A stretch of 50,311 nt of DNA from the IMG/VR virus record IMGVR_UViG_3300008267_000221, positions 1-50,311 of that record. One strand, written 5' to 3'. The notes under the pieces are model-generated. The model had not been told where the DNA came from. It did not search any database and saw only the letters and a program-made list of their open reading frames with translations. Shown in pieces: positions 1 to 50,311 of the stretch. Position numbers and translations under genes: made by a program. How positions within the stretch are numbered: the stretch's first letter is position 1; every line of letters starts with the position of its first letter. This DNA comes from a virus.

Positions 1-129
1 AATACGCAAACAGCATTTGTATATGTGGCACATGTGGGGCAAATTGCAGCAGTTCTCATAATATGTAAAATTAATTGTTTTTAATGTATTTTCAATGTCT
101 CTGTAAGAGAATGTACGCATAATATAGCG
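1..129. other. AT-rich sequence after the last gene, function not seen
   Basis: This is the stretch downstream of the stop codon of the 1,783-residue gene. I see no open frame of useful length, no clear terminator and no foldable tRNA. A 12-base string, GAATGTACGCAT, sits at 109-120 and is repeated exactly 120 bases away at 229-240 inside the neighbouring gene; this may be chance. The window edge cuts whatever lies beyond. Confidence 0.4.
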
Positions 130-3100
130 TTACTTGATACCATAGTTAGATTGTACCTTTATACCCAAGTCTTTAGCAAGGTCTGGATACATTAATGGTA
201 GATATCCAACCATCTGATTAGCAAATGGGAATGTACGCATCCAATACTTAATCACCTTTGTATCTTCTTGTAATTCCTCATCTCCAACAGCTATTGCATA
301 GTTTTCTATCATAAAGTTTTTAAGGCCTTTTTTAAAGTTATCTATCAAACTAAGAGAAGGGAATATACCTGATGAGAATAAGCTAGAGAAGCTAGTTGGG
401 TCATAGAAATAAGCAATCTCATCTTTAAGTTTATCTGTAGCTTTCAACATAAACTTATACTGGTTTTTAACTGCTGGATCCTCATCATCATCTGGAGGAA
501 TAGCTTTTAAAGTTAGATACATAGCAAATAATGATAATAAGAACATTGTATCAGTCATCTGATTTCTAACATTCTGTCTTACAAGATCCATAAATTGTTC
601 TTGTGTCATTTCAAGGTCTTTACCTGTATCTCTTTTGTATTCCTCTCTTTTCTTCTCATAAAGATCCTTCATTTGATCCACCCATTTCTGATCATTCCCT
701 ACAATAGAACTACTAAGACTACTCAATGATCTTGTAAGATCAGATGTAATAAGTCTCATCACCATTCTCATTCTACCCCACTCATAAGCATCAGATGCTG
801 CATTGTATTTCAAATTACCCATACGAACATCCACTAGTCTAGGTATCCAGTTCTTAAAGATCATGAATGACTTACCGTAAACAGTCATATTAATCATTCT
901 CTGATCATCTTCTGAAAGACTACCCAATGCATCTTTTGTAAGCTGTTGTACTTGTCTTCTTAGCTTAACAACGCTATCTGATTTTCTCTCTACACCTGGT
1001 ATAATTAGATCACCATCAACTAGTTCTGCAACCTTTAATACACCTTTCTGTTCAATGAGCTCTTTAACATCCTTTTCAAATTCTTCCTCAAGCTTCTTTC
1101 TTTGTTCAGGAGTACCAGAATATCTATCTGCATATTTATCCTGACTTCTTAAATATTCTCTAGCATTTAAAACCTCCCCATTCTCCACTATAGAGTTCTT
1201 CAAGAAACTCATGAAGTTAACTGTTTGAACGTTCAAGTCAGAGTTTCTCATGAGAATCATCAATACATCTTGTAAATTTTCCTGACTCACTTTACTCAGA
1301 GATAGTTTCTTGAGAAGCTCTCTACTTACACTGTTATCTGTAAAAGGAAGGAAGTATTCTATTGCAGCTATTATTTTCTTTCTGTTCTCATTGTTGGTGA
1401 GTTTATTCATAAACAACTCTCCCTCAGAAGCAATATAATCAGTCTTTGTAAAATATTTACCAGCATTAATAATAGATTGAGCATTACCTCCAAAAAAGTT
1501 TGATGTAGCAGATAGTAAGTTAAATCCAAGAGTGGCTAATTGAAAGTGGTTATTTAATCCATCAATCAGTTTATTCACACTCATCTGTCTTTCTGAGAGA
1601 TTTTTAGGAAATATACTCACCCCAAGTTTTTCATTTAACTTCTCACCCCAATTACCAATTTTACCTAATAACTGATCAAATGTTTGACTCTCAAGATACC
1701 TCTGATTGTAGATGATTGCTTTCATCATATCTTCAGCAAGATTAGCATTGTCACTATTGTCTGGAGTGTAGTCAATATCACCATCTTTATATTGTGTTTT
1801 TCCAAACACAGAAGTACGTATAGCCTGTTTGTTTTTTTCCACTCTAACAATACCTCTAACTTGCTGTTCTATTTGACTTAAGTATTTATACCTAATGGCC
1901 ATCTCATTATACAGTCCCATTGTTTTAAATAGATCTGTACTCACCTCACCCTCAATCTCTTGTGTAAAATATTTAGGGATTGTATTTATAGGCTTACCTG
2001 TTAAAGGGTCTATCTTACCATATCCTATATCTCCCTCATCTACAGAAATAGATCTTAAGAATTGTTCTCCAACAGAAACCTTACCACCGAACATTATTTT
2101 TTCCATCAAACCCTTCCTAACAAATGGAAGGAACACCCTAGCTTCACCTTTACCAATATACCCCAATTCTTTATACTCATTATTTCTTTCTATAATATAA
2201 TCATAGAATTCTTTTGCAGGAGCATTTTCAGGTTTGTTAAGTTCTTTCCATTCTTTAGATTCCCAAGTTTCTCTTTTAGGAAACTTATTTACATAATCAT
2301 ACAATAACCACCCAGGAGATTCTGTTGTAGATGTGTTATACAGTTTAGCTGCATTATACTTTTCTCTTCTAATCTCAGCTGCTATTTCTTCATCTGTACC
2401 AATTCTAGCTTTATTATCTATTCTTTCAAGCTCTTCATTTAAAATCTCTTTTAGTCTAGCATTGTATGCAGGAACATCTATGTTATCTCTAATCCAAGAA
2501 AAATCTTTATCAGCAATTTTCTTTTTAAGAGTGGTGTAGAATTCAGGGTTAAACTCATCAATCAGTTCATTTGAATCTTTCTTCTTAATGATGTTGAAAT
2601 AATCTTTGTTTGAAAGACCTTTTCTCTTAGCCCATGCATCAAATCTTTCTTTAATCTTCAGTAGTCTTTTATTCTCTGTAAGAGTATCCATACCTGCGTA
2701 TGCAAAAGCCCTATTAGCCTTCTTGTATATAAACTGTATTGCTTTTGATTGCAGTGTAGCAGTGGATGCAAAGAACTTTGTAACACCTTTTATCACCTTC
2801 TCAGGAGTTAGGAAGTTATTAATGTTTTCAGATTTTGCAAGGATGTTTTCAGAATAATCTTTCAACACTTCCTCAAGAGTAGCTTCTAGCTTTCTAGCAT
2901 CACTAGCTACATCTCTAAGATCTTCTTTCAATTTCTTATCTTCCTCAGATAGGTCTTCAGAGAATAATGAATCAAGTTCTGTATCAATCTTAGTGTAAAT
3001 ATTCACCATGTCTTGAGCAATCTCCACCTCTTTAGCAAAATCATTCATTTGCTCTTCTGTAAAATCTTTAGGACTTTTACCCTCAAACATATCTTCATAC

Positions 3101-5481
3101 TTATCAACAGTCTTTTGAATTTGTTTATTCAAAAGTTTAGCTTGACGAACTATTGGTTGAAGATTTCCTTTGATCTGTAACTGTCTGATAGCTGTAAACA
3201 ACGCATTCAAAGCATCAGCTTTTTCTTTCTTCTCTGCAGGAGTTACGCTCTTTTCAGAAAGTCTCTTGTATTCAGCATTAAGTTTTTCTAGAAGCTTATC
3301 AATCTTTTTCTTTCCAGTCTTTTCAGTTTCAAGACCTACAGGAAGTAGGTAGTCATCTTTAATGTTTTTAACATTAACATCCCCTATTCTTATATTTAGA
3401 AGTTGTGGAAGAACATTATTTTGAGCATTACCTTCAGAATAAATAGCCTGAATAGGAATCATTCTTGTTTGACCAAAGTCTTCATTTTTTACACCATATA
3501 CATTTTGAAGAATAAGCTTGTAGTTTCTCATCTGTTCTTGCCAAGCACCGATCTTATACCATGGTATATCAGTATACTTATCTGTGTTAATAGCCATAAA
3601 CTTCCAGTCAAGAATATTAACTTTACCACTAGGTGAAACTGAAAGGAAGTCAATTGTACCAGCCAATCCACCATACGCATTAGGATTGTATACAGTGACT
3701 TCAGATAAGAATTTAGTTCCAGGTTCTGCATTGTTTATTGATTCTAAGCGTTCTCTAAGATTATCTCTAAGCATTACATACATAGAGTTGTCATTAGGAT
3801 TTATTTGTGATTGCCAGTTGTCATTTATTACAGCTTGATCCAATTCAGATGAACTTTTTAATGTTCCATCTGGGTTTAAGAATATCTCAAGAGCATGTTC
3901 AAAGTCTGAGTGACCAGCAGTACCTTTCTCAGCTTTTAACTTATCTACAGCATCTTGGTATTCAGTTTTGGTAAGATCGTTGTTCTTAAATTTCCTAGCA
4001 TACCAATCTCCTACAATCTCCGTAACCCTTTTATTTATCTTCTTACCATCTATATAATACCCAGCAGGTTTACCTGGAGGATTCTTTTCAATCTTAGCCT
4101 GCATCTGTTTGATCTTATCAATCACCTTATCTTGAGGATTCTGTGCCTGTTGTAGGAATGATTTACCTTCTTCAGCTTTAATGTCCTCAGCAGTTCCTAT
4201 AGACTTTCCAGAGAGGATGTCCATAGCTAATCTGTCAAACCCACTCTTTGCAATTAGGTTCTTGAACCAGTTCATAATACTCTGCCACCAAGATTGTGCT
4301 TTTGCTAATAGCTCAGGCTTCTCTGTAAGACCTTCACTATTTCTAATAACTATTTCAGCTAGGATTTTACCCATAGCCTCTTCCTTAAGTTTAATTACAT
4401 CAGGCTTACCATCTTTAGTTTGGTATAAAGGATTGTTTCTATAATCAGCAAACACTTGGTTAGTTAGTGTATAACTTCCCACCTCTTTAAGAAGTTGATT
4501 GTAAAGCTTGGGATTGGTTTGTTTTATAATCTCAATAGCAAAGTGCATAGCTTCTTCTGGAAGAGCTTTAGCTTCTGCTCCTTCTACCACTTGAATAAGC
4601 TTCTGTGTAACCATGGCCACAGCATTAGCATCCATTTTTACACCATTAACTACAATCTCTTTTCCAGCTTTTATATCTACACCAATCTGTTTAAGGAAGT
4701 TCTTAATAGCTGCAACAGTCTTTGGAGAAGCTGTAGAACCTTCTGTTCCTTTTAACTGAAGCATTCCTTCCTTCTCACTTGCCACATGATCTTTGAATCC
4801 TTGTATGTCCTCTTTAGATCCTAGTATATGAATTTGCTCTGGTTCAAATACAGCTAATTCTATAATGTCTTTTCTATCTTGTTCATTAAAAGATATTGTA
4901 GGAAAATTATCTAATTGTCCTGTATCTTTTGCTTCATTCGGAAATCCAAGTACTGCATCATTAGTTGATAAATCAAAGTTTTTACGAAGCTTAGTAACGT
5001 CCTGAGTAGTTAATCCTATTTTCTTTACAACTTCCTTAGCATTATTTCTATTTACAATAAAAGGATTTTTTACATCTACTACAGCAACAACAGTATTTTC
5101 TTTTATTAGTTTTTGAACTAGTCCTTTAAGTAAACCTCCAGAAGGTACGTCAAAAAAACTAAAATATACACCACCTAGTCTAGATATTCTAAATTTACCC
5201 CCTTCTATTTCTTTAGATGATGTTTTATGATAAACTATATTCTTCACTTTACTATCAGGAAATATACTACCAAGGTATTGAGAGTATTGTTCAGGTGTTC
5301 CTATAGAAGCTAACTCAGGATTAGAATCATATACTTCTCTTGCCCCTGGTACATCAGAAGAGTATTCCTCTTGAGGAACAGTACCTTCATGCTTATCCCA
5401 TAGATAGTAGGCCATATCTTCACCCCTAGCAGCTACAAGATTTTTCCAGGAATCAAGATTTTTATTTGGACAATTTGCCAT
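130..5481 (-). CDS. Large virion/ejection protein with ADP-ribosyltransferase-like and PD-(D/E)XK nuclease domains
   Basis: This is a 1,783-residue protein, the last gene of the left unit, starting one base after the stop of the RNA polymerase gene. Residues about 80-225 look like the ADP-ribosyltransferase-like domain of phage polyvalent proteins: YHKTSS near 83, GVYFSF near 105, NPFIV near 140 and AVFEPEQIHILGS near 210-220. Residues about 520-655 look like a RecB/Cas4-type PD-(D/E)XK nuclease: a His in GHSDFE near 523, GTIDF near 609, ILDWKF near 625 and a QMRNY motif near 649. The remainder is long, helical and charged, with one hydrophobic stretch (TMFLLSLFAMYLTLKAI) about 180 residues from the end. 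By position and size it is probably packaged and ejected with the polymerase. The domain calls rest on motifs; the role of either enzyme in infection is inferred. Confidence 0.7.
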   Translation of the reverse strand: MANCPNKNLDSWKNLVAARGEDMAYYLWDKHEGTVPQEEYSSDVPGAREVYDSNPELASIGTPEQYSQYLGSIFPDSKVKNIVYHKTSSKEIEGGKFRISRLGGVYFSFFDVPSGGLLKGLVQKLIKENTVVAVVDVKNPFIVNRNNAKEVVKKIGLTTQDVTKLRKNFDLSTNDAVLGFPNEAKDTGQLDNFPTISFNEQDRKDIIELAVFEPEQIHILGSKEDIQGFKDHVASEKEGMLQLKGTEGSTASPKTVAAIKNFLKQIGVDIKAGKEIVVNGVKMDANAVAMVTQKLIQVVEGAEAKALPEEAMHFAIEIIKQTNPKLYNQLLKEVGSYTLTNQVFADYRNNPLYQTKDGKPDVIKLKEEAMGKILAEIVIRNSEGLTEKPELLAKAQSWWQSIMNWFKNLIAKSGFDRLAMDILSGKSIGTAEDIKAEEGKSFLQQAQNPQDKVIDKIKQMQAKIEKNPPGKPAGYYIDGKKINKRVTEIVGDWYARKFKNNDLTKTEYQDAVDKLKAEKGTAGHSDFEHALEIFLNPDGTLKSSSELDQAVINDNWQSQINPNDNSMYVMLRDNLRERLESINNAEPGTKFLSEVTVYNPNAYGGLAGTIDFLSVSPSGKVNILDWKFMAINTDKYTDIPWYKIGAWQEQMRNYKLILQNVYGVKNEDFGQTRMIPIQAIYSEGNAQNNVLPQLLNIRIGDVNVKNIKDDYLLPVGLETEKTGKKKIDKLLEKLNAEYKRLSEKSVTPAEKKEKADALNALFTAIRQLQIKGNLQPIVRQAKLLNKQIQKTVDKYEDMFEGKSPKDFTEEQMNDFAKEVEIAQDMVNIYTKIDTELDSLFSEDLSEEDKKLKEDLRDVASDARKLEATLEEVLKDYSENILAKSENINNFLTPEKVIKGVTKFFASTATLQSKAIQFIYKKANRAFAYAGMDTLTENKRLLKIKERFDAWAKRKGLSNKDYFNIIKKKDSNELIDEFNPEFYTTLKKKIADKDFSWIRDNIDVPAYNARLKEILNEELERIDNKARIGTDEEIAAEIRREKYNAAKLYNTSTTESPGWLLYDYVNKFPKRETWESKEWKELNKPENAPAKEFYDYIIERNNEYKELGYIGKGEARVFLPFVRKGLMEKIMFGGKVSVGEQFLRSISVDEGDIGYGKIDPLTGKPINTIPKYFTQEIEGEVSTDLFKTMGLYNEMAIRYKYLSQIEQQVRGIVRVEKNKQAIRTSVFGKTQYKDGDIDYTPDNSDNANLAEDMMKAIIYNQRYLESQTFDQLLGKIGNWGEKLNEKLGVSIFPKNLSERQMSVNKLIDGLNNHFQLATLGFNLLSATSNFFGGNAQSIINAGKYFTKTDYIASEGELFMNKLTNNENRKKIIAAIEYFLPFTDNSVSRELLKKLSLSKVSQENLQDVLMILMRNSDLNVQTVNFMSFLKNSIVENGEVLNAREYLRSQDKYADRYSGTPEQRKKLEEEFEKDVKELIEQKGVLKVAELVDGDLIIPGVERKSDSVVKLRRQVQQLTKDALGSLSEDDQRMINMTVYGKSFMIFKNWIPRLVDVRMGNLKYNAASDAYEWGRMRMVMRLITSDLTRSLSSLSSSIVGNDQKWVDQMKDLYEKKREEYKRDTGKDLEMTQEQFMDLVRQNVRNQMTDTMFLLSLFAMYLTLKAIPPDDDEDPAVKNQYKFMLKATDKLKDEIAYFYDPTSFSSLFSSGIFPSLSLIDNFKKGLKNFMIENYAIAVGDEELQEDTKVIKYWMRTFPFANQMVGYLPLMYPDLAKDLGIKVQSNYGIK

Positions 5482-5482
5482 A

Positions 5483-8400
5483 TTAACAGATTGATTTTAA
5501 TAGTTTACCAATTTCAGCAGGTTTATACCCTATGCTTTTTAATAGTTCAGAATTTATATCAGATATCAAATACTCTTTACCATCTTTTAATTTAAGCTTT
5601 CCTGATGGTGTAGATATCTTTGCACTAGTTACAAGTTTCTCAGTTTGTGTAGGTTGAGATATTCTTTCTGGAGATTTTGACATCCCTTGTTCAAGATCTG
5701 AAGCTCTTCTAAATGTAAGAGTTATTCTATAATTAGTAAGAGTTTGACCATTAGGAAGAGTTAGAGGATTTAACGGATTAGCTGACTCAAGTCCTGAACC
5801 AATCCTATGATGGAATGTAAATCTATTCTCACCATTTATACCAAAGGCATATATACCACCATTAGCAAGATCTAATTGTCCAGACTTTTTATAAGAAGCA
5901 TATGTAGATTTAACATCTTTATCATATTCAAGATGACCATTTGCACCTAAGTTGAGAACAATTACAGGATATCCTTCTGCTGTTACACTTTCTGTAGTGT
6001 CTCTATGTTGATGTATAAAGCTACTATCATCGTATATATTACCAAGCATTGCATCGTAGTTAGACATATCAATACCCAACTTAGACTGAATAAAATCCAT
6101 AATAGGCTGTAACTCTTTTATAGATGGTAATGCTTGGTTATTCTGATCTGTAGTATAATAACCATAAGTCATTCCTTCTTTAGATTTTATTGCTTTTCTA
6201 TTAGGTCTTGGTTTTCCTAAGTTTTTAGCCTGCTCAGATTTTTCTGATTCATTAGGTATATTCTTAGCCCATCTAAGTCCAAAGCTAAACATCATATTTG
6301 CTGTTTTAGCTTTGTTTTCAACATAAGCTTGATTTAAAATTTGAGGTTGCAATATATCAATGAATTGATTTGATTGTTCAACAGTTAACCCAGAGTTAGA
6401 AATATTCTCAACTCCTGGAACTGGTGTTTCTATTTTAGATTCTTCGCTTACAGGAGCTGCTGTAGGAGCTTGTTGTACAGGTTGCGAAGGTAAGACTTTT
6501 TCTTCAACTTTAGGAGCAAAATATTGGAAAAGATCTTTATTTGGAATCTCATTGTCAATCTTAATTGTTCCATTGTCTATAGGAGAAGGTTGACCATCTA
6601 GATGATATTCAGAAGCATATTGACCATCACCATATAGGTTGATTAGTTTGTATATGTATTCTCCATTTTCTGTAACTAGAGGGTTTCCTAATTCATCTTT
6701 CACCTTCTCATAACCAAAGTAGTCATATAATGAAAGATCATTCTTTGCTTTTCTATCTTTATAAGACTGATCAGTGATTGTTAGTCCTGTAACCATATCA
6801 ACCTTTTGATTATCCTTGGTAGATGTAATCACTCTAGGAACCTTTATGAAATCATTATCTATTGCAATTCTGTAATAGTTAGGGTGAAGCTTAAGAATCT
6901 TTCTTTCTATAGATTTTGTATTTAATATTTGATCTGGGAACATTGGAGATACATATCTGTAAATATCAGCAACGTGATCACCATACTTATCAACTTGTTC
7001 ACCTACAGGATCAAGTTCATTACCATTCTGATCAGTCATAGGAATAAACCTAATTCTTTCTAATGTTGGAACTACTGTTTCATCCTTCCAGTTGTTTCTT
7101 TGGAATGCTCCTTTAGAAAATGCTTTTACATCTTCTGTATTAGCAAGTTTGTTTATGATTGGAGCTATTCTAGCAGAGAAATCTTCAATAGGAATAATGT
7201 TTCTTATAGAAACTGATGATTGATATGTTCCTTGAAGGATAGCTGCAGTTACAATATTATTGTATAGTTGTATATCAACTTCCTTCAATTCTCTCATCAT
7301 CTCTATATACATGTTCTCATCCATAGCATCTCCTCTGTTATTAGCCATGAGCTTTATGGTTTTTGCACCATTCATTCTCTGAGAACTTTCAGTGGTTAGC
7401 TCTTTCAACAACTTCATCTCTGGGTATTTCTTCTTGGCCTCAGCAAGTTGTACATCTATAGAACTAGTAGAGTCTACCAATAGAGTTTTGATGTCATTGT
7501 TTATTCCAGACTTGATTTGTATAACATAGTCTAAGAAAGATGCTTTAATCTTATTACCCATCTTCTCATAATCATCATCACTCATGTATTCTTGACTAGC
7601 GTATTTCTCAAGAACCTGGTCTGTGATATCTCTAATTTCAGGTTGCTCAAGTTTTAGGATAGCTCCCATTCCTTCCATAGATTTATCTATAAGCTTAGCT
7701 TGTTGACCCATGAAAGTTGAATTCAAAATTTTACTTACAGAAGAGAATATGTTAGTTTTTTGAGCTTCTATTGTTCTGTATTTCTTTCTAAACATTGTAT
7801 CTCCACTTGTAAACTTAGTGGTATCATAGTTAGTGGCCTGTGTAAGTTTGAAGTTATACTGAGCCATCTTAGCATATTTCAAGAACTCATTAAATATCTT
7901 TTGTTGTTCAGCATTTTGTTCAGGTGTAAGTGACTGGTTAGCATAATCTTCTATATTCTTTGTAAGATTATCCATGTTAATACTTGTAGATGCTAATGCA
8001 GCACTTGTTGTTGGGAACATAGCTCTTACAACATCACCATCCATTTTACTAAACAATCCTGTCTTACCAATACTATCTATGTATTTAAGATATTCAGTAA
8101 TGATTGGCTGATTTAAGAACTCAATAGCTTTCTCTCCTGCACCAATTCTTTCAAGGAACATGAATGTACTAACAATAGAATTAGAACGTATTATCTTCAT
8201 GATGTATGGATCTTTAGCCACATCCACAAAAGCTGTAGCATATCCAGACAGTCTATCAGAGATGTATTCTTTTCCATCAGCTGTCTTATTTCCAGAGATA
8301 GAAATATATTCATTCTCACCAATTTTGATAGTATTGTGAGGAAGAAGTATTTTACCATCTCCTAGTATTTCTCTATCAAATTTACTAACTAATTCAAATT

Positions 8401-11400
8401 TTGCTGGGTCAATATACACTTTAGACTTCTGTGTAACAGACTGTCCTGTAATATTAACAGCAGCTATACCCACCCACTTCTTAGCCATTACAAATGAATT
8501 TCTTAAGGAAGTCATATAATTTCTATTAAGAAGTCTATTTACAATCTTGCTCTCATCCTCATTTCTAAGTTTATCAAGCTTCTTAGCCACATTCTTAAGA
8601 CCACCATCACCAATAGGAGCAACTAATCTATCAAAGTTCTCTGGAAGAAGAATCATCTTCTCAAGAGAATCATAGTATTCGTTCTCAAGAGCTTTCTTGT
8701 ACATGTTCTTTACAAACTTCTCCTTAAGAGCACTTTGTAAATTTGCATCTCCTAACTTACTAAGTTCATCCATCACCTTTTGCTCATACTCAGAAGAGTC
8801 TTCAGCACCTTCTAATATAGGATCTAGAATGTCAGCATATTTATCTACAAGATTATTTGGATCTTCAAGACCATAAGCTAAGATTTGTGTAGCCTCAAGA
8901 AGCTCAGCTTTATTAACTTTCTTCTTCTCAAGCTTCTCATCAAATACACCACTGAAGAATTCTTTTGTTTTAGCCTCATCCTCCATCAATCTAACCAGGC
9001 GAATGTCACCATTCTTATCAATGTATGTAGACTTTAGATACATATTTAATTTATCTATATCAAAGTCACTTCCTGTTTTAGCTGTGATTTCTGCAGGAAC
9101 CACCACTGAATATCCCATAGACTTAGGAAGGAATCCTTTAACTATAAACACCTCTGTAGAAGACATAGCTTGTGTAGGAATACGGAAACCAATTCCTCTA
9201 AGAATAGACTTTCCCTCTGGTGTACCATTAAGATATTTCAATAGAGCTTCATCATTAGGGAATCTTTTCTTATTAAGTCTTTCTTTAAACCAATGAGGAA
9301 GCATGATTTCACAAGGTTGTACATTACCATTCTTGTCTTTTTCATAGAACTTTAATGTACGATCTGTCATTACTACCTTCTTCTTCTGATCAGCAGACAG
9401 TGCATTGTATTCTGCAGATGTTATCTTCCTATAGCCTTTTTCTTCTTTAATAGCAAGACCTCTTCCTTCTCCAGATTTCTCCCACATTGTTACAGGAACC
9501 TGTACATGTGGAGCACCATTCACCTTTGGAGAAATAAGAGACTTATTCACCATCGAATATAATATACTTCTAATCTGTTGATATACAGGAGAAGCTTCAA
9601 ATGGAATAGGGAATTGTTTATCCTCATTTAATTGAATTGTATCTATTCCATTCTCAGACATAGCCCTTCTAAGCATTTCACCCTCTAGAGTTTTTGAAAT
9701 TGCTGAAGGATCTACCATTTTGAAAGATGTTCCAAGATCTTCTATTCCAAGTTTGTTCAAAAGTTCATTGTACGCATTCTCATGCATCTTATCTAAAACA
9801 TTCTTGTTACGTTGGTATTCTCTTCTAGCATCCTCACTAGCCTCACCATTATTAAATAAGTCAAGACTAGATAGTTTTGTAAGCTGAGATCCTCTTGTTT
9901 GATCTTTAGGATTCTCAAAGCTGTTCTCCACTTGAATACCATAAGACTTCCAAGGAACTTTTACCATTGTATCTTGAGCAAAAGGTTGCTCATTAAATGT
10001 ACCATCTTCGTTGTAAAGATTGTGCAACTTAACAGCCCCTACCTTTCTACCAGATTCCATGATTACATATCCTACATTCTCTTTCCACATCTTCTCATAA
10101 AGCTTTCCAAGGTTGGTTCCCTGTACAGCCTTATAATAAAGAGGCATTTGAGAAAACTTATCCAATACAAGATTTATATTTGTAGAGTCTGCCTTTACAC
10201 CAGATACAATAGGTTTTAGGATTTCTGTTACAAACTCTGGTTCAGGAGTTTTTACAAGTTTCTCATCACGCTTTTTAAGAGCTTCACTCTTATATTCATA
10301 CCCTGGTAAGTTTTGTCTTGTGTAAGCCATTTGCCATTGATGCCAGTTTTCAGCTTCTGTAGACCATTGACCATTCTTAAGCTTAACCTCTCTATAAGTA
10401 TTATCCTTAAGCCAAGATGCAGCATCTGCCACTTTGAAATTCTCAGGATAGAGTTCTGTTGAAGCTTCTGTATCAGCAATAGTTACAGTGTTTGTAAATG
10501 AATCATGATTGTGGTAACCAAGTTCTCCTTCTTCCAGCTCAATATTATCAACTGTATTGTAATAGTTATTCAAGAATGTATTAAACTCAGGACTATCAAA
10601 TGTAGTTCTTCTAGGAGAAAGGAAACTCTTAATACGTTTTGTTTCATCTAGAGATCCATCTTTCTTAACAGCAAACTGATATGGATCACCAAATAGAAGC
10701 TTGTGCATCTCTATATTATTCATTATATAGTTTGCATTTGCAAAGAATAATACATCGTCTAAGTTCTTTTCAGTCATTGCATTCTTATTAATGTTCACAT
10801 CTTTGTTAGATGTAAAGTCATTATTAAGATTTGGATATGCTAGTTTATCTTCTACATTTATAAATGTTTCACCATTCTCAGACAAGAGTTGTTTAGATTC
10901 AGCTACTGTATCATTGATAAACTTCTGGATAGCATTGTTTATCATTTCTGCATTCTCTTTCTCACTTATGAATTCTGTGATGTCATCAAGAGTTCTTCCT
11001 TGTTCAATCATCTCATTGATTCCTAATAACACTTCACTTCTTTCTTCACCATTAACATCTTTCTCAGAAAGGAAGTCTTTAAAGAAACGTAGCTCTTTAG
11101 ATTTGTTTCCAACATTCTTTTGGTTTCTACCATCTAGGGCTAGAGCAATATCATCTATTAAATATCCTTTGAATATTTTATTTATCTTATTGACAGCTCT
11201 TCCACTTGCTACATCAGAGAACGATATATGATTACCAAGATTAATCATCCACTCTGTAGAGCTATCTGCAGGAACAAGAACATAATAGTTACCATTAAGA
11301 TTTTGATTAAGCTCTTGTGTAAATCTGTTTCCTAAAGTGAGCTTTGCTGTAGTGGTTCCCTTATTGTTATTTAAATTTTTAGTTCCCTGTATATAGCTAA

Positions 11401-14400
11401 CCTTGAGTGATTTAATTCTGTCACCTTCTTCATTAAAGAATTCACCCCCTTCTTTTAAAATAACACTATTCTTAGAGAATACATCATTAAGTTCTGGTCT
11501 TTCTTTAACAAGTTCTTTTAATGTAGAAGCTTCATTAAATTCATTCTCAAATACAGAAGGTAGGTTGTTGTCTGAATAAGCTTGAATTCTCTTACCTTCA
11601 ACACCAAAGAATGTGTTCTCTTGATTAGGATTGGTTAATGTAACCACCATGTTTGATAACTTAGCAAGCTGAGAGTTGATTCCCAAAGTCTTACCAGTTA
11701 TAGTTCCTATCTCTTTTGTTTCTTTTATGTAAGCATATATTTGACCAACAGCTTCAGAGAAATCTTTCTTCTGCTTGTCTTTCATGCTATTATAAAGATT
11801 CATGTCTATTCCTATTCCAAGATCATTCAAGAAGCTAACCATTTGTTCAGCAATCTTAGGAGAAGCTTTTGGAAAGGATGGAGATTCTAAGTTAACATTA
11901 TATGTTTTAGTTTGTGGACTGTATTTGATGATAGACTTAGGAACTCTAGCAAGTGCCTTCATATTATCATACCATCCTTGTTCTATTTGTTTAGCAGCTG
12001 TAAACTGGTTAGCAGGAGCTGTATAAACAGAACCACCATCCATATATTGTATCACTGCATCAGGCTTTTGCTTTGTAAACACCTGCATCATATTAACAAA
12101 CAGTCTCCAATCTTCAGGAGTTTTTAGTTCGTTAAAGTTGATTGTACCATCAGCAATATTACCACCCAATCTTTGGAAAAATCTCTTATACGTAGGATCT
12201 TCATTAGAAAGTTCTGCAAGTTTACTAACTGCTTTACTAACCTTAGAAGTGTTAGAAAGCTTGTTTAAAACTGTAGCAAATGCTCTACTGAAGTTATTAA
12301 GTAGATATCCTTTGATAGAAGATATTCTTCTCTCAGGAAGTTTTGTAGGATCAGAGTGTTGTTGATTTTTAGGTAGCACCTCAGGAAGCGTAGCAAGGGT
12401 GATCTTGATAGCAAATGGTGAACTTTTCTTCCAGTCTGTAGTGAATGGGTCAGAAGTGTATTCTTTATTACTTACATTCTCATCATTGATATCTATTCTT
12501 TCATCTTCATTGAAGTTAATACCAAATGTACGCAATGCTTGTTTTGTTTTAGTTACAAGCATCTGCCATCTCTCTTCACCAAGCTCTTGGTATTTATTTT
12601 CTCTTTCATAAAACCCTTTGATGTAGTCAAATAACTCATTAGATGTTATCTTACTTATATCATACAATGATCTTTTATTCTGTCCAAATATATAGTTGGC
12701 TGCTCTTGAAAGCATGTCCTGCACATATTCAAACTTCTGTGTTTCTGTAAGTCCAGGGATTCTACTGTATTCAGCCATGCTATCAGCCCTAACAACATCT
12801 GACACCTTGAAATCTTTAAACTTACCTGATTCAATTGCTTTGAACAATTCATCCTTAAGAGATGGTTTCTGTCCAAAAGTTTTGAAGAAGTTTATAATGT
12901 TTCTAAAGAACTCTAATATTCTATCACTTAATGACTTAGCACGAATCTTTCCAGCTTGGAATAAACCAAAGTCATCCATGATTCTTTCCTTAATCTGCTT
13001 ATCAGTAGCTGTAGCATAGTTAAGAGTTTTACCAGTTTCTCTATCTACAAAGTCTTTACCTGAAGCTCTTTCTTGATCAAGGATAGCTTGTCTTTGTTCA
13101 GGAGTTAGGAATGCTTTCCATATACCCTCACCAAGTTCATGGTAAGGTGTAGATTTTAATCCTCCTTTATAAAACTTAATAAGTCCATTTTGGAATACAC
13201 CAAATGCTTGTTTATTATCATGTGTAGTAATAATGTTATCTAGCACTTCAAATGGAAGTCCTGGAGCATTCTGAGCATGGAATTCTTTAAATGCAGCTAT
13301 CTCAGCATCTGTTAATCTCTCTTCACCAACATCAACTCCCACTCTTTGATACTCATCATCAGGAGCAGATGTGTTATTTGGATTGTATTTACCTGGTTCA
13401 GTAGGTTTATTGGCTACATATTCTTTTACAACTTTTTCTATTTCTAGTATATCAAAATACGGTCGTCCTTTATCATCTCTCCAATCCTTATTTTTAAAGT
13501 ACATTTTTGCCACACTTTCATTACTGGTATGTCTTGAACCAACCTGACCATTCAACATGTGCCAGAAAGCTGTGTCTGTCTGATCATCTATATCATTAAG
13601 AACTTTAGTCAAAGTTTCTACACTCTCATATGGATCAATCTTCTGTACTTTACTGACAGGAGCCTCAGCAGGCTTACCTTCTAAAGCAGCTAGTTCTGCA
13701 TCATATTTAGCATTGATTTTATTTCCTTTTAGTAAACTCCCTATATTAGCTATTAGTTTATTATCTGTACTTAACCCTTTTTTAATATAAGATTCTACTA
13801 TATTTTTATATTCTTTATTTGCTTCTTGTAAAGTTTCTTCTGCTCTTATTTCCCATGTATCAAATCCTTGTGGTACTTTTTTATTTTCTTTTTTAGCTTC
13901 TAAAAAACCCTTCACAGTTTGTAGTTTTCCAATAATTGAACCTATAAAATGAGCAGTATAATTATTTCTTTCTGATTCTGCTATTCTCATTTGTTGTTCT
14001 GCATTTACATTAAGTTGTGGAGAACTTAAATCAATAGCAGTTAAATTTAAACCAATAGCATCTTTTAACTCTTCTTGTCTTCTTCTTTCTATATCAGCTT
14101 TCTTAGCTTCTATATCAGAAACAGGAGCTGTTGATAAAGAAGCTAATTTATATATCAAATCTTTATTTGATGTAGACTGTATAGATTTTCTTATTGCTTC
14201 TGTTGGACGAATATTTGCATTTGTTTCACCAGAGAAAGTTTTACCTTCAGCTGAAGTGATAGAAAGTATATCTCCAGATGAAGAAACTAAAAAATTATAA
14301 GTAGCTGCTTTTGCACCAATTCCTCCTTTACCAATAATTCTATAATTATCACCTTCTTTAGAAAGACTATTGATTGTTAGTTTGATGTCATCTTTAGAAT

Positions 14401-17400
14401 CAACACCAGAGAAGTTTACAACAAATCCTTCTTGATTTACATCTGCTCCTTTTTTATTATCTTTTGTTTTGTCTATAATGACATCTAAAAATAGTCCAGT
14501 ATTTTTAGTATCATTATATACAGAATCTGGAAGAGCTTTTATTTTATTTTCAAGTTCTTTATTAGAAACAGGAGCTGTAGGAGCTGGTGTTACAGTAGCT
14601 TGAGACTTTTTTAACTCTTTTAACTCTTTCTCAAGTTCTGCTATTTGTTTTTCTGATGCAACTATAGCAGCGTTACTATCTGTATTACCTATGAACTCAT
14701 TTAATGTCTTGATTCTAGATTCAATTGATTTAATCTTATCTTCAACTGTTTGTGTAGCTGTAGGTTGTACAGCTGGGGCTGCAGGAGCAGCTTGTTGTAA
14801 TTTCTTTAATTCAAGAACAAGCTTGTTAGCTACAAATGTAGAAACCAATTCAATATCATCAGCTGAAGGATCAAATGCATTAGATGCTTTTAATGCTGGA
14901 ATAATAGCTTCATTTAAAAGCTTATCGTTCTTAGCAACTTTATTGATAGTATCATTTTGTATAACTTCAACAGAGATGTTACCATCTTTGTCAACAGTTC
15001 CTGTAAAGTCAACTGGTCCTGAGTTAAACTCTGTAAATGTATTCTTTGTCTTACCATCCATTTTGAATGTTCCTAACATGTCTGTAGCTGTAGGAGTGGT
15101 GGCTGTTACTGCAGGAGCAGGTTTAACCACTGGAACTACAGGGAATTCAAAATCAATAAGCGTAGCATATTTCTGTTTGAAAGAATATGGACGTAATGTT
15201 GAAGGTTTATCAAGAGTGGTGGTTAGAGGAGTGTTAGCTGTATTTCTAGCTGAACCATCTGGGTTCTTAGAAGCTAATAGGTATGATTGGTAGTTCTTCC
15301 ATTCAATCTCTTGAAGACTTCCATCCTTGTATGTAAACTCATAGAACGGAGCACTGAACTTCTTAGATAGGGTGAAGTTGTTTGTATTGTGGTAGGTGTT
15401 AGTTAATTGTTCTGTGATTTCTTTCTCTCTGTTTGCTATATCATTAATTGCATATCTCTTACCACCTAAAAAGATCTCAGCTGATTTAGCATCTATGAAC
15501 ATCTGGTTAGAACCAGCTTTTGTAACTGCTCCTTTGGTACGTAGATATAGAACATTCTGTAAGTATTCTGCATATTTAGGATTGATGTCCTTTGTCTTCA
15601 AGAACTCATCACTCATAGCTTTTATCACTTGATAAACATTCTGAGCTTTCTCTTTTCCAAGAACAGCATTCTTCAAGAAGAATAATGTATCACCGTATTG
15701 AATTACAGGAGTTCCTTTAGGAAACTGTATGTTCTTTCCTTGATGATATACATTACCATCTACAGGAACTATAACCAGTCCTTGTTGTCTAGATATTTTA
15801 TTCTCAGGAATAACAATATCTCCTACATGGTTTCTTTCATATTTACCATTAACCTTAGGGGTTTCAATAGCAATACCTCTTGAGATGTTGAACTTATAGG
15901 TTTTAATTGTTGTTCCTGCATCTTTGAATAACTGCTCTCTTTTAATCCTCCAAGCTTTAGAATAAGCTTCAAATGCTTCTTTCTCTCCAGTTCTAAATCT
16001 AGGAATACGGTTACCATCTTTATCTGTACCTTTGTAGTAGATATCAGTGGTAGGCATGGTTTGGAATATCACCTTACTAACATCAACAGGTTGTCCCACT
16101 TCACCAAGTCTTTCACCATTCTTATCTATGAAATAGTTCTTTCCACCATCTTGTTCTATAAAAACTTGAGCTACTAATCCTTCATCTACATTTGTAGATT
16201 GAGACATATCCTCTCCATTATAAGAAAGAGCTGTAAGCCCCTCAAGTCCAAGAACTTTCTCTTGGTTAGGGGTTACAAGAAATGCTCTAAGATTTTCTCT
16301 GTTCTTAAAGTTCTTAGCGTTGTTCAAAAACTCTCTAGAGTTTCTAACATGTGTAGCATCTTGAGATACATCTTCTTTTTCAGTTTCAGATGTACCAGCA
16401 GCAAAGAACTCAGCAGCACTTTTTAATTTACCTTCAGGTATTGAAGAGATACCAACTTCTTCTTCAGGAGTACCATTATCACCAGATGCTAGTTCTATCT
16501 GTGTGATTTGTTTTTCTATCTTCTCAGAATCCTTCTTTATCTCAAGAGCTTCAGCCTCAGCCTTTGCTTCTTCTTCTGTAAGTTTATTGTTCTGTTCTTT
16601 CTGACTTTTGTAAACTCTATCAATATTATTTGTAACAATACCAACCACTTCATCAAGAGCACTGTCACTGTTTATACCAAATAGTCTCCTGAAGAAAGTT
16701 TTAAGATTGTCAACAAAGTTTTCCCATACACTTCTTTGTGTGTTCTTATATGGAATAGTGTCAAGATATCTCTGGAAATCTCTATTTGAAAGAGCCTCTG
16801 TAGCAAATTCTTCTATATCCTTAAATGCATAAAACTCTCCATTTTTTAAAAGACCGTTGTTTGCATACTTATTCTCATCATTTTTAAAATGTTCTTGAAC
16901 AAATTTAAATAATGGTTCAAGTTCTTTATGGAAAGGATCACTTTTATCAAGTAGTGCATATACAGTGAGGTCATGTCCTATTTCATGAAGCATTACATAC
17001 TCAACAGGCATTGTAACTCCTTCATAATCATCAGAATTATATTCGTAGTTTATTGTACTAACAGATGCTGTTGGACTTGAAAGATTAGTTTTAGATATCC
17101 CAGGAACATTAAGTGTTCTATCTCCAAGAATAATCTTAGAGTTCCTGTCTGTATACTTCATGAACTGAGCAGCAAGTTCCTTCTCCATAGTTGTAGCAAA
17201 TGGAGATTCTGTTATCTTCTTGAGAACTTCATACTTACTTTGCTCACCTTCACCATACTGACTTACAAGATCATCATATGTTCTTTTATCTCCCTTAAAA
17301 GGAAGTCTACTTTGAGCTTGCCAATTTTTACCACCTTTAGTTTTTTGTGTAGGAGTAGTTCTGAACTTTTTACCTTCTTCGTTAAATTCTTTTCTTTCTC

Positions 17401-19723
17401 CTGTCTCATCAAATTTACCAGGATTGTCTGTCATTTCTCTATATTCATCCAAGAATTGTCTTCTTCTTAAAGACATTTCCACAACATCCTTAAGACTTTG
17501 TTTAACATCAGGAGTTGATATAGGATCGCCATTCTTATCAAGTTCATTTAATTGAGAAGCTAATGCTGTAGATGAGTCACTAGATAATTCAGAATCAATA
17601 ATACTTTGTACATCTATTCCTTTATTAAGTGCAGTTGTTGAAACCTCAGGAATACGAAGATCATAGTCAGCCACTTTACTAGCTGCATATACTATCTTAT
17701 CTATAACTGCAGGAGAATACTTTCTTTGTTGTTTACCATTCTCATCTAATACTGGAATTCCTTTTTCATCTGTTATTATTTGACCAGAGAATCTTAGATT
17801 AGTAGATTTATATATTTGTTCTGTATTCTTAGCTACTCTCTCAAAGTTAGAAAGTCTTTTTTGATAAGATTGCACTGTATCATTTATGTTAGCAAGACCT
17901 TGTTGTTTAAGCGAAGCTAGTCCTTGATCTGTTCCACCATTTTGTCTAAGTTCCTGAAGGTCTTCCATCACCATATCAAACCTACCATACTTGATTCTTG
18001 GAGCAAGATAGTTATGCATCATATCTGCATTAAGATCCATTGCTTCAAGTTTATCTCCTTGCATGATAGCATTTTGTTGTTGTTCTTGTAAAACAACACC
18101 TCTATTAGCTGAAGCAAGTCTATCTTTAAATGAATCTCTAAATGTAGGAGCATTATTAAGACCATCTACAAACTGTTGTGTATTACTCTTTAATGCTCTA
18201 GCTTCTCTAATATTTCCTCTAGCTTGCATCAATCCACCTGTAAGACCACCAAGAATAAAACTTTCCCAACCTTCTTTAGAATTAAAAGCACCTACACCTT
18301 CACCTTTTTCATTTTCACCAACTGCTCCATGTAAAAATCCATCAACCCAAACATCTGCAGCTTTTGATTGATATGCTTTATTGTAATAATTCTGTGTACC
18401 AGTTTGTACTATTTGCTGTACACTTTCTTGGAATGCTTCTTTAGGATCAAATACATATTTAGAAACTCTTCCAGATCTATCTATTATTTTACCAAATAAT
18501 GTTTTAGGCCCAGGCTTAGTGATATATTTACCTTCTTTTAATAGCACTTCTTCTGTTTGTCCAAGAAGACTATTTGCAGCTTGTTTTTCTGCAGAGTAAC
18601 TAGAACCTATTAGTTTAGGAAGTTGTGCATATTCTGTTATACCAAGAACTGCAAGGTTTGCAAGAAATGATGTTTTACCTACAGACTCAGAATATTTATC
18701 TATCTTGTTAAGATCTTCTCCTATGGGATCTTCCCCATTGTGACTATCTTTCCATTGTTGAATTAAATTATCTCTGAATTGTTTTTGTGCTTGTAATGCT
18801 TCAAAAGACGATTCTCCTGCAGAAGAATATACTGCAATTGCAGTTCTTCTAGCAGCTTCTCCAAATTTAGAAAACTGGTTAGTTGTTTGAGCAATCTTTG
18901 CTAGTTCAGAAGCTTTAGTTGTTACATCAGCAATAGATGATATTTCTCTTTCAAGTATTGCAGCAGCTTCAATATTTTTTCCAGAAGAAAAAGCTCTTGC
19001 TGTATTTCTTAATAAAGGAGTGAATATTTTAAATGCTTGAGAAGCTTCAGCTGCAGTAGCTCCTTCAGCAGCTAATCCACCAAGAACTGCCCCTGTACCT
19101 TTAAGAGCAGCGTTAGCAATATTACCTGATAACATTGCACCTACAGCAAATCCTGAATTCTTAATTAATTTGTCAAATAAGAAATTTGTTTTAAACCAGT
19201 TATCTGTAGAATACCATGCAGCATTTTTCTCTACATTAGTATAGTAGTTTGGTAACCAGTTTTGATCAACTTCATTATTGTATTCATCCAAACCTCTCAT
19301 CACCTCATTATCCCATATATCAGCAAGTCTTCCAGAGAAGGGAGCTTTAGCTGCACCATATAACATACCAAATCCACCAGCCACTGTTGTAGCTGCTAGA
19401 TTAAGTCCTTTAAGAACACCATTAGTTGCTTTATCCAAATTAGACTGAGCATATGCTTTTTGATCTTCTATATCTATGATATTAGCATCATATGTAGCAT
19501 ATCTTCTATTACCATAAAGTTCAGCTGCTGAAACAGTTGGTAACATTTTTGATACAACAGGTCCTTTTCCAAATATAGGATCAACCTCAGCTTGTCTTAA
19601 ATTACCACCACTTGTAAGAGGAGCATAATCAGAAGGAACTGGTGTAGCAGGATTATCTAGAACAGGAAGTGCTTTCTGAGTATTTGCTAAAATTGGATTT
19701 AAATTTTTATCAAAATCTGGCAT
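5483..19723 (-). CDS. Giant crAss-like virion RNA polymerase polyprotein with zincin and AlkB-like domains
   Basis: This 4,746-residue protein is the crAss-like virion RNA polymerase, a single-chain enzyme with double-psi beta-barrels that is injected to transcribe early genes. The catalytic DFDID motif is at residues 3553-3557, preceded by RIPTQAMSS, which parallels the RxPTLH and DFDGD segments of cellular beta-prime subunits. Other modules are visible. A zincin-like HEIGH is at 913-917. A second, degenerate HELGE is at 2195-2199. Pro/Ala/Thr-rich linkers lie around 1535, 1650, 1718, 1866, 2021 and 4425, several containing APVS. A C-terminal 2-oxoglutarate/Fe(II) dioxygenase of AlkB type has HRD at 4573-4575, HH at 4638-4639, and R4666 and R4672 in YRITLTFR. 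It starts nine bases after the 869-residue gene. DFDID makes the polymerase call firm; the extra domains are motif-level calls, and possible proteolytic processing is inference. Confidence 0.9.
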   Translation of the reverse strand: MPDFDKNLNPILANTQKALPVLDNPATPVPSDYAPLTSGGNLRQAEVDPIFGKGPVVSKMLPTVSAAELYGNRRYATYDANIIDIEDQKAYAQSNLDKATNGVLKGLNLAATTVAGGFGMLYGAAKAPFSGRLADIWDNEVMRGLDEYNNEVDQNWLPNYYTNVEKNAAWYSTDNWFKTNFLFDKLIKNSGFAVGAMLSGNIANAALKGTGAVLGGLAAEGATAAEASQAFKIFTPLLRNTARAFSSGKNIEAAAILEREISSIADVTTKASELAKIAQTTNQFSKFGEAARRTAIAVYSSAGESSFEALQAQKQFRDNLIQQWKDSHNGEDPIGEDLNKIDKYSESVGKTSFLANLAVLGITEYAQLPKLIGSSYSAEKQAANSLLGQTEEVLLKEGKYITKPGPKTLFGKIIDRSGRVSKYVFDPKEAFQESVQQIVQTGTQNYYNKAYQSKAADVWVDGFLHGAVGENEKGEGVGAFNSKEGWESFILGGLTGGLMQARGNIREARALKSNTQQFVDGLNNAPTFRDSFKDRLASANRGVVLQEQQQNAIMQGDKLEAMDLNADMMHNYLAPRIKYGRFDMVMEDLQELRQNGGTDQGLASLKQQGLANINDTVQSYQKRLSNFERVAKNTEQIYKSTNLRFSGQIITDEKGIPVLDENGKQQRKYSPAVIDKIVYAASKVADYDLRIPEVSTTALNKGIDVQSIIDSELSSDSSTALASQLNELDKNGDPISTPDVKQSLKDVVEMSLRRRQFLDEYREMTDNPGKFDETGERKEFNEEGKKFRTTPTQKTKGGKNWQAQSRLPFKGDKRTYDDLVSQYGEGEQSKYEVLKKITESPFATTMEKELAAQFMKYTDRNSKIILGDRTLNVPGISKTNLSSPTASVSTINYEYNSDDYEGVTMPVEYVMLHEIGHDLTVYALLDKSDPFHKELEPLFKFVQEHFKNDENKYANNGLLKNGEFYAFKDIEEFATEALSNRDFQRYLDTIPYKNTQRSVWENFVDNLKTFFRRLFGINSDSALDEVVGIVTNNIDRVYKSQKEQNNKLTEEEAKAEAEALEIKKDSEKIEKQITQIELASGDNGTPEEEVGISSIPEGKLKSAAEFFAAGTSETEKEDVSQDATHVRNSREFLNNAKNFKNRENLRAFLVTPNQEKVLGLEGLTALSYNGEDMSQSTNVDEGLVAQVFIEQDGGKNYFIDKNGERLGEVGQPVDVSKVIFQTMPTTDIYYKGTDKDGNRIPRFRTGEKEAFEAYSKAWRIKREQLFKDAGTTIKTYKFNISRGIAIETPKVNGKYERNHVGDIVIPENKISRQQGLVIVPVDGNVYHQGKNIQFPKGTPVIQYGDTLFFLKNAVLGKEKAQNVYQVIKAMSDEFLKTKDINPKYAEYLQNVLYLRTKGAVTKAGSNQMFIDAKSAEIFLGGKRYAINDIANREKEITEQLTNTYHNTNNFTLSKKFSAPFYEFTYKDGSLQEIEWKNYQSYLLASKNPDGSARNTANTPLTTTLDKPSTLRPYSFKQKYATLIDFEFPVVPVVKPAPAVTATTPTATDMLGTFKMDGKTKNTFTEFNSGPVDFTGTVDKDGNISVEVIQNDTINKVAKNDKLLNEAIIPALKASNAFDPSADDIELVSTFVANKLVLELKKLQQAAPAAPAVQPTATQTVEDKIKSIESRIKTLNEFIGNTDSNAAIVASEKQIAELEKELKELKKSQATVTPAPTAPVSNKELENKIKALPDSVYNDTKNTGLFLDVIIDKTKDNKKGADVNQEGFVVNFSGVDSKDDIKLTINSLSKEGDNYRIIGKGGIGAKAATYNFLVSSSGDILSITSAEGKTFSGETNANIRPTEAIRKSIQSTSNKDLIYKLASLSTAPVSDIEAKKADIERRRQEELKDAIGLNLTAIDLSSPQLNVNAEQQMRIAESERNNYTAHFIGSIIGKLQTVKGFLEAKKENKKVPQGFDTWEIRAEETLQEANKEYKNIVESYIKKGLSTDNKLIANIGSLLKGNKINAKYDAELAALEGKPAEAPVSKVQKIDPYESVETLTKVLNDIDDQTDTAFWHMLNGQVGSRHTSNESVAKMYFKNKDWRDDKGRPYFDILEIEKVVKEYVANKPTEPGKYNPNNTSAPDDEYQRVGVDVGEERLTDAEIAAFKEFHAQNAPGLPFEVLDNIITTHDNKQAFGVFQNGLIKFYKGGLKSTPYHELGEGIWKAFLTPEQRQAILDQERASGKDFVDRETGKTLNYATATDKQIKERIMDDFGLFQAGKIRAKSLSDRILEFFRNIINFFKTFGQKPSLKDELFKAIESGKFKDFKVSDVVRADSMAEYSRIPGLTETQKFEYVQDMLSRAANYIFGQNKRSLYDISKITSNELFDYIKGFYERENKYQELGEERWQMLVTKTKQALRTFGINFNEDERIDINDENVSNKEYTSDPFTTDWKKSSPFAIKITLATLPEVLPKNQQHSDPTKLPERRISSIKGYLLNNFSRAFATVLNKLSNTSKVSKAVSKLAELSNEDPTYKRFFQRLGGNIADGTINFNELKTPEDWRLFVNMMQVFTKQKPDAVIQYMDGGSVYTAPANQFTAAKQIEQGWYDNMKALARVPKSIIKYSPQTKTYNVNLESPSFPKASPKIAEQMVSFLNDLGIGIDMNLYNSMKDKQKKDFSEAVGQIYAYIKETKEIGTITGKTLGINSQLAKLSNMVVTLTNPNQENTFFGVEGKRIQAYSDNNLPSVFENEFNEASTLKELVKERPELNDVFSKNSVILKEGGEFFNEEGDRIKSLKVSYIQGTKNLNNNKGTTTAKLTLGNRFTQELNQNLNGNYYVLVPADSSTEWMINLGNHISFSDVASGRAVNKINKIFKGYLIDDIALALDGRNQKNVGNKSKELRFFKDFLSEKDVNGEERSEVLLGINEMIEQGRTLDDITEFISEKENAEMINNAIQKFINDTVAESKQLLSENGETFINVEDKLAYPNLNNDFTSNKDVNINKNAMTEKNLDDVLFFANANYIMNNIEMHKLLFGDPYQFAVKKDGSLDETKRIKSFLSPRRTTFDSPEFNTFLNNYYNTVDNIELEEGELGYHNHDSFTNTVTIADTEASTELYPENFKVADAASWLKDNTYREVKLKNGQWSTEAENWHQWQMAYTRQNLPGYEYKSEALKKRDEKLVKTPEPEFVTEILKPIVSGVKADSTNINLVLDKFSQMPLYYKAVQGTNLGKLYEKMWKENVGYVIMESGRKVGAVKLHNLYNEDGTFNEQPFAQDTMVKVPWKSYGIQVENSFENPKDQTRGSQLTKLSSLDLFNNGEASEDARREYQRNKNVLDKMHENAYNELLNKLGIEDLGTSFKMVDPSAISKTLEGEMLRRAMSENGIDTIQLNEDKQFPIPFEASPVYQQIRSILYSMVNKSLISPKVNGAPHVQVPVTMWEKSGEGRGLAIKEEKGYRKITSAEYNALSADQKKKVVMTDRTLKFYEKDKNGNVQPCEIMLPHWFKERLNKKRFPNDEALLKYLNGTPEGKSILRGIGFRIPTQAMSSTEVFIVKGFLPKSMGYSVVVPAEITAKTGSDFDIDKLNMYLKSTYIDKNGDIRLVRLMEDEAKTKEFFSGVFDEKLEKKKVNKAELLEATQILAYGLEDPNNLVDKYADILDPILEGAEDSSEYEQKVMDELSKLGDANLQSALKEKFVKNMYKKALENEYYDSLEKMILLPENFDRLVAPIGDGGLKNVAKKLDKLRNEDESKIVNRLLNRNYMTSLRNSFVMAKKWVGIAAVNITGQSVTQKSKVYIDPAKFELVSKFDREILGDGKILLPHNTIKIGENEYISISGNKTADGKEYISDRLSGYATAFVDVAKDPYIMKIIRSNSIVSTFMFLERIGAGEKAIEFLNQPIITEYLKYIDSIGKTGLFSKMDGDVVRAMFPTTSAALASTSINMDNLTKNIEDYANQSLTPEQNAEQQKIFNEFLKYAKMAQYNFKLTQATNYDTTKFTSGDTMFRKKYRTIEAQKTNIFSSVSKILNSTFMGQQAKLIDKSMEGMGAILKLEQPEIRDITDQVLEKYASQEYMSDDDYEKMGNKIKASFLDYVIQIKSGINNDIKTLLVDSTSSIDVQLAEAKKKYPEMKLLKELTTESSQRMNGAKTIKLMANNRGDAMDENMYIEMMRELKEVDIQLYNNIVTAAILQGTYQSSVSIRNIIPIEDFSARIAPIINKLANTEDVKAFSKGAFQRNNWKDETVVPTLERIRFIPMTDQNGNELDPVGEQVDKYGDHVADIYRYVSPMFPDQILNTKSIERKILKLHPNYYRIAIDNDFIKVPRVITSTKDNQKVDMVTGLTITDQSYKDRKAKNDLSLYDYFGYEKVKDELGNPLVTENGEYIYKLINLYGDGQYASEYHLDGQPSPIDNGTIKIDNEIPNKDLFQYFAPKVEEKVLPSQPVQQAPTAAPVSEESKIETPVPGVENISNSGLTVEQSNQFIDILQPQILNQAYVENKAKTANMMFSFGLRWAKNIPNESEKSEQAKNLGKPRPNRKAIKSKEGMTYGYYTTDQNNQALPSIKELQPIMDFIQSKLGIDMSNYDAMLGNIYDDSSFIHQHRDTTESVTAEGYPVIVLNLGANGHLEYDKDVKSTYASYKKSGQLDLANGGIYAFGINGENRFTFHHRIGSGLESANPLNPLTLPNGQTLTNYRITLTFRRASDLEQGMSKSPERISQPTQTEKLVTSAKISTPSGKLKLKDGKEYLISDINSELLKSIGYKPAEIGKLLKSIC

Positions 19724-19732
19724 AGTGTTTTT

Positions 19733-22342
19733 TTACTTAATGTCTAATTGAGAATAATCAAAATTTGGATGTTGTGATTTTAAATATTTTAAAAGAACAT
19801 CATCTGTTAAAGCATTCAAGTTTGTTCTACCTTGATCAAATCCTACTCTTGATAGCTTATCTATTCCTGAGATAGGGAAGTTTTGCCATCTACCATCTTT
19901 TTTCTTTACATTTATCATTGGAATATAAAGGTCAGGATTACTAAGATCTTGATCAAGATCTGCTGTAATATTCATTCTTCTAATTCCTGGGAAATTACCA
20001 AATGCTTTTTGCATAAATGCATCATCTGCATTACCTGTAATATTTGTATTACCTCTTCCTAATTTAAGTCTTGTGGATTCTTGTACATTAGCATTAGCAT
20101 AGTTAGCACCAAAGTTAGCAATGATGTCTTCTCTACTAACTTTTATTCTTTGTACTTTCTTAGGATCAGATTCACTCTTGAGAATAACTTCATAGTTGTT
20201 CCCACTCTGCTGTACAAATATTCTTGTATCTTTAGAATTTTTACTTTCTAACATACCAGATGCTGTTTCAGGATCATAGTTAATATCAGCAGAAGTTCCT
20301 CTAGCAATTGTTGCTGTAACAAGAGCACTAACTTTACCTAAGGTTGCTGAAGTAGGAGAACCATCTTTGTCTGCTCCTAATGCTTTAATTTGTGGTACAA
20401 AGTCTGTTACTAAAGGTGCAAGTTTTTGTTTATATATTTCATTTGATTTATTTACCGCACCTTTTAAACTTGTTACTGCGGATGCGTATTGATTAGTTAC
20501 ATTTTTTACTTGATTTCTAATACCGCTATACTGTTCTCCTGAGCGAAGATTTCCATACAATACACCTTGCATAGATTCAACAAAATCTCTTTGATTTTTA
20601 TTAAGATTTTTTGTATCAACTACTGTGATTGATTGAGTTGTACCACTACCCATTGTTAATCCTGGAGATCCTCCTCCAAAATCACTAACTCTTTTACTAC
20701 TTGTTGCTGTTTGTATTCCTAATATTTCTTCTGGAGTAAGTTTTATATTTTTACCAGCCCAATTTATATTTAAAGATGGTTTATTTGCAAGAGCAATTCT
20801 CCTTGTTTCATTAATACCTGCTTCTTTATCAGCTTCAGCTCTTAATTGATTGCTCTTTTTTTCTAATGCTTGTAGATAGTTTTGTTGTTTTAATATCTGT
20901 TCAACGGTTCCCATGGCTTTTGCAGGGATATCCATCTTCTTATTCAACATCATATTTATCTGAGTGTCATTATACCCAGCATCATTTAATGTCTTACGTA
21001 ATCCTTTTATTTCATTTGCAACACCATCAGAGTGCTCAACATACATTTCACTTGCCTTTAATGTATTGTCTGTTGGATTACCAAGAGTTGTCCATGGACT
21101 ATCTACACCATAAATCTCAGCTTTCTTTAAAGCATTTGCTTCAGCATCTATCAATAATTTTTGTCTATCTATAGCAATTTTATCATCCGCTTGTCTACTA
21201 GTTACTGAGAACTCATATCTTTCTCTATTCTCTTTTTGTATTCTAAGTTTTTGTTCCTCCACCCAATTCAACTGTTGTCTTGCTGGATTTGTAACATATT
21301 GCATAGTCTCATTCTTCCAAGAGAAAGCATTAGATAGTTCTTTTATAAATCCATCTTTGTATATAGAAGACTTTACAGCATCTGGATTTTCTAAAGCATC
21401 TTTTAAATTTTGATTTAGCTGTTCTTGTAATGTTCCTGGTTTTCCGTCTTTACCAACTAAAGACTCATAGTATTCAAGTTGTTTATTTATAGCATCTAAT
21501 TGTGTAGGATCTTCTGTTGTCTTTTTCTTATCATTTAACAAATCTATGGTAGCTACAGCTTCTGTTCTACTAGACTCATAAATAAGTTTAGCTCTTTGCT
21601 CAAGAGCCTCTGGAGTTACACCCCTAAACTGATACCTTGCGTCTATTGATAGCTGATTAACATCGTCAGGAGTGAGAGTTGCAGATATTGCTTCTTTGAT
21701 TTGTCCTTCATCAATTCCTTCTATCTTATAGCGTTGCATAGCATCAGCTATCTTTTTGGTGTTAACCTTTCCATCAACAACCTCAAAAGGAACATCATAT
21801 TCTTGTAATTTGGGATGTAATAGTTTAATAGCCTCTAATGCTCTCTTTTTTACATCTGTGTATTGTGTATATCTACCACTAAATGATCTACCAAGATCTT
21901 TAGATGAAATATACTCATTTGCTTTCTCATTAAAATCCCAGATATTAGCTTGAGAAGATTTACCTGCTTTTACAGCAGACTCCATTTCTTGAGCTTGTTT
22001 TCTATACCAAGCTGTAGAACTCACTGCAGTTTGTACATCTTTATCCTTTCCAACTTGTCTAGCCATACCTCCAACAGAGTTAACTAGTTGGAAGTTAGAG
22101 AAGTCTCCTGCAGCAAATGTCCTTAGATTAGTACCAAGTTCATCAACTTTAGATTGCAGATATTCCTTATCTACATCTCTTATAATATCAAGGCCAACAA
22201 CTTTGTCTATTTCACCCTGGATTTTCTTATACCCTTCTTCATATTGGGCCTGCTTTTGCATACCCACTTTCACCATAGCATCAACTGGTAGTTGTGCTAC
22301 GTAGGGGTTAAATTGGGTTATTGCGTCTGTAAAACTTGCCAT
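19733..22342 (-). CDS. Putative internal (cargo/ejection) virion protein, 869 residues
   Basis: This is a hydrophilic, largely helical protein with many Lys, Gln and Glu residues. Its N-terminus (FNPYVAQLPVDAMVKVG followed by heptad-like helices) resembles large uncharacterised virion proteins encoded beside the RNA polymerase in crAss-like phages. Residues about 270-410 have strong coiled-coil character (QLDAINKQLEYYESL, EEQKLRIQKENRERYEF). No catalytic motif or signal peptide is seen. It is the first gene after a terminator-like hairpin and a candidate promoter, and is followed nine bases later by the RNA polymerase, so the two are probably co-expressed and co-packaged. A structural role is well supported by context; the specific cargo function is inferred from the known presence of internal cargo proteins in crAss-like virions. 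Confidence 0.6.
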   Translation of the reverse strand: MASFTDAITQFNPYVAQLPVDAMVKVGMQKQAQYEEGYKKIQGEIDKVVGLDIIRDVDKEYLQSKVDELGTNLRTFAAGDFSNFQLVNSVGGMARQVGKDKDVQTAVSSTAWYRKQAQEMESAVKAGKSSQANIWDFNEKANEYISSKDLGRSFSGRYTQYTDVKKRALEAIKLLHPKLQEYDVPFEVVDGKVNTKKIADAMQRYKIEGIDEGQIKEAISATLTPDDVNQLSIDARYQFRGVTPEALEQRAKLIYESSRTEAVATIDLLNDKKKTTEDPTQLDAINKQLEYYESLVGKDGKPGTLQEQLNQNLKDALENPDAVKSSIYKDGFIKELSNAFSWKNETMQYVTNPARQQLNWVEEQKLRIQKENRERYEFSVTSRQADDKIAIDRQKLLIDAEANALKKAEIYGVDSPWTTLGNPTDNTLKASEMYVEHSDGVANEIKGLRKTLNDAGYNDTQINMMLNKKMDIPAKAMGTVEQILKQQNYLQALEKKSNQLRAEADKEAGINETRRIALANKPSLNINWAGKNIKLTPEEILGIQTATSSKRVSDFGGGSPGLTMGSGTTQSITVVDTKNLNKNQRDFVESMQGVLYGNLRSGEQYSGIRNQVKNVTNQYASAVTSLKGAVNKSNEIYKQKLAPLVTDFVPQIKALGADKDGSPTSATLGKVSALVTATIARGTSADINYDPETASGMLESKNSKDTRIFVQQSGNNYEVILKSESDPKKVQRIKVSREDIIANFGANYANANVQESTRLKLGRGNTNITGNADDAFMQKAFGNFPGIRRMNITADLDQDLSNPDLYIPMINVKKKDGRWQNFPISGIDKLSRVGFDQGRTNLNALTDDVLLKYLKSQHPNFDYSQLDIK

Positions 22343-22357
22343 GTTAAATTAAGTTAG

Positions 22358-22389
22358 CAAATGTAATTAAAAATAATAAGATTACCAAG
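22358..22389 (-). promoter_or_regulatory. Candidate Bacteroidota-type promoter for the RNA polymerase unit
   Basis: On the minus strand CTTG (22389-22386) is followed after 20 bases by TACATTTG (22365-22358), a full match to the TANNTTTG -7 element of Bacteroidota housekeeping promoters and a three-of-four match to the TTTG -33 element. The start codon of the 869-residue gene is at 22342, giving a very short leader. The -33 element lies inside the hairpin at 22378-22414. Confidence 0.45.
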
Positions 22390-22414
22390 AACTGTAACGG
22401 TTTTTGGTAATCTT
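22378..22414 (-). terminator. Probable intrinsic terminator after the 1,568-residue gene
   Basis: An 11-base-pair perfect stem is formed by AAGATTACCAA (22378-22388) and TTGGTAATCTT (22404-22414) with a 15-base loop. In minus-strand transcripts it is followed by ATTATTTTTAATTA, a moderately U-rich tail. It lies in the 87-base gap between two genes. It overlaps the candidate promoter of the next unit, so termination and re-initiation would occur in the same place. Confidence 0.6.
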
Positions 22415-22429
22415 GTATAATTGAATTGG

Positions 22430-25400
22430 TTATAAATTTTTGATTGCTCTTACAATATTTCCATTCTTATTGTTCTTGGTCACCTTTTTACCATTTTTAC
22501 TTTCTTCTGCTTTTGATTTTCTAGTGCCTACAATATTACCATTAGCATCGTATGTAAATTCTAAACCTGAAGCAAGACCACCGCTTCCTCCTTTAGAAGA
22601 AGCACCTGCTCCAGAATAGTCAAACTGAGCAAGAGGATTCATATTAAGTGCTCTACCACTAGCATCAAATCGATACTTATACATATTTTCGTATATACCT
22701 AATGTCTTGTTTTCCAACTTGTTCTTAGCAATCTTATCAGCTACAGACTTCATAGCCTCTAGAGCTTGTTGTTTAGTGGTACTCTTAGCTTGCTCTTGTC
22801 TCACCATTTGTGTATCTAGGATACCAAGGTTCTTAAGCTGAGCATCGTTTAGAAGAGCTCTGTTTCCTTCATACACTCTTTGTTTCTCAGCTTGGTTAAG
22901 TCTAAATTGGTCTCCCAACACTTTACTATTAGCTGCATACTTTTGAGCTGCAAGAGCTGAGAGAGCTTCAGGGTTATATCCCATTTGTCTCTGGATAGCA
23001 TTGAAGTCAGCTTGGTTAGCGTTCATTTGGTCTTGTAGAGATATATCCATTGGTGTTCCTAGATCTGGACGATATAGCTGAGCTTGTACAGGTTCTAACT
23101 GATTCATAGCAAGAGCTGCCATTTCAGGATAAACTTGTGAAAAATCAAATGCTTCTTGGTCTGTAGGTCTTAGGTATTCAAGAGCTTGGTTAGCATAAGG
23201 CATCCAATCAAAACGCTTCTTAGGTGGAACTTTATACAAATTCTCATCAAAAGTATTTTCTATTGGTTCCATTGGTACTTCTGATGGAGCAGCTGGTATT
23301 ATTGTTACCTTTTTATCAAGAGGAGCCTTCCCAAATCTTTTTAGATCTTCAGTAACTTTACCAGTTTTATCGTAGTGAGTTCTAGACTTATCCTTATGAA
23401 CAATGTAATAAGACTTGTCAGGATATGTGAATTTTAGTTCACCACTAGGAAGAGTTTCCATTTTAGGCTCTCCTCCTTTTACAGTTCTTTTACCTTTATC
23501 AGCTTGAGGAATGTGTGTACCGTATTTAGCTTGTTCTTTCATAGCTTCTTTATCTATTTTGTATTTACCTTTAGCAAGAGCATCAGCATCTATACCACGT
23601 TCTTCTGCTGCTTCATTAATTGCATTCTGTACAGCAGAGGCATTTGATTTTCTAAGAGCTGCTTCTTTAAGTTTCATGTTAGCACCCTGGATGGTTGCCT
23701 GAAGAGCGTCAAACTTAAGTTTGTCAAATGGTGTGTACACCTCTAGAGCATCAAGTTCATTTGTAGCTTTTTCAACGATCTTGTTCTGTTTAGCCTCATC
23801 TTTACCAAGATCAGCTACATAGTTCTTGAACTTCTTACCCTTAGCATTCTTATCACCTATTTGATCTAGGAAGTGGTTAGGGATCTGAAGGTTACCAAAT
23901 ACCACCATGTTCTTTTCTCCTGTTTGAGGATCAAGCATTTCGGTTGCTGGTTCACCTCTTTCAACTTCTACATCAGCATCAGCATCTCTAGATCCATACT
24001 CAGCATAGTCTGTCATACCGCCATCACCATATTTAACACCAATACCTGTATGTCCATTACCATCACCTTCTTCATGAGACTTACCTCTAAACATTACAGT
24101 TTCTCCTGTACCAGGCATATATGGATTATAGGAAATAGGTTCTGCATATCCACCCCATGTAGTTTTTAGTTCACCACCAAGAGCATATTGATCTGTAGGG
24201 AACATGTTGTTTTGTGTAATACGTCCACCAGTTCTCAATGTATCCATCATAGAATCTCTCTTGAGAAGATCGTTTATATCATATTCACCAAACTTTGCAA
24301 TAACTTGTGGTTGCCAATCGTGAGATACCCAACCACCTTCTTCCATATACATATTATTTCTTGCCTGTACAGCTTGAGCTCCACTTGCAAATGCTGCTTT
24401 TTCAAGATTTTCTCTTGTTCTTTTTTGAGCAGCTTCCATCTTTCTCTTGTTCTTATCAAGAAGACCACCAGTGATTGTACCAAGAGTTTGACCAATAGCT
24501 TTTCCTGCAGCACCACCTACACCTGGAGCAATTATATTACCTGCTACTTCACCTACAGCACCTCCTATATCACCACCAACATCACCTCCTGCATTATCTC
24601 CTGTAGCAGCACTACCAATACCTGAACCAAGTTGACCTATCATATCCCAAGGAACTCCACCCCCACCTGCTAATCTATGATAACCACCATGCCTGTATTG
24701 TTTAATAATATCACTCTCACTCATAGGCTCATATCCAAGATCTGAATAAAGATTTCCAGGATTGTACATATTCTGTATCTCTGTAGGATTACCACCTATT
24801 TGGCTGATTGTTGTACCATCTTTAGCTAGATAGTTTGTACCTACACCATATGAAGGAGATAGTTGATTGGGTTGAACCAATGCATCTTCTGGTCTTACAT
24901 ATCTACGTTTAATTTCTTCTGGTCTTGAACTAGCTGCTTGAAGAGTGAGGTCACTAATTTTTGCTGTAGATTCAGCAAGCTTTCTTTGTCTTTTTTCTTC
25001 TTTAAGATTTCTAAATCCTTCATAGAGCCTACCTGCAAGACCAAATGCTTTTCCAAAATCAGGACCTTTACCTTTACCTTTAGCATTAGCGGTAGTTGCT
25101 AAAGAAGGATTTACTCCTGTTCCTGGTCCTGTTTGAGGAGTTCCTGTTGAAAGGTTTGGATTAAGTTTAAACTTAGAAGTTTCTTGATAGCCTGTATCTT
25201 GTACACACATTTGCATACTCTCATCCCAAACTTGTCCCTCACCACAATCATTTATTCCATTTTGAGCTTTACGAATATTCTTACCTGTTCTTCCAATAGA
25301 AGTACCAATAGACATTCCTCCCATATTAGTTTTGGCTACATCTATATCTACATTATCTCCTTTTGCACCACCCATCATACCCCCAAGCTGATTTAGCATT

Positions 25401-27136
25401 CCACTAATATCAGGACCACCACCACCTTGTGTTTGTTGTTTTTGTGCTTGAGCTTGTTTGTAAGCCATGTCTGCTCTTTCAGCATCTGTAAGTCCTGTTA
25501 CTGCTTTATCATAACCACTGTATATATCTCCAAGATTCATCATACCAGACATTGTGTTTGGAGCACCTCCACCTATGTATGCACCAATTTGTGCTATAGG
25601 AGGATTACCAAAGTCTGTAAGTTGTTCAAATTTATTTACTTGTCTACCTTTCTCAGCTTTTGGTTTTTGATATCCTACTTTATAAGCCTTCTCCATTGTT
25701 TCTTTCATCTCTTTTTTATTCATTGGAGCGGTCATATTGTAATCATTCTTTATACCCTGTAAAATATCTCCTGGAGTTAATATATTTGTTCCAGGAAACA
25801 TTCTGTTTACAGCTGAAAGATTACCTTCTTGACTTAAAGCCAACCCTGCTGATGGTAAAGGCATTCCTGTAGTGGGATCGTAATATTTAGAATAGGCTTG
25901 ATCATCTCTTCTCATTTTTCTGTTACGATTCTCAGCCATTTGTTTTGCAACAAAATATTCATTAATGTTTACAGAATCTCTGTAAGGACTAGCGTTATAT
26001 TCTTTCTTAAGCTGTTTCAATTCTTCCTTGTCCATTTGACCACTTGGATTACTTGTTTCAGTATAAGATTGTCTAAGTTGAGTTCTAGGATTAGATTTAC
26101 ATTCAAACTCAGCATTAGCAGCTCTCTGTACCCATCTGTCAGCATTTTGAAGTTTGTGGACAGCATTACCGCCTTTTTTAAATTCTTTTGTAGAAGTTAC
26201 ACTCTTAGGCACAAGTAATTGAGAAACTTTAGTTTCAGGAGAAATAGTATTTGCATCAACTAAACTAGGATGTGCAACTTGATCAACAATTACATCTTTT
26301 GCTTTCTTACTAGCTTCTTTTGATCCTTGTTTAAGGAATTCTTTTGCAAATTGTCTTTCTCCAAGTTCAGCAGCTGTTATGAGAGATGTTGCTTTTTTAA
26401 TAGCTTTAATTGGATCAAGTTCTTTTTTAAGTAGTTTAGATCCACCTGTTCCTGGACTAAATGCTCCAGCAATAGCTCCTGCAAGAACAGGATCTGCCAC
26501 AGCTCCCAATACAGGTCTCATAGAACCTTGTTCCACTCCTTCATAAATCGATGTTCCTAGATTACCTGCCATTTCACCTAATACAAAATCTAGAGGATTA
26601 AAATCATTAAAACTAACACCTCCTGAAGGATCTTTTAAATAATCTATCTCAAACATATCTTTTGCAATCAATCCTGTAATATATGCTTGTTCAGAAGCAG
26701 TCATATCATCATACTGCTTAGTTTGTCCATTTGGTAAAGTGAATGGTTGATTATTCTTTCTTGACTCTCTTGCAGCTTCTTGAGCTTCTTGTTGTTTTTT
26801 CTTTTCTGCAAACTCTTTCTTTCTAACATTAGCCATAGCTTTAGTACTAGCAGCTACATTTTCTTTACTTTGTCCCACAGTGGATGTGCTTACAGGACCT
26901 GTTACAGTTTTAACAGTACGTCCTGTTGATTCTGCTGCAGGCATGTTAGCTCTAGCAAGATCTCTTGCATTAGGTAGAGTGAATTGAGCATTCTGGTTTT
27001 TAGGAATAGCATCACCAATTTTAGCTTTTCTAAACTCTTTACCATGAGCTTTCATGAATGCTTCTTCAGAAGGATATTTCTTATAGAATTCCTTTTCAGA
27101 TTTAACACCAGCGATTTTTAAGATTTTATCTTTCAT
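22430..27136 (-). CDS. Large glycine-rich internal virion protein, 1,568 residues
   Basis: This long protein has an N-terminal FYKKYPSEEAFMKAHGKEF segment, a short motif seen at the start of several large phage internal proteins. Glycine-zipper-like hydrophobic stretches occur near residues 215-225 (PVLAGAIAGAF) and 850-885 (repeated GG with A, V and I), the kind of sequence that can insert in membranes. A later segment (KSHEEGDGNGHTGIGV, then VEVERGEPATEML, about residues 1025-1070) resembles a conserved module of large phage virion proteins. The rest is charged and helical. It starts nine bases after the muramidase gene and is followed by a hairpin terminator. I infer an internal or tail-ejected protein that helps DNA or polymerase cross the envelope; there is no direct proof. 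No enzyme motif was recognised. Confidence 0.55.
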   Translation of the reverse strand: MKDKILKIAGVKSEKEFYKKYPSEEAFMKAHGKEFRKAKIGDAIPKNQNAQFTLPNARDLARANMPAAESTGRTVKTVTGPVSTSTVGQSKENVAASTKAMANVRKKEFAEKKKQQEAQEAARESRKNNQPFTLPNGQTKQYDDMTASEQAYITGLIAKDMFEIDYLKDPSGGVSFNDFNPLDFVLGEMAGNLGTSIYEGVEQGSMRPVLGAVADPVLAGAIAGAFSPGTGGSKLLKKELDPIKAIKKATSLITAAELGERQFAKEFLKQGSKEASKKAKDVIVDQVAHPSLVDANTISPETKVSQLLVPKSVTSTKEFKKGGNAVHKLQNADRWVQRAANAEFECKSNPRTQLRQSYTETSNPSGQMDKEELKQLKKEYNASPYRDSVNINEYFVAKQMAENRNRKMRRDDQAYSKYYDPTTGMPLPSAGLALSQEGNLSAVNRMFPGTNILTPGDILQGIKNDYNMTAPMNKKEMKETMEKAYKVGYQKPKAEKGRQVNKFEQLTDFGNPPIAQIGAYIGGGAPNTMSGMMNLGDIYSGYDKAVTGLTDAERADMAYKQAQAQKQQTQGGGGPDISGMLNQLGGMMGGAKGDNVDIDVAKTNMGGMSIGTSIGRTGKNIRKAQNGINDCGEGQVWDESMQMCVQDTGYQETSKFKLNPNLSTGTPQTGPGTGVNPSLATTANAKGKGKGPDFGKAFGLAGRLYEGFRNLKEEKRQRKLAESTAKISDLTLQAASSRPEEIKRRYVRPEDALVQPNQLSPSYGVGTNYLAKDGTTISQIGGNPTEIQNMYNPGNLYSDLGYEPMSESDIIKQYRHGGYHRLAGGGGVPWDMIGQLGSGIGSAATGDNAGGDVGGDIGGAVGEVAGNIIAPGVGGAAGKAIGQTLGTITGGLLDKNKRKMEAAQKRTRENLEKAAFASGAQAVQARNNMYMEEGGWVSHDWQPQVIAKFGEYDINDLLKRDSMMDTLRTGGRITQNNMFPTDQYALGGELKTTWGGYAEPISYNPYMPGTGETVMFRGKSHEEGDGNGHTGIGVKYGDGGMTDYAEYGSRDADADVEVERGEPATEMLDPQTGEKNMVVFGNLQIPNHFLDQIGDKNAKGKKFKNYVADLGKDEAKQNKIVEKATNELDALEVYTPFDKLKFDALQATIQGANMKLKEAALRKSNASAVQNAINEAAEERGIDADALAKGKYKIDKEAMKEQAKYGTHIPQADKGKRTVKGGEPKMETLPSGELKFTYPDKSYYIVHKDKSRTHYDKTGKVTEDLKRFGKAPLDKKVTIIPAAPSEVPMEPIENTFDENLYKVPPKKRFDWMPYANQALEYLRPTDQEAFDFSQVYPEMAALAMNQLEPVQAQLYRPDLGTPMDISLQDQMNANQADFNAIQRQMGYNPEALSALAAQKYAANSKVLGDQFRLNQAEKQRVYEGNRALLNDAQLKNLGILDTQMVRQEQAKSTTKQQALEAMKSVADKIAKNKLENKTLGIYENMYKYRFDASGRALNMNPLAQFDYSGAGASSKGGSGGLASGLEFTYDANGNIVGTRKSKAEESKNGKKVTKNNKNGNIVRAIKNL

Positions 27137-27145
27137 GTTGCAAAT

Positions 27146-29101
27146 TTAATTGTATTTATCTAACCAACCACCTGTTGATTTTTTGTTTAATGGGTATTCT
27201 GTAACCTTCTTACCTTTGAACTTATACTCTTGCTCTGGATACATCATCTGTACATCTCCTTTATCAGAGATTCCAAGAACAGGATAGGGAACACCTTGCA
27301 TTGTTATTTGGTTTGAGCCTATTTCTGTTATCTCTCCAGGATGTGCCCATTGTCCTCTATCATCTTTTATAACACCACCATCTTTGTAATAAGAGTCTAC
27401 ATATTTTACAAACTCTGGATTTTGTCTAAGAACATTGTCTCTAATATCTACAACCTGTTTTCCATAAAGAGGATTTTTTTTCATACTAAGTCCTTCTTTT
27501 GGAATAGGAACACCATATATCTTCTTCATCTCAAACCCATGATAATCTTTTTCTGTCTTTGGTGTTATAGTTCCCATACCATTATAAACCTGTAATCTTA
27601 AGTAGGGGTCTTTAATCTTAAGTCTATCAGCCTCCTTCATTTTACTTTGATACGCATTTATAAATGCATCATATACATCACCTTTACCCCAATCTCCAAG
27701 TATATGTCCTATATTATCATCTGTTTTTCCCCAACCAGTTTCTTGAAACGCTATTGATGCTAAATTCCAAACATCATCTTTGCTTAATTTTTTTTCCTTT
27801 GCCTTTTGCATCAACCTGTCCATGTGCTCCATATTATAATTTCCTGATGTAAGGTCTTTATTAGGATTCATAGCAAGTCCTGTAGTCATTCTTACTTTAC
27901 GAGGATCTTTAATTGTCATCATCCTTGATGTCACTTTTTTTGTAGGAACATTACTTTTAGCAGCTCCAAGTGAGATCATAGGTGCAGGAGTAGGAGTTAT
28001 TGGTTTTTTTGGAACATCTATCGGATCTATTAATTCTATTCCTTCATCAGCTATAGGAATAAATGATCCATTTCTACTGATACTTTTTGGTTTCCAATCT
28101 AGACCATGTTGATAGTAGGTCATACCATTCTGAGCTACAGGAGCTTGTTCACCAGGAACAGCTGTCACCTCATTAAACACACGCTTGTATGTAGGAACAT
28201 TGTTCTTAATAGAATTCATGAAATCTGATATCTCAGACTTGTTCTCACTACCTTCGTAGTTCTCTAGATACTTATTAAAGTTTGGATGGTTTTTTAACAG
28301 CTCTGCTTTTTCCTCAGGAGAAGTTGATGATCCCATCCACTTTCTAAAATCAATCATCTCTTGTGCCTTCTCATCAGTGATAGGTTGAGATGGATCTATT
28401 TCAAATACATCAAACATTCTATTCCTTCTTGTATAAAACTCAGTGGGCTTTGTTACATACTTTGACCAACTTCTAGTCACATTACCTTTAGGAAATCTCT
28501 CTTTAAATTCTTTAGGTGAGATTATAGATTCCTCAATGATTCGTTGTTCATTCTTAGGTAGGCTCTCATATACAGAATGTCCTATTTCATGCTCTAATAT
28601 TTGAAGTTCATCATAAGGATCATAACCTTCTGAAGTTACCATTTGATTATTGTATCCTACAGTGTTTGTATCTGGATAGTATAAACCATATGCGTTTAAT
28701 TTCTGCAAACGCTCAAGTGGAATTTCTTCAATGTTTACATTTTGTACAGCCCCACTAGCAATGTCACCACTTAGATTAGCAGGTCTGTTAGAATAAAAGT
28801 CAAACATGCTTTGTCTAGCTTGTTCAACTTCAGGATCAGTTTGTGAAATAATTTCTCCAGTTTGAGCACTAGCTTTTGTCTTCTTAGCATATGGACCATT
28901 AGAAGGAATACCCTTCGTGCGTGCGTATGTGAATCCTACAGTTCCAGGAATAGAACCACCCATAGCAAACTGCCCACCCCATGCAGGAGAATAGTTTCTA
29001 CCTACATTACTATATCCTTCTCCCACCCAATTCTCTGGAGCAGAAGAACGTCCTTCATTAGCGTTTATTTCTTTACCGTATTTATCTAACCAACCTTTCA
29101 T
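27146..29101 (-). CDS. Virion-associated zincin plus muramidase-like protein
   Basis: This 651-residue protein appears to combine two enzymes. A zincin metallopeptidase-like motif HEIGH lies at residues 171-175 within LQILEHEIGHSVYESLP. A lysozyme-like segment around residues 435-520 has AFQETGWG near 454, where the Glu fits the catalytic acid of transglycosylase-like folds. The C-terminal about 70 residues (GQWAHPGEITEIGSNQITM, then PYPVLGISDKG and MMYPEQEYKF) match a terminal module common in crAss-like lytic proteins. The protein starts with MKGWLDKYG and ends with GGWLDKYN, encoded by an identical 18-base direct repeat at each end of the gene. The start codon overlaps the preceding stop by one base (TAATG). 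The likely role is local cell-wall opening during entry, or lysis. The zincin substrate is unknown. Confidence 0.65.
   Translation of the reverse strand: MKGWLDKYGKEINANEGRSSAPENWVGEGYSNVGRNYSPAWGGQFAMGGSIPGTVGFTYARTKGIPSNGPYAKKTKASAQTGEIISQTDPEVEQARQSMFDFYSNRPANLSGDIASGAVQNVNIEEIPLERLQKLNAYGLYYPDTNTVGYNNQMVTSEGYDPYDELQILEHEIGHSVYESLPKNEQRIIEESIISPKEFKERFPKGNVTRSWSKYVTKPTEFYTRRNRMFDVFEIDPSQPITDEKAQEMIDFRKWMGSSTSPEEKAELLKNHPNFNKYLENYEGSENKSEISDFMNSIKNNVPTYKRVFNEVTAVPGEQAPVAQNGMTYYQHGLDWKPKSISRNGSFIPIADEGIELIDPIDVPKKPITPTPAPMISLGAAKSNVPTKKVTSRMMTIKDPRKVRMTTGLAMNPNKDLTSGNYNMEHMDRLMQKAKEKKLSKDDVWNLASIAFQETGWGKTDDNIGHILGDWGKGDVYDAFINAYQSKMKEADRLKIKDPYLRLQVYNGMGTITPKTEKDYHGFEMKKIYGVPIPKEGLSMKKNPLYGKQVVDIRDNVLRQNPEFVKYVDSYYKDGGVIKDDRGQWAHPGEITEIGSNQITMQGVPYPVLGISDKGDVQMMYPEQEYKFKGKKVTEYPLNKKSTGGWLDKYN
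27152..27169. repeat. 18-base direct repeat, copy at the 3' end of the zincin/muramidase gene
   Basis: The string GTATTTATCTAACCAACC is identical to 29078-29095. On the coding strand it encodes GWLDKY at the extreme C-terminus of the 651-residue protein. The two copies are 1,926 bases apart and bracket almost exactly one gene. Confidence 0.85.
29078..29095. repeat. 18-base direct repeat, copy at the 5' end of the zincin/muramidase gene
   Basis: This is the second perfect copy of the repeat at 27152-27169. It encodes GWLDKY at residues 3-8 of the same protein. Because codons as well as residues are identical, it looks like a recent duplication or a recombination scar rather than only protein-level convergence. 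Confidence 0.85.
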
Positions 29102-30003
29102 TATTTGTAAGAGATTTGAGCAGGAGCTGTTATAAATTGACTTACTAGGTGAGCATCAGATCTGTTATCTAGGATGTGTCTTACTTTTAGTTCTTTAGCT
29201 CTGAGGGGTTCTTTTTTAAATGATCTTTTTCCATAATCCATATTCGATTGATTTACAATCTTATCTACTGACATAGAAGAACAGCAGTCTGTTATAAACA
29301 AAGGTACGGATTTATTTTTAACTAATGACCAAAAAGTGTTATATTGATAAAAATTATCTGATTTTGTATATGTAATAACTTTACTATTAGGATTGTATAT
29401 GGGGTATTTCATATACTCCTTTAAGTTGTTCATGGGTTTTGGTACGAGCTCTAGAATACCAGAAGACTGTTGCCCATTGTATAAGACTGCTTTATTAAAC
29501 CATCTATCATCTGTTTCCACCCTAGCATTATCATTCCATACACCATCTGTGTTTGAAAAATACTTATAAGCTTTGGTGTAGTCTTTTACATTCTGTAGGA
29601 TTTCATCCTGGAATTGATAGGAGAATGGATATTCTATAATGTATGGTTCTATGTTTCCATAGAAGTAGTTATATAGGACAGGGTTTGTCAAGTGCCTCCA
29701 GAGAGTTGCTGTGTTCTTATTTTCAAATCCTATTGTAGCAAGCTGTGCTGTATCATACTGTAGAACAGAAACTCTAATTTCTCCTGCACACTTACCAACA
29801 CACCCACCTAGAGATTTAATAATCACCACACTAACATTCTTATCCACTATATATGACATCCCACTAATAAGATCTTTCTTAGATACTTTTTCTGATAAGA
29901 CATTTCCATAGTTGTCTGTAACAGAAAAAGGACCTGTGCGTAAACCTGCTTTAGTCAGTTTTACCACTATAATCTTTTCATTTGGTGCTAATTGTATTTC
30001 CAT
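29101..30003 (-). CDS. Muzzle (tail nozzle) C-terminal segment fused to a decoration domain
   Basis: This is a 300-residue protein. The start chosen is the ATG at 30003, which overlaps the previous stop as TAATG; an upstream in-frame start at 30036 is less likely. Residues 1-85 form a beta-type domain (GPFSVTDNYGN, then SYIVDKN) that resembles the N-terminus of the 247-residue decoration protein (DTGPFNLYSN, SYIVPDG). From about residue 95 (TLWRHLTNPVLYNYFYGN) the text resembles the C-terminal part of T7 gp12-like tail nozzle proteins, with DDRWFNKAVLYNGQQSSG and RSFKKEPLRAKELKVRHIL. I therefore read it as the last piece of the muzzle encoded upstream at 31225-35829, now a separate polypeptide. 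The muzzle relationship is inferred from remembered family patterns and from order; alignment would settle it. Confidence 0.6.
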   Translation of the reverse strand: MEIQLAPNEKIIVVKLTKAGLRTGPFSVTDNYGNVLSEKVSKKDLISGMSYIVDKNVSVVIIKSLGGCVGKCAGEIRVSVLQYDTAQLATIGFENKNTATLWRHLTNPVLYNYFYGNIEPYIIEYPFSYQFQDEILQNVKDYTKAYKYFSNTDGVWNDNARVETDDRWFNKAVLYNGQQSSGILELVPKPMNNLKEYMKYPIYNPNSKVITYTKSDNFYQYNTFWSLVKNKSVPLFITDCCSSMSVDKIVNQSNMDYGKRSFKKEPLRAKELKVRHILDNRSDAHLVSQFITAPAQISYK

Positions 30004-30908
30004 TATGGTATTGCTGTTGTAGTAGTTGTTGTACAATCGTCATTTGTTGTGCAAGATGTATTTCCTCCAGATACAGTTACACCGCTTCCCACTGCTAAGT
30101 TCATATTTGTAACACATATATTAATTGTTGTTGATGCAGGAATGTTATAATTAATTGTCTCACCAGCACAATTTACATAAACAAGAGGAACTTCACATAA
30201 TGTAGTGTTTGTTAACTCATAACAGAAACAAGTGGTACATCCAGGACCATATAATGATACAGTTACATCACCTGGTGTAAATGGTTCTGTAGAAGAACAA
30301 AGTTTTATAACAGGCTCTGTACAAGAACAAATTTGATAGTATTCACGATCTATATTTACCTCAACTTCTGCACCAGTTGTACAATCTGTATAAGATGCAA
30401 CATGTATAGTTGACGTAGGATTATTTATAATGTATGTTGAGCACAAAGGACAAATGGTTGTTGTTGTACTAGTTGTACAGTTAAAAGTTGTTGTTGAAGA
30501 TGTTGTACTAGTTGTAACAGGAGGAGTGATATCAATAGCACTACCTTCAAGATCACAATCTAGAGATACAACTTGACCGCTAATATCACAACCAAGAGTG
30601 GTTGATGTTGTAGTTGTAGAAGGTGCAGGTTTACAATCTATACATTTAGTTGTTGATGTTGATGTTGTAGGAACAAATGGAACTTCTTCACCAGCAATAG
30701 CCTCAATATCACATCCTCCATTCAATCCTGAATAGAAGAAGTTGTTCTCTCCTATATAAAAATTTGGAATATATGTATGGAAAGAAATCCAACTCTTTGT
30801 ATTCATATTGAATGAAAGAGTCCAGGATTTATTACAGAAATAGTCAGGATCTGTAACATCCACTACAGTTCTAATTGTTATAGGTATTAAATTATTTTGA
30901 TCAGACAT
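30003..30908 (-). CDS. Split-muzzle segment carrying Thr-rich linkers and Cys-rich modules
   Basis: This is a 301-residue protein. Residues about 20-65 (DYFCNKSWTLSFNMNTKSW and SFHTYIPNFYIGENNFFYS) look like a nozzle/muzzle segment. After residue 80 come Thr/Ser-rich linkers alternating with small Cys-rich modules. Two modules share the pattern DC-x-G, about ten to fifteen residues, I-C, then a glycine-rich strand; the last ends NDDC followed by six Thr and AIP. The start codon is in the same frame as the preceding 118-residue ORF, separated from it only by the stop TAA and one AAG codon. The stop overlaps the next start as TAATG. The modules probably form surface decorations on the tail nozzle. 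Whether the piece is made separately or by readthrough is unknown. Confidence 0.55.
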   Translation of the reverse strand: MSDQNNLIPITIRTVVDVTDPDYFCNKSWTLSFNMNTKSWISFHTYIPNFYIGENNFFYSGLNGGCDIEAIAGEEVPFVPTTSTSTTKCIDCKPAPSTTTTSTTLGCDISGQVVSLDCDLEGSAIDITPPVTTSTTSSTTTFNCTTSTTTTICPLCSTYIINNPTSTIHVASYTDCTTGAEVEVNIDREYYQICSCTEPVIKLCSSTEPFTPGDVTVSLYGPGCTTCFCYELTNTTLCEVPLVYVNCAGETINYNIPASTTINICVTNMNLAVGSGVTVSGGNTSCTTNDDCTTTTTTAIP

Positions 30909-30911
30909 CTT

Positions 30912-31268
30912 TTATAATTCTGGGTTACTTATTGATGAACAAGCCTCAGCACAACTTGTATATCCTCCAGAGAAATCATTAACTCCATATATAGGAGAAG
31001 TTATAGCTGGGGACATAACTTTGTATATTACATTCAATGGAGGTGTAGAACTTGTATAAAAATTACCAACTGTAAGATTTGCATTAGGATCAATCTCTGA
31101 ACAAACAGTTGTTGTACCAATAGGAACAGTACATCCAAAAGGACCATCACAATCATACATTTCAGCAACATATGATTTTACAGAAGGAATTGCTGTTGTT
31201 GATGAAGAACTAGTGGTAGATGTACTAGAAGATGTGGAAGATGTAACACACTCTATATGTTGTACCAA
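30912..31268 (-). CDS. Fragment: Thr-linked decoration module split from the muzzle by a frameshift
   Basis: This open frame begins with a TTG directly after a TAA in its own frame and overlaps the end of the 1,534-residue muzzle ORF by 44 bases in a +1 frame. It opens with a Thr/Ser-rich linker (TSSTSSSTSTTSSSSTTAIP), exactly what is expected to follow the Cys-rich module with which the muzzle ORF ends. It then encodes a small beta-type module with several Cys residues. Joining the frames near the TGT-TAC codons at about 31240 restores one continuous protein. I think this is part of the muzzle gene rather than an independent gene with a TTG start. A sequencing indel, a real frameshift mutation or recoding are all possible. 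Confidence 0.5.
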   Translation of the reverse strand: MVQHIECVTSSTSSSTSTTSSSSTTAIPSVKSYVAEMYDCDGPFGCTVPIGTTTVCSEIDPNANLTVGNFYTSSTPPLNVIYKVMSPAITSPIYGVNDFSGGYTSCAEACSSISNPEL

Positions 31269-34200
31269 TTACACTTGGTATACTATCAAATTGACGATTG
31301 CCTAAACAATCTACCCATGAAAATGGAACCCTACCTCCACAAGTATTATTAAGAACTTCAAACTCTATACAGAAACAAGGATTAGGAATCTTTGTTGTAG
31401 AAGATGTAGAAGTGGGAATTGTACTGGTTGAAGTGGTTGTGGGGCAATAGAAAGCAACTTCTTCTATGTAGAACTCTTTAGTGGTTTCATCATACTTAAC
31501 CCTTGGATCAATAGGAATGTAGTCAAGCTTTGTTAGAATCACTCTATCATATTTGCTATCATATACACCATGTAGCCCTATTCCATTGAAATGATTATCT
31601 GTATCAGCGTTAGGGAAATATCTTAAGATTTCAAATGCAAGATGGTCTGTAAAGAACCTGTTAAGCCCTGAACCAAATCCTGAAAGATCTGTAGCTTGAT
31701 TACCTCCAAGAAGGAAAACTTGTCCTCTCTTAGCATCAGCTGTTATCTGTCCTTGAGGGATCTTGAGCAACATTTTGTTCTGACTTCCTACATAACCAAG
31801 ATCTGTTTCTGCAAAATCTATAGGAGGAGCACTTTTGAATAGAGTGTCATTACCAAGATAGGCAGCTTGAGGATTACTTGTTTGTACTGTAAGTAGGGTG
31901 TTGTACAATAATGACTTGTTCTCAAACCTAGCTAGAACAGCTCTGTTCTGAATACCATCAAGAGAAATAAGACCTCCATAGTTCTGAGGGAAATCAAATG
32001 ATGATATTGGACGATATATTAACCAGCTATTTACAACATCATCTACAAAACTTTGCTGACGATCAGAATATATAGCTCTGAATGGAAAATATGTATTACA
32101 AAGTCTTGGTTCCCAATCTATAGGAAGATGGGTAAAGAAGTTCTCTTTATTCTGTTTAGAATAAGTTACATTGTAATAGTATGTATTATCTTGGGCTATT
32201 GTTACAAAGCTCTCTTGAAACCAATCATCAGGAATATCTGTACTTACGTGAGGCCAGAAGTCTCCTTCTTTATTATTAAATGCTTGTCTAAGATCTGTAT
32301 TAACACTTGACTCACAATAGAAGTTTGGAATACCGTAAGCAAACAAATAGAAATATCCATCATAATATGTTTCTGTAGTTCCAGCATCCACTTGTCCAGG
32401 TGAGTTAGCTGGTCCACTAAAACAGTCAAAGTTGTGAGCTTTGTATGAGATTATGTTAGCAAATGTTTTTCCATTATATGTATAGTCTTCTAGAATAGAT
32501 CTTGATGAATGCCAATATTTAGGATAGCCAACATTACCAATTTCATCATAGAATATATCAGAATCATCAGGTGCACCTACACGATTATCTATGAAGAATG
32601 GAAGTTTTGTTTTAAATGTAAATCTAGAGATGAATGTATCACCACCAAATACTACAGCTTGAGATTTTAAGTTTGTACTAAAGTCTAATTGGAATCCTGT
32701 ATCTATTGTATTGTAAGAATACATCTGACCCCATTGATTAACAAACTCATTTTTCAAAGAAGCATAGTATGCTACTGTTGTTATATCTTGAGGTTTATTA
32801 GGAGCATTACAAGCATTTCTATCAGATATTGCAAATCTAGAAACATCTTCTATTAATCTAAATCCTCCTGAAGGATTCAAACTAGGTGTATCGCATGGGA
32901 ATGGAAGAGTTGATTTTTCAGTGTCTGTTTTTAAATATACAGAAGATTCTCTATTCCAGTTGTTGATATTAAAGGTATCACCAATTGATTGTACACCAGG
33001 AATAAGATATTGAGAGATTTCAAGATCTCTTTGCTTAACTCCAAGATCATTAGGTATAGCTGCACTATAATCATAACTAGCTATAGAGTTGAATGATTGT
33101 GCATAGTTTCTTCTTGTAATACCATTTATATAAATAGTGAGATAGGCTTGATATGCTGTAAAAGCACCTGTAGCATCTGTTACACCATCAACTGTTGCTA
33201 CATTAAATGAAGAATCTAATGATTTTACTTGTGCTTCCTTACTTAAGAGTTTGTATGTAGCATTGTTTCTAACTTGTACAAAATGTGCTCTACCAGCACC
33301 ATACATTGCACTCTCAAGTTTAAGAATTCTTCCTAAGAAAGGTTGTCCAAATGATGTCTCAGGAGAGTTGAAGATTTGTCTGTATTTTAAATCTTCATCA
33401 GTAAATGCACTTAATGGTTTATCAAGATCACATGTGCTTCCTGGATCAACTGTATCTAATAAACTCACTCTTCTTGTACAAGGACATGTCCAATTACAAT
33501 CTGCGGTATCATCAGCTACATATCCACCAACTTCAACAATTATAGAAGTTATTCCTGATGTATTATTAAATGGATCTTGTCCATCAATTGTTTGACAATT
33601 AAGACTGCTATCACCTTGCAGAAATTCTGAACGATCTATAAAATCAGTGTTATCACTTGTAAAAGGATCTTTCCAGAAAACACGATATCCTGAACAGTTT
33701 GGTAAAGCAAGTGTTGTGTATGGGAAAGGTACTGGAACAATTGGACCACAACCTGTAGCTCGATACACTTGGTAGTTTGCAGGTCCTATTATAGCACCAC
33801 CTGTAAGATGTTTAGGTCTTGTCAAAGAACATATAGTGATTGTTTCACCACTCACCATATCTTTGGATGTGGTTTTTCCTGTATTAGGATCTGTAATCTG
33901 ATAGGTTCCTGTTGTTGTACATCTTATTAACCAGGTCTTTGATTCTAATGAATATGCGTTATTATTTGCATTTATAAACTTGTCCTCATTTAAATCATTA
34001 TAAGGATAGTTGGGGAAGTAGTATTCTGTTTCTTCTCTTTTATACTTTCCTACATTTCTCAAGATACCCTTAGCAACAATAGACTTGTTTGTACTTCTAT
34101 CACCTCTCACTATCTTAAATCCAGCAATATCATTCTTTTGTTCACGAGTTAAACTTGATGCTTGAACTAATCCTTCAATTTGATCTATGTCAATCTTAAC

Positions 34201-35829
34201 TCCTATAGGAAATACTGATTCACTTGTTTGCATTTCCACTGAATACTTTCCAGCAACAATAGTTGGTGTAGCACTCTCAAATATAGGACTAACTAGAACA
34301 TCTGGAAACTTGTGATGCCTAATAGGTTTGTTAGCAAGTTCTCCCCATACAAGTTCATTACAAGGGTAAACTTCTTCAGATTCCCAATATGCAAACTCAC
34401 CAAATTTATATGGTGTAGCATTACCAATAGGATCTCCTGCAGCATTCCCTGCTACAGAGGCTGTATTATAAATCTTCCAATAAGGACTATATCCTATTCC
34501 TGTTCCTGGATCTACGTATGAAGGAGTTCCTACAAAATCATTATTTGTAGAAGGAACATCTGGCACACCTATTTCATTAGGTCCAAGTTCTCTTCCAGGA
34601 ATATGAAAACCTTCTGTTTGTTTACCATTCTTCAAGAGGAATACAATCTCAAATGCATACACTTCATCTCTAAGATAGCCTCTTAGGTTTGTAGCATTGA
34701 GTTCATCAGAATAGTTCTCGGTAGCAGGGATTTTGTATGTCTGCCATTGAAGCTGAATTTGGTTAGCTATTCTTTGATAGTTAACCTTATCTATGGATGT
34801 TAGATTATCCCAGATTAGAAGATCTTGCACAGCAGTGAGATCTTGAGCTATTTCATAATATGGAAACTTCTCAAATATATCATTGATGGTAAGTCTAACT
34901 TGTTCTTGATTCTGTCCAGTGTAAGTGACTCTTCTTTCGCTATCATCAATAAAGTATGTACCAACTAGCTCTACAGAGGTGATGTTATTAATAGTCTTTA
35001 TTACAGCTAAGTTGAAATACTTAAAATACCCTGTAACATCAATGTTGTTAATACTTAATACAATTGTCTTACCCACCTCATAATTAAAATTAGGAGTGGT
35101 AAGATTAATATCAGCAATAGGGGTGGGATTTGTAACAGAGAAATAAGATGTATAACCATCTCCTACAGAGTCACAATATTGAATAGCAAATTGATATGTA
35201 CCAGCAATTAAAGATCCACCTGTTGTAACATCTGTAACAGAAAGTTGTGGGATATCAAAGTCTGGTTGTATGTTAAGTTTATTACAATCAATAATAGGAA
35301 TAGTCTCATTAGCACAAACATCTGTTCCTGGTTTAACTGTATAAATACTTGTAACATCATCTAAGTTTAAGAACCTTCTTTGATTTAGTCCATCTGTCCA
35401 ATAAATCTCTGTAGTGCAATTTGTGATTTTGTGTACAGCCTTATGTATTGGATATTGAATATCAAAGTTTAAACAATCAGCATTAACATATGTATGATAG
35501 ATACAATCATTGTTCAACATAAATCCTATCTCAGATTTCTTAAGATCAGGATTAGCTAAGAAGAATACATGCTTGTTTTGTTCTGCAATAAAATGTTCAC
35601 CTATTACATGATATCCTGTTGGAAAGTCTAAACAAAACTCATTACCAGGTTCATTCTGGTAGTTTACAGAGTTTGCATCAAAATTCTCAACAGAAGCATT
35701 CAATGCATAGCTTAGAGTTCCTTTTGGTATCTGATTCACAGACTGGTCCATATTCATACCAGTTCTACCATTATTATACTCAAGCTTTACATTTCCAGCA
35801 CCTAATGATTGTTCTTGTTCTTCAGCCAT
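31225..35829 (-). CDS. Muzzle/tail stabilisation protein (T7 gp12-like nozzle), main part
   Basis: This 1,534-residue protein has the start typical of phage nozzle and tail stabilisation proteins (NNGRTGMNMDQSVNQIPKGT followed by YALNA). It continues with beta-propeller-like repeats rich in Asn, Thr, Tyr and Asp. Late in the protein DRVILTKLDYIPID marks the conserved region before the nozzle's terminal part. After VAFYCP a Thr/Ser-rich linker and a partial Cys-rich module follow (CFCIEFEV, SWVDCLGNRQ), and the frame ends at a TAG inside the next Thr-rich linker, consistent with a frameshift. It starts 11 bases after the 325-residue tube-like protein. In podoviruses this protein closes the tail tip and directs adsorption-triggered release. 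The call is strong from size, N-terminal pattern and gene order. Confidence 0.75.
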   Translation of the reverse strand: MAEEQEQSLGAGNVKLEYNNGRTGMNMDQSVNQIPKGTLSYALNASVENFDANSVNYQNEPGNEFCLDFPTGYHVIGEHFIAEQNKHVFFLANPDLKKSEIGFMLNNDCIYHTYVNADCLNFDIQYPIHKAVHKITNCTTEIYWTDGLNQRRFLNLDDVTSIYTVKPGTDVCANETIPIIDCNKLNIQPDFDIPQLSVTDVTTGGSLIAGTYQFAIQYCDSVGDGYTSYFSVTNPTPIADINLTTPNFNYEVGKTIVLSINNIDVTGYFKYFNLAVIKTINNITSVELVGTYFIDDSERRVTYTGQNQEQVRLTINDIFEKFPYYEIAQDLTAVQDLLIWDNLTSIDKVNYQRIANQIQLQWQTYKIPATENYSDELNATNLRGYLRDEVYAFEIVFLLKNGKQTEGFHIPGRELGPNEIGVPDVPSTNNDFVGTPSYVDPGTGIGYSPYWKIYNTASVAGNAAGDPIGNATPYKFGEFAYWESEEVYPCNELVWGELANKPIRHHKFPDVLVSPIFESATPTIVAGKYSVEMQTSESVFPIGVKIDIDQIEGLVQASSLTREQKNDIAGFKIVRGDRSTNKSIVAKGILRNVGKYKREETEYYFPNYPYNDLNEDKFINANNNAYSLESKTWLIRCTTTGTYQITDPNTGKTTSKDMVSGETITICSLTRPKHLTGGAIIGPANYQVYRATGCGPIVPVPFPYTTLALPNCSGYRVFWKDPFTSDNTDFIDRSEFLQGDSSLNCQTIDGQDPFNNTSGITSIIVEVGGYVADDTADCNWTCPCTRRVSLLDTVDPGSTCDLDKPLSAFTDEDLKYRQIFNSPETSFGQPFLGRILKLESAMYGAGRAHFVQVRNNATYKLLSKEAQVKSLDSSFNVATVDGVTDATGAFTAYQAYLTIYINGITRRNYAQSFNSIASYDYSAAIPNDLGVKQRDLEISQYLIPGVQSIGDTFNINNWNRESSVYLKTDTEKSTLPFPCDTPSLNPSGGFRLIEDVSRFAISDRNACNAPNKPQDITTVAYYASLKNEFVNQWGQMYSYNTIDTGFQLDFSTNLKSQAVVFGGDTFISRFTFKTKLPFFIDNRVGAPDDSDIFYDEIGNVGYPKYWHSSRSILEDYTYNGKTFANIISYKAHNFDCFSGPANSPGQVDAGTTETYYDGYFYLFAYGIPNFYCESSVNTDLRQAFNNKEGDFWPHVSTDIPDDWFQESFVTIAQDNTYYYNVTYSKQNKENFFTHLPIDWEPRLCNTYFPFRAIYSDRQQSFVDDVVNSWLIYRPISSFDFPQNYGGLISLDGIQNRAVLARFENKSLLYNTLLTVQTSNPQAAYLGNDTLFKSAPPIDFAETDLGYVGSQNKMLLKIPQGQITADAKRGQVFLLGGNQATDLSGFGSGLNRFFTDHLAFEILRYFPNADTDNHFNGIGLHGVYDSKYDRVILTKLDYIPIDPRVKYDETTKEFYIEEVAFYCPTTTSTSTIPTSTSSTTKIPNPCFCIEFEVLNNTCGGRVPFSWVDCLGNRQFDSIPSVIGTTYRVCYIFHIF

Positions 35830-35840
35830 TTATTATTGTA

Positions 35841-36818
35841 TTAGTTATTTCTTCTCCACCCATATCTGTTAGTTCTATTGGGGAGCTCATACATGTTAAA
35901 TCTATTGAGGTCATTCTTTATTCTTCTTTGCTTAGCATAAGCATCTTGTTTCTTAATCTCTATATCAGCCATGATGAATGCTTCTTCTGACATTTGCTTA
36001 TAGTATACAAGCTTTTGTTGTATTTGTTGGAAGGTCTCATCATTTATCTGGTTCGAGAGAGTTTCAAACATCTTATACTTAATAAAAGCTTCTATGTATT
36101 CTCTGATACGATAGTTGTCTGGAATCATTTGATTACCACTATTATCATACTCTGTAGCATAGAATATTAAATGCACCACTCCATTTCTGAAGTTAGTTAC
36201 AAACTTATTGTCTCTGATATCAAAGCTGTCAGCAGCTGAAGCTCCTGGAGTTGAAGATCTATTAGCAACTCCTGAATATCCATAGAGTTCCCAGTTATTA
36301 TTATAATCTACACCACAGTTATTTCTTGCAGAAATGTTTCCTGGCTTAAGTAGATATTCTTGTCTATAAGATCTTCCTGATTGTTGATTGGTTTTATATA
36401 CAGCTTGTATAAGTTCAGGCATACATGTACCATCACATTGAGAATTTTGACATGATGGGTTATTACAAGGTGTACCTCCTATTGTTAGAGGAGAAACTTG
36501 TATTGTGGTTTGTGAAGAGGCTTGTGAGTAGAATGAATTAGCTGTTTGATATGGATAGCCAGGAACCTCTGTACACAACCAAGCTTCTCTTACAGCAAAG
36601 AAATTATCTGGAAGTCTAGCTTCAAAGTCTTCTATATGAAGAACTTGTTCAGAAATAACATATGAAGATCTTCCTAGTTTTCTAAGACACTTATCGGTGT
36701 ATGTAGGAAACATAAGATCATCTACAGCCCCTGTATCAAAATAGCTCTTCAGCTCTTCCTTAATAGTGGAGTAGACAATCTCAGGAGATGTGAAATTGTA
36801 TTTGTAATAATAGCTCAT
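35841..36818 (-). CDS. Tail tube/ring protein (T7 gp11-like)
   Basis: This is a 325-residue protein placed immediately before the muzzle, the position of the tail tubular protein in podoviruses and crAss-like phages. The N-terminal helices (SPEIVYSTIKEELKSYFDTG, then LRKLGRSSYVI) followed by a beta segment (LPDNFFAVREAWLC) fit the adaptor/tubular fold. A Cys-rich insertion near residues 115-135 (CNNPSCQNSQCDGTC) could bind metal or form disulfides. The C-terminal helices (IREYIEAFIKYKMFETL, AYAKQRRIKNDLNRF) resemble the helical ends of tube proteins. It lies 11 bases after the IHF-like gene and 11 before the muzzle. No catalytic motif is present. The fold call is from pattern and context, not alignment. 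Confidence 0.6.
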   Translation of the reverse strand: MSYYYKYNFTSPEIVYSTIKEELKSYFDTGAVDDLMFPTYTDKCLRKLGRSSYVISEQVLHIEDFEARLPDNFFAVREAWLCTEVPGYPYQTANSFYSQASSQTTIQVSPLTIGGTPCNNPSCQNSQCDGTCMPELIQAVYKTNQQSGRSYRQEYLLKPGNISARNNCGVDYNNNWELYGYSGVANRSSTPGASAADSFDIRDNKFVTNFRNGVVHLIFYATEYDNSGNQMIPDNYRIREYIEAFIKYKMFETLSNQINDETFQQIQQKLVYYKQMSEEAFIMADIEIKKQDAYAKQRRIKNDLNRFNMYELPNRTNRYGWRRNN

Positions 36819-36829
36819 TATTTATTTAT

Positions 36830-37303
36830 TTATTTTCTCCATTCCCTGTAGAGATGTTGATACTTCTCATCAGTTTTAATGTAGTGTGAAAGCAATCTTG
36901 ATGTTGTACGAGATGGTTTGAAATACCAAAGGTCTACACCTTTAAGTCTTGCTGTATCTTTGAACCACATCCATCCAAAGAAATATCCTTCTGTGTGGTA
37001 GTTAAAATTATATATCCTTTTTCCTTTCTCTTTTGTTTTTTGCCAGTCTATTGGAAGATTTACAAACTCATCATTAAGTCCCTTCTTCTTTCTACGCTTC
37101 TTCTTATTAATAGAAAACTCACCAAACCCAAAAGGCATTTTAGCTTTATCACCAGTCTCTAATATATAGTTCTTGAAGGATTCATTGAAAGAATAGAGAA
37201 TATTTCTCCATTCATCAAATGTAAGTTTTATTGATGGGTTCTTCTTACAGAAGTTGTTGTAGTTTTCTTTACTTGCAGATCTCCAATCTATTTTTACTCT
37301 CAT
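36830..37303 (-). CDS. IHF/HU-like virion protein
   Basis: This 157-residue basic protein has a segment (residues about 46-75: LETGDKAKMPFGFGEFSINK followed by KKRRKKK) that resembles the beta-arm entry of HU/IHF proteins, where a GFG-F motif precedes basic residues. An IHF-like subunit is a known conserved member of the crAss-like structural block. The rest (TEGYFFGWMWF, then LWYFKPSRTTSRLLSHYI) is aromatic and basic. The start overlaps the preceding stop by one base (TAATG), suggesting translational coupling. Its neighbours are a ring-like protein and a tail-tube-like protein, so the fold may have been reused as a tail ring component rather than a DNA-bending protein. The assignment is moderate. 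Confidence 0.55.
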   Translation of the reverse strand: MRVKIDWRSASKENYNNFCKKNPSIKLTFDEWRNILYSFNESFKNYILETGDKAKMPFGFGEFSINKKKRRKKKGLNDEFVNLPIDWQKTKEKGKRIYNFNYHTEGYFFGWMWFKDTARLKGVDLWYFKPSRTTSRLLSHYIKTDEKYQHLYREWRK

Positions 37304-38031
37304 TAGCTTCCAGCTGGGGCATTTGGTGCTTGTCCATCTATTCCGTTATCTGTTAAATCAGTTTTTAATGTGAAGTAGGTAGATAGTAGTTTCTGAGATG
37401 TAAGTTCTAACACTTGCTTCTCTAGATAACCAGGTAGAGCGTATTCTTTATCAAGAGGGTTTTTGCACCACTCTTCATCAGTGGGTTCTCTATCTCCACA
37501 TCCACATTCAGGATACATAATCTCATTAGGAATATCTTGCTCAAAGAAAGCAGATATTCTAATTGCTTGTAACAATGGATTGCTAACATATAGATAGCCA
37601 TTCATTATCCAATAGTATTCCTCATTCTTAATGATAGGAAGTTTAAGTAGATTTATATATCTATTTATAGTTATTTCTTTCAACTTCTTACCAGCACCAC
37701 TCATTGCATTTATTGAATAAACACCTTGAATAAGATATTGGTAGTTTCCTTCAGATATGCGTGGAAGTTTAAATCTACTTCTAGCTACAGTGCAATTATC
37801 TACATATTCACAACATTCAGAAATAGGAACTTCCACCATTTCCAAACAAGGAATGGTGGTAAACAATGTACTAGTAGCCCAGAGTTTTCTTAGATTAGTT
37901 TCTCTCTTTACTAGCAATAACGTATTGTTTCTAATTTCAGATGCAATTACACGATCTGTAATTAACTCATCTGTAGAAAGCAACTTGTGCGTTCCACGAA
38001 TATCTGAAACTAATTTTCTTAATGTTGCCAT
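37303..38031 (-). CDS. Conserved crAss-like structural protein, possibly a tail ring protein
   Basis: This is a 242-residue protein lying five bases after the phosphoesterase gene and overlapping the next gene as TAATG. It has an N-terminal helix with KLVSDIRGTHKLLSTDELIT, a Cys-bearing segment (VEVPISECCEYVDNCTV) and a second Cys pair (PECGCGD), and a Pro/Ala/Gly C-terminal tail. I recognise the arrangement as that of a conserved protein of the crAss-like tail block but cannot name a biochemical activity. Its placement just before the IHF-like and tube-like proteins suggests a ring at the head-tail interface. It could equally be a head completion protein. Confidence 0.5.
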   Translation of the reverse strand: MATLRKLVSDIRGTHKLLSTDELITDRVIASEIRNNTLLLVKRETNLRKLWATSTLFTTIPCLEMVEVPISECCEYVDNCTVARSRFKLPRISEGNYQYLIQGVYSINAMSGAGKKLKEITINRYINLLKLPIIKNEEYYWIMNGYLYVSNPLLQAIRISAFFEQDIPNEIMYPECGCGDREPTDEEWCKNPLDKEYALPGYLEKQVLELTSQKLLSTYFTLKTDLTDNGIDGQAPNAPAGS

Positions 38032-38036
38032 GTTAT

Positions 38037-39272
38037 TTAAATTCTTGATTCAAATTCTCCTATTTTACCATACTTAGGATGATATATGAGCACAAGACCA
38101 GCTCTTATGTTATTAACGTAATTATTATCTAAGTGCCATCTATCAGTACCTGAAAGAGAAGGCATTTGTTGTATCCTTACACCTTTCACCTCTTTAGCCA
38201 TATAGTGATGTTTGTCACCTGTATGTATCTCTCTATATTTAGCAGCACCAAAATCAAAGCTATCCTTACCTGTAGCAAACAATAATGGAAGATCATCTAT
38301 CTTACAGTTACCATGGTGGTATCCTATGAACGTACTTCCTAACACTACAGATTTAGTTGTTGAGTGTTCTCTCTGGAAAGTAACATCTTCACATTCTTTG
38401 AAAAACACCTCTAGAGCATGTGCTAGATAAAATGATTTAGTTCTGTCATGATTGCCCTGAACCAATATCACTTCAACATATTCACTAACAGATCTTAGAT
38501 AGTTAATAGCTGTAACTAGAAGATCAAATCCCTCTTCATATTCATTATCATATCCTACAAGTACATCTTGAGGTGTACCTTGTGTAGTTTGATTCTGGTA
38601 GTTATCTGTATGAAAAAAGTCATTTGATATTGGAAAAACTATCGTACTTATAGTGAATGAGTTTTTTACCTTCTCTACAAGGTTGTGAACAGTTGTAAGA
38701 TATTGTAATTTTTTTTCTTGTATTGTTTCACCCTCTAATGTTTTTTTAGCTAAATGGAAATCAGCTATAGAAATCTCAATATCAACTTCTTCTCTAGAAC
38801 TATCATCATCAAGACTGTAGTTTACTATTAGTTCTTTGGGTTGGTAGTTCTCTAAAAACTTAGCAAAATCTTCTGGAGTGTAATCTTTTGGTTGTTTAAG
38901 AGTTGCAAACACTGAACTTGTAAACTTACCATTAGGTTTTTGTTTAGTCCAGTAGTTAGAAATCTTATACTTGTCTAGGTTTATTTTATGTAGTTTCGCT
39001 AACTCAATGTCATCTTTAGGCTCAAAACTTGTTTCAATTGTAGATTCTAATGTTCCTTTTTCATTGTTCACCTTAATTACCATCTCCTCTAGAACATCAA
39101 TATAATGTGCAACTTCTGCATCATCTCTCACTCTTTCCTTATTTCTTAGTTCTTTTAATAGCTCATCAACTACTTCTTCTGACACACCTAGCTTTTCAGC
39201 ATAGACTTTTTTACTTTTCTTCCAGCCAAGCATCTGCTCTAACTGGGAAAGCAAGTTTTGATTTACTGCCAT
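38037..39272 (-). CDS. Calcineurin-like metallophosphoesterase with an N-terminal helix-turn-helix-like region
   Basis: This 411-residue protein carries the ordered motifs of calcineurin-like phosphoesterases: DFH near residue 171, a GDxxH-like NDFFH near 218, GNHDR near 273, HHG near 319 and HTGDKHH near 352 in place of the usual GHxH. The N-terminal about 50 residues (SKKVYAEKLGVSEEVVDELL) look like a small helix-turn-helix. The family hydrolyses phosphodiesters or phosphomonoesters with two metals; the substrate here is unknown. It is the first gene after a strong terminator and a candidate promoter, inside a block of structural genes. The tight five-base spacing to the next gene shows shared expression. 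The family call is firm; the biological role is open (nucleic-acid processing is plausible). Confidence 0.8.
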   Translation of the reverse strand: MAVNQNLLSQLEQMLGWKKSKKVYAEKLGVSEEVVDELLKELRNKERVRDDAEVAHYIDVLEEMVIKVNNEKGTLESTIETSFEPKDDIELAKLHKINLDKYKISNYWTKQKPNGKFTSSVFATLKQPKDYTPEDFAKFLENYQPKELIVNYSLDDDSSREEVDIEISIADFHLAKKTLEGETIQEKKLQYLTTVHNLVEKVKNSFTISTIVFPISNDFFHTDNYQNQTTQGTPQDVLVGYDNEYEEGFDLLVTAINYLRSVSEYVEVILVQGNHDRTKSFYLAHALEVFFKECEDVTFQREHSTTKSVVLGSTFIGYHHGNCKIDDLPLLFATGKDSFDFGAAKYREIHTGDKHHYMAKEVKGVRIQQMPSLSGTDRWHLDNNYVNNIRAGLVLIYHPKYGKIGEFESRI

Positions 39273-39299
39273 ATATAGTTTTTATTGGTTAAATTAGTA

Positions 39300-39331
39300 T
39301 AAAGGTATGAATATATTTTATATATACCAAA
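39300..39331 (-). promoter_or_regulatory. Candidate Bacteroidota-type promoter for the middle unit
   Basis: On the minus strand TTTG (39331-39328) is followed after 20 bases by TACCTTTA (39307-39300), matching TTTG-N19/21-TANNTTTG except for the last base. It lies between the terminator at 39376-39409 and the phosphoesterase start codon at 39272. Copies of AAATTAGT flank it at 39291-39298 and 39365-39372. Confidence 0.6.
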
Positions 39332-39338
39332 TCTTTTT

Positions 39339-39373
39339 AACTAATTTAATTATATAAGTTAATCAAATTAGTT
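39339..39373. repeat. Inverted repeat upstream of the candidate promoter
   Basis: AACTAATTT (39339-39347) and AAATTAGTT (39365-39373) form a 9-base inverted repeat with a 17-base spacer, just upstream of the candidate -33 element. It could be a protein-binding site, but AT-rich DNA gives such repeats by chance. Confidence 0.35.
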
Positions 39374-39375
39374 AT

Positions 39376-39409
39376 AAAATAAAAACTCCCAGGGTAGAAA
39401 CCCTAGGAG
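39376..39409 (-). terminator. Intrinsic terminator ending the right-hand unit
   Basis: On the minus strand CTCCTAGGGT pairs with ACCCTGGGAG (ten pairs, one G-U wobble) around a four-base TTCT loop and is followed at once by TTTTTATTTT. It begins 35 bases after the stop of the 247-residue gene. Stem, loop and U tract are all of classical form, so this is the best terminator in the window. Confidence 0.85.
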
Positions 39410-39444
39410 ATACCCTGTAAAACCAACAAAACAGGATTTTTATA

Positions 39445-40188
39445 TTATAATGAACAACTTGACACAGAATCAATTGTTCCTAAACCATCTATTACAGTGA
39501 AGCAATCTGAAGCATTAGAATAATATCCATTAACAGCAGGAATTGTTAGTCCTGAATCAGTGTATAAAACAGAAGCTGCACCTAATACAGGATCTGCACT
39601 ATAGTATGTTGTAGTCACTAATCCTGCACAAGCATTTGCACAACTTGTATCATCATATACTAATTCAAATGAATATGATGGAGTAGCTGTAGTAGTTGTT
39701 GTAGTTGTACAGTCAAGATCAGAAGCACAAGGAAGAGTTCCTCCTGTTACAACTAATGAACCATCACCTCCTGAGTATATAAATGAATCTTGTTGAGCAC
39801 AGATATTTACATCAAAATTTGATAGTTTGAAATTTTGAGGAACACCGTCACAATCTATCCAATCAACTTCATACTCACCTATTCCTGTCAAGTTATAACA
39901 GAAGCAAGGAATCTTTGTAGTTGTTGTAAAAGGTGGAACAGGAGGATCTGTAGAAGTGGTTGTGGTTGTAACATTTACAGTGAGGTCTATGTAGTTCTTA
40001 CAATCTCCACTAGACATCACTCTTATTATAGTGGTTCCATCAGGAACAATGTACGATGTATATCCCATAAGGAGGTCTATCTTTGCAACTCCCACTTCAA
40101 ATGCTGATACAAATCCATCAACATTTGAATATAAGTTGAAAGGCCCTGTGTCACTTCCAGCTATTGATAATGTAATAAATAATGTCAT
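39445..40188 (-). CDS. Modular tail decoration protein with Thr-rich linkers
   Basis: This is a 247-residue protein built of three small beta-type modules joined by Thr-rich linkers. Module A (residues 1-72) resembles the N-terminus of the 300-residue protein at 29101-30003. After a linker of Thr and Pro, module B starts CFCYNLTG, has WIDCDG and NICAQ, and ends DLDC; it resembles modules in the split muzzle region. After seven Thr and ATP, module C ends in a Cys-rich tail (SVSSCSL). It is the last gene before the strong terminator and follows the repeat fibre by 13 bases. I see no enzyme motif. A surface-exposed adhesion or decoration role fits the linkers and fibre neighbours, but the receptor or partner is unknown. 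Confidence 0.55.
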   Translation of the reverse strand: MTLFITLSIAGSDTGPFNLYSNVDGFVSAFEVGVAKIDLLMGYTSYIVPDGTTIIRVMSSGDCKNYIDLTVNVTTTTTSTDPPVPPFTTTTKIPCFCYNLTGIGEYEVDWIDCDGVPQNFKLSNFDVNICAQQDSFIYSGGDGSLVVTGGTLPCASDLDCTTTTTTTATPSYSFELVYDDTSCANACAGLVTTTYYSADPVLGAASVLYTDSGLTIPAVNGYYSNASDCFTVIDGLGTIDSVSSCSL

Positions 40189-40201
40189 GTATTGTTTGGT
40201 T

Positions 40202-42163
40202 TTATGCTAAAGTTATTAATATCTGTCTTGATCCAGTTATTCTATAAAGACACCCTGCAGGAAGTGCTGCATCAGCAGCTGCATCACTAGCATATACAGG
40301 TAGATTTGTTAATCTAAATTGTAGATTTACAAACTCTGAAGGTCCTTGAAACTGATTCTGATCATTTGCTCCAAGTTGTTTAATTGCATAAGAACTTGCA
40401 ACTGTACCAGTTCCAATTGGACCACTCTGATTTTCTATCTGTAAACCAACAGTTTCTGCAACTGCTCCAGCATAACCTATAAGTGTATCAGCAACAGGGG
40501 GCATAGCTCTATATGCAATAACTCTATCAATAGTACCACTAGGACCTCCAAGAGAAGCTTTTGCAAATTGAGCTTGAGCAGCATGTGCTGAACAAACTCC
40601 ACCTGAAACATCTCTACCTGTGGCAAATTGAAAATAACTAAATGATCCTGTATATGAACCAGCAACATTTAATACTTGAGGACCTGTACCATTAAATGTA
40701 AAATTTACTCTTGAGACATTTCCAAAATAAGAAGTTGCAGTTCCTGTGTATGTTCCTGCAGTTGTTAACTCTGTTGCTGAACTTGAAGCACCTATACTTC
40801 CTTTTCCTGTACCTGGAAGACCTACTTTAAATATATTTAATCTTGTATCTGAGTTATCAGTTGGTAAAAATGGTGTAGCACCCATACCTATATTACCAGC
40901 AAAATAACTTTGTGCACTTACAGATAAGTTTCCAGTAATAGCTATTCTATCTGTATTAGGGACTGCAGCTGGAACAGGGTTTGGATTAGCAGGACCAGGA
41001 ATAACAGACAGAGCTGTTGTATGAGTTGGTGCTGCAGAAAAAGTAAGAGTGTTAGCAAGAAGTGTAACTGTAGTGGCTGCTACTAATGGTCCACCTAACT
41101 GAATATTGCTTCCAGTTTTTGTAAGACCATTATTTGCTGTAATATTACCAAGAAGTGTAGCAACTGCAGTTCTTCTTGTTATATCAGTACCATCTTGTGT
41201 AATTACGTACACTGGAGAATTCTCTGTAACAAGACCTGCGAACTTTAATGTATTTACAGGATCAGCTGTTACAGTTGTAGCAGTTACGAGAGGGCCACCA
41301 AGTTGAATATTATTTGCTGTTTTTGTAAGTCCATTATTAGCAGTGTTTGCTAATGTAGCTAGAGTAGCTTTCTTTAGAAGTCCTGTTGTATTATCAATAG
41401 ATACAATATAATTTGGATTTGAATCTGTAGCAAGGTTAGCTATAGCTAATGTGTTTGCACCAGCTATTGTAATAGTTGTAGGAGTGGTTAGTGTACCACC
41501 TAATTGAATATCACTACCCACCTTGTTAAGACCGTTACTAGCTGTAATATTTGCTACAGTACCTAAAGGAGTTTTTCTTATTAGTCCTCCAGTCTCTGTA
41601 AGAAGAAATGTTGGTGAACTGTCTGTTGACAATCCTGTTATAGAGAGTGTGTTTGCTCCATTTACACCAATTGTTGTTGGTGTAACAAGGTTACCACCAA
41701 GTCTGATGTTATTTAAAGTTTTAGTAAGACCGTTATCAGCAGTTACATCACTAACTATAGCTGATGCTAAAGTTCTTCTAACTACACCAAGACTTGTCTC
41801 TGTAAGGATGTAATCTGGATTTGGATCTATTACAAGTCCAGTAATAGAAAGTGTGTCTGTTGAGCTAGTTGCAATTGATGTTGGTGTTACAAGAGGACCA
41901 CCTAATTGAATATTATTAAGAACTTTATTAAGACCATTATTTGCAGTTACTGTAGATCCAGGAGTGTTACAAATTGAATCATCAATTTTTTGCAAAGCCA
42001 CACATAACGTATCACAAGATTCTATTCCTGTACATGGAAGATTTGGTCCAGCATATACAACCCCATCACAACTAATTCTGCTGTTAGGATTACAAGGATC
42101 ATTTCCACATCCAGAGTATATTATTTCTGTATTATAGCAAGGAGTTCCAGGAGAACAAGACAT
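40202..42163 (-). CDS. Tail or head fibre with five repeats of about 67 residues
   Basis: This is a 653-residue fibre. The N-terminus (residues 1-70) is Cys-rich and probably attaches to the virion. Five repeats start near residues 76, 144, 210, 277 and 345 with the pattern NGL-x-K, then I-x-LGG, TT, NTL, GL and an acidic/Pro stretch before the next. This is typical of beta-structured trimeric fibre shafts. The C-terminal part (about 400-653) is Gly/Ser/Thr-rich and ends with LYRITGSRQILITLA, a terminal tail common on phage fibres. It lies 18 bases after the collar fibre gene and 13 before the decoration protein. A receptor-binding role is inferred. Confidence 0.75.
   Translation of the reverse strand: MSCSPGTPCYNTEIIYSGCGNDPCNPNSRISCDGVVYAGPNLPCTGIESCDTLCVALQKIDDSICNTPGSTVTANNGLNKVLNNIQLGGPLVTPTSIATSSTDTLSITGLVIDPNPDYILTETSLGVVRRTLASAIVSDVTADNGLTKTLNNIRLGGNLVTPTTIGVNGANTLSITGLSTDSSPTFLLTETGGLIRKTPLGTVANITASNGLNKVGSDIQLGGTLTTPTTITIAGANTLAIANLATDSNPNYIVSIDNTTGLLKKATLATLANTANNGLTKTANNIQLGGPLVTATTVTADPVNTLKFAGLVTENSPVYVITQDGTDITRRTAVATLLGNITANNGLTKTGSNIQLGGPLVAATTVTLLANTLTFSAAPTHTTALSVIPGPANPNPVPAAVPNTDRIAITGNLSVSAQSYFAGNIGMGATPFLPTDNSDTRLNIFKVGLPGTGKGSIGASSSATELTTAGTYTGTATSYFGNVSRVNFTFNGTGPQVLNVAGSYTGSFSYFQFATGRDVSGGVCSAHAAQAQFAKASLGGPSGTIDRVIAYRAMPPVADTLIGYAGAVAETVGLQIENQSGPIGTGTVASSYAIKQLGANDQNQFQGPSEFVNLQFRLTNLPVYASDAAADAALPAGCLYRITGSRQILITLA
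41055..41940 (-). repeat. DNA encoding five fibre repeats of about 200 bases
   Basis: The stretch encodes five copies of a roughly 66-68-residue unit of the fibre, each with NGL, LGG and NTL signatures. Copies are diverged at DNA level, so the array looks old, although short shared strings around the LGG codons could still support recombination. Confidence 0.75.
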
Positions 42164-42181
42164 ATTATTATTATTTATAGA

Positions 42182-43276
42182 TTAAGGAATGTACATTATA
42201 TAATAGCAAGCAATTGCTGGTTGATTGTTAGCATGAGGAAGACCACCTCCATCATTTGCAATAGTTAAGTTTGTAGTTGCAGTAAGTGTCACAGGACTAG
42301 ATGTATAATTTGTAGCATTTCCAGTTTGTACCCATGTATTAGAACTACCAGTTTGATTAGCATCAATTGGATTACCAAATGCTAAAGTGTGTGTGTGAGG
42401 ATTAGGTGAAATAGTAGTTGGTGCTGAGCTTCCTGGGTGATTGTGTGTAGGTATTTGTTGAATACTTAACGTAACACTGTTTGCTCCTGCTTTTGTAAAC
42501 AAATTGTATGTTGGATTAAATCCTCCAGGAGCAACTTGAGGATCCATAGGTGAAGGACTAGGTATTGATGTAGCACCTACAGGAACACGTCCTCTTTTAT
42601 CAGGAGTTCCATTTTCACCATTACATAGATAGATTTTTTCCCAATCATTAAATCCTGCACCTGTGCTATCAAAATATTCAAGAGAACCGTAATATTCAAC
42701 CACTGTATTAGGGACCATTTTGGTGTAATACTTTCCAGAATCAACAGGAGTGTTTTGATTAATACACTCTATGATAAGATTACAAAGATCTGATAACTTT
42801 ACATAGTTTGTAGAAAGATCTATAGCTAGTGCAGAAAGATCTGATTGAATACCACAAACCTTTGTGATTATAGCTTGAACAACATCATGTGTATCAGAAT
42901 TACTATCTATATCTGTAAAACATCCTGTACCGTATGGAGCTTCTATAATATCAATTCTATCATTTGTAGCATCAAGTTCTGTTTGTAACTCACAAGCTGC
43001 TTGAATAAGAGCATTGAAAAGATTTACAGCAGTGAGGTCTTCACAAGTTGGAAGATACTTTTGAACTAGATTACATATCACAGTTGTTTCTGGGATAGTT
43101 ATTTTAATCCCTGTACCATCAAGAGTGGAAGTTAGGAACGTTATCAAAGCTTGCTCTACATAAGATAGAGAATCACCCTTCTTTATACCAAGAACAGGAA
43201 CATCAATTCCTGTATATTTAACACACTGATCTGATACTATCTCAGTGCAACCATTAAAACAATTTGAACAGGCCAT
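42182..43276 (-). CDS. Short tail fibre with a phage tail collar domain
   Basis: This 364-residue protein ends in a clear tail collar domain: TPDKRGRVPVGATS near residue 228, SIQQIPTHNHPG near 275-282 with the metal-binding type His-x-His, and LPHANNQPAIACYYIMYIP at the end. The N-terminal half has paired Cys residues (CSNCFNGC) and helical stretches (LTAVNLFNALIQAACELQTE) likely to form a trimer stalk and virion attachment. It starts on the base after the 88-residue gene's stop and precedes the repeat fibre. Such proteins act in adsorption, as in T4 gp12. The family call is firm; its exact location on this virion (collar or head) is not shown by sequence. Confidence 0.8.
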   Translation of the reverse strand: MACSNCFNGCTEIVSDQCVKYTGIDVPVLGIKKGDSLSYVEQALITFLTSTLDGTGIKITIPETTVICNLVQKYLPTCEDLTAVNLFNALIQAACELQTELDATNDRIDIIEAPYGTGCFTDIDSNSDTHDVVQAIITKVCGIQSDLSALAIDLSTNYVKLSDLCNLIIECINQNTPVDSGKYYTKMVPNTVVEYYGSLEYFDSTGAGFNDWEKIYLCNGENGTPDKRGRVPVGATSIPSPSPMDPQVAPGGFNPTYNLFTKAGANSVTLSIQQIPTHNHPGSSAPTTISPNPHTHTLAFGNPIDANQTGSSNTWVQTGNATNYTSSPVTLTATTNLTIANDGGGLPHANNQPAIACYYIMYIP

Positions 43277-43543
43277 TTATTTATTTTTTAAAAGTTTAAC
43301 TCTACTAGCAATCTTATTTGTTGTAAACTGACAAGCATAGTCTGGATTGCAAAGTCTATGTGTCAGTATTCTTTTGTAGTTTAACAAGTCACTAATTGCT
43401 ATACCTTTTATTGGAAGATTTAAAGAGAACACAATATTGTTGTATTCATCTTTAGCAAGCTCTGTAAGTCTACAGTCAATTTCAGATAGCAATGATGAAA
43501 TGTTAGAACACTCTAAACATTCTGAAAGTCTGGGTGATAACAT
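43277..43543 (-). CDS. Small conserved structural-block protein, 88 residues
   Basis: This is a Cys-containing helical protein (LSECLECSNISSLLSEIDCR, later RILTHRLCNPDYAC) with a basic end. No family is recognised. It lies between the zinc-ribbon ORF, which it overlaps by 41 bases, and the collar fibre gene, which it abuts exactly. Its helices could serve as an attachment or assembly factor for the fibre, but that is inference only. Confidence 0.55.
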   Translation of the reverse strand: MLSPRLSECLECSNISSLLSEIDCRLTELAKDEYNNIVFSLNLPIKGIAISDLLNYKRILTHRLCNPDYACQFTTNKIASRVKLLKNK

Positions 43544-43643
43544 TTTTTAATTTTTTAACTTGTCCGTTGCAATAAGCACACATGCCATTAATTAATTGAC
43601 ATCCACATCCTACATTAGCTCCACATTTTGAACACTTTGCCAT
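43503..43643 (-). CDS. Small zinc-ribbon protein, 46 residues
   Basis: This short ORF starts at ATG 43643, one base after the stop of the 185-residue gene (TAATATG). It encodes MAKCSKCGANVGCGCQLING followed by MCAYCNGQVKKLKNVI, and ends at TAA 43503 within the start of the 88-residue gene. The CxxC, CxC, CxxC arrangement is a zinc-ribbon/knuckle pattern. The tight placement and clear Cys pattern support a real gene, though it is shorter than usual gene-finder cut-offs. The role is unknown; it may bind nucleic acid or help assemble the Cys-rich fibre proteins that follow. Confidence 0.65.
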   Translation of the reverse strand: MAKCSKCGANVGCGCQLINGMCAYCNGQVKKLKNVITQTFRMFRVF

Positions 43644-43644
43644 A

Positions 43645-44202
43645 TTAGTAAAAGTTGGTTACATAATTATTACCAGAACAGCCACAATCACTTCTCATGA
43701 AGTTTGTAAGCATTTTGTTTGCCTGGTTGTATAGTTTGTTAGCTTGATCAATAGCACAGTTATTAGCTGCTGCTATAGATCCTTGAATAAAAAAGTAAAT
43801 ACTATTTAGATTTACTTTTTGTTGTGTTTTTATAGCCATGTCACACTCCATCATGTCTAGTCTCATAAATGCTGTATCAAACTTCTCTTGAAGCTGATCA
43901 ACTCTCATTATCGATCTTTCTACAAAATTCTTGTATGCAGGAGCAATTGAATATTTTAAGAAGTATACACCATCTGGTATTGGAAGAGTGTCAGCTCCTA
44001 CAGATGTTATTCCTAAAGAGGTTGAATTGAATACATTTATTTCTCCAGGATTGAACGGTAGATTAACACTATCAAAACCTGGTACTGTAATTTCAATTGA
44101 TGGAGCAGATGGGGTTGTTGGATATACAGAGATATCATTAATAGCTAATGTCTTGCTATTATATGTTGGAACAACTAGTATATCTAATTTTAAATCTGCC
44201 AT
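43645..44202 (-). CDS. Conserved structural-block protein, 185 residues
   Basis: The start chosen is ATG 44202 (MADLKLDILVVPTYN). An upstream in-frame start at 44250 would place the start codon inside a strong hairpin and add an unlikely N-terminus. The first about 95 residues look beta-rich with a Pro-rich segment (YPTTPSAPSIEITVPG); the rest is helical (RVDQLQEKFDTAFMRLDMME) and ends in SDCGCSGNN. The N-terminus (LDILVVPTYNSKTLAINDIS) suggests a virion beta-domain similar in layout to the 383-residue protein's start. It is a structural or fibre-anchoring protein by context; no enzyme motif is seen. Confidence 0.55.
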   Translation of the reverse strand: MADLKLDILVVPTYNSKTLAINDISVYPTTPSAPSIEITVPGFDSVNLPFNPGEINVFNSTSLGITSVGADTLPIPDGVYFLKYSIAPAYKNFVERSIMRVDQLQEKFDTAFMRLDMMECDMAIKTQQKVNLNSIYFFIQGSIAAANNCAIDQANKLYNQANKMLTNFMRSDCGCSGNNYVTNFY

Positions 44203-44218
44203 AGTGTTTAAAATAATT

Positions 44219-44260
44219 ATGCCAGAGGATTTTGAGAAAGATCCTCTCACCCTCTGGCAT
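44219..44260 (-). terminator. Hairpin (attenuator or terminator) after the 383-residue gene
   Basis: ATGCCAGAGG (44219-44228) and CCTCTGGCAT (44251-44260) form a perfect ten-pair stem. Inside it AGAGGAT (44225-44231) can alternatively pair with ATCCTCT (44241-44247). In minus-strand RNA the long stem is followed by AATTATTTTAAA, a weak U-rich tail. It may lower expression of downstream fibre genes relative to capsid genes. Confidence 0.55.
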
Positions 44261-44287
44261 AGGTTATATGATTTCTTTTATATTCTC

Positions 44288-45439
44288 TTAAGGAATATTT
44301 GTGCTTGTAGTTGTAGTGCTAGGCCAAATTGTAGTAATTGTACTAGTAGTAGTGATACAAGTGTTATCGCTACTTACATTTCCTAAAGCATCTTCCAAGA
44401 TAGTCTCAAGAGTACCTGAGATAGCTTGTGGAACAGCAATGATCACCATTGAATCTTCTTTGATATAATCACCCCAGCTATAAGCTGATTTATCATACTC
44501 ATTGAATTTGATGTAGTAAGTGTTGTAAGTTGTACCATCACTCACCCATGATTCAAAGTTTTCGTTGTAACCAACCATTCTGTAAAGATGCTTCAAGTAA
44601 CCAGCTTGGTAGCTATAGAAGTTCTTTTCCAATTGCTTAATCTCATCAGATGTTCCATCAGGATAAGAAGAACGCTGAGTGATTACAGCATTAGCAACAA
44701 TGTTACAGTTGTCAGCAACAATGAAGTCAGCAGTGGTAGCAGGACCAGAATAAACGAAAGTACGGAAGTACATTCTGTCATATTCGTAAGGGAATGCAGC
44801 CACATCACAAGGTTGACCATATCTAGTCAAAGCCTTACCAGAGATACGCAAGATAGCATTAGCATCGTTACCAATTCTTTGGAATTGATAGAATGTGTTA
44901 AAGCTAATGTTGTCTGGGTTGATACCAGGAGCTTGTTGTTGCAACTTCAAGATGAAAGCATCAATCAAAGCAGGAACATCAACTGTATCACATGGATCAC
45001 CACCGCAATCACAGCAAGGAGCTTGAACAGTCACTGAACGAGTGAAACCATTGAAATACAAAGTGTCAATGTAAGAAGAGTGTGCACGTAATGTTAAAGT
45101 TACGATATCACCACATTTTACATTCCAACCATCTACATCAGTCACCTGTGTAGCAGCTGTAGGACAACCTGTAACTTTGTACCACTCAGTTACATTAGAC
45201 TTACAAGAACCTTCGATACATCCAGCAATCTTGTCTGAACGCTTAGAACCTTGCAAATAAGTGTTTACTCTACCTTGAGCAACGTAGAAATAAGGGAAGT
45301 TTCCAGGGGTGGTTGTAGCCACATAGTTGTTGGAGAAAATACCAACTTGGCCTGGAAGCAAATCTTGTGTAGATCCAGAGCTAGGGAATGAATTTCCTAC
45401 TGGTACTACAAAGAGCGTAGTTAATGAAAAATCAGCCAT
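44288..45439 (-). CDS. Abundant-type virion structural protein, possibly auxiliary capsid protein
   Basis: This 383-residue protein is rich in Cys and aromatic residues (CIEGSCK, then PCCDCGGDPCDTVDVP). Its codons include more C/G-ending choices than those of the neighbouring fibre genes, like the capsid gene, which hints at high expression. The N-terminus is a beta-type domain (TLFVVPVGNSFP). The C-terminus is a Thr/Ser tail (TTTSTITTIW, then STTTTSTNIP) similar to linkers in the split muzzle and decoration genes, but here with nothing attached. It follows the 243-residue protein by 26 bases and is followed by a strong hairpin. A head-decoration or auxiliary capsid role is inferred from its position after the capsid gene. 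Confidence 0.5.
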   Translation of the reverse strand: MADFSLTTLFVVPVGNSFPSSGSTQDLLPGQVGIFSNNYVATTTPGNFPYFYVAQGRVNTYLQGSKRSDKIAGCIEGSCKSNVTEWYKVTGCPTAATQVTDVDGWNVKCGDIVTLTLRAHSSYIDTLYFNGFTRSVTVQAPCCDCGGDPCDTVDVPALIDAFILKLQQQAPGINPDNISFNTFYQFQRIGNDANAILRISGKALTRYGQPCDVAAFPYEYDRMYFRTFVYSGPATTADFIVADNCNIVANAVITQRSSYPDGTSDEIKQLEKNFYSYQAGYLKHLYRMVGYNENFESWVSDGTTYNTYYIKFNEYDKSAYSWGDYIKEDSMVIIAVPQAISGTLETILEDALGNVSSDNTCITTTSTITTIWPSTTTTSTNIP

Positions 45440-45465
45440 TTTGTTTATATTTAATTGTTAAAAAT

Positions 45466-46197
45466 TTATTCGTTTGTTTGTATTCTAAGCTGAGCAGTTT
45501 GTATTGCAGATTGATTCTCTGTATACATAGCTAAGTTTTGAACTGTAAGATCTAGAAGTTCGTCCTCAAGATAGGTTTCTAATTCACAATCTTGGTCTAC
45601 TGAGGGTGCACCGTCAAACTTGATATATCCTTCTTTATCAATGTATTTAGGATATCTCATGTATGTTATGTAGATTTTTGTTGGTGTAAAAGTACCATCT
45701 GTAAAGATTGATATTTCATCAGAGGATAAGAAGTTAAAAGTCTCTTGATACTCAAACGATGGTTTGTAATGTTCATTGTTTAGAATGAATTGTAAATCAC
45801 CGTGTTTAGCAAGATCTCTATTAATCCAAATTTTTCTATCCTTGCACCTTCCCTTATCAGCTAATATATAACTATCTAGATAGAACATATATTTAGGATT
45901 GAGAACATCTGTCTTAGCAAACCATTGATTTAGTTGTGGGTTCTTGATTTTAAGTTTCAAAGGTTGATTGTTATATGTAACAACAAGACTTTGAAGATCT
46001 TCATAACGCTTCTTGAAAGCATCTAGTCCAAGTCCACTCACTGTGCTCTGACCATCAACCTTTTGTTTTATCAGTTTGATTTGAGCTTCGTTGAGAGCTA
46101 AAATCTTATCTTCTAATTGAATCTGTTGATGATCATTAGTAGATAGTTTATTTAGTCTCTGGTCAATTTTATATAATAAACTATCTACTGGTATCAT
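45466..46197 (-). CDS. Head-tail adaptor or ring-type virion protein, 243 residues
   Basis: The protein starts with helical, charged residues (DSLLYKIDQRLNKLSTNDHQ) and then has mixed alpha/beta text with FAKTDVLNPKYMFYLDSYI and ITYMRYPKYIDKEG. It ends in a helix (LEDELLDLTVQNLAMYTENQ). This layout resembles conserved proteins of the crAss-like head-tail connector, but I cannot assign it to a named ring. Its ATG overlaps the TGA of the upstream gene (ATGA), indicating translational coupling. No enzyme motif is seen. Confidence 0.5.
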   Translation of the reverse strand: MIPVDSLLYKIDQRLNKLSTNDHQQIQLEDKILALNEAQIKLIKQKVDGQSTVSGLGLDAFKKRYEDLQSLVVTYNNQPLKLKIKNPQLNQWFAKTDVLNPKYMFYLDSYILADKGRCKDRKIWINRDLAKHGDLQFILNNEHYKPSFEYQETFNFLSSDEISIFTDGTFTPTKIYITYMRYPKYIDKEGYIKFDGAPSVDQDCELETYLEDELLDLTVQNLAMYTENQSAIQTAQLRIQTNE

Positions 46198-47162
46198 ATA
46201 GAGGCTAGTTTCTTAGTTTTTAATTTTTGTTCTAGGGTAATTAGTTCATCCTGATTATCATCATCAGCAAGGAACTTAACAAGATCATCTTCATCTTTAG
46301 CCACTTCAAACTCACCTTCATACACCTTACCATTCGGTTTAAGTCTGTATACAGAGTGTGTAAGTGCTTGTTTCACAAGATCTTTGATATGGAGAAGGTT
46401 TTCTTTCATGTCAGCAAATCTGTTAAAAACTTCTACAGGATTTAGTCCTTGGAATTTACCATTCTTAAATTCTGTTTGTTTCAACATATTGTCTACAAGA
46501 TTGTAAACCATTTCTTCTTTACTATCATCTGTTATAGGAAGTCCTAACAATCTTGCAACTTTCTTCTTCTTATCAGGAGTCATGCTGTCAAACTTAACAA
46601 TAGCTTTGTTAATCAATTGTTTCTTCTTGAACATCACTGCATTTTCAATCTCATCATCAGCTACATAGAACTGAGTTTCTGCAGCAAATTCACCACGCTC
46701 CCAAGCTTGATAGCTAGAAGCAATTGTTGGATGAACACGCAACCAAGAGAATGCAAGCTCTTGAAGAGGAAGATCTAAATCAAAGTAGTTATCACCATCT
46801 AGAAGTTTTACAGATTGTACATGTAATGTGTCTTCTGTAGATGTTGAAAGACCGTAATTCCAGAAAGAAGAACGAGGTCCTAAGTTAACATCACCTAACG
46901 CAGCTTCAAGTTTAGCTTTTAAGTTTGTTACACGCTCGATTTCCATTTCTCTCTCAAGAGGATCACTGATTCTTCTGATGTATGCAGCATTAGGATCTAG
47001 TCCTGTTCTATACTGTCCATCAAGTTCTTTGTAAGGATACTTGAAAACACCTGTTCCAGGAATCCTTGTTAACCCTTTAGTGGATAGTCCACCTTGCATT
47101 GTTTGCAATTGAGAATTGTTGTACTCTTTCTTAATAGTAGAGATTTTTCCTATCTTACCCAT
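46194..47162 (-). CDS. Conserved virion protein downstream of the capsid gene, 322 residues
   Basis: The start chosen is ATG 47162 (MGKIGKISTIKKEYN). The frame stays open upstream to ATG 47294, which would add 44 residues, but that start would lie next to a stable hairpin at 47260-47289, while 47162 is preceded by the A-rich stretch typical of starts here. The protein has an aromatic beta segment (GPRSSFWNYGLSTSTED), helices (VMFKKKQLINKAIVKFDSM) and an acidic/Lys-rich end. A segment TPDKKKKVARLLGLPI precedes a helical domain. It ends with a TGA that overlaps the next start, the only TGA used as a genuine stop in the window. The function is unknown; structural by position. Confidence 0.5.
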   Translation of the reverse strand: MGKIGKISTIKKEYNNSQLQTMQGGLSTKGLTRIPGTGVFKYPYKELDGQYRTGLDPNAAYIRRISDPLEREMEIERVTNLKAKLEAALGDVNLGPRSSFWNYGLSTSTEDTLHVQSVKLLDGDNYFDLDLPLQELAFSWLRVHPTIASSYQAWERGEFAAETQFYVADDEIENAVMFKKKQLINKAIVKFDSMTPDKKKKVARLLGLPITDDSKEEMVYNLVDNMLKQTEFKNGKFQGLNPVEVFNRFADMKENLLHIKDLVKQALTHSVYRLKPNGKVYEGEFEVAKDEDDLVKFLADDDNQDELITLEQKLKTKKLASI

Positions 47163-47259
47163 GATGTAGTTGTTTTTTATTGGTTTAATTTGCAGAGAAG
47201 TGAACATCGAAGTTCTAGCAACTGGGAATTCCCCAATCCTCATCTCTGTAGTTTGAGAA

Positions 47260-47289
47260 GATGCTCCCTCCACTGAAGGAGGGAGAATC
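47260..47289 (-). promoter_or_regulatory. Stable GC-rich hairpin downstream of the capsid gene
   Basis: GATTCTCCCTCC and GGAGGGAGCATC on the minus strand pair over 12 positions with one mismatch around a six-base loop (TTCAGT). The core eight pairs are perfect (47264-47271 with 47278-47285). No U tract follows, so it is not a standard terminator. It may protect the 3' end of the capsid message or reduce translation of the next gene. A palindrome GGGAATTCCC lies nearby at 47224-47233. Confidence 0.5.
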
Positions 47290-47343
47290 ATCATCTCGGT
47301 AGGTTAACTCTAAGCAGTTCTTACGGTATGCTTTCGAGTATTA

Positions 47344-48009
47344 TTAGAATTGTGGAATCTCTTCGATCAACACTGTACGTGATAAGTCTTCAATGAACAC
47401 ATCACAACGGTCTTTCATCCAGATTTCATATCCTGGGAATTTGTTAGCAGAACTCATACCCTGAGACTTAGCAAAACCTAAGTGGTGACGAGTACCATCA
47501 ATATATCCCCAAGTCATAGAAGGAGCACCCTTCATACGAACCTCACGAATGTTGTTAACCATTGAACCATCGCTCATAGGACTAACATCAAACACCATAA
47601 ATACTGGAGTAGATTTTTTGTTCTGACCGAATTCCAAGTTTGATTGTGGAAGATCAAGTTCTTTCAAGTGAATAAGTTCAACACGTCCTGTTTCACGTGT
47701 AACCATTGCATCGAATGCAAAGTTATAAGTGATGTGTTGTCCTTCTCCTTGCATATAACGATTTCCAGAATCAGCCATGAAAGTAAGACCACTGTTAAGA
47801 GCATCAGTCTTCAAAGCTTGTTGGAACACGTCAAAACCAGCTTCATTAGTATACATCTTAACTTTACGATCTTTAACATCAACCCTTCTGTAGAAAAGAT
47901 CTCCAAACACTGAACGAATCAAGTTAGCAGAGAACTCACCACGATTGTATTGTACCAAGTTACCATTGTTACGCATTCTGTGATAAACACCAGCAGATGT
48001 ACGCTTCAA
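47344..48009 (-). CDS. Major capsid protein, C-terminal part (frameshifted)
   Basis: This is a 221-residue product if read from the TTG at 48009, but its frame is open up to 48039 and continues the capsid protein that ends at 48006 in another frame. Reading from 48039 gives VLETNGSKQELKRTSAGVYH, and a single-base correction within 48008-48039 (for example at the GG of ATGG) joins the two parts into one chain of about 496 residues. The text (FSANLIRSVFGDLFYRR, later MTWGYIDGTRHHLG) fits a capsid domain. A TTG start with no recognisable ribosome site is unlikely. It is listed separately because the sequence as given does not join. Confidence 0.7.
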   Translation of the reverse strand: MKRTSAGVYHRMRNNGNLVQYNRGEFSANLIRSVFGDLFYRRVDVKDRKVKMYTNEAGFDVFQQALKTDALNSGLTFMADSGNRYMQGEGQHITYNFAFDAMVTRETGRVELIHLKELDLPQSNLEFGQNKKSTPVFMVFDVSPMSDGSMVNNIREVRMKGAPSMTWGYIDGTRHHLGFAKSQGMSSANKFPGYEIWMKDRCDVFIEDLSRTVLIEEIPQF

Positions 48010-48833
48010 TTCTTGCTTAGAACCATTAGTCTCCAGAACTCAATAAATGGTTCCCACTTAACATCATTACGAGTTAGAGGAAGTTGATTTCTACGCTGAG
48101 GAGCATAAACCAAGATATCCAAAGGCTTACCAGAAGCATCTCTCATCATTTTGTCATCAGCCCACTCAGTGATCTTGTGCTCATAACCATATGCAGAACC
48201 CAAAGATTCAAACATAGTGATTTGCTCACCCAAACGAGGAAGACCCAAAAGATCTTGATCGAATTCACCAATAGCAGCATCAACCAATTCAAGCTCAATA
48301 CCTGTTTGCAAGAATGTAGAAGATACGAAATCTACTGTTGGATTGTCAGTCACCAAAGTGAAGCTGTACAAGAATCCCATGTTCCAAGGAACTGGATCTT
48401 TGATAACATAAAAACGAGGACCATACTGACGAGAACCCACAGAAACAATAGCGTTCTTAGAGAACTCATTAGTGTCCAAAACAAGAGAAAACTCTTGACC
48501 ATCGATACCTGGCTTAGATAGATTCATAGTTGAATCTGGAACAGCGATGATTTTAGGGAATTTGTAAGGAACAGCTACTTGCCATTTCCAAGCATCACTA
48601 TTATTATCAATGTAATAAGGTGTGCTTTTGTTAATCATGTCTAAGAAGTCATTGCTATACAATGAGCTCTGTGTGTAAAGACTGATGATCTTTTTGTCAT
48701 AATCAGCTGGTTCAGTGCTGTGGAAGCTCTCTAAGTGATTTGAGTCAGTAAGCTTACCTACAGCACGCTTATCCATAGAGGCTACTCTTGCATACGTAAA
48801 ACCAGTTAAACCTGGGATTGTTTGAATTGCCAT
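48006..48833 (-). CDS. Major capsid protein, N-terminal part (frameshifted)
   Basis: This is a 275-residue product starting MAIQTIPGLTGFTYARVASM, 32 bases after the scaffold-like gene. Together with the following frame it makes about 496 residues, the size of crAss-like HK97-fold capsid proteins. Codon use is richer in C-ending codons than in the fibre genes, as expected for the most abundant protein. The frame ends in TGA at 48006-48008 after an out-of-character run (RLMVLSKN); the -1 frame is blocked upstream by TGA at 48040-48042, so the shift must lie within about 30 bases. No classical slippery heptamer is visible. The capsid call rests on size, position and remembered family pattern. 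Confidence 0.75.
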   Translation of the reverse strand: MAIQTIPGLTGFTYARVASMDKRAVGKLTDSNHLESFHSTEPADYDKKIISLYTQSSLYSNDFLDMINKSTPYYIDNNSDAWKWQVAVPYKFPKIIAVPDSTMNLSKPGIDGQEFSLVLDTNEFSKNAIVSVGSRQYGPRFYVIKDPVPWNMGFLYSFTLVTDNPTVDFVSSTFLQTGIELELVDAAIGEFDQDLLGLPRLGEQITMFESLGSAYGYEHKITEWADDKMMRDASGKPLDILVYAPQRRNQLPLTRNDVKWEPFIEFWRLMVLSKN

Positions 48834-48865
48834 TTTATTTGTTTTTTAATTTATTGTTAAATTGT

Positions 48866-50131
48866 TTATAAAAACCATGAACTTGATTTGTCTTTTGAAC
48901 TACCTGTTTTGGTTGAGCTCTTGCTCACTTGTCTTGCAACCTCACCAAACAGTTCATTTGACTTCTTACTTATACCAGTCTTTTGAATGGTAGAAAGTGT
49001 TGGATCTTTTTCCAAAATCTTTAGAAGAAGAGCAACCTTCACCTTTGTTGCATGGTTTTCTGGTCTCTTCAATTCCAAGATGGTACGATCAAAATCTGTG
49101 AGGGTTTCTCCAGATGGTGTTTTGTACTTATCTACTAGTAGGAAGTCTTGTAGTTCGTTTGCTAGTTTTGGATTGATAGGAATACCATCAAACTCTTTTG
49201 TCTTTAGCTTCTCTTGAAGAACGCTTTGGACATTGTTTATATATTGGCCTTTAATAGCTTGCTTCTGTTGTAATTCTCTTTCTGCTTGAGCTTCCATTTG
49301 TTGAAGCTTAGCAGCTTCTTTCTTAATTAAAACTTTATGGTGCTTTGTAGCAACTGTTTCTAGATCACCATAGTTTTTTAATCTCTCAATCTCTGTATCT
49401 ACATCTTCAGGATCAAAACCTTGATCAGAAAGTGCTTGTTTCAAAACTTTCACCTGATTGTTCTCTTGAGAAAGATCTAATTCAGCAAAATTTGAAACTT
49501 GCTCGTATGTACCAAAGTAATCTTTAGGATTAACTCCTTTTACAAATATGGCTTCAAATGCTTGTTGATAATCTTCTCCAAACTGTCCAATGAAGTTGTT
49601 TACCACTTCAATAGCACCTTTCTTTTTCTCAGCTTGGAACCTTTCAAGGAATTCCTCAGCTGTAGTGATTGGTTCATCATCCTCTTCATCATCTTCTCTG
49701 GAGAATACACCTAGTTTAAATAGGTCATTAGCTAGAGCACCAAACTGACTAACTTCTGGTTCTTGTTCTTCCTCTTCAGACTCTTCAGCTTGTGCTTCAG
49801 GAGCTTTTGTTTTTTGTTTAGAAGTAGGAGCTTCTTCTTCCTCTTCTTCCTCATCATCTCCTCCTAGTAAAAAGTCTTCAATAGATTTAGAAGCATCTTC
49901 TTTTTTCTCAGGAGCTTCCTCCATAGTTTCACCTATAGATTTAGTAGCAGCTTTTTTAGTTTCCTTAGGAGCTTTGTCTTCTTCAGTCATTTCTTTAATA
50001 TCATCAGGAGTAGAAGATGCAGTTTCAGGACCCATAAGATCATTCAAAAGTTCTGCATTACCCATTCCCATGTCCATAGTATTCTCAATACTAAAGTTTC
50101 CAAATGATGGAGTGTCTAAATTTTCAGCCAT
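48866..50131 (-). CDS. Acidic scaffold-like head protein, 421 residues
   Basis: The N-terminal third is extremely acidic, with runs of Glu and Asp (GGDDEEEEEEEAPTS, ESEEEEQEPEVS, REDDEEDDEPI). The C-terminal two-thirds is helical and coiled-coil (EAAKLQQMEAQAERELQQKQ) and ends in a Ser/Lys/Thr tail (SKDKSSSWFL). An acidic, helical protein of this kind directly before the capsid gene is characteristic of phage scaffolding proteins, which direct procapsid assembly and are then lost. No protease motif is present. It is the first gene after the candidate promoter at 50162-50192. The call is from composition and position rather than from homology. Confidence 0.65.
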   Translation of the reverse strand: MAENLDTPSFGNFSIENTMDMGMGNAELLNDLMGPETASSTPDDIKEMTEEDKAPKETKKAATKSIGETMEEAPEKKEDASKSIEDFLLGGDDEEEEEEEAPTSKQKTKAPEAQAEESEEEEQEPEVSQFGALANDLFKLGVFSREDDEEDDEPITTAEEFLERFQAEKKKGAIEVVNNFIGQFGEDYQQAFEAIFVKGVNPKDYFGTYEQVSNFAELDLSQENNQVKVLKQALSDQGFDPEDVDTEIERLKNYGDLETVATKHHKVLIKKEAAKLQQMEAQAERELQQKQAIKGQYINNVQSVLQEKLKTKEFDGIPINPKLANELQDFLLVDKYKTPSGETLTDFDRTILELKRPENHATKVKVALLLKILEKDPTLSTIQKTGISKKSNELFGEVARQVSKSSTKTGSSKDKSSSWFL

Positions 50132-50161
50132 ATGTAGTTAAGGTTTATTTGGTTTATTGTG

Positions 50162-50192
50162 TAAAATTATATGATTATCTGTTTAAATCAAA
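50162..50192 (-). promoter_or_regulatory. Candidate Bacteroidota-type promoter for the capsid unit
   Basis: On the minus strand TTTG (50192-50189) is followed after 19 bases by TAATTTTA (50169-50162), matching TTTG-N19/21-TANNTTTG except for the last base. The scaffold-like gene starts at 50131, leaving a leader of about 25 bases. The final A instead of G is shared with the candidate at 39300-39331. Confidence 0.55.
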
Positions 50193-50311
50193 GAGGTTGA
50201 GCACTATATAAATCAAAATTCGCAATAATATAGCATTAATATTATTTTGCTTAATCGTTTTTGTTTAAAAAGCTATCATTTATAAGCCTGTAGCTCCTGA
50301 TTGGAGCAACA
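50193..50311. other. AT-rich upstream DNA with a tRNA-like edge
   Basis: No gene is seen in this stretch. The last 28 bases on the plus strand resemble the 5' part of a tRNA: TA at 50291-50292, GCTC at 50293-50296, a seven-base loop and GAGC at 50304-50307. The window ends before an anticodon, so this cannot be decided. Confidence 0.25.

Follow-up and report, generated by a model that had tools for sequence, protein, structure and literature searches.

The muzzle of crAss-like phages is a hexameric nozzle that forms the exit of the phage tail. In the record described here the muzzle appears to be broken into four reading frames, which raises the question of whether the breaks are errors of the record, places of recoding, or the borders of genes that together encode one structural protein. 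The window, as we call this record, is a complete IMG/VR virus entry 50,311 bases long; it belongs to a crAss-like phage whose capsid and tail genes lie on the minus strand.

The muzzle genes of the window

Checking the ORF coordinates and translations gave the four minus-strand frames as the original prediction had described them. They follow directly after ring protein 1, and the features of the region are as follows.

47344-48833, minus: capsid
45466-46197, minus: ring protein 3/4-like, weak match
39445..40188, minus: separate decoration gene, TGPF domain plus Thr-linked modules, upstream of ring protein 2; one module homologous to an ORF3 module
37303-38031, minus: ring protein 2
35841-36818, minus: ring protein 1, with the muzzle genes next after it
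31225-35829, minus: ORF1, 1534 aa, ending in a Thr/Ser linker in the wrong frame
31459..35829, minus: muzzle body, ORF1 residues 1-1457 (Pfam crAss_MUZ, PHROG 37948/15100; end of homology set from relatives)
31225..31458, minus: site A Thr/Ser linker and first module, the end of ORF1, probably shortened by dropout
31245..31246, no strand: position of 89 nt absent relative to record L002; the missing bases break the frame between ORF1 and ORF2 and were probably lost in assembly
30912-31268, minus: ORF2, linker and second site A module continued in +1; part of the body gene in L002
30906..30914, minus: site A stop and restart, TAA-AAG-ATG, kept in locus L003; 12 other loci alike
30003-30908, minus: ORF3, 301 aa, in the frame of ORF2 after TAA-AAG-ATG
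30705..30908, minus: anchor2, the muzzle piece that opens ORF3 (PHROG, alignment)
30003..30704, minus: site B hypervariable cassette, Thr/Ser linkers and Cys-rich modules, the end of ORF3
30001..30005, minus: site B stop/start overlap of ORF3 and ORF4, TAATG; stop-to-start spacing compared over 129 loci
ATG at 30003 down to 29101, minus: ORF4, 300 aa, with the TAATG overlap with ORF3
29728..30003, minus: "TGPF" domain, conserved at the N-terminus of the C-terminal muzzle gene product, in 129/129 C-terminal pieces
29101..29727, minus: anchor3, the C-terminal muzzle piece including the stop (PHROG 15100, fold match to 7qok/7qol, alignment)

ORF1 passes the Pfam crAss_MUZ model (PF25731; 7.9e-38, 130.7 bits, curated cut-off 27), while sequence-level muzzle matches of ORF3 and ORF4 came from PHROG profiles of intact crAss-like structural proteins only. 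The pieces match these profiles colinearly: phrog_37948 covers ORF1 (profile positions 1191-1744) and ORF3 (2052-2099), and phrog_15100 covers ORF1 (12-416), ORF3 (1546-1590) and ORF4 (1588-1778). The two PDB folds that best match an AlphaFold model of ORF4 (pLDDT 78) are 7qok_A and 7qol_P, both chains of the muzzle of phicrAss001 (probability 1.00, E about 5e-3; TM by query 0.33). PDB sequence searches with L072 or an ORF4 profile returned no muzzle, which was found by fold search only, and a DNA-level search of a phage collection gave no match. ORF1 is the body of the muzzle, and the C-terminal parts that it lacks follow in their proper order, the first opening ORF3 and the second closing ORF4. 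Homology of the 301- and 300-residue products to the muzzle, which the original prediction proposed, is borne out by the colinear profile matches and the ORF4 fold match. Its idea that a single ancestral protein is distributed among several polypeptides, decorated by modules where they meet, agrees with the colinear pieces and with the split loci described below. The best-matching isolate muzzle, PP438436.1, is from a phage recorded on Leptolyngbya, a cyanobacterium, an unexpected host for a crAss-like muzzle.

The closest described system is the phicrAss001 muzzle gp44 (7qok, 7qol; PF25731; PMC10172136), which is homologous over the body, anchor2 and anchor3 and whose gene also follows ring protein 1. 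However, gp44 is one chain of 1371 residues, whereas in the window, as in 128 other loci, the crAss muzzle pieces are divided among ORFs, so that the muzzle of this clade takes two or three genes with modules at the open ends. By alignment, site A corresponds to gp44 residues 1200/1201, and site B lies at about 1233-1237. Length variation through insertion is known in the crAss muzzle family and was described in the gp44 IG2/crass region (PMC10172136); in contrast, both openings of the clade lie past the IG2 domain (318-1021), which carries the crass domain.

A probable assembly dropout and a genuine restart at site A

An independent IMG/VR record, L002, matches the window at 100% identity across 14,698 nt, apart from an extra 89 nt at 31245/31246. 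The gap of the window sits exactly on the ORF1/ORF2 frame break, and the frame is open through the junction in L002 and likewise at this position in L003, which is 88% identical. The major capsid gene of the window is also in two frames, with 64 nt missing near 48032, while the capsid is one intact ORF of 518-534 aa in 80/80 fetched relatives. Compared with the proteins of 16 related loci, these two places are the only frame breaks over about 19.8-50.1 kb. Given both the 64-nt and the 89-nt loss, we therefore take the record to carry assembly dropouts, and because the two losses are out of frame and one is in the essential capsid gene, the break between ORF1 and ORF2 most likely comes from an 89-nt dropout of the record and not from biology; a natural 89-nt deletion variant is possible. 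The original prediction had named an intact frame near 31240 in relatives as the sign of an artefact. Such a frame was found, and the first split has to be given up as a biological feature, while the splits at site A and site B stand.

At site A (ORF2/ORF3), the stop and restart are common to L003, where the preceding module is different, and the same plan occurs in 12 other loci, where the body ORF continues as a Thr/Ser linker and usually a module up to a stop, and an ATG then opens anchor2. In 24 further loci the site A insertion is in frame, and among insertions of more than 300 nt, 11 are split and 2 are in frame. From the comparison of these loci we regard the site A stop and restart as real and not an artefact. 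With both sites open, the window would have three muzzle genes: ORF1+ORF2, ORF3 and ORF4. We also observed that site A is open in a subclade of seven loci (L258, L260, L264, L266, L268, L270 and L297), four members of which have a Fib_succ_major module there.

The division of the muzzle at site B

Among the fetched loci, 133 distinct ones contain both anchors, and in 129 of these the muzzle C-terminus is in an ORF of its own, the C-piece. The four intact loci are L072 and the isolates Lbo-JY46, FpV4 and csAssE-Sib, and the muzzle of phi17:2 is also annotated as a single gene. Lbo-JY46, csAssE-Sib, FpV4 and phi17:2 belong to the same family and have both anchors in order (anchor3 of phi17:2 by alignment only), but their anchors are adjacent in one ORF and no TGPF domain was found at the junction. 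Searching for intermediates with the csAssE-Sib muzzle gave two further relatives, both intact, and with the Lbo-JY46 muzzle gave none. The distance between anchor2 and anchor3 is at least 297 nt in split loci and at most 18 nt in intact ones, and no locus with both anchors has an in-frame site B insertion of more than 60 nt.

Every C-piece (129/129) starts with ATG and the same domain of ~80 residues, the TGPF domain, and in 128 of them the ATG is -1 to +30 nt from the preceding stop (median +10). It is preceded by A-rich sequence. The ORF before the C-piece is the anchor2 ORF in 85 loci and an intervening ORF in the other 44, the three frames of the C-piece relative to that ORF occur 52, 48 and 29 times, and the stop of the anchor2 ORF is TAA in 126/129. 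We found no host genome contig with a C-piece. Judged from these sequences, the gene split at site B extends across the clade.

L072 is nested among split phages in a muzzle-body tree made by a quick method, in a fully supported group with the split L065 and L066. Its single chain across the junction reads FFYSGLNDCDGFTSTQQSATSCMWRHLKNP, with no TGPF domain and no modules. The simplest reading of this one contig, which ends inside the last piece, is a secondary re-fusion; if so, two chains would be equivalent to one, and the fused chain suggests that the two pieces form one domain. An AlphaFold model of the fused region reached a pLDDT of 36 with alignments that were too shallow or misaligned, and was discarded. 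The split is likely derived within crAss-like phages, although the outgroups are on very long branches.

We consider it quite probable that the crAss-like muzzle of this clade is encoded by separate, closely coupled genes whose pieces fold together and whose open ends bear the modules. Assembly or sequencing errors in an intact single-chain gene are a cause that we accept for ORF1/ORF2 alone, in view of the 89 nt absent relative to L002 and the 64-nt capsid dropout. As a general cause we reject them as very improbable, with site B split in 129 distinct contigs that have a conserved start domain, and the site A stop kept in L003 and its plan recurring in 12 loci. Nor do we expect the chains to be joined in translation by programmed frameshifting or stop readthrough, the second of two readings in the original prediction, which would yield muzzle variants with different decorations. 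The frames are adjacent or overlapping in some loci, the window included, but programmed recoding implies a fixed frame and no independent start, and we found mixed frames, nearly uniform TAA stops, intervening ORFs in about a third of the loci, and for each C-piece an A-rich stretch and its own ATG, at which the conserved domain begins. Mixed frames, own ATGs and the spacing to the stop therefore argue for separate coupled genes, and we give recoding hardly any chance.

Removal of the cassettes by RNA or protein splicing, from an intron or a split intein, seems just as remote. The phicrAss001 muzzle gene has an annotated group I intron endonuclease close by, but an Rfam scan of the window had no match to an intron or other RNA element, the shortest gap (297 nt) is nearly all coding sequence of the conserved domain, and the cassettes are open frames of unrelated modules with no intein family in the Pfam scans. 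The C-piece could also have turned into a separate tail protein that has a role outside the muzzle, which its own start and its extra N-terminal domain, common to separate decoration proteins, would fit. We think this unlikely, since neither anchor occurs twice in any locus and the muzzle would be left without a C-terminus; the strong conservation of the piece and the fused chain in the nested L072 also speak against it.

Variable modules at the open ends

The segments between the anchors change much faster than what surrounds them. The tail after anchor2 is 476 aa in L201 and 202 aa in L204 despite near-identical anchors, and 77 and 154 aa in L034 and L035, while within these pairs the bodies are 97-99% and the C-pieces 98-99% identical. 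A run of at least five Thr/Ser is present in 125/129 tails. Pfam matches were few among 87 module-bearing segments, and most modules match no family; those recognised are Fib_succ_major, which four segments have at site A, DUF285 repeats in L075 and DUF5122 beta-propellers in two, so that some modules are surface-type domains. The swappable modules are probably receptor-binding, though with most of them matching no family this function is a guess. Contig ends show only a weak excess in the cassette.

Several cassettes are unusual in themselves. L075 has 6.3 kb between the anchors (14889-20898) with ten DUF285 matches plus an ORF of 866 aa, and L175 (2687-7732) has the longest cassette seen, with 1,682 residues after anchor2 on one muzzle ORF. 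In L060, a 61-aa ORF within the cassette between the muzzle genes (11794-11979) starts with MKKIIIVFILSVFLISCNE and is small-lipoprotein-like.

Fib_succ_major is listed as a target domain of diversity-generating retroelements (PMC4159848), and the site A module of four relatives has it in common with those target proteins. In contrast to them, the variation in this clade is gain, loss and swapping of modules, and no reverse transcriptase was found in the records of eight relatives, mostly fragments, so we did not retain such an element as the source of cassette variation.

The N-terminal domain of the C-piece also heads separate decoration genes; 39 loci have such genes between the muzzle genes, and 57 have them upstream. 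In the window, the decoration gene at 39445-40188 has one Thr-linked module homologous to an ORF3 module (BLASTP 4e-7). Given this match and the common N-terminal domain, modules and a docking-like domain are common to proteins of one genome, and the muzzle-borne and the free decoration proteins may share the TGPF domain as their dock.

Returning to separate, closely coupled muzzle genes, the sequences show a chain that is opened at one or two short junctions, site B and site A; the upstream piece ends in Thr/Ser linkers with fast-changing modules, and the downstream piece restarts at its own ATG, opening at site B with the ~80-residue domain. In the virion the pieces would fold jointly to give the muzzle its usual C-terminal part, with the modules displayed at the open ends, around the nozzle and facing the host, as arms for receptor binding or decoration. 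Independent restart would allow a cassette to be swapped, lengthened or frameshifted while the essential C-terminal piece is spared. More tentatively, and with somewhat less than even confidence, we propose that gene splitting is an evolvability device, in which the essential nozzle domain is initiated independently, the adhesin cassette is free to vary, and the chains rebuild one domain in each particle, perhaps with the TGPF domain as a common dock.

In the openly accessible literature that we searched, only single-chain muzzles are described and a split muzzle is not. Ejection in one of the most abundant phage orders is probably gated by the muzzle, which has been described as highly conserved, yet a whole clade encodes it in two or three chains, opened where the variable modules sit. 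Searches with full-length muzzles will miss or mis-annotate the split genes, and the split accounts for one kind of seemingly broken tail gene in metagenomes. It also makes testable how an essential structural protein can be cut, decorated at its free ends and still assemble.
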